From: an uncultured delta proteobacterium
GTDB taxonomy: Bacteria; Myxococcota_A; UBA9160; JAFDET01
Length of the DNA: 64,000 nucleotides
NCBI GenBank assembly: GCA_947259215.1
Contig: CAMYLJ010000016.1
Location: 1 to 64,000 of the forward strand
Direction: 5' to 3'
Under the pieces are notes generated by a model that worked only from the letters and a program-made list of their open reading frames with translations, was not told the DNA's origin and did no database searches. The position numbers and the translations under genes were made by a program. Positions 1 to 64,000 of this stretch are shown here, piece after piece (within the stretch, counting starts at the first letter, position 1; each line of letters starts with the position of its first letter).

Positions 1-1
1 C

Positions 2-2782
2 TACCCGCCGGACATGCTGGACCTGGACCTCGACCTGGAGGCGGACCTCGGGGTCGATACGGTGAAGCAGGCGGAGACGTTCGCGGCGATCCGCGAGGCG
101 TACGACATTCCCCGCGACGAGACGCTGAAGCTGCGGGACTACCCGACGCTGGCGCACACGATCCAGTTCGTGAAGGACCGTGCGCCGGGATTCGCCGCGG
201 CGCCGGTGTCCGACACCACGGCCAGCGCCCCCGAGGAGTCCGCGACCCGAGCGACCGGGTTGGAGGCGCCCCGGGGCGACCTCGCCGCCACCGAGCGCAT
301 CCCGCGTCGGGTGCCGGTCCCGGTGCTGCGGCCGCCGCTCGATCGCTGCGCGTCGAGCGGGGTCGGACTCGAGGCGGGCGCCCGCGTGCTGGTGATGCCG
401 GATGCGGGAGGCGTGTCCCGGGCGCTGGTGAAGCGACTGGAGGAGCGCGGCGTCCGCGTGCTGGCGCTCGATCCCGCCTGGGATGCAGAGGCTCTCGCGG
501 AGCAGATCTCCGCGTGGCGCGCCGAAGGTCCGATCCAGGGGGTCTACTGGCTCCCGGCGCTCGACGCGGCCGGCGAGCTGGCTGGTCTCGACCTGCCGGC
601 CTGGCGCGCCGCGCTGCGCCTGCGCGTGAAGCTCCTGTACACGACCATGCGCGCCCTCTACGACGACATCGCGACGCCCGACTGCTTCCTGGTCAGCGCG
701 ACGCGGCTCGGTGGTCTCCACGGCTACGGCGACGAGGGCGCGACTGCTCCCCTGGGCGGCGGCGTGGTGGGCTTCACCAAGGCGTTCGCCCGCGAGCGGC
801 CGGAGGCGCTGGTCAAGGCGGTGGACTTCGCGGCCAGCCGCAAGACGGCCGCCCTGGCCGACGCGCTGATCGCCGAGACCCTGGCCGATCGCGGCGCGGT
901 GGAGGTGGGCCTCCGCGACGGGGAGCGCTGGAGCGTGGCTCTGGCCGAGCAGCCGGTCTCCGACGGTGAGCCCGGTCTGGCGCTCGACGGCGACACGGTG
1001 TTCGCCGTGACTGGCGCCGCCGGCGGCATCGTGTCCGCCATCACGGATGATCTCGCGCGCGCCAGCGGCGGCGTCTTCCACCTGCTGGACGTGGTTCCCG
1101 AGCCGGATGCCGCCGACCCGGACCTGGCGCTCTTCGCGAGCGATCGCGACGCGCTTCGGCGCCGGATCTTCGAGCGCCTGCGCGCGGGAGGCGAGCGCGC
1201 CACCCCGGTGCAGGTGGAGCGAGAGCTGGCGCGATTCGAGCGGGCCCACGCGGCTCTCTCGGCGCTGGAGGCGGTGCGCGCGTCCGGCGGTCGCGCGACC
1301 TGGCACTGCGTGGACCTGTGCGACGGGGATGCCGTCGCCAAGGCCGTAGAGTCGATCCGCGCGGAGAGCGGGCGGGTCGACGTGCTGCTCCACGCCGCCG
1401 GGCTCGAGCGCAGCCGCGCGCTGCCGGACAAGGAGCCGGCCGAGTTCGACCTGGTCTTCGACGTGAAGTGCGACGGCTGGTTCAACCTGATGCGCGCCCT
1501 CGCCGAGACGCCGCCCCGCGCGGTGGTGGCCTTCAGCTCCATCGCCGGCCGCTTCGGGAACGCGGGCCAGACGGACTACAGCGCCGCCAACGACGTGCTG
1601 TGCAAGGGCGTCTCGAGCCTGCGGCGCACGCATCCGGAAATCCGGGGCATCGCGATCGACTGGACGGCCTGGGCCGACGTGGGCATGGCGACGCGCGGCT
1701 CGATCCCCCAGGTGATGGAGGCGGCGGGCATCGACATGCTGCCCGCCGAAGCGGGCATCCCCGTGGTGCGGCGCGAGCTCAGCGCCGGCGCGCGCCGTGG
1801 CGAAGTGCTGATCGGGGGGCGCCTGGGCGTCCTGCTGGCGGAACGCGATCCGGCGGGAGGGCTCGATCCCGAGACCGTCGAGACGGACGCGGGCCCCCTC
1901 GTCGCTGCGGTGACGGCCGCCGGCGTCCACGCGGGGTTCTGCGCCCGCACCCCGCTCGATCCCGCGGCGGAACCCTTCCTGGACCACCACCGCATCGAGG
2001 GTACGCCGGTGCTGCCGGGCGTGATCGGACTCGAGGCGTTCGTCGAGCTGGCCCGTGTCACGGCGGGGGGGCGGAGCCTGCAGGCGATCGAAGACGTGCG
2101 CTTCCTGGCGCCCTTCAAGTTCTACCGCGACGAGCCGCGCACCCTCGAGCCCTCGGCGCGGCTCGAACGCGAGGGCGGCGACCTGGTGGCCCGCTGTGCC
2201 CTGGTGGGACGTCGCAGCCTGGCGGGGCAGAGCGAGCCCCAGGTGACGACGCACTTCACGGCGTCGCTGCGATTCGGCGAAGAGCCCTCGAGCGCATCGG
2301 AGGCCGTGTCGCGGCCCGGCGAGGGGACCCGCGCCGTCGGCGCCGACGCCATCTACCGGGTCTACTTCCACGGGCCGGCCTTCCAGGTGCTGGCGTCGGC
2401 CTGGCGCGAGGGCGACCGGGCCGTCGGGCGCCTGGCGTCCCCACTGCCGCCGCTGTGCGGGGCGTCGGACGCACCGCTGGCCGCGGCGCCGCGGCTCGTC
2501 GAGCTGTGCTTCCAGACCGCCGGCGTGTGGGAGATCGGCACGACCGGGCGCATGGGGCTGCCGCAACGCATCGACCGGGTCTGGATCGCCCCCGATGCCA
2601 GCGAAGGTCCGGGAGAGCGACACGCCATCGTCTCTCCGCGCGACGACGGCAGCTTCGACGTGGACGTGGTGGACGAGGCGGGGCGGGTGCTGGTGCGGCT
2701 CGAGGGCTACGCCACCGCGCTCCTGCCCGAGCCGGTTGCCGACTCGCTGGGTGCGCCCCTGCGCGAGGCCATGGCCGGATGA
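2..2782 (+). CDS. PKS/PUFA-synthase-like protein, C-terminal part (ACP-KR-DH), 5' end outside window
   Basis: The reading frame is open at the left edge, so this is the C-terminal part of a longer multidomain synthase; the ATG at 14 is internal to an ACP domain. Counting from that ATG, residues 1-60 are an ACP-like domain whose phosphopantetheine motif reads LGVDTVKQ, with Thr where Ser is normal. Residues about 90-600 form a ketoreductase with its structural half, a nucleotide loop TGAAGG near 332 and the SS...Y...N catalytic pattern near 507-525. Residues about 650-910 form a hot-dog dehydratase with the HxxxGxxxxP pattern [10 protein letters not shown] near 657. It would reduce and dehydrate beta-ketoacyl chains. 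The stop overlaps the next start (ATGA), coupling it to the acyl-CoA carboxylase that would supply its extender unit. The product (polyketide, polyunsaturated lipid or another specialised lipid) cannot be told from this part. Confidence 0.85.
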
Positions 2783-5700
2783 CCGGACCCTTCGGCCGCA
2801 TCGCTGTCGTGAACCGGGGCGAGACGGCGGTGCGGCTGATTCGCGCCGTGCGCGAGCTGGAGGCCGAACGCCCGTCGGGCCTGCGCTCGATCGCCCTCTA
2901 CACCGAGCCGGATCGCGGCTCGCTCTTCGTACGCGAGGCGGACGAAGCCTACGATCTGGGCTCCGCCAGCTTCGTCGACCCGCGCGACGGGGAGCGCAAG
3001 AACCGCTACCTGGACTACGCCGCCCTCGAACACGCCCTGCGCGAGACGGGCGCGGAGGCGGCCTGGGTCGGCTGGGGCTTCGTCGCCGAGCACACGCGCT
3101 TCGCCCAGCTGTGCCAGGACCTGGGCGTGGTCTTCATCGGACCCGATCCCGAGGTGATGGCGCGCCTGGGCGACAAGATCGGCTCCAAGCGCCTGGCGGA
3201 GAAGACGGGGGTGCCCGTGGCGCCCTGGAGCGGCGGTCCGGTGGAGAGCCTGGACGCGGCGCGCGCGTGCGCCGAGCGCCTGGGCTACCCGCTCATGGTC
3301 AAGGCGACCGCAGGCGGGGGAGGCCGCGGCATCCGCAAGCTGCGCGGCCCCGACGAGCTCGCCGGCGCCTTCGAGAGCGCGCGCGCGGAGGCGCTCAAGG
3401 GCTTCGGCGACGGCACCGTGTTCCTGGAGACGCTGCTCGAGGGAGCGCGGCACGTGGAGGTCCAGATCATCGCGGACGGTCAGGGCGCCACCTGGGCCCT
3501 CGGCGTGCGCGACTGCAGCATCCAGCGCCGCAACCAGAAGCTGCTGGAGGAAACCCCGTCCCCGGCCCTGGACGCGGAGCAGCAGCGGATGCTCTGCGAC
3601 GCGGCGGCGCGCCTCGCCGCTGCGGCCGGCTACCGCAACGCCGGCACGGTGGAGTTCCTGTACGACCCGAAGAGCCGCGCCTTCTCGTTCATGGAGGTGA
3701 ACGCGCGACTCCAGGTGGAGCACCCGGTCACGGAAGAGACGACCGGCGTCGACCTGGTCAAGCTCCAGATCCACGTGGCGCGCGGGGGACGGCTGGAGGG
3801 ACCCGCCCCGGAAGCCCGCGGCCACGCCATCGAGGTCCGTGTGAACGCCGAGGATCCCGAGCACGGTTTCGCGCCCGCGCCGGGCGAGATCGCGCTCTTC
3901 CGCGCCCCGGGTGGCCCTGGAGTCCGCGTGGACGCCGGCATCGCCGAGGGCGACCGGGTCGCCGCGGAGTTCGACTCGATGATCGCCAAGGTCATCGCCC
4001 GCGGGCGCGATCGCGCGGAGGCGCTCGCGCGTCTCGAGCGCGCGCTGGCCGAGATGCGGCTGGCGGTGCGCGGCGGAGCCAGCAACCAGGGCTTCCTGCT
4101 CGGCCTGGTCCGGCGGCCCGAGGTGCAGCGCGGCGAGGTGGACAACGCCTGGCTCGACGCTCTGGCGGCGCGCGGTGAGCACCTGCCCGAGCCCTACGGC
4201 GTCGCGGCCCTGGTCCAAGGCGCGATCGAGGCCTACGAGGACGGTTTCGTACGCGAGCGGGAGCAGTTCCTGGCGACGGCTACCCGGGGGCGCCCGCGCC
4301 TGCGCGACGAGGTGGGACGCGCCGGCGAGCTGCGCGTCGGCGGCCAGAGCTACGAGCCGCGGGTCTTCCGGCTGGGGCCCCAGTCCTACCGGATCCAGCT
4401 CGACGGGCGGACCGCCGACGCCCGGGTGGAGCACGTGGGACCGCTGGAGCGGCGCCTGCATCTTGGGACCCACACCTTCCGGGCCCTGTCCTGGAGCGAA
4501 GGCCTCGCCCAGGTGGTGGAGATCGACGGAATTCCCCACCGCCTGTCCCGCGACGACGCTGGGATCGTGCGAGCGCCGTCACCCGCCATCGTGCTCTCGA
4601 TTCCGGTGCAGGTGGGCGACGCCGTGGAGACCGGCGACCTGGTCGCGGTGCTCGAGGCCATGAAGACAGAGCTGCGCGTGCTGGCTCCCTGCGCCGGTCG
4701 CGTGCGCGAGATCGTGACCTCGACCCACTCCCAGGTCGATTCCGACGAGACGCTGGTCGTGCTGGAGACCCTGGAGCAGGAGGCCGGACATCCTGCGGGC
4801 GAACGGGTGTCGTTCGAAGCGGATGCAGAGGCCACGCCCGGGGGCGACGCGCGCACCCGCGCGCGGCACGCCCTCGACGAGCTGCGGTGCCTGATGCTCG
4901 GCTTCGACGTAGACCCGGCTGCTTCCGAGCGCCTGCTCGACGAGTGGCGCGCCGCCTGCGGCGAGCTGCCGGCAGCCGACCCGGAGCTGGCAGAGGCCGA
5001 GGACGCGGTGCTGGCCGCCTTCACCGACATCTGCGCGCTCTTCCGCGGCCGCCAGCCGGGCGAGGGCGCGGCCAGCGCCAGCAGCGAGGAGTACCTCTAC
5101 GGCTTCCTGCGCGCCCTCCCGGCTGCGGGCGCCGGCCTGCCCGAGTCCTTCCTCGACAAGCTCCGCCGCGCGCTGGCCCACTACGGCGTCGCGAGCCTGG
5201 AGCCGGGGCCGGCCCTGGAGGAGGCGCTGCTCTGGATCTGCAGGGCCCATCGACACATGGACGCCCAGGCAGCGGCGATCCTGCGTCTGCTGGGGCGCCG
5301 GCTCGACGAGCCGGAGCGCCTGGCGGCCCACGAGGGCGAGGTCCACCACGGGCTGCTGGACCGCATCGTCGAGGCCACCCGTGCCCGACATCCCGCCGTC
5401 AGCGATCTGGCGCGGGAGGTGCGGTACCAGAGCGTGGATCGTCACCTGGTCGAGGAGATCCGCGCGCGCGCCTACGCGGAGGCCGACGCCCACCTGGCGG
5501 CGTTGGCCGCGGGGGAGCCCGCCGAGCCGCACGTCTCGCCCCTGGTCGAGTGCCCCGAGCCGCTGGTGAACGTGCTGAGCGCGCGCTTCGCCGCAGCGGA
5601 CGGGCGGCTGCGCGAGCGGATGCTCGAGGTGCTGATGCGTCGCTACTACCGCTTGCGACCGCTCCAGGATCTGCGCACCCTGGAGGCGGACGGCTGCAGC

Positions 5701-8367
5701 GTTGCGAGCGCCGCCTACGAGCACGAGGGAGCGCGGATCCACGTGATGGCCACCTGTGCGCCGTGGGGCGAGCGCGAGGCCGCGGTGGGGGCGTTGCGTC
5801 CGCTCGTGGAGGCCGTGCCCGCCGGTAACGACGTGATGCTCGATCTCTATCTGTGGCAGGACGGTCCCCACGGCGAGCCGGACGCGGTGGTGGCCGAGCT
5901 GCGCTCCGTCATCGAGAGGGCCGGCTTCGGGCGCCCCCTGCGTCGGGTCGTCGGCGTGGTGGCCGCCCCCGGCTACGGCCCGGGCATGAGCTCCATGCAG
6001 CACTTCACCCTGCGCCCCGGGGAGGGCGGCTTCCAGGAGGAGCGGGTCTACCGCGGGATCCATCCCATGATGGCCAAGCGCCTCCAGCTCTGGCGCACGG
6101 GCCACTTCGAGATCGAGCGTCTGCCGTCGGTGGAGGACGTGTACGTCTTCCACGGCAAGGCCCGTTCCAATCCCCGGGACGAGCGGCTCTTCGCCTTCGC
6201 CGAGGTGCGCGACCTCACCCCCGTGCGCGACGCCGAAGGCCGGGTGCAGCGGCTTCCGTGCCTGGAGGGCATGCTGCTCGAGGCGCTGGCGACGATCCGG
6301 CGCTTCCAGGCGCAGCGCAGCGTGCGCCAGCGCCTGCACTGGAATCGCGTGCTCCTCTACCTCTGGCCTTCGCTGGACCTGACCGTCGAGGATCTCGACC
6401 GCCTGGCCCGGCGACTGGCGCCGTTCACCGAGGACCTGGGCATCGAGAAGGTGGTGATCCACGCGCTGCGACCGGATCCGGCATCCGGCGAGCTGCGGGT
6501 CTCGATCCTCCAGCTCACCAGCCCGGGGGACGGCAGCATCGCGTTCGCGATCAACGAGCCCTCCGCGGAGCCGATCCGCCCGCTCTCGGAGTACGGCCAG
6601 AAGGTGCTGCGCATGCGCCAGCGCGGGATGACCTATCCCTACGAGATCGTGCGCATGCTGGCGCCTCCCGCGGACGGGCCGCGCACCGTGTTCCCGCCCG
6701 GCTCGTTCGCCGAGTACGACCTGGATGCGGACGGGCGGCTGGTGCCCGTGGAGCGGCCGCCCGGCGAGAACACGGCCAATCTCGTGGTGGGCGTCGTGCG
6801 CAACGTGACGGAGCGTTACCCCGAGGGTATGAGCCGGGTGCTCCTGATGGGGGACCCGACCCACGAGATGGGCTCCTTCGCCGAGCCCGAATGCCGCCGG
6901 ATCATCGCGGCCCTGGATCTGGCCCGGAAGCTCGGCGTGCCCCTCGAGTGGATCGCCCTCTCGGCCGGCGCCAAGATCTCCATGGACAGCGGGACCGAGA
7001 ACCTCGACTGGACCGCGGCCGCCCTGCGCCAAATGATCGAGTTCACCCAGGACGGAGGCGAGATGAACATCGTCGTCGCCGGCGTCAACGTCGGCGGCCA
7101 GTCCTACTGGAACGCCGAGGCCACCATGCTGATGCACACCCGCGGCATCCTGGTGATGACCGCGGACGCATCGATGGTGCTGACGGGCAAGCAGGCGCTC
7201 GACTACTCGGGCGGAGTCTCGGCCGAGGACAACCAGGGCATCGGCGGCTACGACCGCATCATGGGTGTCAACGGCCAGGCCCAGTACTGGGCGTCCGACC
7301 TGGCGGAGGCCTGCCAGATCCTGCTCCGCTACTACGAGCACAGCTACGTGGAGCCGGGCGAGCGGTTCCCGCGCCAGGCCGCCACCACGGACCCGGCGGA
7401 TCGCGACATCCGCGACTGTCCCCACGCGGGCTCGGGCGAGGACGACTTCGCGCGGGTCGGTGACATCTTCCAGGACGACACCAACCCCGGCCGCAAACGC
7501 CCCTTCGACATTCGCAGCGTGATGCGGGCCGTGGTGGACCGGGACCATCCGCCGCTCGAGCGCTGGCAACACATGCGCGAGGCCGAGATGGCGGTGGTGT
7601 GGGACGCCCACCTGGGCGGCCACCCGGTCAGCGTCATCGGCTTCGACTCCAAGCCGATCGTCCGCCTCGGGCTCGTGCCCACCGACGGCCCGGACGCCTG
7701 GACCGCAGGCACGCTGTTTCCGCTTTCGTCCAAGAAGGTCGCGCGGGCGATCAATGCGGCCAGCGGCAATCGCCCCGTGGTGGTGGTCGCCAACCTGTCG
7801 GGCTTCGACGGCTCGCCGGAGTCCATGCGTCGCCTCCAGCTCGAGTACGGGGCGGAGATCGGCCGTGCGGTGGTGAACTTCCGCGGTCCGATCGTCTTCT
7901 GCGTGATCTCCCGCTACCACGGCGGTGCCTACGTCGTGTTCTCGCGCACCCTGAACGAGAACCTGGAGGTCGCCGCCCTCGAGGGCAGCTACGCCTCGGT
8001 GATCGGCGGCGCGCCCGCGGCGGCGGTGGTCTTCTCCCGCGAGGTCGAGCGCCGCACTCGCTCCGACGCGCGCCTGGAGGATCTCGACACGCAGATCGCG
8101 GGGGCGGGTGAGGCCGAGCGCGGGCGCTTGCGCGCGCGCTGGCACGAGCTGGCCGCCGAGGTGCGCACCGAGAAGCTGGGCGAGGTGGCGAGCGAGTTCG
8201 AGCAGGTCCACAGCGTGGAGCGCGCCCGCGAGGTGGGTTCGCTGCACGAGATCCTGCCCGCGGAGCGGCTGCGTCCCTACCTGATCGAAGCGGTGGAGCG
8301 CGGGATGGAACGCGAGCGGAAACGCTGGCATGCCGCGCGCCCGGCCGGCCCGGAACGCGCGCGATGA
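2779..8367 (+). CDS. Single-chain acetyl/acyl-CoA carboxylase (BC-BCCP-central-CT), 1862 aa
   Basis: Biotin-dependent carboxylation of acetyl-CoA (or a related acyl-CoA) to malonyl-CoA is predicted. Residues 1-480 are a biotin carboxylase: an ATP-grasp Gly-rich loop [11 protein letters not shown] and the motifs [19 protein letters not shown] are plain. A biotin carrier follows near residues 595-670 with EAMKTE, biotinyl Lys about 629. Residues about 690-1290 resemble the central region of eukaryotic ACC ([35 protein letters not shown]). Residues about 1300-1860 hold both carboxyltransferase halves ([32 protein letters not shown]; later [16 protein letters not shown]). Most bacteria split ACC into accA-D; this is the fused, eukaryote-like layout. 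The ATG at 2779 overlaps the upstream stop and the stop overlaps the next gene (ATGA at both ends). Substrate preference is not visible. A long antisense ORF here is a high-GC shadow. Confidence 0.92.
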
Positions 8368-9104
8368 CGGGACTGGGATGGCTGCTCCTGCCCCAGCAGG
8401 CGGTGCCCGACGACGACGACTGGCTGTCTGCGCCCGAGCGGGAGGTCTTGTCGCGGCTGCGCTTCGCGGCCCGTCGCCGCGACTGGCGCCTGGGTCGCTG
8501 GGCGGCGAGGGAGGCGCTTCGCCGCGGACCCGAAGCCTGGCTCGACGGCACGCCGCTCGCGCACGTCGCGATCGTCTCCGATGCGGACGGTGCTCCCCAC
8601 GTGGTGCGGCCGCGGGGTCTCGAGCCGTGCGCGATCTCGCTGAGTCACCGGGACGGGCGAGCCCTGGTCGCGCTGGCAGGCCCCGACGTGCGCGTGGGCT
8701 GCGACCTGGAGCGGATCGAGCCGCGCAGCGACGCCTTCCTCCGCGACTACTTCACGACGGCCGAGGGCCGGCTGCTCGAACAGCGGGGTGCAGACGAGCG
8801 CGACCGCACCGCAAATCTGATCTGGAGCGCGAAGGAGAGCGCGGTGAAGGTGCTCGGGACGGGTTGGCGCGTCGACACGCGCAGCGTCGAGGTGCAGCAG
8901 ATCGGGGAGCCGGGAACTGGCTGGCGTCCGCTGCGGGTGCGCTGCGACGGGCTCCCGCGGCCGCTGGCGGGCTGGTGGCGCCAGGAGGGCGAGCTGCTCG
9001 CCAGCGTGCTGGCGTCGCCGCCGCCGGATCCGCCGCGGCGGCTCGCGGCCCCGGCTACAGGCCGGCCCGCGCCACCCGAGCCAGCTCGTCCACCTTTGCG
9101 ATGA
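8364..9104 (+). CDS. 4'-phosphopantetheinyl transferase, Sfp type
   Basis: The enzyme moves phosphopantetheine from CoA to the serine of carrier proteins. The family signatures are clear: ISLSHRDGRALVALA, the metal-binding VGCDLERIE and the WSAKESAVKVLG motif. Its length, 246 residues, is usual. It starts on an ATG overlapping the carboxylase stop by four bases, so it belongs to the PKS-carboxylase operon and probably activates that megasynthase. The last 40 or so residues are Pro/Arg/Ala-rich and run 50 bases into the convergent Crp-family gene, so the extreme C-terminus may carry no function. Confidence 0.93.
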   Translation: MTGLGWLLLPQQAVPDDDDWLSAPEREVLSRLRFAARRRDWRLGRWAAREALRRGPEAWLDGTPLAHVAIVSDADGAPHVVRPRGLEPCAISLSHRDGRALVALAGPDVRVGCDLERIEPRSDAFLRDYFTTAEGRLLEQRGADERDRTANLIWSAKESAVKVLGTGWRVDTRSVEVQQIGEPGTGWRPLRVRCDGLPRPLAGWWRQEGELLASVLASPPPDPPRRLAAPATGRPAPPEPARPPLR

Positions 9105-9855
9105 CCACCCGACGACCGTCTCGTTGGATCAGGCCCTCGTCCTCCAGATCGCGCAGGCTGCCGTTCACCGTCTGGCGGGTCGAGCCCACCAGGGTCGCCA
9201 GCTCCGACTGGGTGATCTCGAAGTCGAGCACGCGCTGACCGCCCTCGGTCTGGCCGAAGTCCTCCGCCAGCTCGAGCAGGATTCCCGCCACGCGCGCCTT
9301 CACGTCCTTGAAGACCAGGTTCTCCACCCGGTTCTGGATCCGCTTCATGCGCTGGCCGATCTGGCGCGTGATCTCGAGGACGAGCCCGGGGTGGGCGGAG
9401 AGGACCTGCTGGAAGGAATCCAGGGGGATCTTCCAGACGCGCGAGGGGTGCACGGCCGCGGCGAAGCTCTCGCGCGGGAAGGCGCCGAAGGCGCTGAGCT
9501 CGCCGAACACCTCGCCCGGGGCCACGTAGCCGAAGGTCGTCTCGTCGCCGTCCTTGGACAGGCGGTAGATCCGTACCAGGCCCCGCTCCAGGAGGTACAG
9601 CGAGCTCGGGTGCGTAGCCGGCGTGAAGACGGTCGCGCCGCGATCCCAGTCGCGGTGGGTCGCGTGGCCCAGAATCTCCCGCATCTGCTCTTCGCTGAGC
9701 TCGCGCAGCCAGCCGGAGGTGGGGACGTGCCAGTCTTCTTCTTCCAGGGTCCTGTGCCTCGGACGCCAGAGTAGACGGCGTCGCGCTCCACAGAAAGGGG
9801 GAGGTTCCGGGCCGACTCGGCGTCCGGGGAATCCCCCAGGGGTGGTCGGTCGCAT
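9055..9855 (-). CDS. Crp/Fnr-family transcriptional regulator
   Basis: A cyclic-nucleotide-binding-type beta barrel (GEVFGELSAFGAFPRES) is followed by a dimerisation helix and a winged helix-turn-helix (ITQSELATLVGSTRQTVNGSLRDLEDEGL). No N-terminal cysteine cluster is present, so it is not an iron-sulfur FNR; the ligand is unknown. The only in-frame ATG (9855) gives 266 residues with an odd Pro/Arg-rich leader, and sits at the edge of a hairpin just after the ferredoxin reductase stop. A CTG at 9747 would give about 230 residues, closer to family size. It may be transcribed with the rnf operon or from its own promoter inside 9750-9850. Control of the upstream redox operon is plausible but unproven. 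The 3' end overlaps the transferase gene on the other strand. Confidence 0.85.
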   Translation of the reverse strand: MRPTTPGGFPGRRVGPEPPPFCGARRRLLWRPRHRTLEEEDWHVPTSGWLRELSEEQMREILGHATHRDWDRGATVFTPATHPSSLYLLERGLVRIYRLSKDGDETTFGYVAPGEVFGELSAFGAFPRESFAAAVHPSRVWKIPLDSFQQVLSAHPGLVLEITRQIGQRMKRIQNRVENLVFKDVKARVAGILLELAEDFGQTEGGQRVLDFEITQSELATLVGSTRQTVNGSLRDLEDEGLIQRDGRRVVIAKVDELARVARAGL

Positions 9856-9874
9856 GCCGGCCTTCGGGGCCGGC
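9856..9874. terminator. Perfect GC hairpin after the rnf operon
   Basis: A 7-bp stem GCCGGCC/GGCCGGC with loop TTCGG begins one base after the stop codon of the ferredoxin reductase gene on the minus strand. It has no T-run, so it may be a Rho-assisted terminator, an attenuator or an RNA-stability hairpin. It abuts the ATG of the crp-like gene. Confidence 0.5.
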
Positions 9875-10750
9875 TCAGTACACCAGCTCCACCCAGCGCC
9901 TGCCGGCCATCAGCTCGGCCTTGCGACGCTCCCACTTCGGCTTGGAGCCGGCCAGGGCCGCGAACACGACGTCCAGCTCCGCGAGCATCTTCTCCAACCC
10001 GGCCACGTAGACGTAGGTCTTCGGGCTCCCGATCATCTCCCACAGCTCCGCGGACCGCTCCTGGATCGCCTCCTGCCAGGCGATGGAATCGCTCCAGCTG
10101 GGGCGCGAGGACAGGGCCCGGAACGCCTCGAAGGTCTCCTCGTCGTAGTACTGGGCGAAGTCGTCGCGCTCGTCGTTCATGTAGAGCATCTCGAGTCCGC
10201 TGCGCGCGCCGTAGAAGAGCCAGACCCGTCCCCGCCAGTCGGGGACGTTGCGGTAGATGTGTTTGACCAGCCCGCGGAATGGCGCGATCCCGGTACCGCT
10301 TCCGATCAGGATCAGGTTGGCGTCCATCTCGTCCGGCACCTCGAAGGGCATCCCGACCGGGCCGCTGATGGTCAGGTCGTCGCCCGGCCGCAGGTCGCAC
10401 AGGTAGTTGGAGGCGACGCCGGGGAATTCCTCGCCGCTGTACTCGTCCATGTAGCTGCAGCGCCGCACGCAGATCTTGATGCGGGGTCTTCCCGCCTCGC
10501 CGGGCTCCGGCAGGTCGGCCACGCTGTAGAGCCGGAAGTGGTGCGCGTGGCCGAACTCCGCGGCCCCGGGGGCGACCACGCCGATGCTCTGTCCGAGCTG
10601 GAACTCGAAGTCGGGGCGGTCCACGTCCAGCACCAGCTCGCGGACCTCGGTCTCGGTCGTCTCGGCCGTGATCCGCTCGCTGGACACGACCGTGGCGCGG
10701 TAGCGCGTACCGCTGTCGTAGTCCGCCAGATGCTTGATGGCGTCGCTCAT
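9875..10750 (-). CDS. Plant-type ferredoxin-NAD(P)+ reductase
   Basis: This flavoprotein would pass electrons between ferredoxin and NADP(H). The FAD motif RLYSVA, the cofactor segment GVASNYLCDLRPGDDLTISG, the pyridine-nucleotide motif GSGTGIAPFRG and a C-terminal aromatic ending (RRWVELVY, compare the WxVEVY ending of chloroplast FNR) all point to the plant-type FNR family rather than to bacterial Fpr or NqrF. I chose the ATG at 10750 because GAGGAGG lies just upstream; the frame stays open further 5' with only low-complexity sequence. It gives 291 residues. It is the last gene of the apbE-rnf-PFOR operon, overlapping the previous gene by four bases, so it probably exchanges electrons with the same ferredoxin pool as PFOR and Rnf. 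A BoxA-like reductase is the main alternative. Confidence 0.88.
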   Translation of the reverse strand: MSDAIKHLADYDSGTRYRATVVSSERITAETTETEVRELVLDVDRPDFEFQLGQSIGVVAPGAAEFGHAHHFRLYSVADLPEPGEAGRPRIKICVRRCSYMDEYSGEEFPGVASNYLCDLRPGDDLTISGPVGMPFEVPDEMDANLILIGSGTGIAPFRGLVKHIYRNVPDWRGRVWLFYGARSGLEMLYMNDERDDFAQYYDEETFEAFRALSSRPSWSDSIAWQEAIQERSAELWEMIGSPKTYVYVAGLEKMLAELDVVFAALAGSKPKWERRKAELMAGRRWVELVY

Positions 10751-10962
10751 CGGAAGTCCTCCTCGGTCTCGGGGGCCAGATCCTCGCAGCGCCGGTCGTT
10801 GCACGCGCCGGCGCCGCAGCCGTGGCAGCCCAGGCGTCCCGCCAGCCCGTCCGGGTCGCCCGCGGCGTCCGGGAAGGCGCGGCGCCACGCCAGCTGGACC
10901 GCCAGCCAGGCCGCCAGCAGCAGCGCGATTCCCGCGAGGCCGACGACGTAGGATGTCAGCAC
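10747..10962 (-). CDS. Small Cys-rich single-pass membrane protein (71 aa), NqrM-like in size and place
   Basis: One N-terminal membrane helix (VVGLAGIALLLAAWLAVQLA) is followed by a short soluble tail with the cysteine pattern C-x2-C-x4-C-x4-C (CHGCGAGACNDRRC). The GTG at 10962 fits because it overlaps the end of rnfA and has GAGG upstream; the stop overlaps the FNR start (ATGA). In Nqr operons a protein of this shape (NqrM) sits next to apbE and helps mature the Fe-S/iron centre between NqrD and NqrE. RnfA and RnfE have the same kind of shared centre. The cysteine spacing differs from NqrM, and Cys-rich FeoB-associated proteins look similar, so an iron-delivery role for Rnf is inference. 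Confidence 0.72.
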   Translation of the reverse strand: MLTSYVVGLAGIALLLAAWLAVQLAWRRAFPDAAGDPDGLAGRLGCHGCGAGACNDRRCEDLAPETEEDFR

Positions 10963-10966
10963 GGCC

Positions 10967-11548
10967 TCATCCTCCCAGCCCGGCAAAGCCCATGAACGCG
11001 ATGGAGAGCAGGCCGGCCAGCACCAGGGACAGCGCCGTGCCTCGTACCACGTCGGGAACGGTCGCCAGCTCGAGCTTCTCCCGCAGCCCGGCAATCAGGA
11101 CCAGGGCCAGGGTGAAGCCCGCGCCGGCGCCGAGCGCGTAGGCGAGGCACTGGGCGAAATCGAAGCCCTTGTTGGTCTGGAACAGCGCCAGCCCCAGGAT
11201 GGCGCAGTTGGTGGTGATGAGCGGCAGGAAGATCCCGAGGGCGCGGAAGAGCGCTGGGCTCGTCTTCTTGATGAACATCTCCACCAGCTGCACCGTGGAC
11301 GCGATGACCGCGATGAAGGAGATCAGGCGCAGGTAGGGTGCGTCGATGGCGACGAGCAGCTGCTGGATGCCGAAGGCGCAGATCGAGCTCACCAACATCA
11401 CGAACGTCACTGCGCCGCCCATGCGCGTGGCGGTGGCCAGCTTGCCCGACACGCCGAGGAAGGGACACAGGCCCAGGAAGTAGGCCAGCACGAAGTTGTT
11501 GATCAGGCAGGCGTTCACGAAGATCGACCACAAGGGCGCGTCGCTCAT
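10967..11548 (-). CDS. rnfA: Rnf complex membrane subunit RnfA
   Basis: A polytopic inner-membrane subunit of the ion-translocating ferredoxin:NAD+ oxidoreductase. The N-terminal signature NNFVLAYFLGLCPFLGVSGK and TTNCAILGLALF identify RnfA rather than NqrE; the Cys in each motif lies where RnfA/RnfE share an iron centre. It has about six membrane helices and 193 residues, the family length. The ATG at 11548 overlaps the rnfE stop (ATGA). It is followed by the 71-residue Cys-rich protein gene. Confidence 0.95.
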   Translation of the reverse strand: MSDAPLWSIFVNACLINNFVLAYFLGLCPFLGVSGKLATATRMGGAVTFVMLVSSICAFGIQQLLVAIDAPYLRLISFIAVIASTVQLVEMFIKKTSPALFRALGIFLPLITTNCAILGLALFQTNKGFDFAQCLAYALGAGAGFTLALVLIAGLREKLELATVPDVVRGTALSLVLAGLLSIAFMGFAGLGG

Positions 11549-12192
11549 CGGGGCGCCTCCAGCGGCTCGGCCGCCCGGGCGCGGCGCGCCGTCACGGCGT
11601 TGAAGACCAGCAGCCAGGCGGCCAGGGTGAAGAATCCCCCGCTCGGCAGGATCATCACGATCCACGGCTGGAAGTCGGCGTGGAAGACCTGGATGCCGAA
11701 CAGGGTGCCGCTGCCCAGGATCTCGCGCACCGCGCCCAGGGAGAAGAGCGCGACCGTGAAGCCCGCGCCCATGCCCAGGCCGTCCAGGAGCGAGCGCCCG
11801 ATCCCGTGCTTCGACGCGAAGGCCTCCGCGCGGCCCAGGATCAGGCAGTTCACCACGATCAGCGAGATGAAGGCGCCGAGGGCCTTGTGCAGGTCGAGGC
11901 TGACGGCCTGGATGGCGTAGTCCACGACCGTCACGAAGGTGGCGATCACCAGGATGTAGGTCGCGATCCGCACCTGCTTCGGAATCACGTGGCGCAGCGA
12001 GGAGATCACCGCGTTGGAGAGGATCAGCACGAAGCTCGTGGCCAGGCCCATGGCCAGCGCGTTGCGCGCGGTGTTGGAGACGGCCAGCGCCGGGCACATG
12101 CCCAAGACCTGGACGAAGACCGGATTGTCCCGCCAGAGTCCCTTCACGAACTCGTCGCCGAGCGCCGGCGTGCCGTGCAGCGGGCCGGTCAT
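11545..12192 (-). CDS. rnfE: Rnf complex membrane subunit RnfE
   Basis: An integral membrane subunit paired with RnfA. GLWRDNPVFVQVLGMCPALAVSN and VVNCLILGRAEAFA are the two conserved Cys-bearing segments of the RnfE/NqrD family. It has 215 residues and about six membrane helices. It starts three bases after the rnfG stop and overlaps rnfA by four bases, within rnfCDGEA. Confidence 0.95.
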   Translation of the reverse strand: MTGPLHGTPALGDEFVKGLWRDNPVFVQVLGMCPALAVSNTARNALAMGLATSFVLILSNAVISSLRHVIPKQVRIATYILVIATFVTVVDYAIQAVSLDLHKALGAFISLIVVNCLILGRAEAFASKHGIGRSLLDGLGMGAGFTVALFSLGAVREILGSGTLFGIQVFHADFQPWIVMILPSGGFFTLAAWLLVFNAVTARRARAAEPLEAPR

Positions 12193-12195
12193 GGC

Positions 12196-12882
12196 CTACG
12201 GGGCCTCCCGGAAGTCGTCGAGGCTGCGCCGGATCCGGGGGACCCACCAGGCGGCGCTCTTGTTCAGGATGTCCGCGATCGCCACCGAGGAGATCGTGGC
12301 GCCGGTGATGCCGTCCACCTGCCAGGCGTGCTCCTTCTCGCCCCGCTTCACCGCCTGGATCGGATTCGCGAGTGCGGACCCGTCCGGAGCCAGCGCGACG
12401 TCGAGTCGCTGGAAGTTGGCGAGGAAGGCCGGGTCGGTCTCGATCCGGTCGCCCAGGCCGGGGGTCTCCCGGCTCTCGAGCACGCGGATCCCGATCACGG
12501 CGTCCTCCGCGAAGGAGTAGCCGTAGAGCAGGCGGATGACGTCCTGGTAACCCATGCCCTCGGCCTCGATCGCCAGCCCCACCAGTCGCTGCTCGGCGTC
12601 GTAGCCGGCATGCACCAGGCGGTCGCCGGGCTGGCCGGCGGCCTCCGTCGGCTCGAAGCGGTCGTTCGCCGCGACCCGGAAGGTCCGGCTCGAGCCCGCG
12701 CCCGGGAGCACCTCGAAGATCGCGCGCCGCAGGGCCTCGGCGCGATTGCGCGCGATCGTGGGGCCGGTCAGCTGGAAGACGCTCACGATCAGCAAACCAC
12801 AGCCCAGGCCGACACCCACCATCGCGCGATACATGTGCCAGGCGCTCGGCGGGCTCTCCTGCACGACCGGGGGGCCGCTCAT
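12196..12882 (-). CDS. rnfG: Rnf complex FMN-binding subunit RnfG
   Basis: One N-terminal membrane helix (residues 18-40) anchors a periplasmic FMN domain. The motif DGITGATISSVA near residue 193 is the site where ApbE attaches FMN to a Thr; an apbE gene heads this same operon. It has 228 residues, and the ATG at 12882 overlaps the rnfD stop (ATGA). It relays electrons between the RnfC/B and RnfD/A/E parts of the complex. Confidence 0.93.
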   Translation of the reverse strand: MSGPPVVQESPPSAWHMYRAMVGVGLGCGLLIVSVFQLTGPTIARNRAEALRRAIFEVLPGAGSSRTFRVAANDRFEPTEAAGQPGDRLVHAGYDAEQRLVGLAIEAEGMGYQDVIRLLYGYSFAEDAVIGIRVLESRETPGLGDRIETDPAFLANFQRLDVALAPDGSALANPIQAVKRGEKEHAWQVDGITGATISSVAIADILNKSAAWWVPRIRRSLDDFREAP

Positions 12883-13904
12883 CGCGGAGCTTCCTGGGCC
12901 GTCGCGCCGTAGACCCGGGGACGGATCCAGCGGTCGAGGTGGATGGTGCAGGCGTTGGCCAGCAGGATCGCGTACATCACGCCCTCGGGCATTCCGCCCC
13001 AGACCCGGATCACGACCACGAGCATGCCGATCCCGGCTCCGTAGAGCAGGCAGGCGCCGGACGTCATCGGCGAGCCGACCATGTCGGTCGCCATGAAGAC
13101 CGCGCCCAGCATCAGGCCGCCGGAGAAGAGCATGAAGGTCGGCGACGCGTAGGTCTCCGGATCCAGGCCGTGCAGCGCGCCGGAGAACGCCGCGACCGCG
13201 GCGAAGATGGCGACGGGAATCTGCCAGCTCATCATGTTGCGCGCCACCAGATACGCGCCCCCGACCAGGATCAGCAGGGCGCTGGTCTCGCCGGTGGATC
13301 CGCCGATGAAGCCGAGGGCCAGCTCGCCGACCTCGCTCGCCTGGCGTTCGAACTTCCAGAGCGCCAGCGGGGTTGCGCTGGTCACCGCGTCGTAGAGCGG
13401 ACGGGTGAAGGGAAGGGTGAGGGTCGAGGAGCCGAGCGCCGTGAAGCGATCGCTCGTGAAGGCGGGGCTCCAGGTGGTCATCGCCACGGGAAACGCGGCC
13501 TGGAGGAAGGCCCGGCCCACGAGAGCCGGGTTGAAGGGGTTGCAGCCGAGTCCGCCGAAGAGCGCCTTTCCCAATGCCACGGCGACCACGCCGCCCACCA
13601 CGACCATCCACAGCGGCAGCCCCGGCGGCAGGGTCAGGCCGTAGAGGAGCCCGGTGATCGCCACCGACCAGTCGCCCAGGCTGGAGGCCCTGCCCGAGAG
13701 CCGGCAGGCCACGCGCTCGGTCAGCAGGCAGGTGACGGTGGCCGTCGAGAGCACGAGGAGCGCGGCCAGGCCGAACGCGTAGACGGCGAAGGCCGTGACG
13801 GGGAGCAGCGCGACCACGACGTTGAACATGATCGTGTCGACGCTGTAGCCGCTGACCATGTGGGGCGACGTGCGGATCTCGAGCGTGCGGGCGGGAGCGG
13901 TCAT
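12879..13904 (-). CDS. rnfD: Rnf complex membrane FMN subunit RnfD
   Basis: A 341-residue polytopic membrane subunit with nine or so helices. GCNPFNPALVGRAFLQAAFP is a family signature, and TSATPLAL near residue 175 is the FMN-Thr attachment motif used by ApbE. The ATG at 13904 overlaps the rnfC stop by four bases. It is thought to be the main ion-translocating element together with RnfA, E and G. Confidence 0.95.
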   Translation of the reverse strand: MTAPARTLEIRTSPHMVSGYSVDTIMFNVVVALLPVTAFAVYAFGLAALLVLSTATVTCLLTERVACRLSGRASSLGDWSVAITGLLYGLTLPPGLPLWMVVVGGVVAVALGKALFGGLGCNPFNPALVGRAFLQAAFPVAMTTWSPAFTSDRFTALGSSTLTLPFTRPLYDAVTSATPLALWKFERQASEVGELALGFIGGSTGETSALLILVGGAYLVARNMMSWQIPVAIFAAVAAFSGALHGLDPETYASPTFMLFSGGLMLGAVFMATDMVGSPMTSGACLLYGAGIGMLVVVIRVWGGMPEGVMYAILLANACTIHLDRWIRPRVYGATAQEAPR

Positions 13905-15238
13905 CCGTGGGCCCCCGCCTTGCGCACCGCCGCCTTGGCGAACCGGAACTGCTGCACCAGCGGGATGTGGGAGGGGCAGACGAAGGAGCAGGACCCGCAC
14001 TCGAAGCAGTCCATCAGGTGGAACTCGTCGGCCATGCGCGCGTACTCCTGGCTCCGGGCCAGGCTGCCGAGCTGGGCCGGATCCAGGCGCATCGGGCAGG
14101 CGTCCAGGCAGTAGCCGCAGCGGATGCAGGGGTAGACGGTCCGGTGGCTGCGCTCGGCACGCGTGGCGTCGAAGGCCACCACGCCGGAGGTGCCCTTGGT
14201 GATCGCGATGTCCAGGCTCGGCGCGGCGGCGCCCATCATCGGGCCGCCCAGGAAGACGCGCGTCACGTCCTCTTCCACGCCCACCTCGCCCAGCAGGAAG
14301 CGGAGCGGCGTCCCGATCGGGATCCGGTAGTTGCCCTTGTGCTGGACGGCCGGCCCCGTGATCGTGATGACGCGCTCCTGGATGCCCCGGCCGTGGGGCA
14401 GGAGGCGGCCGATCTCGGCGGTGGTCGCCACGTTCACGCACAGGGCGTGCACGTCCAGGGGAAGGCCGCCGGAGGGCACCTCCCGCCCGAGCAGGGCCGA
14501 GATCAGCATCTTCTCGGCGCCCTGCGGATACTTGACCCGAAGCACCTCGACCGAGGCCGACAGGTCCCCGGGCAGCCCGCTCCGCAGGTGCTGGGCAGCG
14601 TCCGGCTTGTTGGCCTCGAGCGCGACGATCGCGCGCTCGGCTCCGGTGACCTTCAGCAGGTAGCGGATGCCGGTGAAGACGTCGTCGCGCTGTTCGAGCA
14701 TCACCCGGTGGTCGGTGGTGAGGTAGGGCTCGCACTCGGCGCCATTGATGATGAGCGTGTCCACGTGACGCTCCGGCGGGATTCGGAGCTTGGCGTGGGT
14801 GGGGAACCCCGCTCCCCCGAGCCCCACGATCCCCGCGTCCTGGATCGCGGCGACGATCTCCTCGGGCGTCGCCGATGCGAGCGGGCACGGTGTGCCCTCC
14901 ATCACCTCCTGGGTCGAGCCGGGCTGCGGCTCGAGGAACACGGCCGGGACCATCCTCCCGCTGATGCTGGGCGTCGGCCCGATGCTCTTCACCGTTCCCG
15001 AAGCGGGCGCGTGCATGGAGACCGACATGAAGCCGTCGGGACGCGCGAGGCGCTGGCCCCGCACGACCGTCTCTCCCTCCCGCACCAGCGGCAGCGAGGG
15101 CTTCCCCAGGTGCTGCACCAGCGGCACGATGAGGAGCGGCGCGAACGGGAACTGGCGGATCGCCAGGCCGCTCGTCTCGTCCTTGGCTTCCGGCGGGTGG
15201 ATGCCGTGCCGGAAGCTCTTGAGCCCCAGCGAGATCAT
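13901..15238 (-). CDS. rnfC: Rnf complex NADH/Fe-S subunit RnfC
   Basis: A 445-residue peripheral subunit that binds NAD(H) and FMN. The N-terminal barrel-sandwich region and the Gly-rich FMN/NADH segment GLGGAGFPTHAK (near 137) with NGAECEPYLTTDH resemble complex I NuoF. Two ferredoxin clusters lie near the C-terminus: CIRCGYCLDACP (about 370) and CFECGSCSFVCP (about 409). The start has GGGAG eight bases upstream and lies 16 bases after the PFOR stop. It lacks the long Ala/Lys tail of enterobacterial RsxC. Confidence 0.96.
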   Translation of the reverse strand: MISLGLKSFRHGIHPPEAKDETSGLAIRQFPFAPLLIVPLVQHLGKPSLPLVREGETVVRGQRLARPDGFMSVSMHAPASGTVKSIGPTPSISGRMVPAVFLEPQPGSTQEVMEGTPCPLASATPEEIVAAIQDAGIVGLGGAGFPTHAKLRIPPERHVDTLIINGAECEPYLTTDHRVMLEQRDDVFTGIRYLLKVTGAERAIVALEANKPDAAQHLRSGLPGDLSASVEVLRVKYPQGAEKMLISALLGREVPSGGLPLDVHALCVNVATTAEIGRLLPHGRGIQERVITITGPAVQHKGNYRIPIGTPLRFLLGEVGVEEDVTRVFLGGPMMGAAAPSLDIAITKGTSGVVAFDATRAERSHRTVYPCIRCGYCLDACPMRLDPAQLGSLARSQEYARMADEFHLMDCFECGSCSFVCPSHIPLVQQFRFAKAAVRKAGAHG

Positions 15239-15254
15239 GCGCGAGCTCCCGCCG

Positions 15255-18200
15255 CTAGTTGTACTTCTCGCCGCGCTTGATCCACTTCTCGATGTCCTTC
15301 TCGCCGCGATCCCGGGGAAGCCCCGGGTGGATCACCTGGGCCGTGCAGCGCTCCGCCGCCTTCACCAGGTCGCGGTAGGGTCCGCCCTTCGGATCCTTGA
15401 TGACGGCCTTGCGGTTCTCGTTGTAGGCGAAGATCTGCGGGTTGAGGTCGACGCACTCGTCGCAGGCGGTGCAGTCGTCGGTGTCGATCCAGGGCGCCAT
15501 GGCGTCGCCCCCCGCCGCCGGTGCCTCGCCGGCGGTCTCGGTCACCGCCACCGGCGCGGCGACCAGCCCGGCCAGTGCATCGCCGGCGTCGCCCTCCGCT
15601 CCGGCCAGCTGCATCAGCCCGCTGGTGATGCGGCCGACCACGTCCCTCCGCACCTCCTCCTCGATCGCCTCGCGGGAGATCTCGGGCTCGCCGACGCCGG
15701 CCAGCGATCGCAGCAGGGTCCAGAAGTCGCGTCGGTCCTCGCAGGACTCGACCATGGGCCGGGCCACCAGCAGCCGGCTCAGCTGCTGCTTGCGGTCCAG
15801 CGACCACAGGTAGGGGAAGCGCCCCTCGCGTTCGTCCTCGGGCAGCTCCAGGAACTCGGCCAGCGGCAGCATGTTCTCGTTCCAGGTGTCGGGCGGCGCC
15901 ACCCGGAAGTGCTTGCGGAAGCGGACCTCGCTGATGGCGAAGTCCGCGAAGGTCAGAGGCAGCTCCATCTCCTTCTCGCGGCCGCCCTCCTTGTAGCGGA
16001 GCGTGTAGCGGGGCCAGTCCTCTGCCGGAGCCGGGTTGCCCTCCAGGTCGAAGCACTCGTCCGGGGTCTTGCCGGCGTCCGGGTCGTAGCGGAAGAGCGG
16101 ATAGGCGCGCGACTCGACGGCCAGCTTGGCCTGGTGGGCGCTCATGTCGTCGCCGATCCCGTGCTCGGGCTGGCAGGAGCTGTAGAGGTTGAAGAGGGCG
16201 GGGCGCCTCGCCTTCAGGCCCCGGACGAATCCCTCGATCATGTGGCTCGGGTGGGCGATCGTGCTCTGCAAGATGTAGGTCGTACGGTGGGCCATGCCGA
16301 TCAGGCCGATCTCCTTGCGCGGCTCCTGCTTGCCCTGAATGGCCTTGCCGTACTGCGCCATGTCGGAGATCTGGCCGACGAAGCCCGATGTGCAGGCCTG
16401 TCCGCCCGTGTTCGAGTAGACCTGGGTATCGACCACCAGCGACTTGATGGGCTTCCCCGAAGCCATGAGACGCGAGAGGTTCTGGAAGCCGATGTCGTAC
16501 ATGGCTCCGTCGCCGCCGACGGCGACGACCGGCGGGCACAGCTCCCACTCCTCGTCGCTGAACTGCTGCCAGTCGAAGTAGGTCATGAACTCGTCGTGCT
16601 CGGCCGGGTTGTAGCCGCCGGCCAGCTCCAGCTCGGCCGTGCGGATGGCCCGGAAGCCCTCCGCCATCCGGGCCATGTGCCCTTCGAAGACGCCCATGGC
16701 CAGCGACGGAGCGTCCTGGAACAGGTGGTTCGCCCACGGGAAGGGATAGGGATTGAAGGGGTAGGTGCTGCCCCAGACCGACGTGCAGCCGGTGGCGTTC
16801 AGCATCCCCAGCTTCGAGCGCCCGCGGCCGGTGGTCCCTTCCTGGTAGCGCCAGCGCAGCTCCTTCAGCTTCGCGAGCAGCACGGTCATCCGCTGCAGCC
16901 ACTCGGGGTCGATGGGCTCACCCCCGCCCATGCGCTCGGCGATGTCCGAGAGCGTGACGTCGCGATCCCCGATGCTGCGCACGGCCTTCGTCATCGCGGA
17001 GGGGTCCCCCACGTTGATATCCTGCACGAGCTTGAGCTGGACGTGCTTCTCCAGCCGCGCGATCAGCTCGCCGAGGCGCTCGAGGTGCCGGGCGATGCGC
17101 GGCTGCATCAGGGCCTCGACCGTCGCCACGAACAGGTGGATGGCGGTCTTCTCCGAGCAGCCCAGGCAGGCTCCGTCGCCGCTGCTGAACGACAGGTAGT
17201 TGGTTTTGTCGAGCAGGATCGTCTCGAGGGCGCCGATTCCCTCCTCCAGATCGTCCACCCGGATGTACTTCCCCGGCGTGTTGGGCAGGTCCAGCCAGAA
17301 GTCCCACTGCTTGCGAAGCTCATCCACGGACTCCCGGGTCTGCGTCAGCGGGCGCAGGGCGTCGTCGTCGCAGACTTCCACACACTCCCCGCAGCCCTTG
17401 CAGGTGTAGGGGTCGACGGTGATGGAGAACAGTCCCCCGGCTCCGGCCTCCTTCTTCTCCGGCAGGGTGTAGAAGGGCCGCGACAGGGCGAAGGAGAACC
17501 CGCCCAGCTCCTCGCGGAAGAGGTCGAACTCCTTGCGCAGCTGCTGCTTGTCGGCGTCGTCGAGGTCGCTCTGCCGGAGGGTCTGCTCGATCGCCTCCTC
17601 GAGCATGCCGTCCACGGAATCGGTCTCCTGGGCTGCGTTCAGCAGCCCGCGGAGATGGCGTTCGAGCAGGCGCACGGCCCGAGGCAGGTGCTCCACGTCG
17701 TGCCCGTGCTTGCGCAGGCGCTTCACGACGGTGTCGAGCACCTGGCCCACCTCGTTCACCAGGCCGGGGATGGCCGTGTCCGGGCACACCGTGTAGCAGT
17801 TGCCGCAGGCCGTGCAGTTCTCCGGGATCCACTCCGGGTGCTCGAAGCGGATCTGGGTCATGTCGCGGAAGAGGGACGTGCTGGCGGGCATCACGCCGAG
17901 TCCGATGAAGGGATCGGTGATGTTGTCGTTGCCCATGCCGCGCGCGTAGAAGCTCCCCGTCTGCTCCCAGAAGCGGTGGACGTCGGTGATCGGAGCCTGG
18001 CTCTGGGGCAGACGCTCCACCATCACCGGAAGCGCCGGGCCGCCGGCCGCCCGCGCATCGGCCTCCTTCTGTTCGCTCACGGCGTCGGGCTTGAGCTCGA
18101 GGATCTCGTCGAAGCCGCGCTTCACCACCCGCACGTTGTCCGCCACCACCCGCGCGCCCTTGGTGCCGAACTTGTGCTGGAGCTGGTCCTCGATCGCGGT

Positions 18201-20186
18201 CAGGAGCCGCGCCTCGTCCAGTCCCGCCTGCTGCATCACCGGCGAGGCGGCGAAGAAGGCGCCCTGGAAGGCGATCCCCTGCATGCGCAGCTGGAGGTCC
18301 GGGTCGCTGGCCTCTTCGCGGGCGATCCGGAACGCGTCGAGGCAGAAGACCCGGATCTTCTTGTCGAGGATGATCTTCTGGAAGGGCCTCGGGATCTCCT
18401 CCCAGGCCTTCTCGGCGGACGGGCGATCGCTCTGCATCACGAAGACGCCGCCGGGCTTCAGGCCCGCCAGTGCGTTGGTGTGCTGGAAGACGTTGGGATC
18501 GGGGGACAGCACCACGTCCACGTGGAAGTACTCGCAGTTCACGCGGATGGGCTCGGGCGCCGCCGAGAGGTAGTAGGTGGTGGGCTGGCCCTTCTTCTCC
18601 GAGCCGTACTTGGGGTTGGCCTTGATGTGGTAGCCGAGCAGGTCGAAGAGGGTCATCGCCAGGTTCTTGCCGGTGGTGATGGCGCCCCAGCCGCCCACGG
18701 AGTGGAAACGCACCGTGATGCTCCCATCGGGCATCAGGTCCGGGTTCTCCGAGCCCCGCACGGCGAGCTCCCGCACGTGGGGGTAGGCGTCCTCGATCGT
18801 CTGCTGGTGGATCTCCTGCTTGGGCGTGATCGGCTCGTCGCGCAGGAAGTCGATCGAGAGGTAGAACTGCCGCTTGTGCCTGCCGTCGGGCAGCATGTTC
18901 TCGACGGCGCCGATGATGCCCTCGGGCTGGAGGTCCCGGCTGCCCAGACCGAAGCAGCCCGAGTAGAGCTCCGGCGCGTCGCGCAGCTCCCAGCCGGGAA
19001 GCTCGGGATGCACGGCGCCGTCGCGGGCGCGGCCGTTCTCCAGGCAGCGGGACACGGTCGCGCGGATCTCGCGCATGAGCGGCAGGTCCACCGCTAGCGG
19101 CTGATCCAGCCGCTCCAGCACCGCCACCGCCCGCTTGCCCTTCAGCAGCCGGCCCACCTGGTCGGCAGGGAAGGGCCGGAACATGGCCATGTCGACCACG
19201 CCCAGCCGAACGCCGCGGGTCTCGCGCAGATGGTCCGCCACGGCTTCGGCGCTGGGCAGGATGCTGCCCTGGCCCAGGATCAGGTACTCGGCGTCGTCCG
19301 CCCGGTAGTCCCGCACCCGGGAGTAGGCGCGTCCGGTCAGCTCGGCGAACTCCGCGAAGGCCCGCTCGGTCAGCTCCTGGATGTGGTCGAAGAAGAAGGG
19401 GCGCTGGGCGGCGACGCTCTGCATGTAGGCGTCCTGGTTCTGCACGAGACCCGCCATCACCGGGTTGTCCACGTCCCAGAGCACGGGGATCCGCCGCCGC
19501 TCGTCGCCGTAGAGGATGCGCTGGGCGGGCGTCGGGGTCTCGATCATGTCGTCCGGGCGGCCCAGGTACTCGGCGATCAGCTCGCGCTCGGGCACGAGCA
19601 TCGACTCGATCAGGTGGGTGGTCAGGAAGCCGTCCAGGGCCACCACGCCCGGGTTGAGGGAGAGCTCCGCGATCCGATGCGCGATGATGTTGAAGTCCGC
19701 CGCGCTCTGGGCGTCTTTGGCGAAGAGCTGGAAGAAGCCCGTGTCGTCGATGCAGTGGTAGTCGTCGTGTCCGGCGTGGACGTTCAGGGTCGCCTTGGTC
19801 ATGGCGCGGGCGCCGATGTTGAGCACGTAGGTCAGGCGCTTCCCCACGGCCGCATAGAGCGACTCGTGCATGTAGGCGATGCCCTGGCCGGAGGAGAAGT
19901 TGGCGGCGCGCAGGCCGGTCATGGACATGCCCGCCGTGAGGGCGGCGGCGGCGTGCTCGCCCTCGGGCTCGACGAAGATCAGGGGACGCCCGGAGATGTT
20001 GATGTGCCCCGCCGCCGCCGCCTCGGCCCAGTACTCGCCCATCTGGGTAGAGGGCGTGATGGGATAGGCGCCGGCGGCGTCGCTCGATTCGCGCTCCGCC
20101 ATGATGACGGCGGTATTGCCGTCCATGGCGGCGCGCACGCCGGGGTACTTGGCGTCGGGGCTGTCGTGCTTGCTGCGACCGAACAT
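15255..20186 (-). CDS. nifJ: Giant pyruvate:ferredoxin oxidoreductase with extra C-terminal ferredoxin domain (1643 aa)
   Basis: It converts pyruvate and CoA to acetyl-CoA, CO2 and reduced ferredoxin, possibly reversibly. The N-terminal AYPITPSTQMGEYW, the gamma domain (VGGWGAITTGKNLA), two 4Fe-4S sites (CTACGNCYTVCP about 790; CKGCGECVEVCD about 929), the proximal cluster segment GACLGCSEKT and the TPP motif GDGAMYDIGFQNLSR (about 1224) are in the standard order. Usual length is near 1200; this one has about 130 residues between the two ferredoxin sites, further inserts around the cluster/TPP part, and a C-terminal Ala-rich linker plus a ferredoxin-like module CTACDEC near 1572. ATG 20186 has GGGAGA upstream and clears the rnfB stop by 19 bases; an in-frame ATG at 20219 lies inside rnfB. 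It sits between rnfB and rnfC, so its product ferredoxin is made alongside its consumer. Confidence 0.95.
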   Translation of the reverse strand: MFGRSKHDSPDAKYPGVRAAMDGNTAVIMAERESSDAAGAYPITPSTQMGEYWAEAAAAGHINISGRPLIFVEPEGEHAAAALTAGMSMTGLRAANFSSGQGIAYMHESLYAAVGKRLTYVLNIGARAMTKATLNVHAGHDDYHCIDDTGFFQLFAKDAQSAADFNIIAHRIAELSLNPGVVALDGFLTTHLIESMLVPERELIAEYLGRPDDMIETPTPAQRILYGDERRRIPVLWDVDNPVMAGLVQNQDAYMQSVAAQRPFFFDHIQELTERAFAEFAELTGRAYSRVRDYRADDAEYLILGQGSILPSAEAVADHLRETRGVRLGVVDMAMFRPFPADQVGRLLKGKRAVAVLERLDQPLAVDLPLMREIRATVSRCLENGRARDGAVHPELPGWELRDAPELYSGCFGLGSRDLQPEGIIGAVENMLPDGRHKRQFYLSIDFLRDEPITPKQEIHQQTIEDAYPHVRELAVRGSENPDLMPDGSITVRFHSVGGWGAITTGKNLAMTLFDLLGYHIKANPKYGSEKKGQPTTYYLSAAPEPIRVNCEYFHVDVVLSPDPNVFQHTNALAGLKPGGVFVMQSDRPSAEKAWEEIPRPFQKIILDKKIRVFCLDAFRIAREEASDPDLQLRMQGIAFQGAFFAASPVMQQAGLDEARLLTAIEDQLQHKFGTKGARVVADNVRVVKRGFDEILELKPDAVSEQKEADARAAGGPALPVMVERLPQSQAPITDVHRFWEQTGSFYARGMGNDNITDPFIGLGVMPASTSLFRDMTQIRFEHPEWIPENCTACGNCYTVCPDTAIPGLVNEVGQVLDTVVKRLRKHGHDVEHLPRAVRLLERHLRGLLNAAQETDSVDGMLEEAIEQTLRQSDLDDADKQQLRKEFDLFREELGGFSFALSRPFYTLPEKKEAGAGGLFSITVDPYTCKGCGECVEVCDDDALRPLTQTRESVDELRKQWDFWLDLPNTPGKYIRVDDLEEGIGALETILLDKTNYLSFSSGDGACLGCSEKTAIHLFVATVEALMQPRIARHLERLGELIARLEKHVQLKLVQDINVGDPSAMTKAVRSIGDRDVTLSDIAERMGGGEPIDPEWLQRMTVLLAKLKELRWRYQEGTTGRGRSKLGMLNATGCTSVWGSTYPFNPYPFPWANHLFQDAPSLAMGVFEGHMARMAEGFRAIRTAELELAGGYNPAEHDEFMTYFDWQQFSDEEWELCPPVVAVGGDGAMYDIGFQNLSRLMASGKPIKSLVVDTQVYSNTGGQACTSGFVGQISDMAQYGKAIQGKQEPRKEIGLIGMAHRTTYILQSTIAHPSHMIEGFVRGLKARRPALFNLYSSCQPEHGIGDDMSAHQAKLAVESRAYPLFRYDPDAGKTPDECFDLEGNPAPAEDWPRYTLRYKEGGREKEMELPLTFADFAISEVRFRKHFRVAPPDTWNENMLPLAEFLELPEDEREGRFPYLWSLDRKQQLSRLLVARPMVESCEDRRDFWTLLRSLAGVGEPEISREAIEEEVRRDVVGRITSGLMQLAGAEGDAGDALAGLVAAPVAVTETAGEAPAAGGDAMAPWIDTDDCTACDECVDLNPQIFAYNENRKAVIKDPKGGPYRDLVKAAERCTAQVIHPGLPRDRGEKDIEKWIKRGEKYN

Positions 20187-20205
20187 GGCATCTCCCAGCG
20201 TGGGC

Positions 20206-21060
20206 TCAGGTGGGCGCATCGTGCAGCGCGCCCTTGCGGATGATCTTCGTGGCGGCAGGCCCCTTGACGGGGCCGACCTCCGGGTCGAGCCAGACGATGG
20301 CCCCGGTGGGGCAGCGCTGGATCGCGTCGCGGTTCGGGCGCCGGGCGGGATCCACCAGCGGCAGGTTTCCCTGCATGCGGACGGACTCCGGCGCGTCCAT
20401 GGCGCAGCGCCCGCAGGCGGTGCAGCCGACCTGGCAGTCCTCGAGCATCTCGTCGCCCGCCAGCAGCGAGCTGCAGGCGACCCACACGCGCCGGCTCACC
20501 GGCCGCAGCGAGAAGAGGTCCTTGGGGCAGGCGTCCACGCAGTCGCCGCAGGCGGTGCAGGCCTCCTCGTCCACCACCGGCAGCTCGTGGGCGTCCATGC
20601 GGATGGCGTCGAAGTCGCAGGCTGCCTCGCAGTCTGCCAGCCCGAGGCAGCCCCAGAAGCAGCCCTTGCCCCCGCCGGCCACCTGGGCCGCTGCCCGGCA
20701 CGACGGCAGCCCGTCGTAGCGTGCGTGATTGCGGGCCACGTTGGAGCCGCCCGCGCAGGCGAGTCGCGCCACCCGCTTCTCTTCGCTCCCCACGTCCACT
20801 CCGAGGAAGTCGGCGATGTAGGCTCGCTCGGCCTCGCTCCCCACGGTGCACTTGCCCGGCGCGGCCTCGCCCGCGACGAGCGCCTCGGCGAAGGGGCGGC
20901 AGCCCGGGAAGCCGCAGGCGCCGCAGTTGACGTGGGGCAGCATGTCCTCGACGAGGTCGATGCGCGGGTCCTCGGCCACGTACAGCGTGCGGTTGGCCAG
21001 CACGAGCAGCGAGGCCAGCACCAGGGTCAGCCCAGCGAGCGCCGCGACTCCCGTCAGCAT
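20206..21060 (-). CDS. rnfB: Rnf complex ferredoxin-docking Fe-S subunit RnfB
   Basis: An N-terminal membrane helix (1-25) is followed by the Fe-S domain NCGACGFPGC near residue 46 and two ferredoxin-type clusters (CTACGDCVDACP near 167 and CTACGRC near 212, the latter with its last ligand supplied by RCPTGA). Other cysteines around CFWGCLGLADCEAACD are family-typical. It has 284 residues. It lies directly after apbE (two-base gap) and before the PFOR gene, separated from rnfC, unlike the common rnfABCDGE or rnfCDGEAB orders. It receives electrons from reduced ferredoxin. Confidence 0.95.
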   Translation of the reverse strand: MLTGVAALAGLTLVLASLLVLANRTLYVAEDPRIDLVEDMLPHVNCGACGFPGCRPFAEALVAGEAAPGKCTVGSEAERAYIADFLGVDVGSEEKRVARLACAGGSNVARNHARYDGLPSCRAAAQVAGGGKGCFWGCLGLADCEAACDFDAIRMDAHELPVVDEEACTACGDCVDACPKDLFSLRPVSRRVWVACSSLLAGDEMLEDCQVGCTACGRCAMDAPESVRMQGNLPLVDPARRPNRDAIQRCPTGAIVWLDPEVGPVKGPAATKIIRKGALHDAPT

Positions 21061-21062
21061 CC

Positions 21063-22103
21063 TCACGCTCCGATCACGTGGAAGCCCGAGGTTCGCACGA
21101 CCTCGAGCTGCTTGGTGACCAGGTAGCCCTCGCAGTCGGGCAGGTCCTCCAGCAGCGCGCGGCCGCGAACCGGCCCGAGCACCATCACCAGGGTGGCCAG
21201 GCCGTCGGCCGTCGCGGCGTCCGGCGCCAGCACCGTAGCGCTCGCCAGCTCGGGTGCCGAGCGGCCCGTGCGGGGATCGAGGATGTGGTGCTGGGCGTAG
21301 TCCGGCGTGAAGGGCTGCATGTAATCGCCCGAGGTGGCCACCGCCCGGCTGCGGGCGTCGAAGCGGGCCTCGAGGGCCGGGCCGTGGCGCGGGTTGCGGA
21401 TCCCGAGGCGCCACGGCGTGCCCGCGCCCTTGTCGCCGCTGGCCACGAGATCGCCGCCCGCCTCCACCAGCACGTTGGCGAAGCCGCGCGCCACGAGCGC
21501 CGAGACGCCGCCGTCCACCACGTAGCCCTTGGCGATGCCGTCGAGCGTGATGGAGAGGTCGGGGCGCGTGCGCGTGACGCGGCGGCCCTCGATCCGGAGG
21601 GCGCGCTGGTCGACGCGCTCGAGGGCGCGCTCGACGGCCTCTGCCGTCGGCAGGCTCGCCGGCGGCTCGCGCCGGCGCCGGTAGAGGTCGAGCAGCGGCT
21701 GGATCGAGACGTCGAAGCCGCCGTCGCCCAGGCGGTGGATGCGCTCCGCCAGGCGCAGCACGTCGAGCAGGGCCGTGGAGGCGTCGTCCACGCGCCCCTG
21801 GCGGTTCAGGCGCGACACCTCGCTGTCGGCGCGGTAGCGGCTCAGCAGCGCCTCGAGCCGGGCCATCTCGCGGAGCGCCGCCTCGGCGGCGGCCGCCGCC
21901 GCGTCCCGGTCCGGGCCGAGCACGGTCAGATGCACATCGGTTCCCATCAGGACACGGGAGCGCGACAGCGGCTGGGCGCGGCCCAGCGCGCCCAGACCCC
22001 ATCCCGCTCCCGCCACGCCTCCGATGGCCAGGATGCGCAGCGCGTCGCGGCGCGTGAAGCGCCCGCGACCCACCGACCCCTGCGCGCGAACTCCCGAGCC
22101 CAA
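21063..22103 (-). CDS. apbE: FAD:protein FMN transferase (ApbE), Tat-exported
   Basis: It attaches FMN covalently to Thr in RnfG and RnfD, both encoded downstream in the same operon. A twin-arginine leader (RRDALRILAIGGVAGAGWG) precedes the enzyme, which has MGTDVHLTVLG, the ITLDGIAKGYVVD metal/FAD segment, EAGGDLVASG and HILDPRTGRSAPELASATVLAPDA. It has 346 residues. The start is TTG at 22103, supported by AGGAGG five bases upstream; no ATG is better placed. It is the first gene of the rnf operon. Confidence 0.93.
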   Translation of the reverse strand: MGSGVRAQGSVGRGRFTRRDALRILAIGGVAGAGWGLGALGRAQPLSRSRVLMGTDVHLTVLGPDRDAAAAAAEAALREMARLEALLSRYRADSEVSRLNRQGRVDDASTALLDVLRLAERIHRLGDGGFDVSIQPLLDLYRRRREPPASLPTAEAVERALERVDQRALRIEGRRVTRTRPDLSITLDGIAKGYVVDGGVSALVARGFANVLVEAGGDLVASGDKGAGTPWRLGIRNPRHGPALEARFDARSRAVATSGDYMQPFTPDYAQHHILDPRTGRSAPELASATVLAPDAATADGLATLVMVLGPVRGRALLEDLPDCEGYLVTKQLEVVRTSGFHVIGA

Positions 22104-22136
22104 AGGGCCTCCTACCCGTCGACATCCAGCGAGTGC

Positions 22137-22165
22137 GATCCGCGGCGTCGCCGGGGCCGCGGATC
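22137..22165. repeat. 10-bp inverted repeat in the apbE leader region
   Basis: GATCCGCGGC and GCCGCGGATC are perfect inverted repeats around a 9-base loop. They lie 34 bases upstream of the apbE start on the minus strand. The pair may be a terminator for the upstream dikinase gene or an operator or RNA hairpin for the rnf operon; nothing in the sequence decides between these. Confidence 0.45.
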
Positions 22166-22201
22166 ACGCCTGACCCCCATTGAACCACCGACCGCCGGCG
22201 C

Positions 22202-22237
22202 ACGCACGCCGGCGCCGCCGGGCGCGGCGGCGTGCGT
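22202..22237 (-). terminator. GC-rich hairpin at the dikinase stop codon
   Basis: ACGCACGCCG pairs with CGGCGTGCGT around an inner GCGCC/GGCGC stem with a two-base bulge. The structure begins at the stop codon of the pyruvate phosphate dikinase gene. There is no T-run. With the 10-bp inverted repeat next to it, it suggests that the dikinase and apbE-rnf transcripts are separate. Confidence 0.5.
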
Positions 22238-24981
22238 CACTCTTCCCGGCAGGCGAGGGCCGCGTGCGCCGCCGCGAGCCGCGCGATGGGCACCCGGAAC
22301 GGCGAGCACGACACGTAGTCCAGGCCCAGGCGGTGGCACAGGGCGATGCTCTCGGGATCGCCCCCGTGCTCGCCGCAGATCCCCACCTCCAGCTCGGGCC
22401 GGACGCGACGGCCCAGGGCGATCCCCATCTCGATCAGCTTGCCGACGCCGTCGGGATCGATCGTCGCGAACGGGTTCGCCGGCAGGATGCCTTGCTTGAT
22501 GTACTGCATCAGAAAGCCGGCCTCGGCGTCGTCCCGCGAGATGCCGAAGGTGGTCTGGGTCAGGTCGTTGGTCCCGAAGGAGAAGAACTCGGCCTGCTCC
22601 GCCAGCTGATCGGCGGTCAGCGCGGCCCGCGGGACCTCGATCATGGTCCCGAAGCGGTACGCGATCTTCAGCCTCTGCTCGTCCAGCACCGCTCGGGCCT
22701 CGGCCTCCAGGGCCGTGCGCTCGACCTCGAGCTCCTTGACGTGGGTGACCAGGGGGATCATGATCTCTGGCTGCACCTCGATCCCGTCCCGGGCGCACTG
22801 GCAGGCGGCCTCGAGCACGGCGCGGACCTGCATGCGCGTCAGGTCCGGGATCAGGATGCCGAGGCGCACGCCCCGCGTGCCGAGCATCGGGTTCGTCTCG
22901 CGCAGCGCCGTGACCCGCTCCAGGAAGTCCTGCTTCACGCGGATCTCGTCCAGGGCCTGGTCCATCTCGCTCATGGTGTGCATGTGCTGGAGGCGCACCT
23001 TCAAGTCCGCCAGGTCCTGGATCAGCTCGTCGTAGGCCGGCAGGAACTCGTGCAGCGGCGGGTCGAGCAGCCGGATGATGACCGGCAGGCCGTCCATGGC
23101 GGTGAAGAGGCCCGCGAAGTCGGCCCGCTGCAACGGGAGCAGCTCGGCGATGGCCTCCAGCCGCTCGCTCGGCGACTTGGCCAGGATCATCCGCTGCACG
23201 ATCTCGAGGCGCTCCGACTCGAAGAACATGTGCTCCGTTCGGCACAGGCCGATGCCCTCGGCGCCGTGGGCCCGGGCGCGGTCGGCGTCGCGTTCGTAGT
23301 CCGCGTTGGCCCGCACGCCGAGCCGGCGGAACTCGTCGGCCCAGCCCAGCAGCGTGAGCAGCTGGGGGTTGGAGAGGTCGGGCACCACCGTCGCCAGCTG
23401 GCCCAGGTGCACCGTCCCGTCGGTCCCGTCGATGGAGAGCCAGTCGCCTTCCTTGAGCACCTGGTCGCCCACGCTCAGCTCGCGCTCGTCCAGGTCGATC
23501 TCGAGCGCCGCGACGCCCACCACGGCGGGCTTGCCGAACTGCCGCGCCACCAGGGCCGCGTGGCTGGTGCGGCCCCCGCGCTGGGTGAGGACGCCCTTGG
23601 CGGCCAGCATGCCGTGCACGTCGTCGGGTTTCGTCTCGGGGCGCACCATGATCACGTCCCGGCCGTCGGCCGCCCAGCGCTTCGCCGTGTCGGCGTCGAG
23701 CGCGATCATGCCGACCGCCGCGCCCGGGGACACGTTGAGCCCCCAGGCCAGCGGCTTCTGGGCCTTGCGCACCGCGGGGTCGAGCTGCGGGTGCAGGAAG
23801 AAATCCACCTGGTCGGGGCTCACCCGGAGGACCGCTTCCTCCCGCGAGATCAGGCCTTCGTTGGCCATCTCGACGGCGATCCGCACCTCGGCCTGGGCGG
23901 TGCGCTTGCCGTCGCGGGTCTGGAGCAGCCAGAGCCTTCCCCGCTCGATGGTGAACTCCATGTCCTGCATGTTGCGGAAGTGCGTCTCGAGGCGATTCGA
24001 GATCTCCGCGAGCTGCGCGTACTGCTCGGGCATCTCGCGCTCGAGGTCGCGCAGGGAGTGGGTGGCGCGGATGCCGGCGACCACGTCTTCCCCCTGGGCG
24101 TTGACCAGGAAGTCCCCTTCCAGCGCGTTCTCGCCGGTCGAGGGGTTGCGCGACATGGCGACGCCGGTGGCGCTGTCGTCCCCCGTGTTGCCGAATACCA
24201 TGGCCTGTACGTTCACGGCGGTGCCCAGGTCGTGGGGGATGCCGGCGGCCTCGCGGTAGTCGATGGCGCGCTTGCCGTTCCAGGAGCTGAACACCGCGGC
24301 GGTGGCCATGCGCAGCTGTTCGCCGGGATCGCCGGGGAAGGGCTCGCCGGTGTGGTTCCGGACGATCTGCTTGAAGCGACCGGTGAGGGCGCGCCAGTCC
24401 TCGCCCGAGAGCTCGGCGTCCGTGGTGACACCGGCGGCGGCACGTCGCTCGTCGATCGCCGCCTCGAACGGCTCGTCCGGGACCTTTAGCACCACGGCGG
24501 CGAACATCTGCACCAGTCGCCGGTAGAGGTCGTAGACGAAACGGGCGTCGCCGCTGGCCTCCACCATTCCCGCCGCCACGTCGTCGTCCAGCCCGATGTT
24601 GAGGACCGTGTCCATCATCCCGGGCATCGAGAACTTCGAGCCGGATCGGCACGACACCAGCAGCGGCGTGCGCGGATCGCCGAAGCGCCGGCCCGTCGCC
24701 TTCTCGACATCCTCGAGGGCTGCGAGGACCTGGTCCCACAGGCCCGGAGGAAACTCCTCACCTGCCGCCAGGAAGGCGTTGCAGGCGTCGGTGGTGACGG
24801 TGAAGCCCGGCGGTACCGGCGCGCCGAGTCGGGTCATTTCCGCCAGGTTGGCGCCCTTGCCGCCGAGCAGGCCGCGCACGGCATCCCAGTCGCCGCCCAA
24901 CCGGGCTTCCGCCGCGTCGAGCTGACTGAAGCGGTAGACGTACGTGGGCGCCGCATCGGCGCGTGCGGACTCCGAGGCCAT
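22237..24981 (-). CDS. ppdK: Pyruvate, phosphate dikinase
   Basis: It interconverts pyruvate + ATP + Pi and phosphoenolpyruvate + AMP + PPi. The N-terminal ATP-grasp part (GGKGANLAEM, SCRSGSKFSMPGMMDTVLN), the phosphohistidine motif GGRTSHAALVAR (His about 473) and the PEP domain with GIGLCRTEHMFF and the C-terminal catalytic Cys in GICGEHGGDP (about 868) are all intact. It has 914 residues. The ATG at 24981 has AAGGAGAT at good spacing. It lies just upstream of the apbE-rnf-PFOR operon on the same strand, so it could draw on pyruvate made by PFOR running in reverse; that link is inference. Confidence 0.97.
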   Translation of the reverse strand: MASESARADAAPTYVYRFSQLDAAEARLGGDWDAVRGLLGGKGANLAEMTRLGAPVPPGFTVTTDACNAFLAAGEEFPPGLWDQVLAALEDVEKATGRRFGDPRTPLLVSCRSGSKFSMPGMMDTVLNIGLDDDVAAGMVEASGDARFVYDLYRRLVQMFAAVVLKVPDEPFEAAIDERRAAAGVTTDAELSGEDWRALTGRFKQIVRNHTGEPFPGDPGEQLRMATAAVFSSWNGKRAIDYREAAGIPHDLGTAVNVQAMVFGNTGDDSATGVAMSRNPSTGENALEGDFLVNAQGEDVVAGIRATHSLRDLEREMPEQYAQLAEISNRLETHFRNMQDMEFTIERGRLWLLQTRDGKRTAQAEVRIAVEMANEGLISREEAVLRVSPDQVDFFLHPQLDPAVRKAQKPLAWGLNVSPGAAVGMIALDADTAKRWAADGRDVIMVRPETKPDDVHGMLAAKGVLTQRGGRTSHAALVARQFGKPAVVGVAALEIDLDERELSVGDQVLKEGDWLSIDGTDGTVHLGQLATVVPDLSNPQLLTLLGWADEFRRLGVRANADYERDADRARAHGAEGIGLCRTEHMFFESERLEIVQRMILAKSPSERLEAIAELLPLQRADFAGLFTAMDGLPVIIRLLDPPLHEFLPAYDELIQDLADLKVRLQHMHTMSEMDQALDEIRVKQDFLERVTALRETNPMLGTRGVRLGILIPDLTRMQVRAVLEAACQCARDGIEVQPEIMIPLVTHVKELEVERTALEAEARAVLDEQRLKIAYRFGTMIEVPRAALTADQLAEQAEFFSFGTNDLTQTTFGISRDDAEAGFLMQYIKQGILPANPFATIDPDGVGKLIEMGIALGRRVRPELEVGICGEHGGDPESIALCHRLGLDYVSCSPFRVPIARLAAAHAALACREE

Positions 24982-25292
24982 CGGATCTCCTTGTGAGCGG
25001 ATAGGCGCCGGGAGCGAGCCCGACCCTTTACGACCCCCCAGTATGCCATCTTGACCGCCCCTGACGCACGCCTCGGTCGGCTGGCCGACAGCCCCGGTCG
25101 CGGTCGGCGGCTAGGCTCGCCGGCGTGGATGAGGGAGGGGCGCACGCGAGCTCGGTTCGGGGGCCATCGCCTGCGCTGTCGTCGCCGGTCCGCCCCTGGG
25201 GGAGCGGGTGATTCCCCACCTCCGCACGCCTTTCCACTATGATCGGGTCACGCTGATGCGGGATCACGGGGAAGCGCGGCGGAGGAGCCCCG
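24982..25292. promoter_or_regulatory. Divergent promoter region, dikinase / serine hydrolase
   Basis: 311 bases with no convincing gene. On the plus strand TATGAT at 25238-25243 is a good -10 hexamer about 50 bases before the serine hydrolase start; no good -35 is found at usual spacing. On the minus strand the dikinase ribosome site AAGGAGAT is clear but its promoter is not. Confidence 0.4.
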
Positions 25293-26669
25293 GTGCTTGA
25301 TGCCGGGCCCGGGGCCGCGTTCGCGTCCGGCGCTTCGGCGCGGGAGGCAGGGGCCGGTTCGATCGAGGGCGCGGTCCACCCGGACTTCCTGGCCGTGGCG
25401 GAGGCGCTCCGCAGCCAGATCGCGAGCACTCCGGGTGGGGCTGCCGCCTGCGTGTACCACCGGGGCCGCTGCGTCGTGGACCTGTGGGGCGGCGTGCGCG
25501 ATGCCGCCGGCGCCCCGTGGACCCGCGACACCATGTCGCCGAGCTTCTCCACCACCAAGGGCGTGGCGTCCACCCTGGTCCACATGATGGTGGACCGGGG
25601 GCTCTTCGACTACGACGACCGGGTCGCGAGCTTCTGGCCGGAGTTCGCCCGGGCCGGCAAGGAGTCGATCACCGTGCGCCACGTCCTGGCGCACCAGTCC
25701 GGCCTCTACCACATCCGCCAGATGATCGATCACGCCGAGCGCATGCTCGACTGGGACTTCATGGTGCACGCCATCGAGCGCGCGCGTCCGATCCACCCGC
25801 CCGGGGAGCGCACGGGCTACCACGGTCTGACCTACGGCTTCCTGGTGGGCGAGATCCTGCAGCGGGTGACCGGGCGTCCCTTTTCGCGGCTCGTGCAGGA
25901 GCAGCTGGTCGAGCCGCTCGGCCTGGACGGGATGTACGTGGGCGCGCCGGAGGCCGAGCTGAAGCGCGCCGCCGAGCTGATCTGGCCCGAGCCTTCGGCG
26001 GCGGCGCGTGCCATCCCGGGTTGGCTCCTGCACGGAGCCAGCGACGCTCTCACGGCGCTCGCGAGGCTGGGTCCGGCGGTCCGGATTCCCGGCCTGCAGC
26101 TCGACCTGGGCAGCATCGTTGACGCGCTGGCGCCGCGCGGCATCAGCACCTTCGACTTCAACGCCTCGGAGACCCTGCGCGCGGCGATCCCCGCCGCCAA
26201 CGGGCTCTTCACCGCGCGCTCCCTGGCCCGGATGTACGCCGCGCTGGCCTGCGGGGGCGCGATCGACGGAGTGCGGCTGGTCTCTCCGCGCACCCTGGCG
26301 CGCGCCAGCGAGCCCCAGGGCGAGGCTCCGGCGCGGGCGGTCCTGCCCTTCGACATGCGCTGGCGGCTCGGGTACCACGGCGTGGCCACCAGCCGCGGCA
26401 TCCCGCGTCAAGCCTTCGGCCACTTCGGGTTCGGGGGCTCCGGCGGCTTCGCCGACCCGAGCCGGGAGCTGGCGGTGGGGCTGATCGTCAACAGCGGGCT
26501 CGGGACGCCCTTCGGCGACGCGCGCATCGCGCGCCTCGGCGGCGCGGCGCTGGCCAGCGTGAACGCGCTCGGCCCGGACGGCGATTCGTGGCGGCGGACC
26601 GCGCGCGGGTTCCTGTCCTTCCTGAGCCCGTCCTACGCCGCCGCGCCTTCGCGCCCCGACCCGGAGTAG
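25293..26669 (+). CDS. Beta-lactamase-fold serine hydrolase (EstB/class C-like esterase)
   Basis: 458 residues. The class C beta-lactamase/DD-peptidase fold is shown by S-T-T-K (Ser about 86, Lys 89) in SFSTTKGVAST, HVLAHQSGLYH, a Tyr in GYHGLTYGFLVGEIL near 177 and a late GFGGSGGFADP. The early text AACVYHRGRCVVDLWGG is typical of the esterase branch. No signal peptide is seen, so it is probably a cytoplasmic esterase or lactonase, not a resistance enzyme. The GTG at 25293 is fixed by GGAGGAG five bases upstream. The gene converges with the glycosyltransferase gene only seven bases away, with no visible terminator. The substrate is unknown. Confidence 0.88.
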   Translation: MLDAGPGAAFASGASAREAGAGSIEGAVHPDFLAVAEALRSQIASTPGGAAACVYHRGRCVVDLWGGVRDAAGAPWTRDTMSPSFSTTKGVASTLVHMMVDRGLFDYDDRVASFWPEFARAGKESITVRHVLAHQSGLYHIRQMIDHAERMLDWDFMVHAIERARPIHPPGERTGYHGLTYGFLVGEILQRVTGRPFSRLVQEQLVEPLGLDGMYVGAPEAELKRAAELIWPEPSAAARAIPGWLLHGASDALTALARLGPAVRIPGLQLDLGSIVDALAPRGISTFDFNASETLRAAIPAANGLFTARSLARMYAALACGGAIDGVRLVSPRTLARASEPQGEAPARAVLPFDMRWRLGYHGVATSRGIPRQAFGHFGFGGSGGFADPSRELAVGLIVNSGLGTPFGDARIARLGGAALASVNALGPDGDSWRRTARGFLSFLSPSYAAAPSRPDPE

Positions 26670-26676
26670 TCTCCGC

Positions 26677-28113
26677 TCAGTCGTCGGACAGGCGTTCGAA
26701 CAGCGTTGCGTACTTGATCAGGTGGCCCAGGCCGAGGAAGCGCTCGCGGACGCGCTCGCGGGCGGCCGCGCCGAGGCGCGCCATCCGCTCCGGAGACGCC
26801 AGCAGCTCCGCCAGGATCCCGGCGAAGGCGTCCAGGTCCTCGGGATCCTTCAGCAGGACGCCGCTGACCCCGTCCTCGATCTGATCCTGGAGGCCCCCGA
26901 CCGCGCTGGCCACCACGGGCCGCTGCTTCCACATGGCCTCGGTCGCCGTCAGCCCGAACCCCTCGCGCAGGCTCTTCTGCACCACGATCGTGGCGTGGCG
27001 CTGGAGCGCGTTCACGATGGCGGCGTTCTCCTCCACGTCGTCGCCGGGCAGGGACGCCAGGTGGACGCGATTGCGGGCGGCCGCGGGGAGCTGGTGCCAG
27101 GCCTCGACCACCTCCTCGAAGACGCCTGCGCCCTCGGGGTCGTCGCTCACACTGTTCACGTTCGGTCCCGCCAGCACCAGCTCGGCCTGGCCGTCGCCCT
27201 GACCGCACAGCCGGGCGAAGCCCTCCATCACCCCCCGCATGTCCTTCAGGGGGTCCCAGCGCGAGATCTGCACGATCAGCGGCGTCTCCCAGGCCGGCGG
27301 ACGCCCGAGTCGGACGACCTCGGCGCGGCGGCCCACCCGCCCTGGCGTGCCGTCGTCGCGCACGAAGCCGTGGTCCGGGTGCTCCGGGGAAGGGCCTTCC
27401 ACCAGCCCGGTGTGCACCAGGATCGTGCGGACGGCGTCCTCGCTCAGGTCCTGATTCTTGGCGGAGAAGGCGTCGATGCTGGGCGTGATGACGACGGACT
27501 TGCCGTGGTCGCACATCACGGGCACGTAGTTCTCGCGCGAGAAGACGTAGGCCGGGATCTGCTCGAGGTAGGGCCGCAGGAACTCCCAGCCGCACTCCAC
27601 CTCCTCGTTGCTGGAGTCGGAGCCGATGTGGCAGCGCCAGATCAGGTGGATGCCCTTGCCGCCGAGCGCGGTCGCCATGCCCGCGGTCTGGGGATCGTGG
27701 AGGAGCACCAGGTCGCCCTTCTGCACCTGGGAGGCGAACTCCAGGGCGGCTGCGGAGAGCGCCGACTCGTAGATCTGCCGCGCCTCCTCGTCCAGGGGCG
27801 AGCCGTCGCCAGCGGACCCGTGGAGCGCGTGGTGCAGCCGCTTGGTCACGCGGAAGAACTCCGGCTCGCCCCGGATCACCAGCCAGCGGGTGTCGATGCC
27901 GACACTGCGCGTGTAGCCCAGGAGGGACGGGAGCATCTCGGCGACGCCGCCCCCGGCGGACGTCGAGTTGATGTTCCAGACGACCCGCCGGGAGAGCCGG
28001 CGGCGCATGCGGTTCGCGGTGGAGAGCGCCTCGTGCATCTCCTCGCGCGACAGGATCTCGGAGAACCGCTCGAGCGGATGGACCCCGACCCGGACTTCTT
28101 CGAGAGCCACCAT
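26677..28113 (-). CDS. GT4 glycosyltransferase, trehalose synthase (TreT)-like
   Basis: The N-terminal WNINSTSAGGGVAEMLPSLLG and VGIDTRWLVI match the TreT branch of family GT4, and the nucleotide-sugar site EGFGLTATEAMWK with QISRWDPLKDMRGVM is intact. TreT-type enzymes join a nucleotide-diphosphate glucose to glucose to make trehalose; 478 residues is a little longer than the archaeal form. The start lies three bases after the WS/DGAT stop and has GAGGAAG upstream, so it is the third gene of a WS/DGAT operon. Trehalose may serve as an acceptor or osmoprotectant alongside storage lipid. Sucrose-type or other disaccharide synthesis is an alternative. Confidence 0.85.
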   Translation of the reverse strand: MVALEEVRVGVHPLERFSEILSREEMHEALSTANRMRRRLSRRVVWNINSTSAGGGVAEMLPSLLGYTRSVGIDTRWLVIRGEPEFFRVTKRLHHALHGSAGDGSPLDEEARQIYESALSAAALEFASQVQKGDLVLLHDPQTAGMATALGGKGIHLIWRCHIGSDSSNEEVECGWEFLRPYLEQIPAYVFSRENYVPVMCDHGKSVVITPSIDAFSAKNQDLSEDAVRTILVHTGLVEGPSPEHPDHGFVRDDGTPGRVGRRAEVVRLGRPPAWETPLIVQISRWDPLKDMRGVMEGFARLCGQGDGQAELVLAGPNVNSVSDDPEGAGVFEEVVEAWHQLPAAARNRVHLASLPGDDVEENAAIVNALQRHATIVVQKSLREGFGLTATEAMWKQRPVVASAVGGLQDQIEDGVSGVLLKDPEDLDAFAGILAELLASPERMARLGAAARERVRERFLGLGHLIKYATLFERLSDD

Positions 28114-28116
28114 CGC

Positions 28117-29553
28117 TCAACTTCCTCGGGCGGCGCGACGCAGATCGTCGAAGGCGCGCTCGGTGTGCATCACCAGCTGATGCAGATCGGGTAGCAGGTC
28201 CCAGTCCGCCGAGAAGCCCCAGGAGATCGTCCCGTCGTAGCTGAAGAGCGCGATGCCGAGCCCCAGGGTGCCCAGCAGGGGCAGGTGGGGGTGGATCTCG
28301 AGCATGCGGGACTCGAGCAGATAGAGCGGACGGGGCGGTCCCGGCACGTTGGTGATGATCGTGTTGAACGGGGCGCCCAGGTGCAGGAAGCGCGCGGCCA
28401 GGGAGAGGGGCGCCGAGCCGGTCCACTCGGTCATCTGCACCACCATCTCGGTGCCGAGGGCCTCGCCTCCCGACTTCAGCTCCGAGGTGGTGCTGCGCAC
28501 CGCCGCCAGACGCGCCAGGGGGTCCGGCTCCGCGATCGGCAGATCGAGGGTCCAACCGGACACGCGGTTGCCCCCGGTCCCGCGCTCGCCTCGCGTGCGG
28601 GTGCTGACCGGGGTGAACGCGCGGAAGCGGACCGCGTCGAGATCCATCCCGCGCTCGCGGGCCAGGAAGCGGCCCAGGGCGCCGGCCGCCGTCGCGAGCA
28701 CGACGTCGTTGACGGTGCCGCCCACCGCCTTCCGCACGCCCTTGATCTCGGCCAGGGACATGGGCATCCAGTCGAGACGCCGGTGGGGGCCGACGGGCCG
28801 GTTGAAGGGCACCGGCGTGCCGCCGCCCGCGTCCCCCAGCACGCGCCCGAGGGCGCCGAGCTGCCGCCCCAGACGCTGCCGCGCGTGGTCCTCGTCCCGC
28901 ACCAGCTGCGCGACGGCAGAGCCCACGAGGAGCGGCGCCTGGGCCACGCGAGCGATCTCGCCCGCGCCCAGCGCCACGCGGCTCGGAACCGGCCGCGGAA
29001 TCCAGCGCGCCGGCGGATCCGGCTTCTCCTGGGGCTCCGGCGTCAGGAGTGCCGCGATCAGCTCGGAGCCCGACACCCCGTCCACCATGCAGTGGTGGAC
29101 CTTGGTGAGGATGGCGACCCGGTCCCCCTCCAGGCCCTCGATCACCCACAGCTCCCACAGCGGCTTCTCGCGATCGAGCCGCTGGGAGAAGATGCGCCCG
29201 ACCATGCGCTTCAGCTGGCGCTCGTTGCCCGGCTGCGGCAGGCGCGAGTGGCGCACGTGGTAGCGGATGTTGAAGGAGGAGTCGTCCACCCAGACGGGAT
29301 GTCCCTCCAGCGGCGTGCGAGCCAGACGCTGGCGATAGCGGGGAATCCGGTCGAGGCGCGAGACGACGTACTCCTCGATGCCCTCGATGTCGAGGGAGCC
29401 GTCGGGCAGGCGCAGCGGGGCGGCTTCGTGGATCTGGGTGCACGCGACGTGCGTGGCGCCCGCCGGCTGGGCGTCCTCGTAGACGAGGAAGGAGTTGTCC
29501 AGCTGGGTCAGCCGGGCGTAGTAGGGGTCCGACACGTGCGTCTCGTCCGTCAC
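28117..29553 (-). CDS. Wax ester synthase/diacylglycerol acyltransferase (WS/DGAT), copy 2
   Basis: It condenses acyl-CoA with a fatty alcohol or diacylglycerol. The catalytic motif HHCMVDGVSG (about residue 151), TPVSTRTRGERGTGGNRVSG and a late NVPGPPRPLY (family NVPGP) are present in the usual order. It has 478 residues. The GTG at 29553 overlaps the stop of the first WS/DGAT (GTGA), showing translational coupling; a second GTG six codons on is possible. The two copies are clearly diverged, so they may differ in acceptor. Confidence 0.93.
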   Translation of the reverse strand: MTDETHVSDPYYARLTQLDNSFLVYEDAQPAGATHVACTQIHEAAPLRLPDGSLDIEGIEEYVVSRLDRIPRYRQRLARTPLEGHPVWVDDSSFNIRYHVRHSRLPQPGNERQLKRMVGRIFSQRLDREKPLWELWVIEGLEGDRVAILTKVHHCMVDGVSGSELIAALLTPEPQEKPDPPARWIPRPVPSRVALGAGEIARVAQAPLLVGSAVAQLVRDEDHARQRLGRQLGALGRVLGDAGGGTPVPFNRPVGPHRRLDWMPMSLAEIKGVRKAVGGTVNDVVLATAAGALGRFLARERGMDLDAVRFRAFTPVSTRTRGERGTGGNRVSGWTLDLPIAEPDPLARLAAVRSTTSELKSGGEALGTEMVVQMTEWTGSAPLSLAARFLHLGAPFNTIITNVPGPPRPLYLLESRMLEIHPHLPLLGTLGLGIALFSYDGTISWGFSADWDLLPDLHQLVMHTERAFDDLRRAARGS

Positions 29554-30953
29554 AGCTTGCGCAGCGCCTCGAACTCGCGCTCGATCGAGAGCACGAAGTC
29601 GTGGAGATCGGGCATCGCGTCCCAGTCGGCGTTGAAGCCCCAGTAGAGCCCTCCGTCGTAGCTGAAGAGCGCGATGCCGCAGGCCTGGTTCTCGAACAGC
29701 GGCACGAGGGGGTAGGTCGCCAGCATGCGGGCGCCGTTCAGGTACACCGGCGCGGGCGGCCCCGGGACGTTGGTGACGACCATGTTGTAGGCGCGCCGGG
29801 AGGCGGCCAGGCGGCTGAAGCCCGTCAGCAGGGCGGTGGAGGTCCAATCGCTGAGCTCCTCGAGCGCCTCGGTGCCTGCAGCCTGGCCCGACCCCTTGAG
29901 CGTGCCGGTCTCCTGGGTGACGAGGGCCAGACGCCGTAGCGGGTCGGCCTCGCCGACCGGCAGCGGCGCCACCAGCATCGCCACCCGGTTGCCGAGCTGG
30001 CCCCGCTCGTCGTCGCGGCGGGTGCTGACCGGGACGAAGGCCCGGAAGTCGATGCCTTCCGGGTCGAAGCCGTGGGCCTCCAGCTGCTGGCGCACGCCGC
30101 CCGCCACGCAGGCCAGGACCACGTCGTTGAGGGTGCCCCCGTGCTTCTGGCGGACCTCGCGGATCAGGGCCAGGTCCATCCGCGTCCAGTCGAAGCGGCG
30201 GTGGGGACCGATCGGCACGTTGAACGGGGTCTCGGAGGCCGGCGTCAGCGACTTCACGAGGCCAGCCACGAAGCCCGACGCCGTGTGCTGCGCCTGCTCG
30301 AAGCTGTCGTCGGGTCGCCGCAGGGCGCGCGCGGCGCCGGCCAGCAGCCGGCCGGGCAGCTTCGCCCGGCGCAGGGCCTCGTCGGCCAGGAGCCGCACCC
30401 CGCCGGGAGCGGGGCGGGGCAGCCAGCGGTGATCGCTCGGCTCGGGTCGGTACTCCTCGTCGGGACCCATGAACGCGGCCAAGAGCTCGACGCCGGAGAT
30501 GCCGTCGATCAGGCAGTGGTGGACCTTCGACACCACCGCAAAGCGCCCGTCCTCCAAGCCCTCCACGAACCAGAGCTCCCAGAGCGGCTTCTCCCGCTCG
30601 AGCTTCTGGGACATGATGCGACCCACCAGCCGCTTCAGGCGCCGCTCGTCCCCGGGCACCGGCAGGGCCGTGTGTCGCACGTGGTAGAGCAGGTTGAAGT
30701 GCTCGTCGTCCACCCAGACCGGATGCCCCGTGACGGGCATGCGCGCGAGCTTCTGGCGGAAGCGCGGCGCCTTGCGCAGGCCGGCCTCGGCCAGCCGCAG
30801 GATCTGGTCGAAGTCGATCCCGCCACCGGCCTGGGCGAGCGGGCCCGGCTCGAAGATCCCCACCGAGCCCACGTGCATGTGCACGCCCGGGGACTCGAGG
30901 TCCAGGAACGCGTCGTCCAAGGCGGTCAGGCGCTGGTAGTGCGTGTAGGCCAT
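29550..30953 (-). CDS. Wax ester synthase/diacylglycerol acyltransferase (WS/DGAT), copy 1
   Basis: 467 residues with the active-site motif HHCLIDGISG (about 143), FVPVSTRRDDERGQLGNRVA and NVPGPPAPVYLNG. The N-terminus MAYTHYQRLTALDDAFLDLE is typical of the family. It is first of three minus-strand genes (WS/DGAT, WS/DGAT, TreT-like). It indicates storage of wax ester or triacylglycerol, or transfer of acyl groups to another alcohol. It diverges from the hydrogenase operon across 177 bases. Confidence 0.94.
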   Translation of the reverse strand: MAYTHYQRLTALDDAFLDLESPGVHMHVGSVGIFEPGPLAQAGGGIDFDQILRLAEAGLRKAPRFRQKLARMPVTGHPVWVDDEHFNLLYHVRHTALPVPGDERRLKRLVGRIMSQKLEREKPLWELWFVEGLEDGRFAVVSKVHHCLIDGISGVELLAAFMGPDEEYRPEPSDHRWLPRPAPGGVRLLADEALRRAKLPGRLLAGAARALRRPDDSFEQAQHTASGFVAGLVKSLTPASETPFNVPIGPHRRFDWTRMDLALIREVRQKHGGTLNDVVLACVAGGVRQQLEAHGFDPEGIDFRAFVPVSTRRDDERGQLGNRVAMLVAPLPVGEADPLRRLALVTQETGTLKGSGQAAGTEALEELSDWTSTALLTGFSRLAASRRAYNMVVTNVPGPPAPVYLNGARMLATYPLVPLFENQACGIALFSYDGGLYWGFNADWDAMPDLHDFVLSIEREFEALRKL

Positions 30954-31130
30954 CGGCGACCCCGCTCGTTCGCCCGGGTGGCAGTGTACCGCGACCTGGC
31001 CCCCTGCGCGGAGGCGTCTGCATGTCGTCCAGGTGACAGGGGCCCGGCGTCGGGGGCGCCGGGGGCCGCGCGCCACCGTACCCGCGGGAGCCGCTATCCT
31101 GGGCAGGCGCCTCGCGCGCGGGAGACGCCC
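30954..31130. promoter_or_regulatory. Divergent region between WS/DGAT and hydrogenase operons
   Basis: 177 bases with no gene. On the plus strand TATCCT at 31095-31100 is a passable -10 about 30 bases before hydB, without a clear -35. I see no convincing sigma-54 site or FNR box. The promoter for the minus-strand WS/DGAT operon is not visible. Confidence 0.3.
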
Positions 31131-32246
31131 TTGCCCGAACCGACGCAGCGCCTCTGGCTGGAGCGCTCTCGGCTCCAGCAGCTGCTCGACAGCCTCGGCG
31201 AGCGCGGCTTCGAGGTGCACGGGCCGGTGGTCCGCGACGGCGCCCTGGTCCTGGCGCCGGTGCGCGCCGTCGAGGAGCTGGCGGTCGGCTGGCGGGAGAG
31301 CCAGGCGCCCGGTCGCTACCGCATCGAGCAGAGCGGGAGCGAGCGCGTCTTCGACGTCGTCAACGGCCCGGGCTCCCTCAAGCCGTTCGTCTTCGCGGCT
31401 CGCGAGCCCCTGATCCGGGTCGAGATGGACGGGCCCGGCGGCGGCTTCCGCGCCCACGCCACCCTGCCCGAGGAGCGCGCCGTGGCGGTAGTCGGTGTGC
31501 GCGCGTGCGACCTGGCGGCCCTGGCGGTCCAGGACCGGGTCTTCCTCCACGACCGCTACCCCGATCCCTACTACGCGGCCCGGCGCCGGGGCCTCTTCCT
31601 GGTGGCGGTGAGCTGCACGCGCTCGGCCTCCACCTGCTTCTGCACCTCGCTCGACACGGGCCCCGAGGCGACCACCGGCTTCGACGTGGCACTCAGCGAG
31701 CTGGAGGGCGGCTTCGTGGCCCGGGCGGGGAGCCCGGCGGGCGAGGACCTGCTGGCCGAGCTGGCGCTGCCCGAGGCCCCGGCGGAGACCTGCGTCGCCG
31801 AGCGGCGCGCGCTCGACGCCTGCGCGGAGGCGATGCCCCGCAAGCTCGATCCGAGTGACCTGCCGGAGCTCCTGTACGACAATCTCGATCACCCGCGCTG
31901 GGACGACGTGGCCGAACGCTGCCTCTCCTGCGGCAACTGCACCCAGGTCTGTCCCACCTGCTTCTGCCACGACGAACGCGACGAGCCCAGTCTCGACAGC
32001 GGCCACTCCCTGCGTGTGCGCGAGTGGGACTCGTGCTTCTCCCTGGAGCACTCGTACCTGCACGGCATGCAGGTGCGGTCGCGCATCCGCGATCGCTACC
32101 GCCAGTGGCTGATGCACAAGCTGGCCACCTGGATCGACCAGTTCGGCAGCTCCGGCTGTGTGGGCTGCGGCCGCTGCATCAGCTGGTGCCCGGTGGGCAT
32201 CGACCTGACGCAGGAAGTGGCAGCCCTGCGGGAGCGGTCAGCGTGA
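31131..32246 (+). CDS. hydB: Group 3b [NiFe] hydrogenase, Fe-S subunit beta
   Basis: Electron-transfer subunit of a cytoplasmic NADP-linked hydrogenase. Two 4Fe-4S sites, CLSCGNCTQVCPTCFCHD (about 264) and CVGCGRCISWCPVGIDLT (about 343), lie behind an N-terminal domain with VGVRACDLAALAVQDRVF. It has 371 residues. The start is TTG at 31131, chosen because GGGAG lies six bases upstream and no ATG or GTG is suitable; the frame stays open upstream without homology. It is the first gene of an eleven-gene block in the order hydB-G-D-A seen in archaeal sulfhydrogenases. Confidence 0.92.
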   Translation: MPEPTQRLWLERSRLQQLLDSLGERGFEVHGPVVRDGALVLAPVRAVEELAVGWRESQAPGRYRIEQSGSERVFDVVNGPGSLKPFVFAAREPLIRVEMDGPGGGFRAHATLPEERAVAVVGVRACDLAALAVQDRVFLHDRYPDPYYAARRRGLFLVAVSCTRSASTCFCTSLDTGPEATTGFDVALSELEGGFVARAGSPAGEDLLAELALPEAPAETCVAERRALDACAEAMPRKLDPSDLPELLYDNLDHPRWDDVAERCLSCGNCTQVCPTCFCHDERDEPSLDSGHSLRVREWDSCFSLEHSYLHGMQVRSRIRDRYRQWLMHKLATWIDQFGSSGCVGCGRCISWCPVGIDLTQEVAALRERSA

Positions 32247-33091
32247 GCGCGAGCGCCAGCGAGGCGGGTTACCTGCTGCCCGAGCCGGCGGAGATCGTCG
32301 AGAAGCGCACCTACGGCTCCGACATCCACGCCTACCGCTTGCGCCTGTGCGATCCGAGCGCGAGGCCGCGCTTCGACTTCATGCCCGGTCAGTTCAACAT
32401 GGTGTACGCGCCCGGAGTGGGCGAGGTGGCCATCTCGATCTCGTCGGACCCCGACGACGAGGACCTGGAGCACACGATCCGCATCGTCGGTCGCGTGACC
32501 CGGGTGATCGAGCGGCTCCAGGTGGGCGACGTCCTCGGCCTGCGCGGCCCCTACGGCCACGGCTGGCCGCTCCAGGAGGCGCGCTGGCGCGACGTGCTGG
32601 TGGTGACGGGCGGGCTCGGCTGCGCGCCCGTGACCGGCGCCATCGACTACATGTTCCGGCGCCGCGCGAGCTACGGGCGCATCTCGATCCTGCATGGCGT
32701 GAAGAAGCCGACGGACCTGGTCCACCGCGAGCGCTTCGAAGCCTGGCGCCGGGAGCCGAACTGCTACGTGGGCCTGACGTCGGACACGCCCGAGCGCAGC
32801 TGGCGGGATCGCGTGGGCGTGGTGACGGAGCTCTTCGAAGAGGTCGAGATCGACCTGGACCTCACGGTGGTCTTCATGTGCGGGCCGGAGGTGATGATCC
32901 GCTTCGCCGCGCGCATCCTGGAGCGCCGCGGCGTCCCCGCGAGCCGGATCTTCGTCTCCATGGAGCGCAACATGAAGTGCGCCGTCGGGCTGTGCGGGCA
33001 CTGCCAGTTCGGCCCCGAGTTCGTGTGCAAGGACGGGCCGATCTTCTCGATGCCGCGGATCGCGCGCTTCTACGGAGTGAGGGGCCTGTGA
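32243..33091 (+). CDS. hydG: Group 3b [NiFe] hydrogenase, FAD/NADP subunit gamma
   Basis: 282 residues of the ferredoxin-reductase type. FMPGQFNMVY is the flavin segment, VTGGLGCAPVTGAIDYMF the nucleotide-binding segment, and CAVGLCGHCQFGPEFVC near residue 246 binds a 2Fe-2S cluster. It carries electrons between NAD(P)H and the Fe-S chain. The GTG at 32243 overlaps the hydB stop (GTGA). Confidence 0.93.
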   Translation: MSASASEAGYLLPEPAEIVEKRTYGSDIHAYRLRLCDPSARPRFDFMPGQFNMVYAPGVGEVAISISSDPDDEDLEHTIRIVGRVTRVIERLQVGDVLGLRGPYGHGWPLQEARWRDVLVVTGGLGCAPVTGAIDYMFRRRASYGRISILHGVKKPTDLVHRERFEAWRREPNCYVGLTSDTPERSWRDRVGVVTELFEEVEIDLDLTVVFMCGPEVMIRFAARILERRGVPASRIFVSMERNMKCAVGLCGHCQFGPEFVCKDGPIFSMPRIARFYGVRGL

Positions 33092-33879
33092 GCGGGGAGA
33101 GGCCGCGGCCGCGCCTGGCGGTGTTCAAGTTCGCCTCGTGCGATGGCTGCCAGCTCCAGCTGCTGAACCTGGAGCACGAGCTGCTGGCCCTGGCCGAGCG
33201 CTTCGAGATCGCCCACTTCCTCGAGGCCTCGAGCCGCACCCAGGACGGGCCCTACGACGTGGCGCTGGTGGAGGGCAGCATCACCACGCCGGCGGACGTG
33301 CAGCGCATCCGCCAGGTGCGCGAGCAGGCGACCACGCTCGTGACCATCGGCGCCTGCGCCACCTCCGGTGGGATCCAGCACCTGCGCAACCAGGCGGACG
33401 TGGAGGACTGGAAGCGGCAGGTGTACCCGCGGCCCGAGTGGATCGAGACCCTGGCGACGTCGACGCCGATCTCCGAGCACGTGCGAGTGGACCACGAGAT
33501 CCAGGGCTGTCCGGTGAACGGCGATCAGGTGCTGCGGGTGCTGACCCGTGCGCTCCTCGGCGCCGCTCCCGACCTCCCGGGTGCCAGCGTCTGCATGGAG
33601 TGCAAGCGGCAGGGCAACGTCTGCATCGTGGTGGCTCGCGGCCTGCCCTGCATGGGGCCGGTCACGCGGGCCGGCTGCGGGGCCCTGTGCCCGTCCCTCG
33701 GTCGCGATTGCTACGCGTGCTTCGGGCCCAGCGAGGACCCGAACCCGGACGCGCTGGCCCGCGGCCTGCGCGCGCTCGGGCTCTCCTCGCGCGACGTGGC
33801 GCGCCGCTTCCGCGGCATCAACGGGCATCGGCGCCCCTTCCGGGCCTTGGCGGACCGCCTGGAGGGCCGCGATGGCTGA
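33088..33879 (+). CDS. hydD: Group 3b [NiFe] hydrogenase, small subunit delta
   Basis: 263 residues. CDGCQLQLLNLE (Cys 18 and 21) with GACATSGGI, the GCP motif and the Cys-rich C-terminal part (CMECKRQGNVCIVVARG onward to CYACFGPSE) supply ligands for three clusters. No Tat signal, so the enzyme is cytoplasmic. The GTG at 33088 overlaps the hydG stop. It forms the catalytic dimer with the large subunit. Confidence 0.95.
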   Translation: MSGERPRPRLAVFKFASCDGCQLQLLNLEHELLALAERFEIAHFLEASSRTQDGPYDVALVEGSITTPADVQRIRQVREQATTLVTIGACATSGGIQHLRNQADVEDWKRQVYPRPEWIETLATSTPISEHVRVDHEIQGCPVNGDQVLRVLTRALLGAAPDLPGASVCMECKRQGNVCIVVARGLPCMGPVTRAGCGALCPSLGRDCYACFGPSEDPNPDALARGLRALGLSSRDVARRFRGINGHRRPFRALADRLEGRDG

Positions 33880-35179
33880 GCGGCGGACCATCGAGGTGGG
33901 CGCGCTGGCGCGGGTGGAAGGGGAGGGCGCCCTGCACGTGGCGATCGAGGACGGGGCGGTGGCGGAGCTGCGGCTCGACATCTACGAGCCGCCGCGTTTC
34001 TTCGAGGCCTTCCTGCGCGGCCGTTCGGTGACGGAGCTCCCGGACCTGGTGGCCCGCATCTGCGGCATCTGCCCCGTGGCCTACCAGATGAGCACGGTGC
34101 ACGCCCTGGAGTCCGCCTTCCAGGTGGAGGTGCACCCGCAGGTGCGCGCCCTGCGCCGGCTCTACTACGCCGGGGAGTGGCTGGAGAGCCACCTGCTCCA
34201 CATGATGTTCCTGGCGGCGCCGGACTACCTCGGGCTGGACGACGGGATCGCGGTGGCGCGGGATCACCGGGCCGAGGTGGAACGGGCGCTGCGCCTGCGC
34301 GCGCTCGGGAACCGCATCCTGGTGCTGCTCGGCGGTCGCCCCGTGAACCCGGTCGGCGTGTGCATCGGCGGCTTCCACCGCGCGCCGTCGCGCCAGGAGC
34401 TGGCCGACCTGGGCGACGAGCTGCGCCGCGCCCGGGGCGAGGCGGAGGCGCTGCTGCACTGGTTCCGCGGGCTGCCGGTGCCGGTGCGACCCCAGCCGCT
34501 CGAGCTGGTGGCGCTGCGGCACGCCGACGAGTACCCGATGAACGAAGGCCGGGTGGTGTCTTCCGACGGCCTCGACGCGGTGGCCCACGAGTTCGACCAG
34601 GCCTTCGAGGAGCACCAGGTTCCCCACTCGACGGCGCTGCACTCCCGCATCCGCGGGCGCGGCGCCTACCTGGTGGGCCCCCTGGCGCGGGTGTGGCTCA
34701 ACCGGGAGCGCCTGTCGCCGACGGCTCGGGCCGCTCTGGATTCGCTCGGCTCCCGGTTCGCGCAGCCGGACCCGGCCGCCTCCGTCTTCGCCCGTGGCAT
34801 CGAGGTGCTGGAGGCGATCGACGAGGCGATCCGGGTGATCGACGCGTACGAGCCGCCGCCCCCGCCGCCGGGGTGGTCGCCGCGGGCGGCCACGGGCCAC
34901 GGTGCGACCGAGGCGCCGCGCGGACTGCTCTACATCTCGGTGACCAGCGACGCGCGGGGCGAGGTGGAGGAGATCCGGATCGTGCCCCCGACGGCCCAGA
35001 ACCAGGCCTGCATCGAGCAGGATCTGCGTGGGTTGGTTCCGACCGTCCTGGACCGACCGCACGACGAGACCCGGCGCGCCTGCGAGTCCGCCATCCGCGA
35101 CTACGATCCGTGCATCTCGTGCTCGGTCCACTTCCTCGATCTGACCGTCGAGCGGAGGTCGCCGTGCGGGTGCGGGTGA
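33872..35179 (+). CDS. hydA: Group 3b [NiFe] hydrogenase, catalytic large subunit alpha
   Basis: 435 residues carrying the NiFe site. RICGICPV gives Cys 64 and 67; DPCISCSVH gives Cys 414 and 417 and His 420. Fifteen residues follow that His, ending CGCG, and should be cut off by the protease encoded next. The ATG at 33872 overlaps hydD by eight bases. The enzyme would reversibly link H2 to NADP(H), possibly also reducing polysulfide as in relatives. A Pro-rich stretch near residue 330 lies in an otherwise normal sequence. Confidence 0.96.
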   Translation: MAERRTIEVGALARVEGEGALHVAIEDGAVAELRLDIYEPPRFFEAFLRGRSVTELPDLVARICGICPVAYQMSTVHALESAFQVEVHPQVRALRRLYYAGEWLESHLLHMMFLAAPDYLGLDDGIAVARDHRAEVERALRLRALGNRILVLLGGRPVNPVGVCIGGFHRAPSRQELADLGDELRRARGEAEALLHWFRGLPVPVRPQPLELVALRHADEYPMNEGRVVSSDGLDAVAHEFDQAFEEHQVPHSTALHSRIRGRGAYLVGPLARVWLNRERLSPTARAALDSLGSRFAQPDPAASVFARGIEVLEAIDEAIRVIDAYEPPPPPPGWSPRAATGHGATEAPRGLLYISVTSDARGEVEEIRIVPPTAQNQACIEQDLRGLVPTVLDRPHDETRRACESAIRDYDPCISCSVHFLDLTVERRSPCGCG

Positions 35180-35631
35180 TCGGCGTGGGGACGCCCCACG
35201 GCGACGACGCCGCCGGACTCGCGCTGGCCGCGCGTCTTCAAGCAGCAGGGCTTCCCGAGGGCGTGCGCGTGGTGTCGTGCCAGCGGCCCGGCGTGGACCT
35301 GCCCGACGTGCTGGCCGGCGCCGACGCGGCGGTGCTGGTGGACGCCATGCGCTCGGGCCGCGCGCCCGGCAGCGTCGCGCGACTGGCGCCCGACGCGTTG
35401 CCGCTGCTGCGCTCCGTCTCGAGCCACGGCCTCGGCGTGGCGAACGGCCTGGCGCTGGCCGAGGCCCTCGGGCGTCGCCCGCGGCGGCTGGCGCTGGTCG
35501 GGATCGAGGGCGTCGGTGGAGAGGGGGACGCGCTCTCGCCGGAGGTGCGCGGCGCCCTGGACGTGGCGGCGGTGCTGGTGCGCTCCCTGGTGGACGAGCT
35601 GCTGGCGGACGCGGCTTCGGGGAGGGACTGA
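35164..35631 (+). CDS. Hydrogenase maturation endopeptidase
   Basis: It cuts the C-terminal tail of the large subunit after nickel insertion. VIGVGTPHGDDAAGLALA is the family N-terminal motif with the nickel-sensing Asp; SSHGLGVANGLALAEALG and VGIEG follow. It has 155 residues (HycI/HyaD-type family). The GTG at 35164 has GGAGG nine bases upstream and overlaps hydA by 16 bases. Confidence 0.9.
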   Translation: MRVRVIGVGTPHGDDAAGLALAARLQAAGLPEGVRVVSCQRPGVDLPDVLAGADAAVLVDAMRSGRAPGSVARLAPDALPLLRSVSSHGLGVANGLALAEALGRRPRRLALVGIEGVGGEGDALSPEVRGALDVAAVLVRSLVDELLADAASGRD

Positions 35632-35632
35632 G

Positions 35633-35875
35633 GTGCATGAGGCCCGGCTCTGCCTGTCGCTCGTCGATCTCGCCGTGGCCCACCTGGCCGACGCGTCGCG
35701 GGAACGCATCGTCGCGTTGCACCTGGAGGTGGGCGAGGTCTGCGGGGTGGTGCCGGAGGCGCTCGAGGGAGCGTTCCCGATCTGCGCCGCGGGGACGCCC
35801 GCCGCGGACGCCGTCCTGCGGATCGAGCGGGTTCCGGGTCGGGATCTGCGGCTGCGTGAGATGGAGGTGACCTGA
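35633..35875 (+). CDS. hypA: HypA-like nickel chaperone lacking the zinc domain (80 aa)
   Basis: HypA delivers nickel to hydrogenase with HypB. The nickel-binding start (Met)-His-Glu is kept (GTG CAT GAG), as are LHLEVGEVCGVVPEALEGAF and AADAVLRIERVPGR. The normal protein of about 113 residues then has a zinc loop with two CxxC pairs before a final strand; here the final strand DLRLREMEVT follows RVPGR directly. The zinc loop is cleanly absent with both flanks intact, which is not the result of a frameshift. The GTG at 35633 has GGGAGGG upstream; the stop overlaps hypB (TGATG). It is probably functional, since the operon is otherwise complete. Confidence 0.85.
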   Translation: MHEARLCLSLVDLAVAHLADASRERIVALHLEVGEVCGVVPEALEGAFPICAAGTPAADAVLRIERVPGRDLRLREMEVT

Positions 35876-36591
35876 TGTGTGGCACCTGCGGCTGCGGACG
35901 TCCGGACGAGCCGGCCGTCCGGCGCCACGATCACCCCGGCGACGCGCGTCGGATCGCCGTCGAGCGCTCGCTGCTGGAGGAGAACGACCGGCGGGCCGAG
36001 GCGTTGCGCAAGCGCCTGGCCGAGCGCGGCGTCGAGGCCGTGGGTCTGCTGGGCGGTCCCGGGGCGGGAAAAACGGCGCTCCTGGAGGCGACCTTCCAGC
36101 GGCTCGGCGCGGACCCGGCGCGTGAGGCGGTCGTCGAGGGCGACTGCGCCACGGACCTGGACGCGCAGCGCATCGCGGCGCACGGGGTGCGAGCGGTGCA
36201 GGTCGCGACGGGCGCCGTGTGTCACCTGGATGCCCATCTGGTGGAGCACGCGCTCGCGGAGCTCGACCTGGCAGGCGTATCGCGCCTGTGGATCGAGAAC
36301 GTGGGCAACCTGGTCTGCCCGGCGCCCTTCGCGTGCGGGGAGAGCCGGCGCGTCGTCCTCGTCTCGGTGACCGAGGGAGACGACAAGCCCGAGAAGTACC
36401 CGGCCATGTTCGCCGCGGCGGATTGCCTCGTGATCAGCAAGCTCGACCTGCTTCCCCACGTGGAGTTCGACCCCGAGCGCTGCGCGGCGGGGGCCCGACG
36501 CGCGAAGCCGGGCCTTCCGGTGCTGGCCGTCTCGAGCCGCACGGGGCAGGGTCTTGCCGACTGGCTGGCCTGGCTCGGCGGAGGGGCGTGA
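35875..36591 (+). CDS. hypB: Hydrogenase nickel incorporation GTPase HypB
   Basis: 238 residues. The N-terminal CGTCGCG is a high-affinity nickel site; the P-loop GGPGAGKT (60-67) and SKLDLLP belong to the SIMIBI GTPase, and [14 protein letters not shown] with VCHLDA form the metal/dimer region. There is no long His-rich tract. It accepts or passes nickel with the shortened HypA encoded just before it. Confidence 0.96.
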
Positions 36592-36594
36592 GCG

Positions 36595-36825
36595 GTGTGT
36601 CTGGCGGTTCCCGGTCGCATCGAGCGCGTGGACGAGGAGGAAGGGCTGCGCACGGCTCGCGTCGCGTTCGGCGGGGTGCGCAAGCGCGTCTGCCTCGAGA
36701 CCCTGCCCGACGCGGGTCCCGGCGACTGGGTTCTGGTCCACGCGGGCTTCGCCCTCCAGCGCCTCGACGAGGACGCCGCGCTGGAGCTGCGCGGCTGGCT
36801 GGCCGAGCCGGAGTCCGGCGCATGA
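36595..36825 (+). CDS. hypC: Hydrogenase assembly chaperone HypC
   Basis: 76 residues beginning M-C-L-A-V-P-G; Cys2 carries the Fe(CN)2CO group together with HypD. It starts with GTG three bases after hypB and overlaps hypD (ATGA). Confidence 0.95.
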
Positions 36826-37931
36826 GGTTCGTGGACGAGTACCGCGACCCGGACCTGGCGCGGCGGCTGGCCGATGCGGTGCTCGCCCGCGCCTCGCGCC
36901 GCTGGACCGTGATGGAGGTCTGCGGCGGGCAGACCCACGCGATCCTCGCCAGCGGCCTCGACGCCCTGGTGCGCGAGCGGGTGGAGCTGCTCCACGGTCC
37001 AGGCTGTCCCGTCTGCGTGACGCCGCTCGAGACCCTCGACCGCGCCCAGGCCCTGGTGGAGCGACCGGACGTCACCCTCTGCAGCTTCGGCGACATGCTG
37101 CGGGTCCCCGGGAGCCATGGCGATCTCTTTGGCGCCCGCGCGCGCGGCGGCGACGTGCGGGTCGTGTACTCGCCGCTCGACGCCGCCCGCCTGGCGGCGC
37201 GCGAGCCGGCCCGGCGCGTGGTCTTCCTGGCGGTCGGCTTCGAGACCACCGCGCCGGCGGTGGCCGCCGCGGCCCGCTGGGCGCGCAAGCAGGGACTCGC
37301 CAACTTCCAGCTGCTGGTGTCCCACGTGCGCGTGCCGCCGGCGCTGGAGGCGATCGCCAGCGCGCCGGATCGGCGCGTCGACGCGTTCCTGGCGGCGGGC
37401 CACGTCTGCACCGTGATGGGGACGCAGGAGTACGAGCCCATCGCCGCGCGCCACCGGATGCCCATCGTCGCCACGGGCTTCGAGCCCGCGGACATCCTCC
37501 AGGGCCTGCTGCAGGCGGTGGATCAGCTCGAGCGCGGCGCCGCCGAGGTGGAGATCCAGTACCGCCGCGCGGTGCGGCCGGAGGGCAACCCGGCGGCGCG
37601 CGCTCTGCTGGAGGAGGTGTTCGAGGTGGCCGACCGCCCCTGGCGGGGCATCGGCACCCTGCCGGGCGGCGGCCTGCGCCTGCGCGGCAGCTACGCCGCC
37701 TTCGACGCCGAACGCGTGTTCCCCGAGGTGACGGGCGCGGGCGCCGCGGAGTCCCCGGACTGCCGCGCCGACGCCGTGCTGCGGGGAATCCTGCGGCCGC
37801 CCGAGTGTCCGGAGTTCGGACGCGCCTGCACCCCCGACCACCCGCTCGGTGCTCCCATGGTGTCGGCGGAGGGCGCCTGTGCCGCCTACTTCGCGTACCG
37901 CGCGCCCGAACCCGAGGAGGATCCGCCGTGA
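36822..37931 (+). CDS. hypD: Hydrogenase Fe-cyanide assembly protein HypD
   Basis: 369 residues. [24 protein letters not shown] and VGFETTAPA are the conserved motifs around the iron-binding Cys; the C-terminal Cys set ([23 protein letters not shown]) holds the 4Fe-4S cluster. It is the scaffold where the Fe(CN)2CO unit is built with HypC, E and F. Start and stop overlap hypC and hypE. Confidence 0.97.
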
Positions 37932-38989
37932 GCCACGCCTACGATCCGGAGCGCCTGGCCAGCCCGAGCTGCCCGCTGCCGGCGGGATCCGATCGGGTGA
38001 CGCTCTCCCACGGTGCCGGCGCGGGCGCGAGCGCCCGGCTCTTCGACGAACTGCTGTGGCCGCGCCTCGGGAGCGAGCTGCTGGGCGCGCGCCACGACGG
38101 CGCGGTGCTGCCCGTAGACCGCGGACGACTCGCGTTTACGACGGACACCTTCGTCGTGAGCCCGCTCTTCTTCCCGGGCGGGGACATCGGCCGCCTCGCG
38201 GTGCACGGCACGCTCAACGACCTCGCCATGTGCGGCGCGCGGCCGCTGGCCCTCTCGTGCGGCCTCGTGCTGGAGGAGGGGCTGCCGCTCGCGACCCTGG
38301 AGCGGATCGCGGACTCCCTGGGCCAGGCCGCCCGCGCGGCGGGCGTGCCGTTCGCCACCGGCGACACCAAGGTGGTGGAGCGCGGCAAGGGGGACGGCCT
38401 CTTCGTGAACACGGCCGGGATCGGGGCGGTGCCAGACGGCCGCGACCTGCGACCGGCGCGGGTGCAGCCCGGCGACGCGATCCTCGTGTCCGGATCGCTC
38501 GGCTGCCATGGGGCGGCGGTCCTGTCGGTCCGGGAAGACCTGGGCTTCGAATCCGAAATCGTGAGCGATACCGAGAACCTCACGGGCCTGGTGGAGGATC
38601 TGCTCGAGGCGGTTCCCGGCGCCCATTGCCTGCGCGATCCGACCCGCGGCGGGGTGGGGGCGGCGCTGCACGAGATCGCGGCGGTCGCCGGGCTGGAGAT
38701 CGGCTTGGACGAGGCCGCCGTCCCGGTGGACGAGCCCGTGGCCGCGGCCTGCGAGCTTCTCGGTCTCGATCCGCTGTTCCTCGCCTGCGAGGGTCGCGCC
38801 CTCGTCTTCGTCGCCGAGTCCGAGGCGACGCGCGCGCTGGCGGCGTTGCGGGCCCATCCCCTGGGCCGGGGCGCCGTGCGGCTCGGCCAGGTGGCTGCCG
38901 GCTCCGCGCGGGTCGTGATGCAGACCCGCATGGGGACGCGGCGGCTGCTTCCGCTGCCGGCCGGCGAGCCGCTGCCGCGGATCTGCTGA
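37928..38989 (+). CDS. hypE: Hydrogenase cyanide-ligand synthesis protein HypE
   Basis: 353 residues. A PurM-like ATPase that dehydrates the carbamoyl group on its C-terminal Cys to thiocyanate; the tail PRIC is intact. [12 protein letters not shown]-like and [16 protein letters not shown] segments are present (the first reads [12 protein letters not shown]). The GTG at 37928 overlaps hypD; the stop overlaps hypF (TGATG). Confidence 0.97.
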
Positions 38990-41310
38990 TGGCGCGCGCC
39001 CGCTGTCGGGTGGAGCTCTGCGGGATCGTCCAGGGCGTCGGCTTCCGGCCGTGGGCGTCGCGTACCGCGCTCGCGCTCGGGCTTGGCGGTGGCGTGCGCA
39101 ACACCGGAGCCGGCGTGCGCGTGCAGCTCGACGGGGAGCGCAGCGCGATCGACGCCTGGCTGGTCGCGCTCCGCGAGGCAGCGCCCGCAGGCGCGCAGAT
39201 GGAGTCCCTCGATCTGACCTGGGACCGATCGCGCGGCGAGCGGGACTTCGCCATCGAGGCCAGCGACGTCGCGCCGACGGCGGCTGCCACCCGCATCCCG
39301 CCCGACGCGGCCGTGTGCCCGGACTGCCTGGGCGAGCTCTTCGATCCGCGCGACCGACGCTACCGCCACGCCTTCTGCCATTGCGCGCGCTGTGGGCCGC
39401 GTGCTTCGGTCCTGCGCGCGCTTCCCTTCGACCGCGAGCGCACCACCCTGGCGGCCTTCCCGATGTGCGACGACTGTCGGCGCGAGTACGCGGATCCGGA
39501 CGACCGCCGCCATCACGCCCAGACCCTGGCGTGCCCGGCCTGTGGCCCGCGGCTGCGCGCACTGGACGCCGACGGCCGGGAGCTGGCCGGCGAGCCCGTG
39601 GAGACGGCGGCGCGTCAGCTCGCGGCCGGCGCGATCGTGGCGCTGAAGGGCTACGGGGGCTTCCATCTCGCGGTCGACGCGACGCGCGCCGACACCGTCG
39701 CCCGCCTGCGCAAGCGCAAGGGTCGGCCGGTCAAGGCCTTGGCGCTCGCCGTGCCGGACCTGGCCAGCGCGCGGCGCCTGGTGCGGCTGTCACGCGCGGA
39801 CGAACGGCTCCTGGAAGGGCCGGAGCGCGCGATCCTGGTGGCGCCGCGCCGGCGCGAAGGCTGCGCGGCCCTGGGTCTGGCCGAGGCCGTGGCGCCGGGC
39901 ACGCACGACCTGGGCCTGCTGCTGCCGCATGCGCCCCTGCATCACCTGCTGTTCTTCGCGCCCGGCGCCCGCCCGGGGCACTCCGCGCCGCGCTTCTCCG
40001 CCCTGGTCCTGACGTCCGCGAATCGCAGCGAGGAGCCGACGCTCCACGCGGACGCTGCCGCGCGTCGGCGCCTGGCGGGGATCGCCGACCTGCTGCTCGT
40101 CCACGACCGCGAGGTCGCACGACCCAGCGACGACCCGGTCTTCCGCAGCGCGCCGGACGGACCGATTCCGATCCGCCTGTCGCGGTCCACGGCGCCGCGG
40201 GTGCTGCCGCTGCCGGCGGGCTTGCGCGCGGACGCGCCGGTGCTGGCGCTCGGCGGCGATTTGAAGAGCGCTCCCGCCCTGGCGCTGGGCGAGGAGATCG
40301 TCCTGGCCGAGCACGTGGGGGACCTGGCCAACGCCGACGCCGCGGACGCCCTGGTGGAGCGGGCGACGCGGCTGGCGCGGCTCCTGGGCGTGCGGCCGCG
40401 GCTCGCCGTGCACGACGCGCATCCGGACTCCGTGGCGCGCGGGTTGGCCGAACGCCTCGCGCCGCGCTGCCTCGAGGTGCAACACCACCACGCCCACGCC
40501 CTGGCGTGCCTGGCGGAGCATCGGCGCGCCGGCCCCGCGCTGGCCCTGGTGTTGGACGGCGCCGGCTTCGGCGCCGACGGCAGCGTGTGGGGCGGTGAGC
40601 TCCTGTGCGTCGACGCTCGCCGCGCAGAGCGCCTCGCCCACCTGGAGCAGGTACCCCTGCCGGGGGGCGACGCTGCGGCGCGCGAGCCCTGGCGCATGGC
40701 CGCAGTCTGGCTCGCGCGCGCCTTCCCGGACGGCGCTCCGCCGCTGCCCTGGCACCGTCGGCGCGACCCGGCTCGGGTGCGCCAGGTGGAGGCCATCGCG
40801 GCGCGCGGCCTGCACAGCCCCGCCACGTCGTCTGCCGGTCGGCTGTTCGACGCGGTGGCTTCGCTGCTCGATCTCTGCGACGTCGTCAGCCACGAGGGAG
40901 AGGCGGCGCTGGCGCTGGAGTCGCTGGCGGCCGGCGCCGCCGACGCGACGCCGGGCCGGGCGTTTGCGTGTCCGCCTGCCCAAGCTGAGGTCGTGCCCGT
41001 GGCCGACCTGGTGCGGGACCTCATGCTGTCGCACGCGGGCGGCGCCGACCGGGCGCAGCTGGCGTCTGCGTTCCACGAGCAGCTCGCGGCCCGCCTGGCG
41101 GCGTTCGCGATCGGGCACGCCCGGCGCCGCTCCCTCGACGGGGTGGCCCTCACGGGGGGTTGCTTCCAGAACCGGATCCTGCTGGCGTCGCTGGCCGCCC
41201 GCCTGCGCAGCGCCGGGCTGGAGCCCCTGATCCACCGGCGTCTCCCGCCCAACGACGCGGCCCTCGCCGTCGGCCAGGCCGTCGCCGCCTGCGGCGGGGA
41301 CGTTCCTTGA
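38989..41310 (+). CDS. hypF: Carbamoyltransferase HypF
   Basis: 773 residues. An acylphosphatase domain (GIVQGVGFRPWA, residues 1-90), a double zinc finger (CPDC...CARC and CDDC...CPAC), a YrdC-like domain (ALKGYGGFHLAVDA, LTSANRSEEP) and a Kae1-like domain (HHHAHALACLAEH, GGCFQNRILL) are in order. It makes carbamoyl-adenylate and passes the group to HypE. The last codons and stop lie in one arm of a long palindromic element (41296-41377), so the final few residues probably came from that element. It ends the hydrogenase-hyp operon. Confidence 0.97.
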   Translation: MARARCRVELCGIVQGVGFRPWASRTALALGLGGGVRNTGAGVRVQLDGERSAIDAWLVALREAAPAGAQMESLDLTWDRSRGERDFAIEASDVAPTAAATRIPPDAAVCPDCLGELFDPRDRRYRHAFCHCARCGPRASVLRALPFDRERTTLAAFPMCDDCRREYADPDDRRHHAQTLACPACGPRLRALDADGRELAGEPVETAARQLAAGAIVALKGYGGFHLAVDATRADTVARLRKRKGRPVKALALAVPDLASARRLVRLSRADERLLEGPERAILVAPRRREGCAALGLAEAVAPGTHDLGLLLPHAPLHHLLFFAPGARPGHSAPRFSALVLTSANRSEEPTLHADAAARRRLAGIADLLLVHDREVARPSDDPVFRSAPDGPIPIRLSRSTAPRVLPLPAGLRADAPVLALGGDLKSAPALALGEEIVLAEHVGDLANADAADALVERATRLARLLGVRPRLAVHDAHPDSVARGLAERLAPRCLEVQHHHAHALACLAEHRRAGPALALVLDGAGFGADGSVWGGELLCVDARRAERLAHLEQVPLPGGDAAAREPWRMAAVWLARAFPDGAPPLPWHRRRDPARVRQVEAIAARGLHSPATSSAGRLFDAVASLLDLCDVVSHEGEAALALESLAAGAADATPGRAFACPPAQAEVVPVADLVRDLMLSHAGGADRAQLASAFHEQLAARLAAFAIGHARRRSLDGVALTGGCFQNRILLASLAARLRSAGLEPLIHRRLPPNDAALAVGQAVAACGGDVP

Positions 41311-41377
41311 GTTTTGCGCCGAGCGACAGTCCTCACGCGAGGAGTGTCCCTCGGCGCAAATTCAGAGGCACGTCCCC
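41296..41377. repeat. 82-bp palindromic element overlapping the end of hypF
   Basis: The core, 41313-41360, is two 22-base arms around the loop ACGC; 20 of 22 positions pair, starting TTTGCGCCGAG and ending CTCGGCGCAAA. Imperfect pairing continues outward to GGGGACGT at 41296 and ACGTCCCC at 41370, so the whole unit spans the hypF stop codon. The shape is that of a REP-like or miniature mobile palindrome that can also act as a terminator. No transposase is nearby. Repeat status in the genome cannot be seen from one copy. Confidence 0.75.
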
Positions 41378-41494
41378 GCTGCACGTCCCGTCCCCGCCGC
41401 AGGCGGCAGCTTCTGGGCAACTCAGCGGCAGGCGATGCGCAGCGAGGGCGTCCGCAATCAAGCGTGCAGCCTGGGGCTCCGAAACGAGACGAGT
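41378..41494. other. Intergenic stretch after the palindrome
   Basis: Short direct echoes of the element's end (CACGTCCC appears again at 41382) and a small hairpin CCGCCGCAGGCGG are seen; no promoter can be assigned for the next gene. Confidence 0.3.
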
Positions 41495-42946
41495 ATGGGT
41501 GGGTCCCTCGCCAATTCGAGCCTCGCGCGCATGGCCGCGGTCTTCTTCATGGCGTCCGCGCTACTGGGCCCCCTCGCCCGCTTTGCCCGCGGCGACGCGG
41601 CGGCGCCGCTGGCGGCCGAGTGGGGAGCCGTGGCGTTCGGCTTGTTCGCGTTCTTCGCGCCCTGGGATCGCTGGCCCCAGCGAGCGCTGCACGCGGTGGC
41701 GGCGGTCGGGTTCGGCCTGAAGATCGTGACGACCTTCGAGATCGGCGCCAGCCCCTACCTCTACGCGCTCCACTACCTGATGCTCTTCATGTGGATCGGA
41801 GCGGCGCTCGGTCCCCGCGTCCCCCTGGCCTGGGGCCTGCCCGCCGGGGCCGCCTACGTGGTGCCGCTGCTGCTGATCGGGGCGGAACGAGCGGCGATCG
41901 CGTCGACCGCCCTGGTGATCCCCGCCAGCATCTTCACCGGCGAAGCGGCCGCCTGGCTGGCGACCCACCTGCGCAGCGCCGAGCTCATGAGCCAGAGCCG
42001 CGCCAGCAAGATGGCGGGGCTGGTGGACGCCACCCTGGCATTGGCGGCGAGCGAGGCGCCCGACCAGCTGGCGCGCCTCACCGCGCTGGGTGCCACGGAG
42101 ATCTACGCCGCGGACTGCGCCCTGGTCCTGTTGGAGGATGCGGACGCGCGCCTCGCCCCGTTGGGTGAAGCGGGCTGGAAGGAGCAGTCGCTCGAGCGGC
42201 TCGAGGATGCGGCGACGCTCGCGCTGCTGCGGGAGGCCATGGCGAGCGAGAACGGCATCGGGGCCACGGGCCTCGTCGAGCTGGCCGCGTCCTTCGGGCT
42301 GGGAAGCGTCCGCGTGCTCTCCCTGCGCGGCTCCGGCGATGCTCTGGGCGTGGCCGTCGTGGGCAGCTTCGCGAAGGCCGAGCCCGCCGACGAGTTCACC
42401 GAGTACGTGGCGCGGACCCTGGCGACCCAGGCGGGCCTCGGCTTCGAGCGTATACACGCTGCCGAGAGCCTGCGCGACGAGTCGCTGCGCGATCCCCTCA
42501 CCGACGTCGGCAACCGGCGGTCCGCCGAGGCCGCGTTGCGCCGGCTGAAGCCGGGGGACGCGGTCGGCGTGATCGACCTGGACCACTTCAAGCGGGTGAA
42601 CGACAGCTACGGCCACGCGGCCGGCGACCGCGCGCTGCGCGCCCTGGCCGATCATCTGCGCGACTCGGTCCGGGGTCCCGATTCGGTGTTCCGGGTGGGC
42701 GGCGAGGAGTTCCTGGTCGTCCTGCCCGGCGCGGGTCAGGCCGCGCTCTCGGTGGTGCGCCGGCTGCACGAGCGCTGGCAGGACCAGGAACGGGTTGCTG
42801 CATTCAGCGCCGGCGTGGCGATCGTGGCGGCCGGCGAGTCCGCCGAGGCCGCCGTGGCGCGCGCCGACACTGCTCTCTACGCGGCCAAGCGCGCGGGGCG
42901 CAACCGCGTCGTCCTGGACGCCAGCGCGGGTCACGAAGCCGACTGA
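41495..42946 (+). CDS. Membrane-bound diguanylate cyclase (GGDEF) with GAF-like region
   Basis: It makes cyclic di-GMP. About five membrane helices occupy residues 12-160, a GAF-like region lies near 190-330, and a GGDEF domain ends the protein (GVIDLDHFKRVNDSYGHAAGD). The active motif is GGEEF at about 402; RGPD sits five residues before it, the inhibitory I-site, so product feedback is expected. The ATG at 41495 starts closest to the first helix; an in-frame ATG at 41435 adds 20 polar residues. Neither has a strong ribosome site. It stands alone between the hyp operon and a DUF1329 gene. Confidence 0.9.
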   Translation: MGGSLANSSLARMAAVFFMASALLGPLARFARGDAAAPLAAEWGAVAFGLFAFFAPWDRWPQRALHAVAAVGFGLKIVTTFEIGASPYLYALHYLMLFMWIGAALGPRVPLAWGLPAGAAYVVPLLLIGAERAAIASTALVIPASIFTGEAAAWLATHLRSAELMSQSRASKMAGLVDATLALAASEAPDQLARLTALGATEIYAADCALVLLEDADARLAPLGEAGWKEQSLERLEDAATLALLREAMASENGIGATGLVELAASFGLGSVRVLSLRGSGDALGVAVVGSFAKAEPADEFTEYVARTLATQAGLGFERIHAAESLRDESLRDPLTDVGNRRSAEAALRRLKPGDAVGVIDLDHFKRVNDSYGHAAGDRALRALADHLRDSVRGPDSVFRVGGEEFLVVLPGAGQAALSVVRRLHERWQDQERVAAFSAGVAIVAAGESAEAAVARADTALYAAKRAGRNRVVLDASAGHEAD

Positions 42947-43033
42947 TCCCGGTGGTCGGTGCCGGGGCCCGTGCGCGCGGTCCGGAATGTCCCTATCTAT
43001 GTCGTTCCTGTTCCGCCCGCCGGAGGTACGCCC

Positions 43034-44353
43034 GTGCCGTCGCCGAAGCTCGTTCCGCTCCCGCTCTTCCTTCTCCTGCTGCTGGCCCCTGACGCGGCCG
43101 CCCAGGAGGACGCCGCTCCGGCGGCGCCCCCCTTCCAGGAGGGCGAGATCATCGCCTTCGACGCGATCGACCGCCTGAAGCCCTACCTGCCCCAGCAGTT
43201 CTGGTCGAACCGCGACTTCTTCTTCTACGACGGCATGCAGCTCGAGATCGGGCCCACCCAGGCGGACTACACACCAGCTCCGGTCTACCAGGACGCCACC
43301 GGAAAGTACCGGGGCCAGTCGCGGATCGGCCCGGACCAGAGCCTCGAGAACTACACCGCGGGCCAGCCCTTCCCGATGGAGGAGATCGACTGCAAAGGCG
43401 ATCCCGACGCCGGCGTGAAGATCATCTGGAACCACGAGTACCAGTGGTCCGGCGGCGGCGGCCAGACCAAGTTCTACTACTCCTACTGGGATCGCGGCGA
43501 GCAGCTTCCTCTCTACTACGAAGGCACCGCCCGGGGCGTGAAGCTGTCGCACCGGGCCGAGCCCGAGTACGAGAAGACGCAGGGCGATGTCTTCCGCAAG
43601 GAGAAGCGCAAGAGCGCCAGTGGCCCGTCCGTGGAGGCGCCCTTCGACGCCCGCGGGATCCAGCTGCTGACCTACCGTTACAAGAGCTCCGACGGTCCCC
43701 GCTCGCGGGCGAAAAACGACGACACCTGGGTCTACATCCCGACCCTGCGGCGAGTTCGGCGGATCTCCTCGGCCCAGCGCACGGACGCCGTCTCCGGCAC
43801 CGACTTCACGTTCGACGACCTGCGCAGCTTCAACGGCATCGTGCCGCAGTACGAGTGGAGCTGCCTCGAAGAGCGCTGGCTGATCGGTCCCATGAACACG
43901 CGCCAGAAGGCATACCCCTACGACAAGGACCACAACTTCGGCCCCTACGGGCTCTCGTACGCCGACGACCGCTGGGAGCTGCGCAAGGCGGTGCTGGTGC
44001 GCATGGTCCCGAAGAACGAGGACCACCCGTACCACCACAAGGACATCTGGTTCGACAAGCAGACCCTGACCGCCATGTACTCCTTCGCGTATGACCGCAA
44101 GGAGGAGCTCTGGAAGATCATCTGGCACAACAAGCGCTGGAGCCAGGACCATTCGCTCACGGGCGAGTGGTACGCGGGCTGGGAGGGCGTGCCGGAGCCG
44201 CGGGATCTGCTGATCGTCTCCGACACCATCGTCAACACCCAGACCGGCACCGGCAACCGGATCGAGTTCTGGGACCTGAACGGCACGCCGCTGGCGAGCA
44301 AGGGCAAGATCCGACGCTTCATCGACGTGGGGCGGCTCACGCGGGGGCGCTGA
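43034..44353 (+). CDS. DUF1329 family exported protein
   Basis: 439 residues. A signal peptide (hydrophobic core PLPLFLLLLLAPDAAAQ) precedes a LolA-like DUF1329 domain: FFYDGMQLEIGP, WVYIPTLRRVRRISSAQRTDAVSGTD and FNGIVPQYEW are family-like. These proteins lie in the periplasm or outer membrane and often accompany lipid or hydrophobic-compound transport genes; their function is not settled. I chose GTG 43034 because GGAGG lies seven bases upstream and the signal peptide then begins properly; the frame opens further back to a GTG at 42959. It converges with the acyltransferase gene 30 bases away. Confidence 0.85.
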   Translation: MPSPKLVPLPLFLLLLLAPDAAAQEDAAPAAPPFQEGEIIAFDAIDRLKPYLPQQFWSNRDFFFYDGMQLEIGPTQADYTPAPVYQDATGKYRGQSRIGPDQSLENYTAGQPFPMEEIDCKGDPDAGVKIIWNHEYQWSGGGGQTKFYYSYWDRGEQLPLYYEGTARGVKLSHRAEPEYEKTQGDVFRKEKRKSASGPSVEAPFDARGIQLLTYRYKSSDGPRSRAKNDDTWVYIPTLRRVRRISSAQRTDAVSGTDFTFDDLRSFNGIVPQYEWSCLEERWLIGPMNTRQKAYPYDKDHNFGPYGLSYADDRWELRKAVLVRMVPKNEDHPYHHKDIWFDKQTLTAMYSFAYDRKEELWKIIWHNKRWSQDHSLTGEWYAGWEGVPEPRDLLIVSDTIVNTQTGTGNRIEFWDLNGTPLASKGKIRRFIDVGRLTRGR

Positions 44354-44383
44354 GCGGGGCGATCCCGGCCTGCGCGCCGGCGG

Positions 44384-46528
44384 TCACTCCGGATCGGCGC
44401 CGGGTAGGTCGCCCGTGGGCTCCGCACGCCTGCGGGAGCGGAGCGCCGCCCCGAAGGCCCGGGCTCCGCGCCGGAGGCCCGCGCCGGCGGCGCGCAGACC
44501 GTCCATCCCGAGCATGCGCAGGTGGTCCCGGGCGATGCGGATCTCCTCGCGCCGCGCCTCGGCCAGGATCGCCTCCAGCGGGCGGTCGTCGGCCTTGTAG
44601 ATCTCCACCTCCACCGGGTCGCCAGCCTGGTTGCGCACGCCCCGCTCGATCAGCTTGCGGATGGTACGGGTCGGCAGCACATGGCTCGGCAGGAAGGGGC
44701 GCAGGTCGGCGTGATCGTCGATCCGCAGGTTCGCGGCTCGTGCGATCACCTTGCACGCGGAGTTGGCGCAGGTGAGGGTGCGCTGCTCGCGCCCCGCGTA
44801 GCGCTCCAGCTCGTCGCGGATCGCGTTCAGGGACTTGACCGGGATTCCGCGGAAGCGGATCAGGATGCCGCGGTAGACGTAGTCGCGCTGCTTCACCTTG
44901 AGGCGGCGGAAGATGTCGCCGTCGAAGCGGCGGCTGCCGACGTTGAGGTAGATGTGGGAGGGGGCGCGGATCCCGATCAGCAGCTCGTGGGAGTCCGGGC
45001 GCGCGAGGTCCGGCAGCGGGATCCGTCCCTGTTCGTCCACGGCGCTCTCGGGGATCCGGAGCACCCGTACGCGCTTGCCGCGGAAGGGCTCCTCGTGCAC
45101 GGCGATGGGCTCGTCTCCCGGAATCGCCAGCCGGTCGGGGACGGGCGCCGATTCGACGCAGCCCCAGTAGCGGATGCCGTCGAGCTCCCGGTCGAGGCGG
45201 CGCTCGATCGCCGCGACCCGGTCGAGTCCCAGCAGGTGCGCGTCGTCCGTGGCCAGGTTCTCGAGCCAGGCGAGGCGCACCATCCGGTTCAGCATGGCGC
45301 CGCCGCCCGCCTCGAGCAGGGCGTCGACGGCGGCCGGCCCGAGCGCCGGGCTCACCACCACCCGCAGCTGCCGATCGCTGGCGGTGTCGGAGCGGGGGGG
45401 CAGGTCCAGGAAGCGCGCGTTGTCGAGGTACGTGATCGGCACGATCCGGAGCGCATGCCCCGCCGCCCGGATGCCGCGGGCCAGGCGCTCGCCGAAGCCC
45501 GCGCGCGGCGGCCGGGTGCCGCGGAAGCCCTCGCAGACACTGCCCTCGGGATAGATCAGCACGTTGCGCGAGACACCCTGGTCCAGGGCCTCGAGGGCGC
45601 GCTCGACGGACGGGCCGCGTCCGCCCCCCACCGCGATCAGGCCGTTGGTGCGAGCCACACGCTGCTTCAGGAAGCGCGGCAGGAGCGGCAGCTGGTCGAC
45701 GGCGTTGAAGACCAGGTAGTCGGAAAGCCGCAGCTGCGAGAAGGTCACGTTGTCGCTGACCCCGTGGCGGTGCGCCGGCGTGTAGAGCGTCACCGCATCC
45801 GGCTGCGGGGACTCGAGGTGCTCCGCTCCCGTCACCTCGACGCCGTAGCCGCAGACGTCGCCCCAGGCCCGGAAGAGATCGTCCACGCGATTGGTGAAGG
45901 GCGTGCCGCGCTCGGGCTGCCGCTTGCGGCAGGCCGTCGCCACGGCGCGCACGAAGGCCACGACCAGCCGCACCAGGGCGCCGGAGCGGCGGGCCAGCCA
46001 GACCGCCCCGCGTCGCACCCGGTAGAGGCCGTCCACCAGCGTCGCAGGGGCTGGCCGGGGCGTGGTCGGGTCGAGCGCGCGAATCCGGGCGGAGAACGCC
46101 ACCAGCCCGGCGTAGAAGCGTTGGTAGACCGCGATGCGCTGATGGTCGCGCTCGCTGCCGTAGTGGGGTTCGAGCTCGCGGTAGCGCTGGCCCAGGCGCT
46201 CGAGCTGGCGGTAGCGACGCTCGATCCCGCGCATGCGCGTCCGCCCGTAGAACCCGCGCATGCTTTCGATCGCGCGAGCCAGCTCGCGCAGGACCTGCTC
46301 CATGAAGTGGGCGTGGAGACGGCGCTGGAAGTCGTCGAGCCGGGCCAGGAAGGCCTCCTGGGCCTCGCTGGCGCCGGCGAGGGCGCGAGCCCGCTCTTCG
46401 TCGTCCTGCTTCTCGTCGGCTAGGGCGCGGGCGCCCGCGTAGCCGTGGCCGTCGTCCAGCAGGCGGTACCACTCCTGCTCGAGCTCGCGCTCGTGTGTCC
46501 GCAGCTCGGCCAGCCCCGACGCCTTCAT
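44384..46528 (-). CDS. PlsC-like acyltransferase with long N- and C-terminal extensions
   Basis: 714 residues. A helical, charged N-terminal part (1-210) leads to a PlsC/LPLAT-like domain: TPAHRHGVSDN near 250, then VARTNGLIAVGGG and YPEGSVCEGF. The usual HxxxxD spacing is not kept (His-Arg-His-Gly-Val-Ser-Asp offers only x5 or x3). A C-terminal part of about 250 residues with RLKVKQRDYVYRGILIRF and CANSACKVIARAA is not recognised. No clear membrane helix except perhaps around residues 180-200. The start overlaps the stop of the upstream unknown gene (ATGA), so the two work together. It may transfer acyl groups to an unusual lipid; catalytic competence is uncertain. Confidence 0.75.
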   Translation of the reverse strand: MKASGLAELRTHERELEQEWYRLLDDGHGYAGARALADEKQDDEERARALAGASEAQEAFLARLDDFQRRLHAHFMEQVLRELARAIESMRGFYGRTRMRGIERRYRQLERLGQRYRELEPHYGSERDHQRIAVYQRFYAGLVAFSARIRALDPTTPRPAPATLVDGLYRVRRGAVWLARRSGALVRLVVAFVRAVATACRKRQPERGTPFTNRVDDLFRAWGDVCGYGVEVTGAEHLESPQPDAVTLYTPAHRHGVSDNVTFSQLRLSDYLVFNAVDQLPLLPRFLKQRVARTNGLIAVGGGRGPSVERALEALDQGVSRNVLIYPEGSVCEGFRGTRPPRAGFGERLARGIRAAGHALRIVPITYLDNARFLDLPPRSDTASDRQLRVVVSPALGPAAVDALLEAGGGAMLNRMVRLAWLENLATDDAHLLGLDRVAAIERRLDRELDGIRYWGCVESAPVPDRLAIPGDEPIAVHEEPFRGKRVRVLRIPESAVDEQGRIPLPDLARPDSHELLIGIRAPSHIYLNVGSRRFDGDIFRRLKVKQRDYVYRGILIRFRGIPVKSLNAIRDELERYAGREQRTLTCANSACKVIARAANLRIDDHADLRPFLPSHVLPTRTIRKLIERGVRNQAGDPVEVEIYKADDRPLEAILAEARREEIRIARDHLRMLGMDGLRAAGAGLRRGARAFGAALRSRRRAEPTGDLPGADPE

Positions 46529-47745
46529 GCCCCGAGCCCCTCCAGTGCCGGATGCGCGGGAGTCGCGCCGGCCGGAAACGGGGTGGCGCACCAGGCAGCG
46601 AGGCGCGCGCGCCGCGCCGGGAGGCCGGCCGCACGCGGCTGGCGCAGGCCCGCCGCCAGCAGCCGCCGGGCCCCGGCGGCGCTGTGCAGCCCGCGAACCG
46701 CGGACACCAGCCGGGTCGCGCGGGCGAGCCGGGCGCGCAGCGCGCCCTGGCGGGCCACGATCGCGCTCGCCAGCGACTGGGACGCGGCGGATCCGCCATC
46801 GGCCCGGTCCGCCAGCAGCCGGTATTCGAGATCGCGGAGATCGCGGAGCGTGCGCCGGATCCCACTCCGGTGGCTGGCCAGGAGCCAGCGCAAGGCGAAC
46901 GACAGCCGGACGCCCCATCCGCGACCACGCTGGCGCAGGCTCTGCGCCAGCAGGTCGCGCTCGGCCTCGATGCGCGCGCCCGTGGGCTCCGACGTCTCGC
47001 GCAGCAGCGCGAACGGCGTGCTGGCTGCGCCGCTGGTCGGAGGCGCAAGGTCAGCGCGCGCCAGCAGGCGCTCGCGCTCGCCGGGCGTGGCCAGCAGCCG
47101 CTCGATCAGGACGCGTTCGTAGAGGTGCGGGTTGCCGCGCAGCGCGTCGGCGCGGAAACGGAACTCCGGGTCGGACAGCATGGCGGGCAGCTCGCGTTGC
47201 AGGACGACGCCGCGCGCCGGCGGCACGCCGCGCTGTCGCTCCCACCAGGCGCGCAGGCGACTGCGCCGCACGCGCACGCAGCAGAGTCGTCCCTGGCCGC
47301 GGAAACGATGCACCGTCGCGTCTCGCGGCGCGCGCTGCAGCAGCCGGTCCTCCAGCGAATCCAATCGCTCGAGACTGTGGCCGTAGCGAAGCCTTCCCAG
47401 CGCGGAGAGCAGCTTGCACCGCGCCAGCAGGTAGCCCGCCGTCCAGAGCTGGGTGTTCAAGGGCGCGTACTCCATCAGCGGAATGGCCCACGCCATGCCC
47501 GCGTAGTAGAGAGCGGGATACACGCCGAACGCCTTGAGCGAGCCGAACAGCGCATCGAAGACCCCGACGTCCCAGTGCTCCCGGGCGATGGCGCGCAGCT
47601 GGCGGGCCACGGTACGCCACGCCCGGACCGCCCCGCGCCGGAGGGTCTCCAGGCGGCCCGGAACCGGAGCAGCCCGGCTGGCGGCCGTGAGCTCTGCGGC
47701 GAACCGGGCGGCCAGGCGGGTCACGTAGGCGGCGTCGGCATGCAT
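46525..47745 (-). CDS. Unknown Arg/Ala/Leu-rich protein coupled to the acyltransferase
   Basis: 406 residues, not recognised. Residues 60-110 (VFDALFGSLKAFGVYPALYYAGMAW and on) could form one or two membrane segments; the rest is rich in Arg, Ala and Leu with predicted helices. It has no signal peptide or known motif. It is translationally coupled to the downstream acyltransferase gene, suggesting a partner or anchor for it. Coding status is supported by that overlap and by length, less by homology. Confidence 0.65.
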   Translation of the reverse strand: MHADAAYVTRLAARFAAELTAASRAAPVPGRLETLRRGAVRAWRTVARQLRAIAREHWDVGVFDALFGSLKAFGVYPALYYAGMAWAIPLMEYAPLNTQLWTAGYLLARCKLLSALGRLRYGHSLERLDSLEDRLLQRAPRDATVHRFRGQGRLCCVRVRRSRLRAWWERQRGVPPARGVVLQRELPAMLSDPEFRFRADALRGNPHLYERVLIERLLATPGERERLLARADLAPPTSGAASTPFALLRETSEPTGARIEAERDLLAQSLRQRGRGWGVRLSFALRWLLASHRSGIRRTLRDLRDLEYRLLADRADGGSAASQSLASAIVARQGALRARLARATRLVSAVRGLHSAAGARRLLAAGLRQPRAAGLPARRARLAAWCATPFPAGATPAHPALEGLGA

Positions 47746-47797
47746 GCGGGATTGTGGAGCAGGCTTCGTGCCGGATCGGGCGAGGTCTGGTTACTTT

Positions 47798-47814
47798 AAC
47801 TATTACAGATAGTT
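47798..47814. promoter_or_regulatory. Dyad AACTAT-N5-ATAGTT before the sigma-54 activator gene
   Basis: A perfect 6-bp inverted repeat with a 5-base spacer sits four bases before the GTG start, in an AT-rich patch (47790-47820) that stands out from the GC-rich surroundings. It may be an operator, perhaps for autoregulation, or part of the promoter of this gene. Confidence 0.45.
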
Positions 47815-47818
47815 CAGA

Positions 47819-49444
47819 GTGAACATTGCGGATCCGGGCTCACTGCTCGAAAAGCCTATTCGGACATTCAATGTCAGGCCCTGTACGTTCGATGACGGGA
47901 CCATGGCATTCCTGGCGGACGACGAGCGGGGAGTGGTCCGGGCCCTGGCGGCCCTGGCGACCGAGAACCCCTTCCTCCCCGAGCGCGTGGAGAACGAGCA
48001 GCGGGCCCTGGGCGACGGCTTCACCCCGGTGACCGTCGTCTGGCACGAGGGCACCGACCTGGCGGAGGCGAACCCGAACGTGGCGCGGCTCGGCGAACTG
48101 GTGGAGTCGCTGGCGCCCGTGCTGCGCGAGCGGCTGGCCGCGGGCGCGCGTGCCGGTGCAGAGGACCTGCGCCTGTATCAGGGCCTCGTCTTCTACCTGC
48201 TCTACTACCGCACCCTGGGGGTCTTCACGGCTCTGGTGCAGAAGGGGGCGCGCGCGGAGTCCACCACCGGGCGCGTGCGCGAGTACCCGCGCTACGAGCA
48301 CGACGCGCGCCACTTCCTGGAGATCCCGGGCGTGCGATTGCCGCTGCGGGTGGAGCCGACTCACCTGTTCGCCTGGGGCTACCAGATCCGGCGCGCCTTC
48401 GAGGGCACCTTCCGCGGCATCCAGGGCGGATCGCTGCCGGCGGCGCGGCTGCGGGCCGCCGTCTGGCAGTCGGTCTTCAGTCACGACTTCGAACGCTACG
48501 GCCGCTCGCTCTACGAGCGCATGGGGGACGTCACGACCCTGATCCTCGGCGAGTCGGGGACCGGCAAGGAGCTGGTGGCCCGGGCCGTGGGGCTGGCGCG
48601 CTACATCCCGTTCGACGCCGCCCGCGGCGCGTTCGTCGAGGACGCGGCGGCCTCGTTCCACGCCGTGAACCTGTCGGCGCTCTCCCCGACCCTGATCGAG
48701 TCGGAGCTCTTCGGTCACCGACGGGGCGCCTTCACGGGTGCGCTGGCGGATCGCGAGGGCTGGCTCGAGGCGTGCTCCCCGCGCGGAACCGTCTTCCTGG
48801 ACGAGATCGGCGAGCTCGAGGGCACGATCCAGGTGAAGCTCCTGCGCGTGCTCCAGGCGCGGCGCTTCCAGCGCGTGGGGGACCTGGCGGACCGCACCTT
48901 CGAGGGCAAGCTCGTGGCCGCCACGAACCGCGAGCTGCCCGAGGAGATCGCCGCCGGCCGCTTCCGCGAGGACCTCTACTACCGGCTCTGCTCCGACCTG
49001 ATCCGCACGCCGACGCTGCGCGAACAGATCGCCGACTCTCCGGACGAGCTGCCGGGCCTGATCTCGCTGCTGGCGCGGCGCATCGTGGGCGAGGCGGACG
49101 CGCCGGCGTTGACGCGCGAGGTGGTGGCCTTCGTGGAGCGGCATCTCGGCCTCGGCTACCCGTGGCCCGGGAACGTGCGCGAGCTCGAGCAGTGCGTGCG
49201 GAACGTGCTGGTGCGCGGCGAGTACGAGCCGGCCCGGCTCTCCGCACGCGGGGCCGACGACGATCTGGCGGCGGCGCTGCGTCGCGGCGAGCTCAGCGCC
49301 GACGACCTGCTGCGCCGCTACTGCACCGAGGTCTATGCCCAGACGGGAAGCTACGAGGAGGCGGGCCGCCGGCTCGGCCTCGACCGGCGCACCGTGAAGG
49401 CGAAGGTCCACCCCCGGCTTCTGGACGAGATCCGGGGCGCGTAG
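47819..49444 (+). CDS. Sigma-54-dependent transcriptional activator (PspF/RtcR-like layout, no receiver domain)
   Basis: 541 residues. The N-terminal 225 residues are an unrecognised sensor-like domain (no receiver, PAS or GAF pattern seen). The AAA+ core has Walker [12 protein letters not shown] (about 244), GAFTGA (303-308, the sigma-54 contact), Walker [12 protein letters not shown], and [16 protein letters not shown] Fis-type HTH ends it ([20 protein letters not shown]). GTG 47819 has only a weak ribosome site; an ATG at 47903 would drop the first 28 residues. A sigma-54 promoter and PspA-like gene follow directly, so this is the likely activator of that operon. Confidence 0.92.
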
Positions 49445-49470
49445 GCTCCGGCGCGCCCGGACCGGGCGTT

Positions 49471-49507
49471 CCGTGTCCATCCCTGTACATCCCGTGTCCA
49501 CGCGTGG
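49471..49507 (+). promoter_or_regulatory. Candidate upstream activator sites for the PspA-like operon
   Basis: CCGTGTCCA occurs at 49471-49479 and again at 49492-49500, exactly 21 bases apart (two helix turns); the second copy runs into the perfect palindrome CCACGCGTGG (49498-49507). They lie about 90-120 bases before the sigma-54 promoter, the usual place for enhancer sites. Binding by the activator encoded just upstream is inference. Confidence 0.45.
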
Positions 49508-49591
49508 TGCGCGTCCTGGACCCGCCGCCGCGCGCAACCCGCGCGCCCAAGTTCCCGCTCGCGATGGCGTTTCGCGTCTTCCCGGGACGGC

Positions 49592-49607
49592 TGGCACGAG
49601 TCCTGCT
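49592..49607 (+). promoter_or_regulatory. Sigma-54 (-24/-12) promoter for the PspA-like gene
   Basis: TGGCACGAGTCCTGCT matches the consensus TGGCAC-N5-TTGC-W in all but one defined position, with GG and GC at the needed 12-base spacing. The -12 element lies about 45 bases before the ATG of the PspA-like gene. Confidence 0.75.
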
Positions 49608-49650
49608 CTTCATGTCCGGCGAGATCGCAACCCCGGAGGAACGACCCCCC

Positions 49651-50328
49651 ATGAGTGTTTTCTTTCGCTGGACCACCGGCTTCGCTTCGCGCATCGACTC
49701 GATGGTCCGCCAGATCGAGAACCACGACGCGCTGGTGAGCGCCGCCATTCGCGACGCCAAGGAGGCCCGGGCGCGCGCCACCGTGCAGGTGAAGCGCGTG
49801 CGCGAAGACGGGCGCCGCATGCAGCGGCGGCGGAGCGAGCTCGAGGAGGCGGAGCGCCTGTGGCGCGAGCGCGCCGTCCGCGTGGCGGGCGACGACGAGG
49901 ACCGCGCCCTCGAGTGCCTGCGCCGCGCCAAGCGCGCCGCCCGGGAGCACGCGGACCTCTCCGATCAGGCCGAGGAGCACGGGCGCATCGAGAAGCAGCT
50001 CGGGCGCGACATCGCGCGCATCGACGGGCGCATCGAGGAGCTGGTGCAGCAGCGGAACCTGCTGCGCACGCGCCAGTCGCGGGCGGAGGCGCTCTCCGCC
50101 GCCCAGGAGGATGACGGCCGCCGCCTGAGCGAGGTGGACGACATCCTCGAGCGCTGGGAGATCAAGGTTTCGCGCAACGAGACGGACGTGGACTGCGCCC
50201 TGGACGACCGGGACGACCTGGAGCTGGAGCTGGGCGCGGCCGAGGAGCGCGAGTCGCTGCGGGGCGAGCTCGACGAGCTCCTGGGACGGGAGGGAGCGCG
50301 CCCCGCCGAGGATCCCGGCCTCTCCTAG
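49651..50328 (+). CDS. PspA/IM30-like membrane-stress protein
   Basis: 225 residues, almost all predicted coiled coil. An N-terminal amphipathic segment (MSVFFRWTTGFASRIDSMV) is followed by helices with the PspA pattern (E-x-LWRERAVRVAGDDEDRALECL; LRTRQSRAEAL). PspA-type proteins bind stressed inner membrane and preserve the proton gradient. The ATG at 49651 has GGAGGAA upstream. It is driven by a near-consensus sigma-54 promoter beside a sigma-54 activator gene, as in classical psp systems, though no pspB or pspC is present. A polytopic membrane protein follows 39 bases on. Confidence 0.82.
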   Translation: MSVFFRWTTGFASRIDSMVRQIENHDALVSAAIRDAKEARARATVQVKRVREDGRRMQRRRSELEEAERLWRERAVRVAGDDEDRALECLRRAKRAAREHADLSDQAEEHGRIEKQLGRDIARIDGRIEELVQQRNLLRTRQSRAEALSAAQEDDGRRLSEVDDILERWEIKVSRNETDVDCALDDRDDLELELGAAEERESLRGELDELLGREGARPAEDPGLS

Positions 50329-50367
50329 GCGAGGCGCCGCGGTCCCTTCGAACGAGAGGAGCAACCC

Positions 50368-51768
50368 ATGAACCCCCTGGCAACGGCGAGCCCCCCCGGT
50401 GGGGGCGAAACGAACCGCGACGAGGTCGATCGCGCGATGGCGTCCGAGGACGCCGCACGCGAGGCCCGCAAGGCAGAGCGCCGCGCGGCCGCCGGCCGGC
50501 TCACGGATCTGCCGCGGCTGCTGCGCGGCATCGGCGCCACGGTGCTGGTGGCCGCGGCCTTCACGTTCATGCTGCAGACCTGGGAGCTGGGCGACGACGT
50601 GACCCGCTACTACCACTTCCTGGCCTTCACGGTGACCCTGGCCGGCGCCGGCTTCTTCTGCGGCTTGCGCCTGCGCGACGAACGCAGCGCGCGCACGTTC
50701 CTGGGCCTGGCGGCGGGCGCGGTGCCGGTGCACTTCACGGTGCTCGGCGCCTTGCTCTACTCGCAGTTCCCGTGGCTGTCGGGCTTCACCGACTACCCCG
50801 GCTACGCGCACTTCTCTGCGCCAGACCAGATCGCGGCCCTCGTCACGGCGGCGGTGGGCTTCGCCTTCCTGGTGCCGGTGTGCTGGACGGCCTTCCTGAC
50901 CTTCGCGCGACCCGAGGCCCGGATCCTGACGCTGGGCTACCTGGCGGCGAACGCCACCCTGCTGGTGCCCACGCGCCAGCCGGACGTGATCGGCGGCCTG
51001 GCCCTGGCGCTGCTGCTGGGGACGCTGGCCTTCGACCGTCGGGTGCTGGCGGCGGCGCCGGCACTGCGGACGCCGGGCGGGCGTCTGGTGCGGCTGCTGA
51101 TGGCCGTGCCCTTCACGATCCTGGTGGGGCGCACGTTCAACCTCTACGAGCCGTCGTCGCTCTTCCTGGCGGCCGTGCTGGCGAGCGTCTCGGTGGTGCT
51201 CTTCGTCGTGGCGCCGCTCGCCGTCGCAGGACGACGCCAAGCGCAGCTGGCGCAGCGCGCCAGCCTGGTGCCCATGGCCGGCGCCTGGTGGTGCAGCCTG
51301 CTGGCGGTGAGCGAGCTCGCGTCGATCCCCGACGCCTGGGCACTGCCGCTGCTGTGCCTGCCGATGGCGGCGCTCTACGCGGCCCTCTCCCTGCGCTCCC
51401 TCGACGGGGGAGGGGGACTGCGCAAGCTGGCCGCGCTGGTGGCCACCGGTGGCATGACGCTGCAGCTCGTGCTCTTCCCGGGCGTGGGCTCCTCGCTGGC
51501 GTGTCTGGCCACGGCAATTGTCGCCACGGCCTACGGCTACGCGGCCGAACAGCGCGGCGTGCTGGGGCTCGGGGTGCTCGCGCTGATCTTCGGGCTCCTC
51601 TACCACCTGCGCTATGCGGCCGAGCTCTACGCGCTGAGCCCGTGGGGCTCCCTCGCGCTGCTGGGGATCGTGACGGTGATCGCGGCATCTCTGGTGGAGC
51701 GCCACCACCGCAGCCTGACGGCACGGGTGGTGGACCTGCACGGACGGCTCCAGCGCCGCAGCGCATAG
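50368..51768 (+). CDS. Polytopic membrane protein of unknown function
   Basis: 466 residues. A polar, charged N-terminus of about 45 residues is followed by 12 or so membrane helices (for example TVLVAAAFTFML, LAFTVTLAGAGFFCGL, LCLPMAALYAALSL) and a short basic tail. I recognise no family motif. The ATG has GAGAGGAG upstream. It is probably co-transcribed with the PspA-like gene from the sigma-54 promoter and could be its membrane partner. Confidence 0.8.
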   Translation: MNPLATASPPGGGETNRDEVDRAMASEDAAREARKAERRAAAGRLTDLPRLLRGIGATVLVAAAFTFMLQTWELGDDVTRYYHFLAFTVTLAGAGFFCGLRLRDERSARTFLGLAAGAVPVHFTVLGALLYSQFPWLSGFTDYPGYAHFSAPDQIAALVTAAVGFAFLVPVCWTAFLTFARPEARILTLGYLAANATLLVPTRQPDVIGGLALALLLGTLAFDRRVLAAAPALRTPGGRLVRLLMAVPFTILVGRTFNLYEPSSLFLAAVLASVSVVLFVVAPLAVAGRRQAQLAQRASLVPMAGAWWCSLLAVSELASIPDAWALPLLCLPMAALYAALSLRSLDGGGGLRKLAALVATGGMTLQLVLFPGVGSSLACLATAIVATAYGYAAEQRGVLGLGVLALIFGLLYHLRYAAELYALSPWGSLALLGIVTVIAASLVERHHRSLTARVVDLHGRLQRRSA

Positions 51769-51811
51769 CGCCCGTCGCAGACCCCGGATTGCAACGGGGG
51801 GAAGCACGCCT

Positions 51812-51838
51812 CCGGTGGCCGGACGGTCCGGCCGCCGG
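51812..51838. terminator. Convergent-gene hairpin
   Basis: CCGG-T-GGCCGGA, loop CGG, TCCGGCC-G-CCGG: a 12-bp stem with one wobble, between the membrane protein gene (plus) and the sulfatase gene (minus). There is no T-run. Confidence 0.45.
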
Positions 51839-51859
51839 GGGCGTCGCGTCGGGGTCGGC

Positions 51860-53779
51860 TCAGGGCTCCCGCTCGGCCCTCGCGCGCAGCTCGGCCAGCC
51901 GCCGGCGGAGGGCGTCGGCCACCTCCGGCGGCGGTCCGCTGGCCAGCAGGTCCACCCGCTCTTCCGGATCCGCGGCCAGGTCGTAGAGCTCGGGCGGACC
52001 CGCCGAGGACTCCACGTACTTGTGGCGCTGCGTGCGCACCGCGTGAAGGGTGGGGGTCGGGTAGGGCGGCTCGAACCAGTAGGCGTAGTAGAAGGCGTCG
52101 CGCCACGGGGCGTCCGGGTCTCGCAGCAGCGGCAGCAGGCTGCGGCCCTGCATCCGATCCGCAGGCGGGAGCCCGGCGGCGTCCAGCAGCGTGGGCGCCA
52201 CGTCGAGGTTCAGCACCAGGGCCCGGCGTCGGCCGCCCCCTTCCGCGCGCCCCGGGTAGCGCAGCACGAAGGGCACGCGGATCGACTCCTCCCAGGCCCA
52301 GCGCTTGTCCGTCAGGCCGTGCTCGCCCCACAGGTAGCCGTTGTCGCTCGTATAGAGGACGAGCGTGCGGTCGGCCACGCCGAGTGTGTCGAGGGTGTCG
52401 AGCAGCCGGCCGATCTGGCGGTCCATGGAGGTCACCGCCTCGCCGTAGCGACGGATCGCGGCGCCCAGGGGCTGGGGGTGGAAGTGCGTGTACTGCGCGC
52501 GGGTCATGTGCGTCCACGGGTGGGCGCTCGCCGGCAGCGAAACGGGCAGGCCGGCGTAGCTCCCGCGCTCCGGCGCGTCCGGCGTGAACGGGGCGTGGAC
52601 GTTCTTGTGGGCCAGGTAGAGCGCGAACGGTGCGTCGGCCCGGGCGTTCGTCTCCAGCCAGGCGATCGCGCGATCGGTCAGCTCCTCCGCCAGGTAGCGC
52701 TTGCGCGACGGCTCCTCGCGCCCGTCCACCAGCAGCGGGCAGTCCTCGTAGCTGCCCTGGCCGCCCAGGTTGGTGAAGGTCACGACGTGGTCGACGCCGC
52801 GCAGGTCGGGCAGGCCCCCGGGCATGTGCCACTTGCCGATGAGGGCGGTGCGATAGCCGGCGCGGCCCAGGTACTCGAGAAAGGTGCGGTTGTCGTCGCT
52901 CCAGGGGGTGAAGTTGTTGAAGACCCCGTGGCGGTGCGGCGTCGTGCCGGTCAGGAAGCTGGCCCGCGACGGACTGCACAGCGACGAGGTGACGAAGGCG
53001 CGCTCGAACACGACACCCTCGGCCGCCAGCCGGTCGAGGCTCGGCGTGCGCACGAAGGGGTGGCCGGCGAAGCCCGCCACGTCGTAGCGGTGGTCGTCGG
53101 ACAGGATGAAGACGACGTTGGGCCGCTCGGCCCGCGCCGCTTCCGGCGCGGCGGCCGGAAGCGGGCCGGGCAGGACGCCCGGCGCGGGGAGGAGGTCCTG
53201 CTGGAAGAGGGCGCGGTAGCCCTCGAGGAAGAACGGGATCGAGCCCAACGCCAGGACCGGCAGGACGAGGCCCGTTCCGCCGAGCGCCAGCACGCGCCGA
53301 CGCGAGAGGATCGGCCGCGACCCGTCGCGCCGGCGTCGCGCGAGCGACCAGCCGAGGTCCGCGAGCGCGGTCGCGAACGCCACCAGCGCGAAGTGCAGCG
53401 TGTTGAAAGGCGACAGTGCGAGCCACACGGCTTCGGGCAGGCTGTGCGACTGCCAGCGCAGCCAGACCTCCCCGAGCCACCAGTGCAACCCCGGCAGGAG
53501 GGAGGCGGCGACCGCGGGGGCGGTGGCGGCGCCCAGCGCGCGCGCGCACGGGTAGACCGCAAGCGGTGCGGCCACGAGGAAGGCGAAGAACGCGTAGCCC
53601 GCGTACTCGATCGCGTCCGGGGCGAGGCCCCACCCGAGGCCACGGTCGATGGAGACCGAGAGCGCGGCGCCGAACGCGGCGGCTCCGAGGGCGACGGCGA
53701 GCGCGCGCCCCCAACCGGCCGGGGTGTCCGTCTGCACGCGGACAGCATGGGGGAGACGCGGCCCCTCGGCCATCGGCAC
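51860..53779 (-). CDS. Membrane-anchored sulfatase (formylglycine type)
   Basis: 639 residues. About four or five membrane helices lie in residues 25-205, then an alkaline-phosphatase-superfamily sulfatase domain: metal site VFILSDDHRYD, the Cys-type motif CSPSRASFLTG (Cys about 268, to be converted to formylglycine), GKWHMPG, and YTSDNGYLWGEHG. An Arg-rich turn (SRRRVLALGGTG) precedes the last helix before the domain. The catalytic part should face the periplasm. The sulfated substrate is unknown. No formylglycine-generating enzyme is in the window. The start is GTG 53779 or the ATG two codons later; neither has a clear ribosome site. Confidence 0.9.
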   Translation of the reverse strand: MPMAEGPRLPHAVRVQTDTPAGWGRALAVALGAAAFGAALSVSIDRGLGWGLAPDAIEYAGYAFFAFLVAAPLAVYPCARALGAATAPAVAASLLPGLHWWLGEVWLRWQSHSLPEAVWLALSPFNTLHFALVAFATALADLGWSLARRRRDGSRPILSRRRVLALGGTGLVLPVLALGSIPFFLEGYRALFQQDLLPAPGVLPGPLPAAAPEAARAERPNVVFILSDDHRYDVAGFAGHPFVRTPSLDRLAAEGVVFERAFVTSSLCSPSRASFLTGTTPHRHGVFNNFTPWSDDNRTFLEYLGRAGYRTALIGKWHMPGGLPDLRGVDHVVTFTNLGGQGSYEDCPLLVDGREEPSRKRYLAEELTDRAIAWLETNARADAPFALYLAHKNVHAPFTPDAPERGSYAGLPVSLPASAHPWTHMTRAQYTHFHPQPLGAAIRRYGEAVTSMDRQIGRLLDTLDTLGVADRTLVLYTSDNGYLWGEHGLTDKRWAWEESIRVPFVLRYPGRAEGGGRRRALVLNLDVAPTLLDAAGLPPADRMQGRSLLPLLRDPDAPWRDAFYYAYWFEPPYPTPTLHAVRTQRHKYVESSAGPPELYDLAADPEERVDLLASGPPPEVADALRRRLAELRARAEREP

Positions 53780-53783
53780 CGGC

Positions 53784-54221
53784 TCAGGCGTCGCTGGCCC
53801 CCGCCTCCGCGACGAGCTCGGTCAGCCGGCCCTCGGTGAGGATCCCCACCAGGGCCCCGTTCTCCACGACGGGGAGGCACCCGATCTTGTGGCGCACCAT
53901 CTGCGCGGCCGCCTCCGCCAGGGGAGCCTCTGGTCCCACCGTCTGCGGATCGCACGTCATGATCTCCTTCACCCGCAGCAGCTTGAAGGTGCGCGCCTGC
54001 GCGTGGCTTCCGAACCCGAGGGCCGAGGCCAGGGAGCCTCGGAAGAGATCGCGCCGGCTGAGCACGCCCGCCAGCGATCCGTCCTCGTCGAGGACCACCA
54101 GGTGACGGATGCGGCCGACGCTCATGAGCTCGTCGGCCAGGTCCGCCTTCTCGTTGCGGCCGATGGTGGTGACGTCGGCATTCATGACATCGCGCACGCG
54201 CAGCTCGGACAGGTCTCGCAT
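53784..54221 (-). CDS. CBS-pair protein, copy 1
   Basis: 145 residues made of two CBS domains (VRDVMNADVTTIG...HLVVLDEDGSLAGVLSRRDLF; VKEIMTCDPQTVG...CLPVVENGALVGILTEGRL). CBS pairs bind adenine nucleotides and sense energy state. I take the ATG at 54221; a TTG at 54257 would add 12 residues. It is a paralogue of the CBS protein at 56669-57100, and the two flank hsp20 and a kinase gene. Confidence 0.88.
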   Translation of the reverse strand: MRDLSELRVRDVMNADVTTIGRNEKADLADELMSVGRIRHLVVLDEDGSLAGVLSRRDLFRGSLASALGFGSHAQARTFKLLRVKEIMTCDPQTVGPEAPLAEAAAQMVRHKIGCLPVVENGALVGILTEGRLTELVAEAGASDA

Positions 54222-54406
54222 GGGCGCATAGGATGGGAATGCCGGCCGGATGCGCAAGGCCTGGCCGTCATCACCGGGCCGGTTGGGGCGCTTCGCCCCG
54301 TTCGGAGCCGCTGGAGGACGGAGGGGGTCCTCAGGCCGGGCACGGTGGTTGCAGCGCTCGCTACCATCAGCACTTGGTGCGCCGGGAGGCGCGGAGGAGA
54401 GATCCG
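54222..54406. promoter_or_regulatory. Divergent region between CBS protein and hsp20
   Basis: 185 bases without a gene. GGGGCG-CTT-CGCCCC (54285-54299) is a small perfect hairpin. No CIRCE element is present. CCCCGTTC at 54296 recalls a heat-shock -10 but lacks a matching -35. Confidence 0.3.
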
Positions 54407-54886
54407 ATGGCCAAGGACAAGGACAAGCAAAAGAAGCAGGAGAGCGGGGCGCTCAGCGCCTGGGATCCGTTCGGCGATGTCGATCTGCTCGAGGGCTGGC
54501 CCCGGCTGCGCGAGTGGGGGGGGCTCTTCCCCCGGCTGCGACAGCTCGAGGAGGCGCGGCTGCCGCTTCCGGCGGTGGACGTCGACGAGTCCGACGAGCG
54601 CTACACGATCACGGCCGAGATCCCCGGGATCTCCAGGGACGACGTCCAGGTGGAGTGCCACGAGGGCGTGCTCTCGATTCGCGGCGAGAAGCGCAGCGAG
54701 CGCGAGGAGAAGGGCGAGAAGCGCCGCTGGACCGAGCGGACCTACGGCTCGTTCCGTCGGGCCTTCCGGCTCCCGAGCGACGCCAATCCGGACCGGATCG
54801 AGGCGGCGTTCAAGGACGGCGTGCTCACGATCACGGTGGCCCGCAGCGGCGAGCAGAAGCCGCGATCCGTCGTCATCAAGAGCTGA
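54407..54886 (+). CDS. Hsp20/alpha-crystallin small heat-shock protein
   Basis: 159 residues. A charged Lys-rich start, then the alpha-crystallin domain PAVDVDESDERYTITAEIPG...DDVQVECHEGVLSIRGEK, a YGSFRRAFRLP segment and a late IEAAFKDGVLTITV. It is an ATP-independent holdase. The ATG has GGAGGAGAG upstream. No I-x-I tail is seen beyond VVIKS. It lies among CBS and kinase genes, suggesting a general stress group. Confidence 0.95.
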   Translation: MAKDKDKQKKQESGALSAWDPFGDVDLLEGWPRLREWGGLFPRLRQLEEARLPLPAVDVDESDERYTITAEIPGISRDDVQVECHEGVLSIRGEKRSEREEKGEKRRWTERTYGSFRRAFRLPSDANPDRIEAAFKDGVLTITVARSGEQKPRSVVIKS

Positions 54887-54972
54887 GCGTCTCGGGGTGC
54901 GGGGGGCCTCCGGGTCGCGCATCCTGGGGACGACGCGAACCGGCGGCTCCCCGCTCCGACCCGAGGGCGCCC

Positions 54973-56601
54973 GTGGCAGCAGGTGACGAAGACGCCATCC
55001 CCGTGGACCTCTGCCGACCGGAGGCGCACCCGGGGGATCCCGATGCGCTCCGGGTCGAGCACGTGCAGACCCACATCTCCCACGTGTTCCTGACCCGGGA
55101 GCGGGTCTACAAGCTGCGCAAGACGGTCGACCTGGGCTTCCTGGACTTCAGCACCCGCGAGGCGCGCAACGCCGACTGCCTGCGCGAGGTGGCCCTGAAC
55201 CGCCGCCTGGCGCCGCGCGTCTACCTCGGCGTGGCGCCGGTGATCCGGGAGGCCGGGCGCTGGCGCGTCGGTCCGGTCGGGGAGGCGTTGGCGGCCGATG
55301 ACGGCCGCGGCGGGGTTCCCGAGCACTGCGTGGTCATGCGCCGGCTACCGGCGGGGACGGATGCGCTCTCCCGGCTGCAGGCGCACGACCTCGGGTCGCA
55401 GGAGCTCGATCGCGTGGCCGCCCGCGTCGCCCGCTTCCACGACGAGAACGGGCTGGGGGCGCCGGCGCCGTTCTCCCCGGACGCCTGGCTGGAGCGCGTG
55501 ACCGCCCCGGTGGCGGCCAACTTCGAGTCGCTCGGGGCCGGTGGGACGGATCCCGCGCTGCGCGCCCGGGCGCAGGACGCGGCTCGCCGCTTCGAGAAGG
55601 ATCACGCGGATCGCTTCGAGCGCCGCCGCCGCGCGGGTCGGGCGGTAGACGGTCACGGTGACCTGCACCTGGACCACATCTGGTTCGCGGGAGGCGCCGA
55701 CGATCCGCTCCTGATCGATTGCATCGAGTTCTCGGAGACGCTGCGCTGCATCGACGCGGCGTCCGACGTGGCCTTTCTCGTCATGGACCTCGCGTATCGC
55801 GACCGCTCGGACCTGGGCGAGCGCTTTCTGCGCCGCTACGCCCGCGAGCGGGACGACTTCGACCTCTACGGCGTCGTCGACTACTACGTCGCCTACCGGG
55901 CAGGGGTTCGCGCCAAGGTCGCGGCGCTGGCAGCGGGGGAAGCGGAGATCCCCGAGGTCCAGCGCCGGGCCGCCGCCGAGAGCGCGGAGCGCCACCTCGG
56001 CCTGGCCGCGGACGCCCTCGAGCGTCCCGCGAGCGGGGTGCTCGTCGTGGTCAGCGGCAGTGTCGGCGCCGGGAAGTCCACCCTGGCGGAGCTGGTGGCC
56101 GACGCGCTCGGCGGCGTGGTGGTGGCGTCGGACCGGGTGCGCAAGCGGCTGGCCGGCCTGGCCGCGGGCGAGCGCGGGGGCGAGGCGGCCGGACTCTACG
56201 ACGAGGAACACACCGAGCGCACCTACGCGGCCCTGCTGGAGCGCGCGGCGCCCATCGCGGACTCCGGTCGCGCGGTGGTGCTGGACGCGACCTTTGCCAG
56301 GGCGCGTCACCGCGAGGTGGCGCGCGCCTGGGGGCGCGAGCGCGGCCTCCGCGTGATCCTGGCCGAGGCCCGCTGCGCAGAGGATGTGGCGCGCGCGCGA
56401 CTGGCGCGCCGCCAGCATGAGGGGCACGATCCTTCGGACGCCGGCCCGGAGCTGCTCGCGCGGAGCCTTGCCGCCTTCGAGCCGACGCTCGAGTGGCCGG
56501 CTTCGGACCGGATCGCGATCCGCACCGACGCGGAGGGTTGGCAGTCGGGTGCCGCCGAAGACCTGCGCGCCCTGGCGGTCCGGGGCGCTGCCGGCGGCTA
56601 G
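54973..56601 (+). CDS. Fusion of aminoglycoside-phosphotransferase-like and P-loop kinase domains
   Basis: 542 residues. The N-terminal half (to about 345) is a kinase-like fold: VYKLRKTVDLGFLDFST, GHGDLHLDHIWF (about 228) and DCIEFSETLRCIDAASDVAFL. The C-terminal part is an AAA/gluconate-kinase-like ATPase with P-loop GSVGAGKST (about 362) and VVASDRVRK. This two-part protein is common in proteobacteria but its substrate is not established. The start is GTG 54973 with GAGGG upstream; the frame is open further 5' without homology. It lies 86 bases after hsp20. Confidence 0.87.
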   Translation: MAAGDEDAIPVDLCRPEAHPGDPDALRVEHVQTHISHVFLTRERVYKLRKTVDLGFLDFSTREARNADCLREVALNRRLAPRVYLGVAPVIREAGRWRVGPVGEALAADDGRGGVPEHCVVMRRLPAGTDALSRLQAHDLGSQELDRVAARVARFHDENGLGAPAPFSPDAWLERVTAPVAANFESLGAGGTDPALRARAQDAARRFEKDHADRFERRRRAGRAVDGHGDLHLDHIWFAGGADDPLLIDCIEFSETLRCIDAASDVAFLVMDLAYRDRSDLGERFLRRYARERDDFDLYGVVDYYVAYRAGVRAKVAALAAGEAEIPEVQRRAAAESAERHLGLAADALERPASGVLVVVSGSVGAGKSTLAELVADALGGVVVASDRVRKRLAGLAAGERGGEAAGLYDEEHTERTYAALLERAAPIADSGRAVVLDATFARARHREVARAWGRERGLRVILAEARCAEDVARARLARRQHEGHDPSDAGPELLARSLAAFEPTLEWPASDRIAIRTDAEGWQSGAAEDLRALAVRGAAGG

Positions 56602-56605
56602 CTGA

Positions 56606-56624
56606 CGGAGCCCGAAGGGCTCCG
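56606..56624 (+). terminator. Hairpin after the kinase gene
   Basis: CGGAGCCC-GAA-GGGCTCCG, an 8-bp perfect stem followed by TTTG, four bases after the kinase stop codon. It is a good candidate intrinsic terminator for the hsp20/kinase transcript. Confidence 0.65.
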
Positions 56625-56636
56625 TTTGCGGCGCAA

Positions 56637-56665
56637 GCCGACCCAAGACTTCGTCTTGGGTCGGC
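56637..56665. terminator. 13-bp perfect hairpin between convergent genes
   Basis: GCCGACCCAAGAC-TTC-GTCTTGGGTCGGC pairs perfectly and ends three bases before the CBS stop codon. With the preceding hairpin it separates the converging kinase and CBS transcripts and can act in both directions. Confidence 0.7.
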
Positions 56666-56668
56666 CTG

Positions 56669-57100
56669 CTAGTCGTCCTCGGGCTTCAGGTAGGCGGCGC
56701 GCAGAAGGTCGGTCTCCGTCACCATGCCGACCAGGGTGCCGTCCGCCTCGACGATCGGCAGGCAGCCGATCTTGCCCTCGATCAGGCGCAGCGCCGCCTC
56801 CGAGAGCGGCGCGTCCGGCCGCGCCGAGATCACCTGGCGCGTCATCACCTCCTTCACCTCCAGCGAGTGGAGGAAGGTGCGCCGCTGGCCCGCAGGGAAG
56901 TCCAGCGACTTCGTCAGCGCGGACGCCAGCACGTCGCGGTCCGAGACGATTCCCACCAGGCGGCCTTCCTCCAGGACGGGAAGGTGCCGGAAATGGCCCA
57001 CGCGCTGGACGCGGTCCGCGAAGTCCAGCCGCTCGTCGGGTCCGACCGACACGAACTCGCGCCGCATGATCTCCGAGACGGGAGTGGTGTGCGGGAGCAT
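56669..57100 (-). CDS. CBS-pair protein, copy 2
   Basis: 143 residues, two CBS domains (VSEIMRREFVSVG...RHLPVLEEGRLVGIVSDRDVL; VKEVMTRQVISARP...CLPIVEADGTLVGMVTETDLL). The ATG at 57100 has GGAGGACAG upstream. It shares layout and many residues with the copy at 53784-54221, including the KIGCLP segment. It diverges from the cbb3 oxidase operon. Confidence 0.92.
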   Translation of the reverse strand: MLPHTTPVSEIMRREFVSVGPDERLDFADRVQRVGHFRHLPVLEEGRLVGIVSDRDVLASALTKSLDFPAGQRRTFLHSLEVKEVMTRQVISARPDAPLSEAALRLIEGKIGCLPIVEADGTLVGMVTETDLLRAAYLKPEDD

Positions 57101-57344
57101 GCTGTCCTCCGGCTGTTCGGGTGCCGGGGATGTGTAGCACGTGTCGTGCCGGCGCCCGTGCGATCAGGTGCCCCTATCGCTACCGGAACGTGGATAATTG
57201 ACACATTCGGGCTTGATGTGGGGCAGAGTGGCGCGCTTTCCGTGGCTACGCGCCCCGCACAACGCGTCTCACGGCGGCATCGATCCTGCACGTCCCGCGC
57301 AGCGTCGCAACGCGGTGCGTTATCCGCCGCCGCGGGGGAGGCCG
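57101..57344. promoter_or_regulatory. Divergent control region, CBS protein / cbb3 oxidase operon
   Basis: 244 bases without a gene. GCACG-TGT-CGTGC at 57137-57149 is a small dyad. GATAAT (57193-57198) resembles a -10 and TTGACA (57198-57203) a -35, but neither has a partner at usual spacing. No full TTGAT-N4-ATCAA FNR box is seen. Confidence 0.35.
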
Positions 57345-58787
57345 ATGTCCGAGCGTGTCTCGATCCAGTACGACATGGCGGTGGTGCGGGGATTCGCCAT
57401 CTCCGCGCTCGTATGGGGGGCGGTCGGCATGCTGGTGGGGCTGCTCGCCGCCCTCCAGCTGGCCTTCCCGGACCTGAACCTGCCGCCCTACCTCCAGTTC
57501 GGCCGCATCCGGCCCATCCACACCAACGCCGTGATCTTCGGCTTCACCCTGGGCGTGGTCTTCGCGGGCAGCTACTACGGCGTCCAGCGCCTGTGCCGTG
57601 TGCGGATGTTCTCCGACAGCCTGTCCCGCATCAATCTGTGGGGCTGGAACGCCATCATCGTGGCAGCCGCCGTGACGCTGCTGCTCGGAAAGAGCACGTC
57701 CAAGGAGTACGCCGAGCTCGAATGGCCCATCGACATCGCCATCGCGGTGGTCTGGGTCGTGTACGCCATCAATTTCTTCGGCACCGTGGCGCGCCGGCGC
57801 GAGAAGGGCATGTACGTGGCGATCTGGTTCTGGATCGCCACGATCCTGACCATCGCCATGCTGCACATCTTCAACAGCATGGCGCTCCCGGTCTCCTGGT
57901 GGAAGTCGTACTCCGCCTACGCCGGCATCCACGACGCCAACATCCAATGGTGGTACGGGCACAACGCGGTGGGCTTCCTGCTCACCACACCGATCCTCGG
58001 CCTGATGTACTACTTCCTGCCGAAGCAGATCGACCGGCCGATCTTCTCCCACCGGCTCTCGATCGTGCACTTCTGGTCGCTGATCTTCATCTACATGTGG
58101 GCCGGCCCGCACCACCTCATCTACTCGCCGCTCCCGGACTGGGCCCAGACGTTCGGGACCGCTTTCTCGGTCATGCTGATCCTGCCGTCCTGGGGTGGGA
58201 TGGTGAACGGGCTGCTCACCATGCGCGGGGCGTGGGACCGGGTGCGCACGGATCCGCTGCTCAAGATGTTCGCCGTCGGCATCACCTTCTACGGCATGAG
58301 CACCTTCGAGGGGCCGATGATGGCGGTGAAGTCGGTGAACTCGCTCTCCCACTTCACCAACTGGACCATCGGCCACGTGCACTCCGGCGCCCTGGGGTGG
58401 GTGGCGCTCACCTGCTTCGCGTCGCTCTACTACATGATCCCGCGTCTGTGGCACACGCAGCTCTACAGCGTGCGCCTGGCCGAGGCGCACTTCTGGGTCG
58501 CGACGATCGGACTCGTCCTCTACGTGACGTCCATGTGGATCTCGGGCGTGACCCAGGGGCTCATGTGGCGGGCGGTGAACCCGGACGGGAGCCTCACCTA
58601 CACGTTCATCGAGACCGTCGCCGCCATTCGGGTCTACGACATCATCCGCGTCTGCGGCGGCGCCCTCTACCTGTCCGGGGTGGTGCTCATGTTCATCAAC
58701 GTGTGGAAGACGATCCAGCAGGGCAGCAGCGCGGTGCCCGAGGCGGGTCCAGCCCTGACGCCGGCGCCCGTCGGGGGAGGGAAGTAG
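57345..58787 (+). CDS. ccoN: cbb3-type cytochrome c oxidase subunit I
   Basis: 480 residues, about 12 membrane helices: the haem b / haem b3-CuB catalytic subunit reducing O2 to water and pumping protons. PIHTNAVIFGF, WWYGHNAVGFLL (CuB/haem region), WAGPHHLIYSPLPDW and FTNWTIGHVHSGALGW carry the conserved His ligands. The ATG at 57345 has GGGGGAGG upstream; earlier in-frame sequence is not part of the family. First gene of ccoNOQPGHI. Confidence 0.97.
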   Translation: MSERVSIQYDMAVVRGFAISALVWGAVGMLVGLLAALQLAFPDLNLPPYLQFGRIRPIHTNAVIFGFTLGVVFAGSYYGVQRLCRVRMFSDSLSRINLWGWNAIIVAAAVTLLLGKSTSKEYAELEWPIDIAIAVVWVVYAINFFGTVARRREKGMYVAIWFWIATILTIAMLHIFNSMALPVSWWKSYSAYAGIHDANIQWWYGHNAVGFLLTTPILGLMYYFLPKQIDRPIFSHRLSIVHFWSLIFIYMWAGPHHLIYSPLPDWAQTFGTAFSVMLILPSWGGMVNGLLTMRGAWDRVRTDPLLKMFAVGITFYGMSTFEGPMMAVKSVNSLSHFTNWTIGHVHSGALGWVALTCFASLYYMIPRLWHTQLYSVRLAEAHFWVATIGLVLYVTSMWISGVTQGLMWRAVNPDGSLTYTFIETVAAIRVYDIIRVCGGALYLSGVVLMFINVWKTIQQGSSAVPEAGPALTPAPVGGGK

Positions 58788-58790
58788 GTC

Positions 58791-59513
58791 ATGGGCTACG
58801 ACTGGCATCGACCCCTCGAGTCCCAGACGCTCCGCTTCACGCTGCTGACGTTCCTGGCCATCGTGGTCGGGGGCCTGGTGCTGCTCATCCCGCCTTATTT
58901 CATGCAGGGCACCGTCGAGACCATCGAGGGAGTGCGGCCCTACACGGCCCTGGAGCTCGAGGGCCGCGACCTCTACATCCGCGAAGGCTGCAACAACTGC
59001 CACAGCCAGATGATCCGGCCCTTCAAGGCGGAGACCGACCGCTACGGGCCCTTCACGATGGCGGGCGAGAACGTCTACGAGCGGCCGTTCCTCTACGGCT
59101 CGCGTCGCACGGGGCCGGACCTCTCGCGGGTCGGTGGGAACTACCCGGACTCGTGGCACTGGATCCACTTCCGGCGTCCTCAGGACATCGAGCCGCGCTC
59201 GAACATGCCCTCGTTCGCCCATCTCTACCGCTGGCCGTTGGACCTCTCGCTCACCCAGCGCAAGCTCGAGGTGCTGCGCACCCTGGGGCATCCGTACGCT
59301 GACGAGGAGGTCCGCGACGCCGTCGCCGAAGCCCAGGCGCAGGCGGCGGTGGTGGTGGCGCGCCTGCGCGACGAGCAGGGGATCCAGGTCTCGGAGACCG
59401 AGGCGGGCAGCGAGATCGTGGCCCTGATCGCCTACATGCAGCGACTCGGCACGGACGTGGACCTGCCGCCGATCGAGAGTGCGCGCGCCGGCGCCGCGCC
59501 GGGGAGGCCGTGA
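58791..59513 (+). CDS. ccoO: cbb3-type oxidase mono-haem cytochrome c subunit
   Basis: 240 residues. An N-terminal membrane helix and the haem c site CNNCH (67-71) in EGCNNCHSQMIRPF; the Met ligand is probably in SNMPSFAHLY. It passes electrons to CcoN. An acidic/Ala-rich insert lies near residues 170-205. It starts three bases after ccoN and overlaps ccoQ (GTGA). Confidence 0.97.
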   Translation: MGYDWHRPLESQTLRFTLLTFLAIVVGGLVLLIPPYFMQGTVETIEGVRPYTALELEGRDLYIREGCNNCHSQMIRPFKAETDRYGPFTMAGENVYERPFLYGSRRTGPDLSRVGGNYPDSWHWIHFRRPQDIEPRSNMPSFAHLYRWPLDLSLTQRKLEVLRTLGHPYADEEVRDAVAEAQAQAAVVVARLRDEQGIQVSETEAGSEIVALIAYMQRLGTDVDLPPIESARAGAAPGRP

Positions 59514-59677
59514 GCGTGGACTCGGGATCGACCGACTGGATCGGGATCTACAAGTTCGCCCGACTCGCGGTGCTGGCGATCGCCCTGCTGGGCATCACCG
59601 TGTGGGCGTTCGGCCGCTCGCGCAAGGAGCGGCTGGAGGAGCCGGCGCGACGGATGCTGGAGGACGACGATGCCTGA
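59510..59677 (+). CDS. ccoQ: Small cbb3 oxidase subunit CcoQ/FixQ-like
   Basis: 55 residues with one membrane helix (about 13-33, ARLAVLAIALLGITVWAF) and a charged tail. GTG at 59510 overlaps the ccoO stop; the stop overlaps ccoP by eight bases. Identification rests on position and shape, as usual for this poorly conserved subunit, which stabilises CcoP in the complex. Confidence 0.8.
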   Translation: MSVDSGSTDWIGIYKFARLAVLAIALLGITVWAFGRSRKERLEEPARRMLEDDDA

Positions 59678-60224
59678 GCCGTACATCCCGGAGCTCGCCC
59701 GCGACGACGAGGCGCCCCGCGACGGGATCGCCGAGGAGGACAACCGGATCCCGCCCTGGTGGTGGTGGACGTTCCTCGCCACGGTGGTCTGGGCCTTCCT
59801 CTACATGCCCTACTACTTCTTCTCGGGCTGGTCCCAGGAGACCCAGTACGCGGCGGAGGTGCAGGCGGCGGGGGTGCGCGTGGCGGCGGTTCGGGAAGCC
59901 ATGCCGACGGAGAACCCCTACCGCGGCGACGCCGCCGCCACCGCGGAGGGGGCCGAGGTCTGGGCGACCATCTGCGTGGCCTGCCACAAGCCCGACGGCT
60001 CGGGGCTGATCGGGCCGAGCCTGGTGGACTCCTACTGGAAGTACGGCGACGACGACGCGACCCTCTTCGAGACGGTGGCCAAGGGCCGACCCGAGGGCAT
60101 GCCGCCCTGGGAGACCCAGCTCGGCTCCGAGAAGATCTGGAAGGTGCTGGTGTACATGGAGACGCTGCCCAGGAGCGACGAGCCCGGGATGGGTGCGCCC
60201 GGCTTCGACGGCGGAGGCTCCTAG
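59670..60224 (+). CDS. ccoP: cbb3-type oxidase cytochrome c subunit with a single haem site
   Basis: 184 residues. An N-terminal membrane helix within PPWWWWTFLATVVWAFLYMPYY, then one cytochrome c domain with CVACH (102-106) and Met in GMPPWE. Typical CcoP is about 290-310 residues with two CxxCH sites; only one is present here and the protein is short by about one cytochrome domain. The PPWWWW and FFSGWSQETQY segments are typical of CcoP. Confidence 0.92.
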   Translation: MPEPYIPELARDDEAPRDGIAEEDNRIPPWWWWTFLATVVWAFLYMPYYFFSGWSQETQYAAEVQAAGVRVAAVREAMPTENPYRGDAAATAEGAEVWATICVACHKPDGSGLIGPSLVDSYWKYGDDDATLFETVAKGRPEGMPPWETQLGSEKIWKVLVYMETLPRSDEPGMGAPGFDGGGS

Positions 60225-60236
60225 GAGGGAGGCGGG

Positions 60237-61559
60237 GTGATCTCGGCCAGGCCCGTCCAGGGCACGTTCCGCCGCCTGCGCTGGTGGGCCAACGCGATCC
60301 TGATCGCGCTGCTCTTCGCAGTCCCGTGGGTCCGGATCGGAGGGCAGCCGCTGGTGCTGCTCGACGTCCCGGCGCGCCGGTTCCACGTCTTCGGGCTCAC
60401 GATCTTTCCCCAGGAGCTCTACTTCTTGTGGCTGATCGTGGCGGCGCTGGCCTTCGCGCTGTTCTTCTTCACGGCGCTGGCGGGACGGCTCTGGTGCGGC
60501 TGGGCCTGCCCCCAGACGGTCTTCACCGACGTCTTCGCGGCGGTTGCGCGCCGGATCCAGGGCTGGAGTCGCGGCGGTCCCCCGGCCCGGATCGCGGCCT
60601 GGCGGCGGGTCGCCACCCACGCGGCCTGGATCGGCCTGTCGGCCGTCGTGGGATTCCATCTGGTCGGGTACTTCCGCTCGCCCTACGAGATCCTCGGCGC
60701 CGTCCGGGCGGGAGATCTGCACGGCGCCTCGATGGCCTTCTGGGCCGCGGGCACGGCGCTCTGCTATTTCGACTTCGCCGTCGTCCGCCAGACCTTCTGC
60801 AAGTACCTGTGTCCCTATGCGCGCTTCCAGGGCGTGCTCTTCGACCGGGACACCCTGGTGGTGGCCTACGATGCCGGGCGCGGCGAGCCGCGGGGCAAGA
60901 AGGGCACGGTGGACGGGGACTGCGTCGACTGCCACCTGTGTGTGGAGGTGTGCCCGACGGACATCGACATCCGCCAGGGCCTCCAACTCGAGTGCATCGC
61001 CTGCACCCAGTGCATCGACGCCTGCGACGGCGTGATGGACCAGGTGGGGCGTCCCTCCAAGCTGATCGGGTACCGCTCGCTGAGGGGGCTCGAGGGCGCC
61101 GGAACCGCGCGCCTGGCGCGGCCGCGGGTGCTGGTCTACGGCACGGCGCTCGTGCTTGCGGGCGTGGTGTTCGCGACGTTGCTGGCGGCCCGCAAGCCGC
61201 TGGCCATGCAGGTGGCCCACAACCCGGCTTCGCTCTTCCAGAAGATGGCGGACGGGCGGGTCGGCAACGCCTTCACGCTCCACCTCCAGAACCGCGACCG
61301 CACGGATCGCGTGTTCCGGCTCCAGCTGAAGCCCGCGGGCGAGTACGATCTCGTGAGTGGGATGAATCCCCTGCTCATCCCGGCGACCAGCAGCCTGGAG
61401 ACGCGCGTCTTCGTGATCGCGCGCGACCCCGACGTCAACGGGGGTGCGCTGCGGCAGGTGACCTTCGTGCTCGAGGAGCTGGAGCACCCGGACCGGAGGG
61501 TGGAGCGCACCTCGAGCTTCATGCTGCCCCAGTGGGTGGGGGGAGGCGGCTCCCGGTGA
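60237..61559 (+). CDS. ccoG: cbb3 oxidase assembly ferredoxin CcoG/FixG
   Basis: 440 residues. About five membrane helices, the RLWCGWACPQTVFTD segment, and two ferredoxin sites, CVDCHLCVEVCP (about 229) and CIACTQCIDACD (about 253), then an immunoglobulin-like C-terminal domain. CcoG is a cupric reductase for copper delivery to the oxidase. GTG 60237 has AGGAGGGAGG just upstream. Confidence 0.96.
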   Translation: MISARPVQGTFRRLRWWANAILIALLFAVPWVRIGGQPLVLLDVPARRFHVFGLTIFPQELYFLWLIVAALAFALFFFTALAGRLWCGWACPQTVFTDVFAAVARRIQGWSRGGPPARIAAWRRVATHAAWIGLSAVVGFHLVGYFRSPYEILGAVRAGDLHGASMAFWAAGTALCYFDFAVVRQTFCKYLCPYARFQGVLFDRDTLVVAYDAGRGEPRGKKGTVDGDCVDCHLCVEVCPTDIDIRQGLQLECIACTQCIDACDGVMDQVGRPSKLIGYRSLRGLEGAGTARLARPRVLVYGTALVLAGVVFATLLAARKPLAMQVAHNPASLFQKMADGRVGNAFTLHLQNRDRTDRVFRLQLKPAGEYDLVSGMNPLLIPATSSLETRVFVIARDPDVNGGALRQVTFVLEELEHPDRRVERTSSFMLPQWVGGGGSR

Positions 61560-62032
61560 GCGCGCGCGGAGGCGCCGGACCCTGGCCCTGGATCCTCGGG
61601 GGCCTGCTGCTCTTCATGGTGACGAGCTCCCTCGCCTTCCTGCGCGTGGCCCTCTCGCATCCCGACCCGCTGGTGGTCGAGGACGGCTACACGGCGGGCC
61701 GCGACTACAACGAGCGCGTGCGGGCGGCGCGCCGGGGCGAGGCACTCGGCTGGCAGCTCTCCCTGGCCGCGGACCTCCAGGGATCGGAGGCCGGCGTGCA
61801 GGTGGCCGTGCGTGACGCGGGTGGCAGGCCCGTGGCGGTGGATCGGGTCGTGCTGTCCCGGGTGCGGCCCGCGGAAGGCGGCCTCGACGCGGAGCTGGAC
61901 CTCGCGCCGGCGGGCTTCGGCGACTTCGCCGGCCGCGTGGCGCTCCCGCGCGCGGGACGCTGGCACCTGCGCGTGCGGGCCGAGCGCGGCGACGACGCCG
62001 TGGAGCGCACGTTCGCGGTGTGGGCGCCGTGA
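61556..62032 (+). CDS. ccoH: cbb3 oxidase assembly protein CcoH/FixH
   Basis: 158 residues, one N-terminal membrane helix (PWPWILGGLLLFMVTSSLAF) and a periplasmic domain including DGYTAGRDYNERV, typical of FixH. It is needed for stable assembly of the oxidase and works with CcoI. GTG starts overlap on both sides (GTGA). Confidence 0.93.
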   Translation: MSARGGAGPWPWILGGLLLFMVTSSLAFLRVALSHPDPLVVEDGYTAGRDYNERVRAARRGEALGWQLSLAADLQGSEAGVQVAVRDAGGRPVAVDRVVLSRVRPAEGGLDAELDLAPAGFGDFAGRVALPRAGRWHLRVRAERGDDAVERTFAVWAP

Positions 62033-64000
62033 CGGCCGCCGCCCCGGCCGAGACCGGCCTCTTCCTCGACGGCCTGCGCTGCGCCGGCTGCGTGAGCCGG
62101 GTGGAACGGCGCCTGCGCGAGGAGCCGGGCGTCGCCGAGGCTGCGGTCAGCTTCACCAGCCACCGCGCGCTGGTGCGCTTCGACCCGGCGCGCGTAGCGG
62201 TCGAGCAGCTGGTGGCGGCGGTGGAGTCGCTCGGCTTCGAGGCCGTGCCCTTCGATCCGGACGCGCTCGAGCGGCCCGCGGCGCGGGACGCGCGCGAGGC
62301 GCTGGTGCGGGTGCTGGTAGCCGCCTTCCTGGCCGGCAACGTGATGCTGCTGGCGGCCGGTCTCTACCTCGCCGGACCCGACGGGATGGAGCCCGACGTG
62401 CGCCGCATGCTCCGGGGCCTGGCCCTGGCCCTCTCGCTGCCCGCCGCCACCTGGTGCGCGGCGCCCTTCTGGCGCGGCGCCTGGGCGGGTCTGCGGCGCG
62501 GGGAGATCTCCATCGACCTGCCGGTCGCGCTCGGCGTCGGCACCGCGTTTGCGGCCAGCGCCTTCGGCACCCTCACCGACGCACCCCACGTCTTCGTGGA
62601 CTCGGCGGCGATGATCGTGTTCCTGATCCTGCTGGGCCGCACCCTCGAACGCGGCGCGCGCGCGCGGGCGGCGGGCGCCGTGGAGCGCCTGGGCGCGCTG
62701 GCACCCGAGACGGCGCTGCGACGCACAGACGCCGGACGCGAGGAGGTGCCTGCCGCCGAGCTCCAGGTTGGCGACCGCGTGATCGTACCTCCGGGTAGCG
62801 CCTTTCCCGCCGACGGGACGCTCGCGGTCGGGGGCAGCGAGGTGGACGAGTCGCTCCTGACGGGCGAGTCGGACCCGGTGGTGCGCGGGGTTGGAGACGC
62901 CGTCGTGCGCGGGAGCCGCAACGTCGGCGCCGAGGTCGAGGTGGCGATCACGGCGCGGCCGGGTGAAGGGACGCTCGCGCGGCTCGCGGCGCTGCTCGAG
63001 CGGGCGGAAGCGGAGCGACCGCGCGTCCAGCGCCAGGTGGATCGCGTGGCCCGCGTCTTCGCCCCCGCGGTGCTGGTGGCCGCTGGCGCCACGGCGGTGG
63101 GTTGGGCACTCACGGGGCATGGGCTGGCCGAGATCGCGCTGGCCGCCTCGTCGGTGCTGATCGTCGCCTGTCCCTGCGCGCTCGGCCTGGCCACGCCCGC
63201 CGCGGTGACGGCGGCGCTCGGGCGGGCGGCGGCGGGCGGGATCCTGTTCAAGAGCGGCGAGGCTTTCGAGCGCTGCGCGCGCGTGGACACGGCGGTGCTC
63301 GACAAGACGGGCACCTTGAGCGAGGGGCGACTCGCCGTCGAAGACGCGGTGTGTGCAGCCGGGGTGGAGCGCGCGGAGCTCCTGGCCGCGGCCGTGGCCG
63401 CCGAGGGCGCATCGCTGCATCCCGTGGCGGGGGCGCTTCGGACCGCAGCCGGCGCGGGTGCGGTGCCGGAGCCGGAGGAGCCCGCTGCGAGCAAGCTCGT
63501 CCCCGGTCGCGGCGTCGTGGCGGGCGCGCTGCGCGTCGGCTCGCGCGGCTTCGTGGAGGAGGTGGCGACGCTGGATCCGGCGCTGGCGTCGGAGGCCGAG
63601 CGTCTGGCCCGGGACGGGCACAGTCTGGCGTTCGTGGCGCGGGGATCGCGGGTGCTCGGCGTGGTGGCCCTGTCGGACCCGCCGCGAGCGGACGCGCGCG
63701 AGGCGACGGACCGTCTCCGCGCCCTGGGTCTCGACCTGCGCGTGGTGTCCGGAGATCACGCCGACGCCGTGCGCTACGCCGCGCGCCGCCTCCAGCTCGA
63801 TACCTTCCGCGCCGGGGCGACGCCGGAGGAGAAGGTGGCGGAGGTGCGCGCCCTCCAGTACGCCGGCCGCCGGGTGCTGGTGGCGGGTGACGGCGTGAAC
63901 GACGCGGCGGCGCTGGCCGCTGCCGACGTCGGAATCGCCCTGGCCCGCGGCGTCGACGTCGCGCTCCACGCGGCCGACGTGGTGGTGCGGGCGCCTCGCC
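62029..64000 (+). CDS. ccoI: Cu+-exporting P1B-type ATPase CcoI/FixI (3' end outside window)
   Basis: The frame starts with GTG at 62029, overlapping ccoH, and is still open at the right edge (about 657 codons seen). An N-terminal metal-binding domain (GLRCAGC, Cys 18 and 21), the membrane CPC motif ACPCALGLATPAA (381-383), the phosphorylation motif DKTGT (Asp 425) and GDGVNDAAAL (about 620) identify a copper P-type ATPase. In this operon it supplies copper for the CuB centre of cbb3. Only the last membrane segments are missing. Confidence 0.96.
   Translation, partial: MTAAAPAETGLFLDGLRCAGCVSRVERRLREEPGVAEAAVSFTSHRALVRFDPARVAVEQLVAAVESLGFEAVPFDPDALERPAARDAREALVRVLVAAFLAGNVMLLAAGLYLAGPDGMEPDVRRMLRGLALALSLPAATWCAAPFWRGAWAGLRRGEISIDLPVALGVGTAFAASAFGTLTDAPHVFVDSAAMIVFLILLGRTLERGARARAAGAVERLGALAPETALRRTDAGREEVPAAELQVGDRVIVPPGSAFPADGTLAVGGSEVDESLLTGESDPVVRGVGDAVVRGSRNVGAEVEVAITARPGEGTLARLAALLERAEAERPRVQRQVDRVARVFAPAVLVAAGATAVGWALTGHGLAEIALAASSVLIVACPCALGLATPAAVTAALGRAAAGGILFKSGEAFERCARVDTAVLDKTGTLSEGRLAVEDAVCAAGVERAELLAAAVAAEGASLHPVAGALRTAAGAGAVPEPEEPAASKLVPGRGVVAGALRVGSRGFVEEVATLDPALASEAERLARDGHSLAFVARGSRVLGVVALSDPPRADAREATDRLRALGLDLRVVSGDHADAVRYAARRLQLDTFRAGATPEEKVAEVRALQYAGRRVLVAGDGVNDAAALAAADVGIALARGVDVALHAADVVVRAPR

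Follow-up and report, generated by a model that had tools for sequence, protein, structure and literature searches.

An rnf operon with a POR carrying a fused ferredoxin domain and a plant-type FNR: a putative pyruvate-ferredoxin redox unit found in several bacterial phyla

Related systems and the layout of the operon

PFOR and Rnf are usually regarded as tools of anaerobes, which are linked to each other only by diffusing ferredoxin. In the pyruvate:NADP+ oxidoreductase of Euglena and Cryptosporidium, as well as in the POR-flavodoxin-FqrB route of Helicobacter, a dedicated flavoprotein reductase leads the electrons of pyruvate to NADP. At the locus described here the electrons of pyruvate would likewise reach NADP, but the reductase, a plant-type FNR, is a protein of its own, and an ion-pumping exit to NAD is encoded in addition to it. 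The pump shares its six subunits, cofactor motifs and BCDGEA gene order with the Rnf complex of the Chlorobi/Bacteroidetes type (PMC4014512); however, in the present case the gene for a pyruvate:ferredoxin oxidoreductase-like enzyme (POR) is located between rnfB and rnfC, and those for a small Cys-rich protein and FNR are found behind rnfA. Similarly, the Na+-NQR operon of Vibrio cholerae (PMC12174285), which includes ApbE and NqrM, encodes an FMN transferase and a small membrane protein rich in Cys beside its pump, but here the pump is Rnf, the Cys-rich protein gives no match to PF04400, RnfB is present and there is no NqrF. The separate parts of the locus are already known. A description of a POR inside an rnf operon, or of a ferredoxin-fused POR, was not found in the open-licence papers searched, and prior mention of either is possible. 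The features of the window (viz. the whole 64-kb stretch of DNA that was analysed) are as follows.

22237..24981, minus strand: ppdK, pyruvate, phosphate dikinase (TIGR01828, 1225.6 bits)
21063..22103, minus strand: apbE, FAD:protein FMN transferase (PF02424, 241.5 bits, ApbE domain over the cut-off)
20206..21060, minus strand: rnfB, long multi-cluster type (PF04060; TIGR01944, 87.7 bits against a cut-off of 68.7)
15255..20186, minus strand: POR, 1643 residues, pyruvate:ferredoxin oxidoreductase-like (POR_N, PFOR_II, POR, Fer4 and TPP_enzyme_C domains)
15258..15500, minus strand: predicted fused ferredoxin domain of POR with conserved C-terminal tail (about residues 1563-1643; Cys 1572, 1575, 1578, 1614)
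13901..15238, minus strand: rnfC (TIGR01945, 484 bits)
12879..13904, minus strand: rnfD (TIGR01946, 321 bits)
12196..12882, minus strand: rnfG (PF04205; TIGR01947, 88 bits, below the cut-off of 102)
11545..12192, minus strand: rnfE (TIGR01948, 248 bits)
10967..11548, minus strand: rnfA (TIGR01943, 237 bits)
10747..10962, minus strand: small Cys-rich membrane protein, 71 aa, between rnfA and FNR
9875..10750, minus strand: plant-type ferredoxin-NAD(P) reductase, FNR (8hfq PetH, E 2.2e-44)
9055 to about 9783 (exact start uncertain), minus strand: Crp/Fnr-family (Crp-type) regulator, downstream of FNR (PF00027, PF13545)

The order of these genes on the minus strand, viz. apbE, rnfB, POR, rnfC, D, G, E, A, the small Cys-rich gene and FNR, had been given in a preliminary description of this DNA, and it is borne out by Pfam and NCBIfam profile matches for the individual genes and by a structure match for FNR, the exception being the Cys-rich protein of the window, which no Pfam or NCBIfam family matched. 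The overlapping or near-touching junctions noted in the same description correspond to gaps of -4 to +19 bp when the ATG at 20186 is taken as the start of POR (apbE-rnfB +2, rnfB-POR +19, POR-rnfC +16 and rnfC-D -4 bp in the upstream half; D-G -4, G-E +3, E-A -4, A-cys +4 and cys-FNR -4 bp in the downstream half), and a purine-rich GGAG-like site precedes nearly all of the gene starts. A scan for promoters and terminators, which is little informative at 72% GC, gave nothing between the operon genes; one weak promoter-like and one terminator-like match were both inside ppdK. The latter gene has the same orientation as the operon, is separated from the downstream apbE by 133 bp and is possibly the first gene of the unit in the host genome; few relatives have it next to the operon, and it is outside the conserved core. 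The apbE gene adjoins the operon in about 8 loci, and in 10 loci FNR is followed by the Crp-type regulator on the same strand.

POR, its partner proteins and their proposed working

The POR had earlier been taken for a standard PFOR, which is not upheld. Its score with the PFOR equivalog model TIGR02176 is 405.9 bits, as against the curated cut-off of 911.35, and on its sequence it is to be assigned to a divergent, PFOR-like subfamily distinct from this equivalog, in which the ferredoxin carrier is built in. That it belongs to the 2-oxoacid:ferredoxin oxidoreductase superfamily is indicated by the POR_N, PFOR_II, POR and TPP_enzyme_C domains together with the ligands of the proximal cluster (Cys 1007, 1010, 1134 and 1338). 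It matches 6cin and 1b0p both by sequence and by fold (the predicted fold gives a Z of 24 with PFOR 6cin), and it aligns with PFOR through the catalytic regions. In comparison with the single-chain PFORs (viz. Desulfovibrio africanus 1b0p, Moorella 6cin and NifJ), the domain content, the thiamine site and the ligands of three clusters are the same; however, POR is about 25% identical over the aligned fold, is more than 400 residues longer, and adds two helical insertions and a fused ferredoxin with a fourth cluster. The 16 Cys of the four clusters (twelve canonical and four extra) are 100% invariant in 89 PORs. The fourth [4Fe-4S] site sits in the fused C-terminal ferredoxin domain, which is similar in sequence to ferredoxin I 1dax (whole-query E 1.1e-6) and whose predicted fold matches Desulfovibrio ferredoxin I (Z 9.7 and rmsd 1.7 A over 62 residues with 1fxr; TM to the target 0.83). 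The operon is without a separate ferredoxin gene, which may be because POR has a ferredoxin fused to it. Because POR misses the NCBIfam cut-off for PFOR, pyruvate is referred to here as its putative substrate, as judged from the domains and the aligned residues.

All of the Rnf subunits, viz. RnfA, B, C, D, E and G, are encoded, and their cofactor motifs are complete and are conserved in 72-78 relatives. These are inclusive of the flavinylation motifs of RnfG (invariant DgITGATIsS) and RnfD (the conserved flavinylation-type D..(S/T)(G/S)ATPL) and of the Cys ligands in RnfA and RnfE (both intramembrane Cys in each), in RnfB (Cys motifs invariant across 75 relatives) and in RnfC, where the NADH/FMN site and two ferredoxin motifs are conserved. 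The solved structures nearest to FNR are those of cyanobacterial and chloroplast FNR, and the protein possesses the FAD and NAD(P) domains of the plant type, the conserved motifs RLYS, SNYLCD and GTGIAPFR, and a C-terminal aromatic residue (Tyr). In its NADP 2'-phosphate site (Ser-Arg, Lys/Arg, Tyr) the Ser is kept, but the Arg lies one position away, and other residues stand at the Lys/Arg and Tyr positions; its specificity for NADP is presumed.

The small Cys-rich protein gene of the preliminary description is present between rnfA and FNR, and its identity can be refined, as on anatomy and position the protein is probably an Rnf/Nqr maturation factor of the NqrM-like kind. It consists of one N-terminal hydrophobic helix followed by a Cys-rich tail, and its family shares the anatomy of NqrM, viz. 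the N-terminal helix, a CxCxxxC in the Cys-rich tail and a gene located behind the last pump gene. The consensus in an alignment of 31 homologues is LAGRxxCGxCGCxxxC, from which the window member deviates (CHGCGAGAC); the NqrM of Methylomicrobium has CVCIKKC. The NqrM model PF04400 matched neither the window member nor any of the 31 homologues, nor was a match seen at the operon in 15 genomes, and a profile comparison of this family with only two NqrM sequences gave no support for a relationship.

We consider it on balance somewhat probable that the products of the operon work together as a single ferredoxin hub, in which pyruvate is converted to acetyl-CoA and the electrons go to Rnf and FNR. 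In such a hub POR would cleave pyruvate with coenzyme A, giving acetyl-CoA and CO2 and releasing two electrons of low potential. These would pass from the thiamine site over three internal [4Fe-4S] clusters to the fourth one, in the ferredoxin domain fused to the enzyme itself. Of the two exits from this domain, one would run via RnfB and the remaining Rnf, yielding NADH together with an ion gradient; the other would run via the plant-type FNR and yield NADPH. RnfG and RnfD would receive their FMN from ApbE, and the Cys-rich protein may assist in assembling the [2Fe-2S] cluster that lies within the membrane in RnfA/RnfE. A bolder version, which is conceivable but rather doubtful, is that POR is docked on Rnf via the fused ferredoxin to form a membrane-bound, ion-pumping pyruvate:NAD+ oxidoreductase, to which FNR adds an NADP branch that can be switched, i.e. 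a pyruvate-driven respiratory pump in oxygen-respiring bacteria.

Conservation and transfer of the operon

Candidate loci numbered 567 in all. Gene order in related genomes was compared, as had been suggested in the preliminary description, and 78 of the loci examined were non-redundant, had a POR belonging to the subfamily and extended far enough downstream. In 77 of these rnfC is directly behind POR, by which a chance rearrangement confined to a single genome is ruled out. FNR is found behind rnfA in 60 of 66 loci, short intergenic gaps are retained across the loci, and the order rnfB-POR-rnfCDGEA-(Cys)-FNR recurs across six or more phyla, the carrier groups being Myxococcota, Acidobacteriota, Planctomycetota, Calditrichota, Gammaproteobacteria and Bacteroidota. 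In the clade at 53% identity there is no FNR behind rnfA, but POR still adjoins rnfC, and in many Bacteroidota rnfB is placed behind FNR. RnfC is present in 20 of the 24 genomes with POR (Fisher p 2e-12, 284 genomes), and among 61 relatives POR and RnfC occur together in 16 of 17 cases. Gene-to-gene distance correlations among the operon genes are 0.69-0.94, and POR and FNR correlate with the Rnf genes as well as the Rnf genes do among themselves. Further, in the gene tree the POR of the methanotroph Methylomicrobium sp. wino1 is nested with full support in Cyclobacteriaceae, and its operon has the Bacteroidota gene order; sequence comparison indicates that the operon passed between phyla once, in its Bacteroidota version to the methanotroph. 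A search of plasmid records gave no relevant match.

The locus had earlier been read as a dedicated pyruvate-ferredoxin redox hub. Of this reading, one dedicated unit appears well supported by conservation, co-occurrence, correlated trees and transfer, whereas the standard PFOR has to be given up. The genes might instead be gathered only as co-regulated anaerobic functions, with no direct hand-over of electrons and with a soluble ferredoxin supplied from elsewhere; in favour of this, all of the parts are individually known, and ferredoxin-dependent enzymes are encoded elsewhere in the host genome. However, the order persists across phyla, the operon has been transferred between phyla, and the fused ferredoxin in POR is invariant, and this explanation is very improbable. 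Another explanation is that the unit serves mainly as an energy-linked transhydrogenase, in which the ion gradient drives electrons from NADH over Rnf and ferredoxin to FNR and NADPH, and POR serves the ferredoxin pool as an overflow valve. The linkage of FNR, which is almost as tight as that of POR, and the one carrier common to both pyridine nucleotide exits are consistent with it. However, it is POR and not FNR which adjoins rnfC in every clade, inclusive of the 53% clade lacking FNR, and the ferredoxin is fused to POR; a transhydrogenase is thus quite improbable.

Host metabolism and the direction of electron flow

The host genome encodes a complete lipoate PDH (E1 alpha, E1 beta, E2 and E3), and therefore the POR operon would be an additional pyruvate route in this host. 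E2-type genes are present in 12 other carriers, and all 13 genomes searched hold components of lipoate-type 2-oxoacid dehydrogenases. The operon as a replacement of PDH is thus rejected for the host and weakened for the 12 others. With these enzymes in place, it is not evident why a POR would be required for pyruvate oxidation.

The coverage of pyruvate oxidation by PDH and the E2-type genes, as well as the heme-copper oxidases of the host, would suit a unit working in the reductive direction, in which a reversed Rnf spends the ion gradient to take electrons from NADH to reduced ferredoxin, and POR acts as a pyruvate synthase (from CO2 and acetyl-CoA), by which acetate or fatty acids could enter gluconeogenesis via ppdK. 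In Azotobacter, Rnf is known to run in reverse (PMC12174285), ppdK is directly upstream at the present locus, and a true isocitrate lyase is absent from the host and from 7 of the 12 named carriers searched. However, ppdK is outside the conserved core, and isocitrate lyase is present in the other 5 of the 12 carriers and missing in almost the whole order, with or without the operon, due to which the glyoxylate-shunt contrast is uninformative as a test of direction. Further, FNR as an NADP reductase would drain reduced ferredoxin, and because of this a net oxidative direction is preferred and the reductive working is regarded as unlikely.

As an oxidative hub, the unit would be an energy-conserving, NADPH-giving companion of PDH, probably at low oxygen. 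One operon would then join PFOR, Rnf and an NADP exit via the POR-fused ferredoxin in Bacteroidota, Planctomycetota, Gammaproteobacteria and Myxococcota. If this is correct, the carriers would gain an ion gradient from the step from pyruvate to acetyl-CoA and could choose between NADH and NADPH, and the energy yields in their metabolic models would change. Marivirga, Algoriphagus, Rubripirellula and Methylomicrobium are cultivable carriers in which direct coupling of PFOR to Rnf could be tested. In line with a ferredoxin hub, genes for a KorAB-like 2-oxoacid:ferredoxin oxidoreductase are also found near the operon in 14 loci.

Gene order of the operon in the window and among its relatives

The preliminary description, in which the minus-strand genes at 9875-22103 were read as apbE, rnfB, a pyruvate:ferredoxin oxidoreductase gene (here POR), rnfC, D, G, E, A, a small Cys-rich protein gene and a ferredoxin-NADP reductase gene (FNR), is borne out by Pfam and NCBIfam and, for FNR, by solved structures. 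The intergenic gaps along the whole operon are -4 to +19 bp, taking the ATG at 20186 as the POR start, in a window of 72% GC from a host genome of 5.7 Mb. A ppdK gene lies on the operon strand, 133 bp upstream of apbE, and a gene for a Crp-type regulator lies behind FNR on the same strand; both may be part of the unit in this genome.

Scanning one genome per species turned up 567 stretches that encode POR relatives. The best 80 were taken with flanks and combined with loci from relatives, which gave 92 non-redundant PORs. At least 1.5 kb of sequence beyond POR is available at 78 loci; rnfC comes no more than 300 bp after POR in 74 of them and no more than 400 bp after it in another 3, and the sole exception is an orphan:

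L090:9974-14887, orphan POR of the same family, between transposase-like, TIR-like and TPR genes, without rnf

FNR lies within 800 bp behind rnfA in 60 of 66 loci. The rnfB gene immediately precedes POR in 38 loci and comes after FNR in 21, mainly Bacteroidota. The junctions from POR to FNR are tight in the relatives too, most having a median of -4 to +12 bp. Cultured carriers include Marivirga, Algoriphagus, Aquiflexum, Cecembia, Fulvivirga, Flammeovirga, Rubripirellula and Methylomicrobium sp. wino1; the phylum assignment of single uncultured bins weighs less, as these may contain foreign contigs. Each enzyme family of the operon is already known. No description of the conserved joint operon, or of a ferredoxin-fused POR, was found in full-text searches of open-access papers, and an earlier description of either is possible.

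In 20 Bacteroidota-type loci (viz. L130:9614-9970 and 19 others) a conserved protein of ~119 aa, with no Pfam match, is encoded directly upstream of POR, and in a Calditrichales locus (L085) two rnf clusters stand side by side, with POR in one only. Other genes near the operon in the window are:

2722-8367, plus strand, single-chain acyl-CoA carboxylase (one protein that unites biotin carboxylase, biotin carrier and carboxyl transferase)
8364-9104, phosphopantetheinyl transferase, after the carboxylase gene
28117-31023, minus strand, wax ester synthase/diacylglycerol acyltransferase, near POR, FNR and the carboxylase

The carboxylase also has a weak match to ACC_central, a region known from eukaryotic ACC. 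The first two genes adjoin the operon in one relative (L037) as well. Genes for acetyl-CoA, NADPH, malonyl-CoA and storage lipid all lie within 30 kb, a grouping (POR, FNR, carboxylase, wax ester synthase) that recalls wax ester fermentation, as a local observation only.

The POR protein and its fused ferredoxin

POR (15255-20186, minus strand) has the full set of PFOR domains, but its length is 1643 residues instead of about 1170-1230, and its score does not reach half of the PFOR equivalog cut-off. Compared with Moorella PFOR, it carries one insertion between the two central clusters, a second one after the second of these, and some 200 additional C-terminal residues. In 89 aligned POR sequences, inclusive of a clade at 53% identity that lacks FNR behind rnfA, 16 cysteines are 100% conserved:

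eight cysteines, two central clusters
Cys 1007, 1010, 1134 and 1338, proximal cluster
Cys 1572, 1575, 1578 and 1614, in a domain matching Desulfovibrio ferredoxin I by sequence (1dax, E 1.1e-6)

In an AlphaFold2 model covering the C-terminal half of POR (mean pLDDT 79), the C-terminal domain matches the fold of D. africanus ferredoxin I, a PFOR partner in that organism, with Z 9.7 and rmsd 1.7 Å over 62/64 residues (TM 0.83 to the target). Since, in the window, no separate ferredoxin gene stands between rnfB and FNR, the modelled domain would be the natural electron carrier.

Proposed electron sinks and the direction of flow

The Rnf set is complete. RnfG (DgITGATIsS) and RnfD carry flavinylation motifs, RnfA and RnfE have paired intramembrane cysteines, and RnfB and RnfC have cluster motifs. 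The Cys-rich protein (71 aa; 10747-10962, minus strand) has a single hydrophobic helix followed by a tail, for which the family consensus is LAGRxxCGxCGCxxxC; the window member departs from it (CHGCGAGAC). The [2Fe-2S] cluster of Na+-NQR requires NqrM (PMC12174285). NqrM has the same anatomy plus a CxCxxxC motif; however, because sequence tests show no kinship between the two, the Cys-rich protein is NqrM-like by anatomy only. In Rubripirellula obstinata (L174:1489-2829), ApbE and NqrM form one fused protein, adjoining an nqrF-like gene. FNR belongs to the plant type, and its C-terminal tyrosine is invariant; as its NADP site is conserved only in part, specificity for NADP is likely rather than certain.

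The presence of an NADP reductase, which drains reduced ferredoxin, favours POR as the electron source, with Rnf and FNR taking up the electrons. A serious rival is that Rnf runs in reverse and feeds pyruvate synthesis, ppdK serving gluconeogenesis, and a survey of isocitrate lyase does not separate the oxidative from the reductive direction of POR/Rnf. The host has a complete lipoate PDH, and therefore POR is additional to PDH in this genome; E2-type genes are likewise present in 12/12 other carriers searched, several of them cultured. Two heme-copper oxidases are present in the host, one of them of the cbb3 type and encoded in the window:

57198-59513, plus strand, ccoN and ccoO of a cbb3-type high-affinity oxidase

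KorAB-like 2-oxoacid:ferredoxin oxidoreductase genes occur near the operon in 14 loci (e.g. L049, L050, L051, L062, L111, L120 and L130), upstream of it in the 53% clade and downstream in Bacteroidota. They are compatible with a broader ferredoxin-based module for carbon oxidation, but these enzymes are reversible as well.

Co-inheritance and probable transfer

Among 284 genomes drawn from the phylum, POR (E <= 1e-120) is present in 24, strong RnfC in 56 and both in 20 (Fisher p 2e-12). Of the 4 POR genomes without RnfC, one has POR at a contig end, one a split gene, and two a POR only 38-40% identical. The POR/RnfC overlap in 61 relatives is 16/17. At G023:C182 and G054:C194 (L052, L053) a POR relative is split in two genes (~803 + ~615 aa), with no rnf genes found nearby. 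Measured on pairwise tree distances, POR and FNR are as strongly correlated with the Rnf genes (0.75-0.94) as the Rnf genes are with one another (0.69-0.87), and values after shuffling are < 0.25. Such correlations can also come from shared species history. A clearer case is Methylomicrobium: its POR, on a complete chromosome, is nested with full support in Cyclobacteriaceae and its operon has the Bacteroidota gene order, which points to acquisition of the whole operon by transfer.
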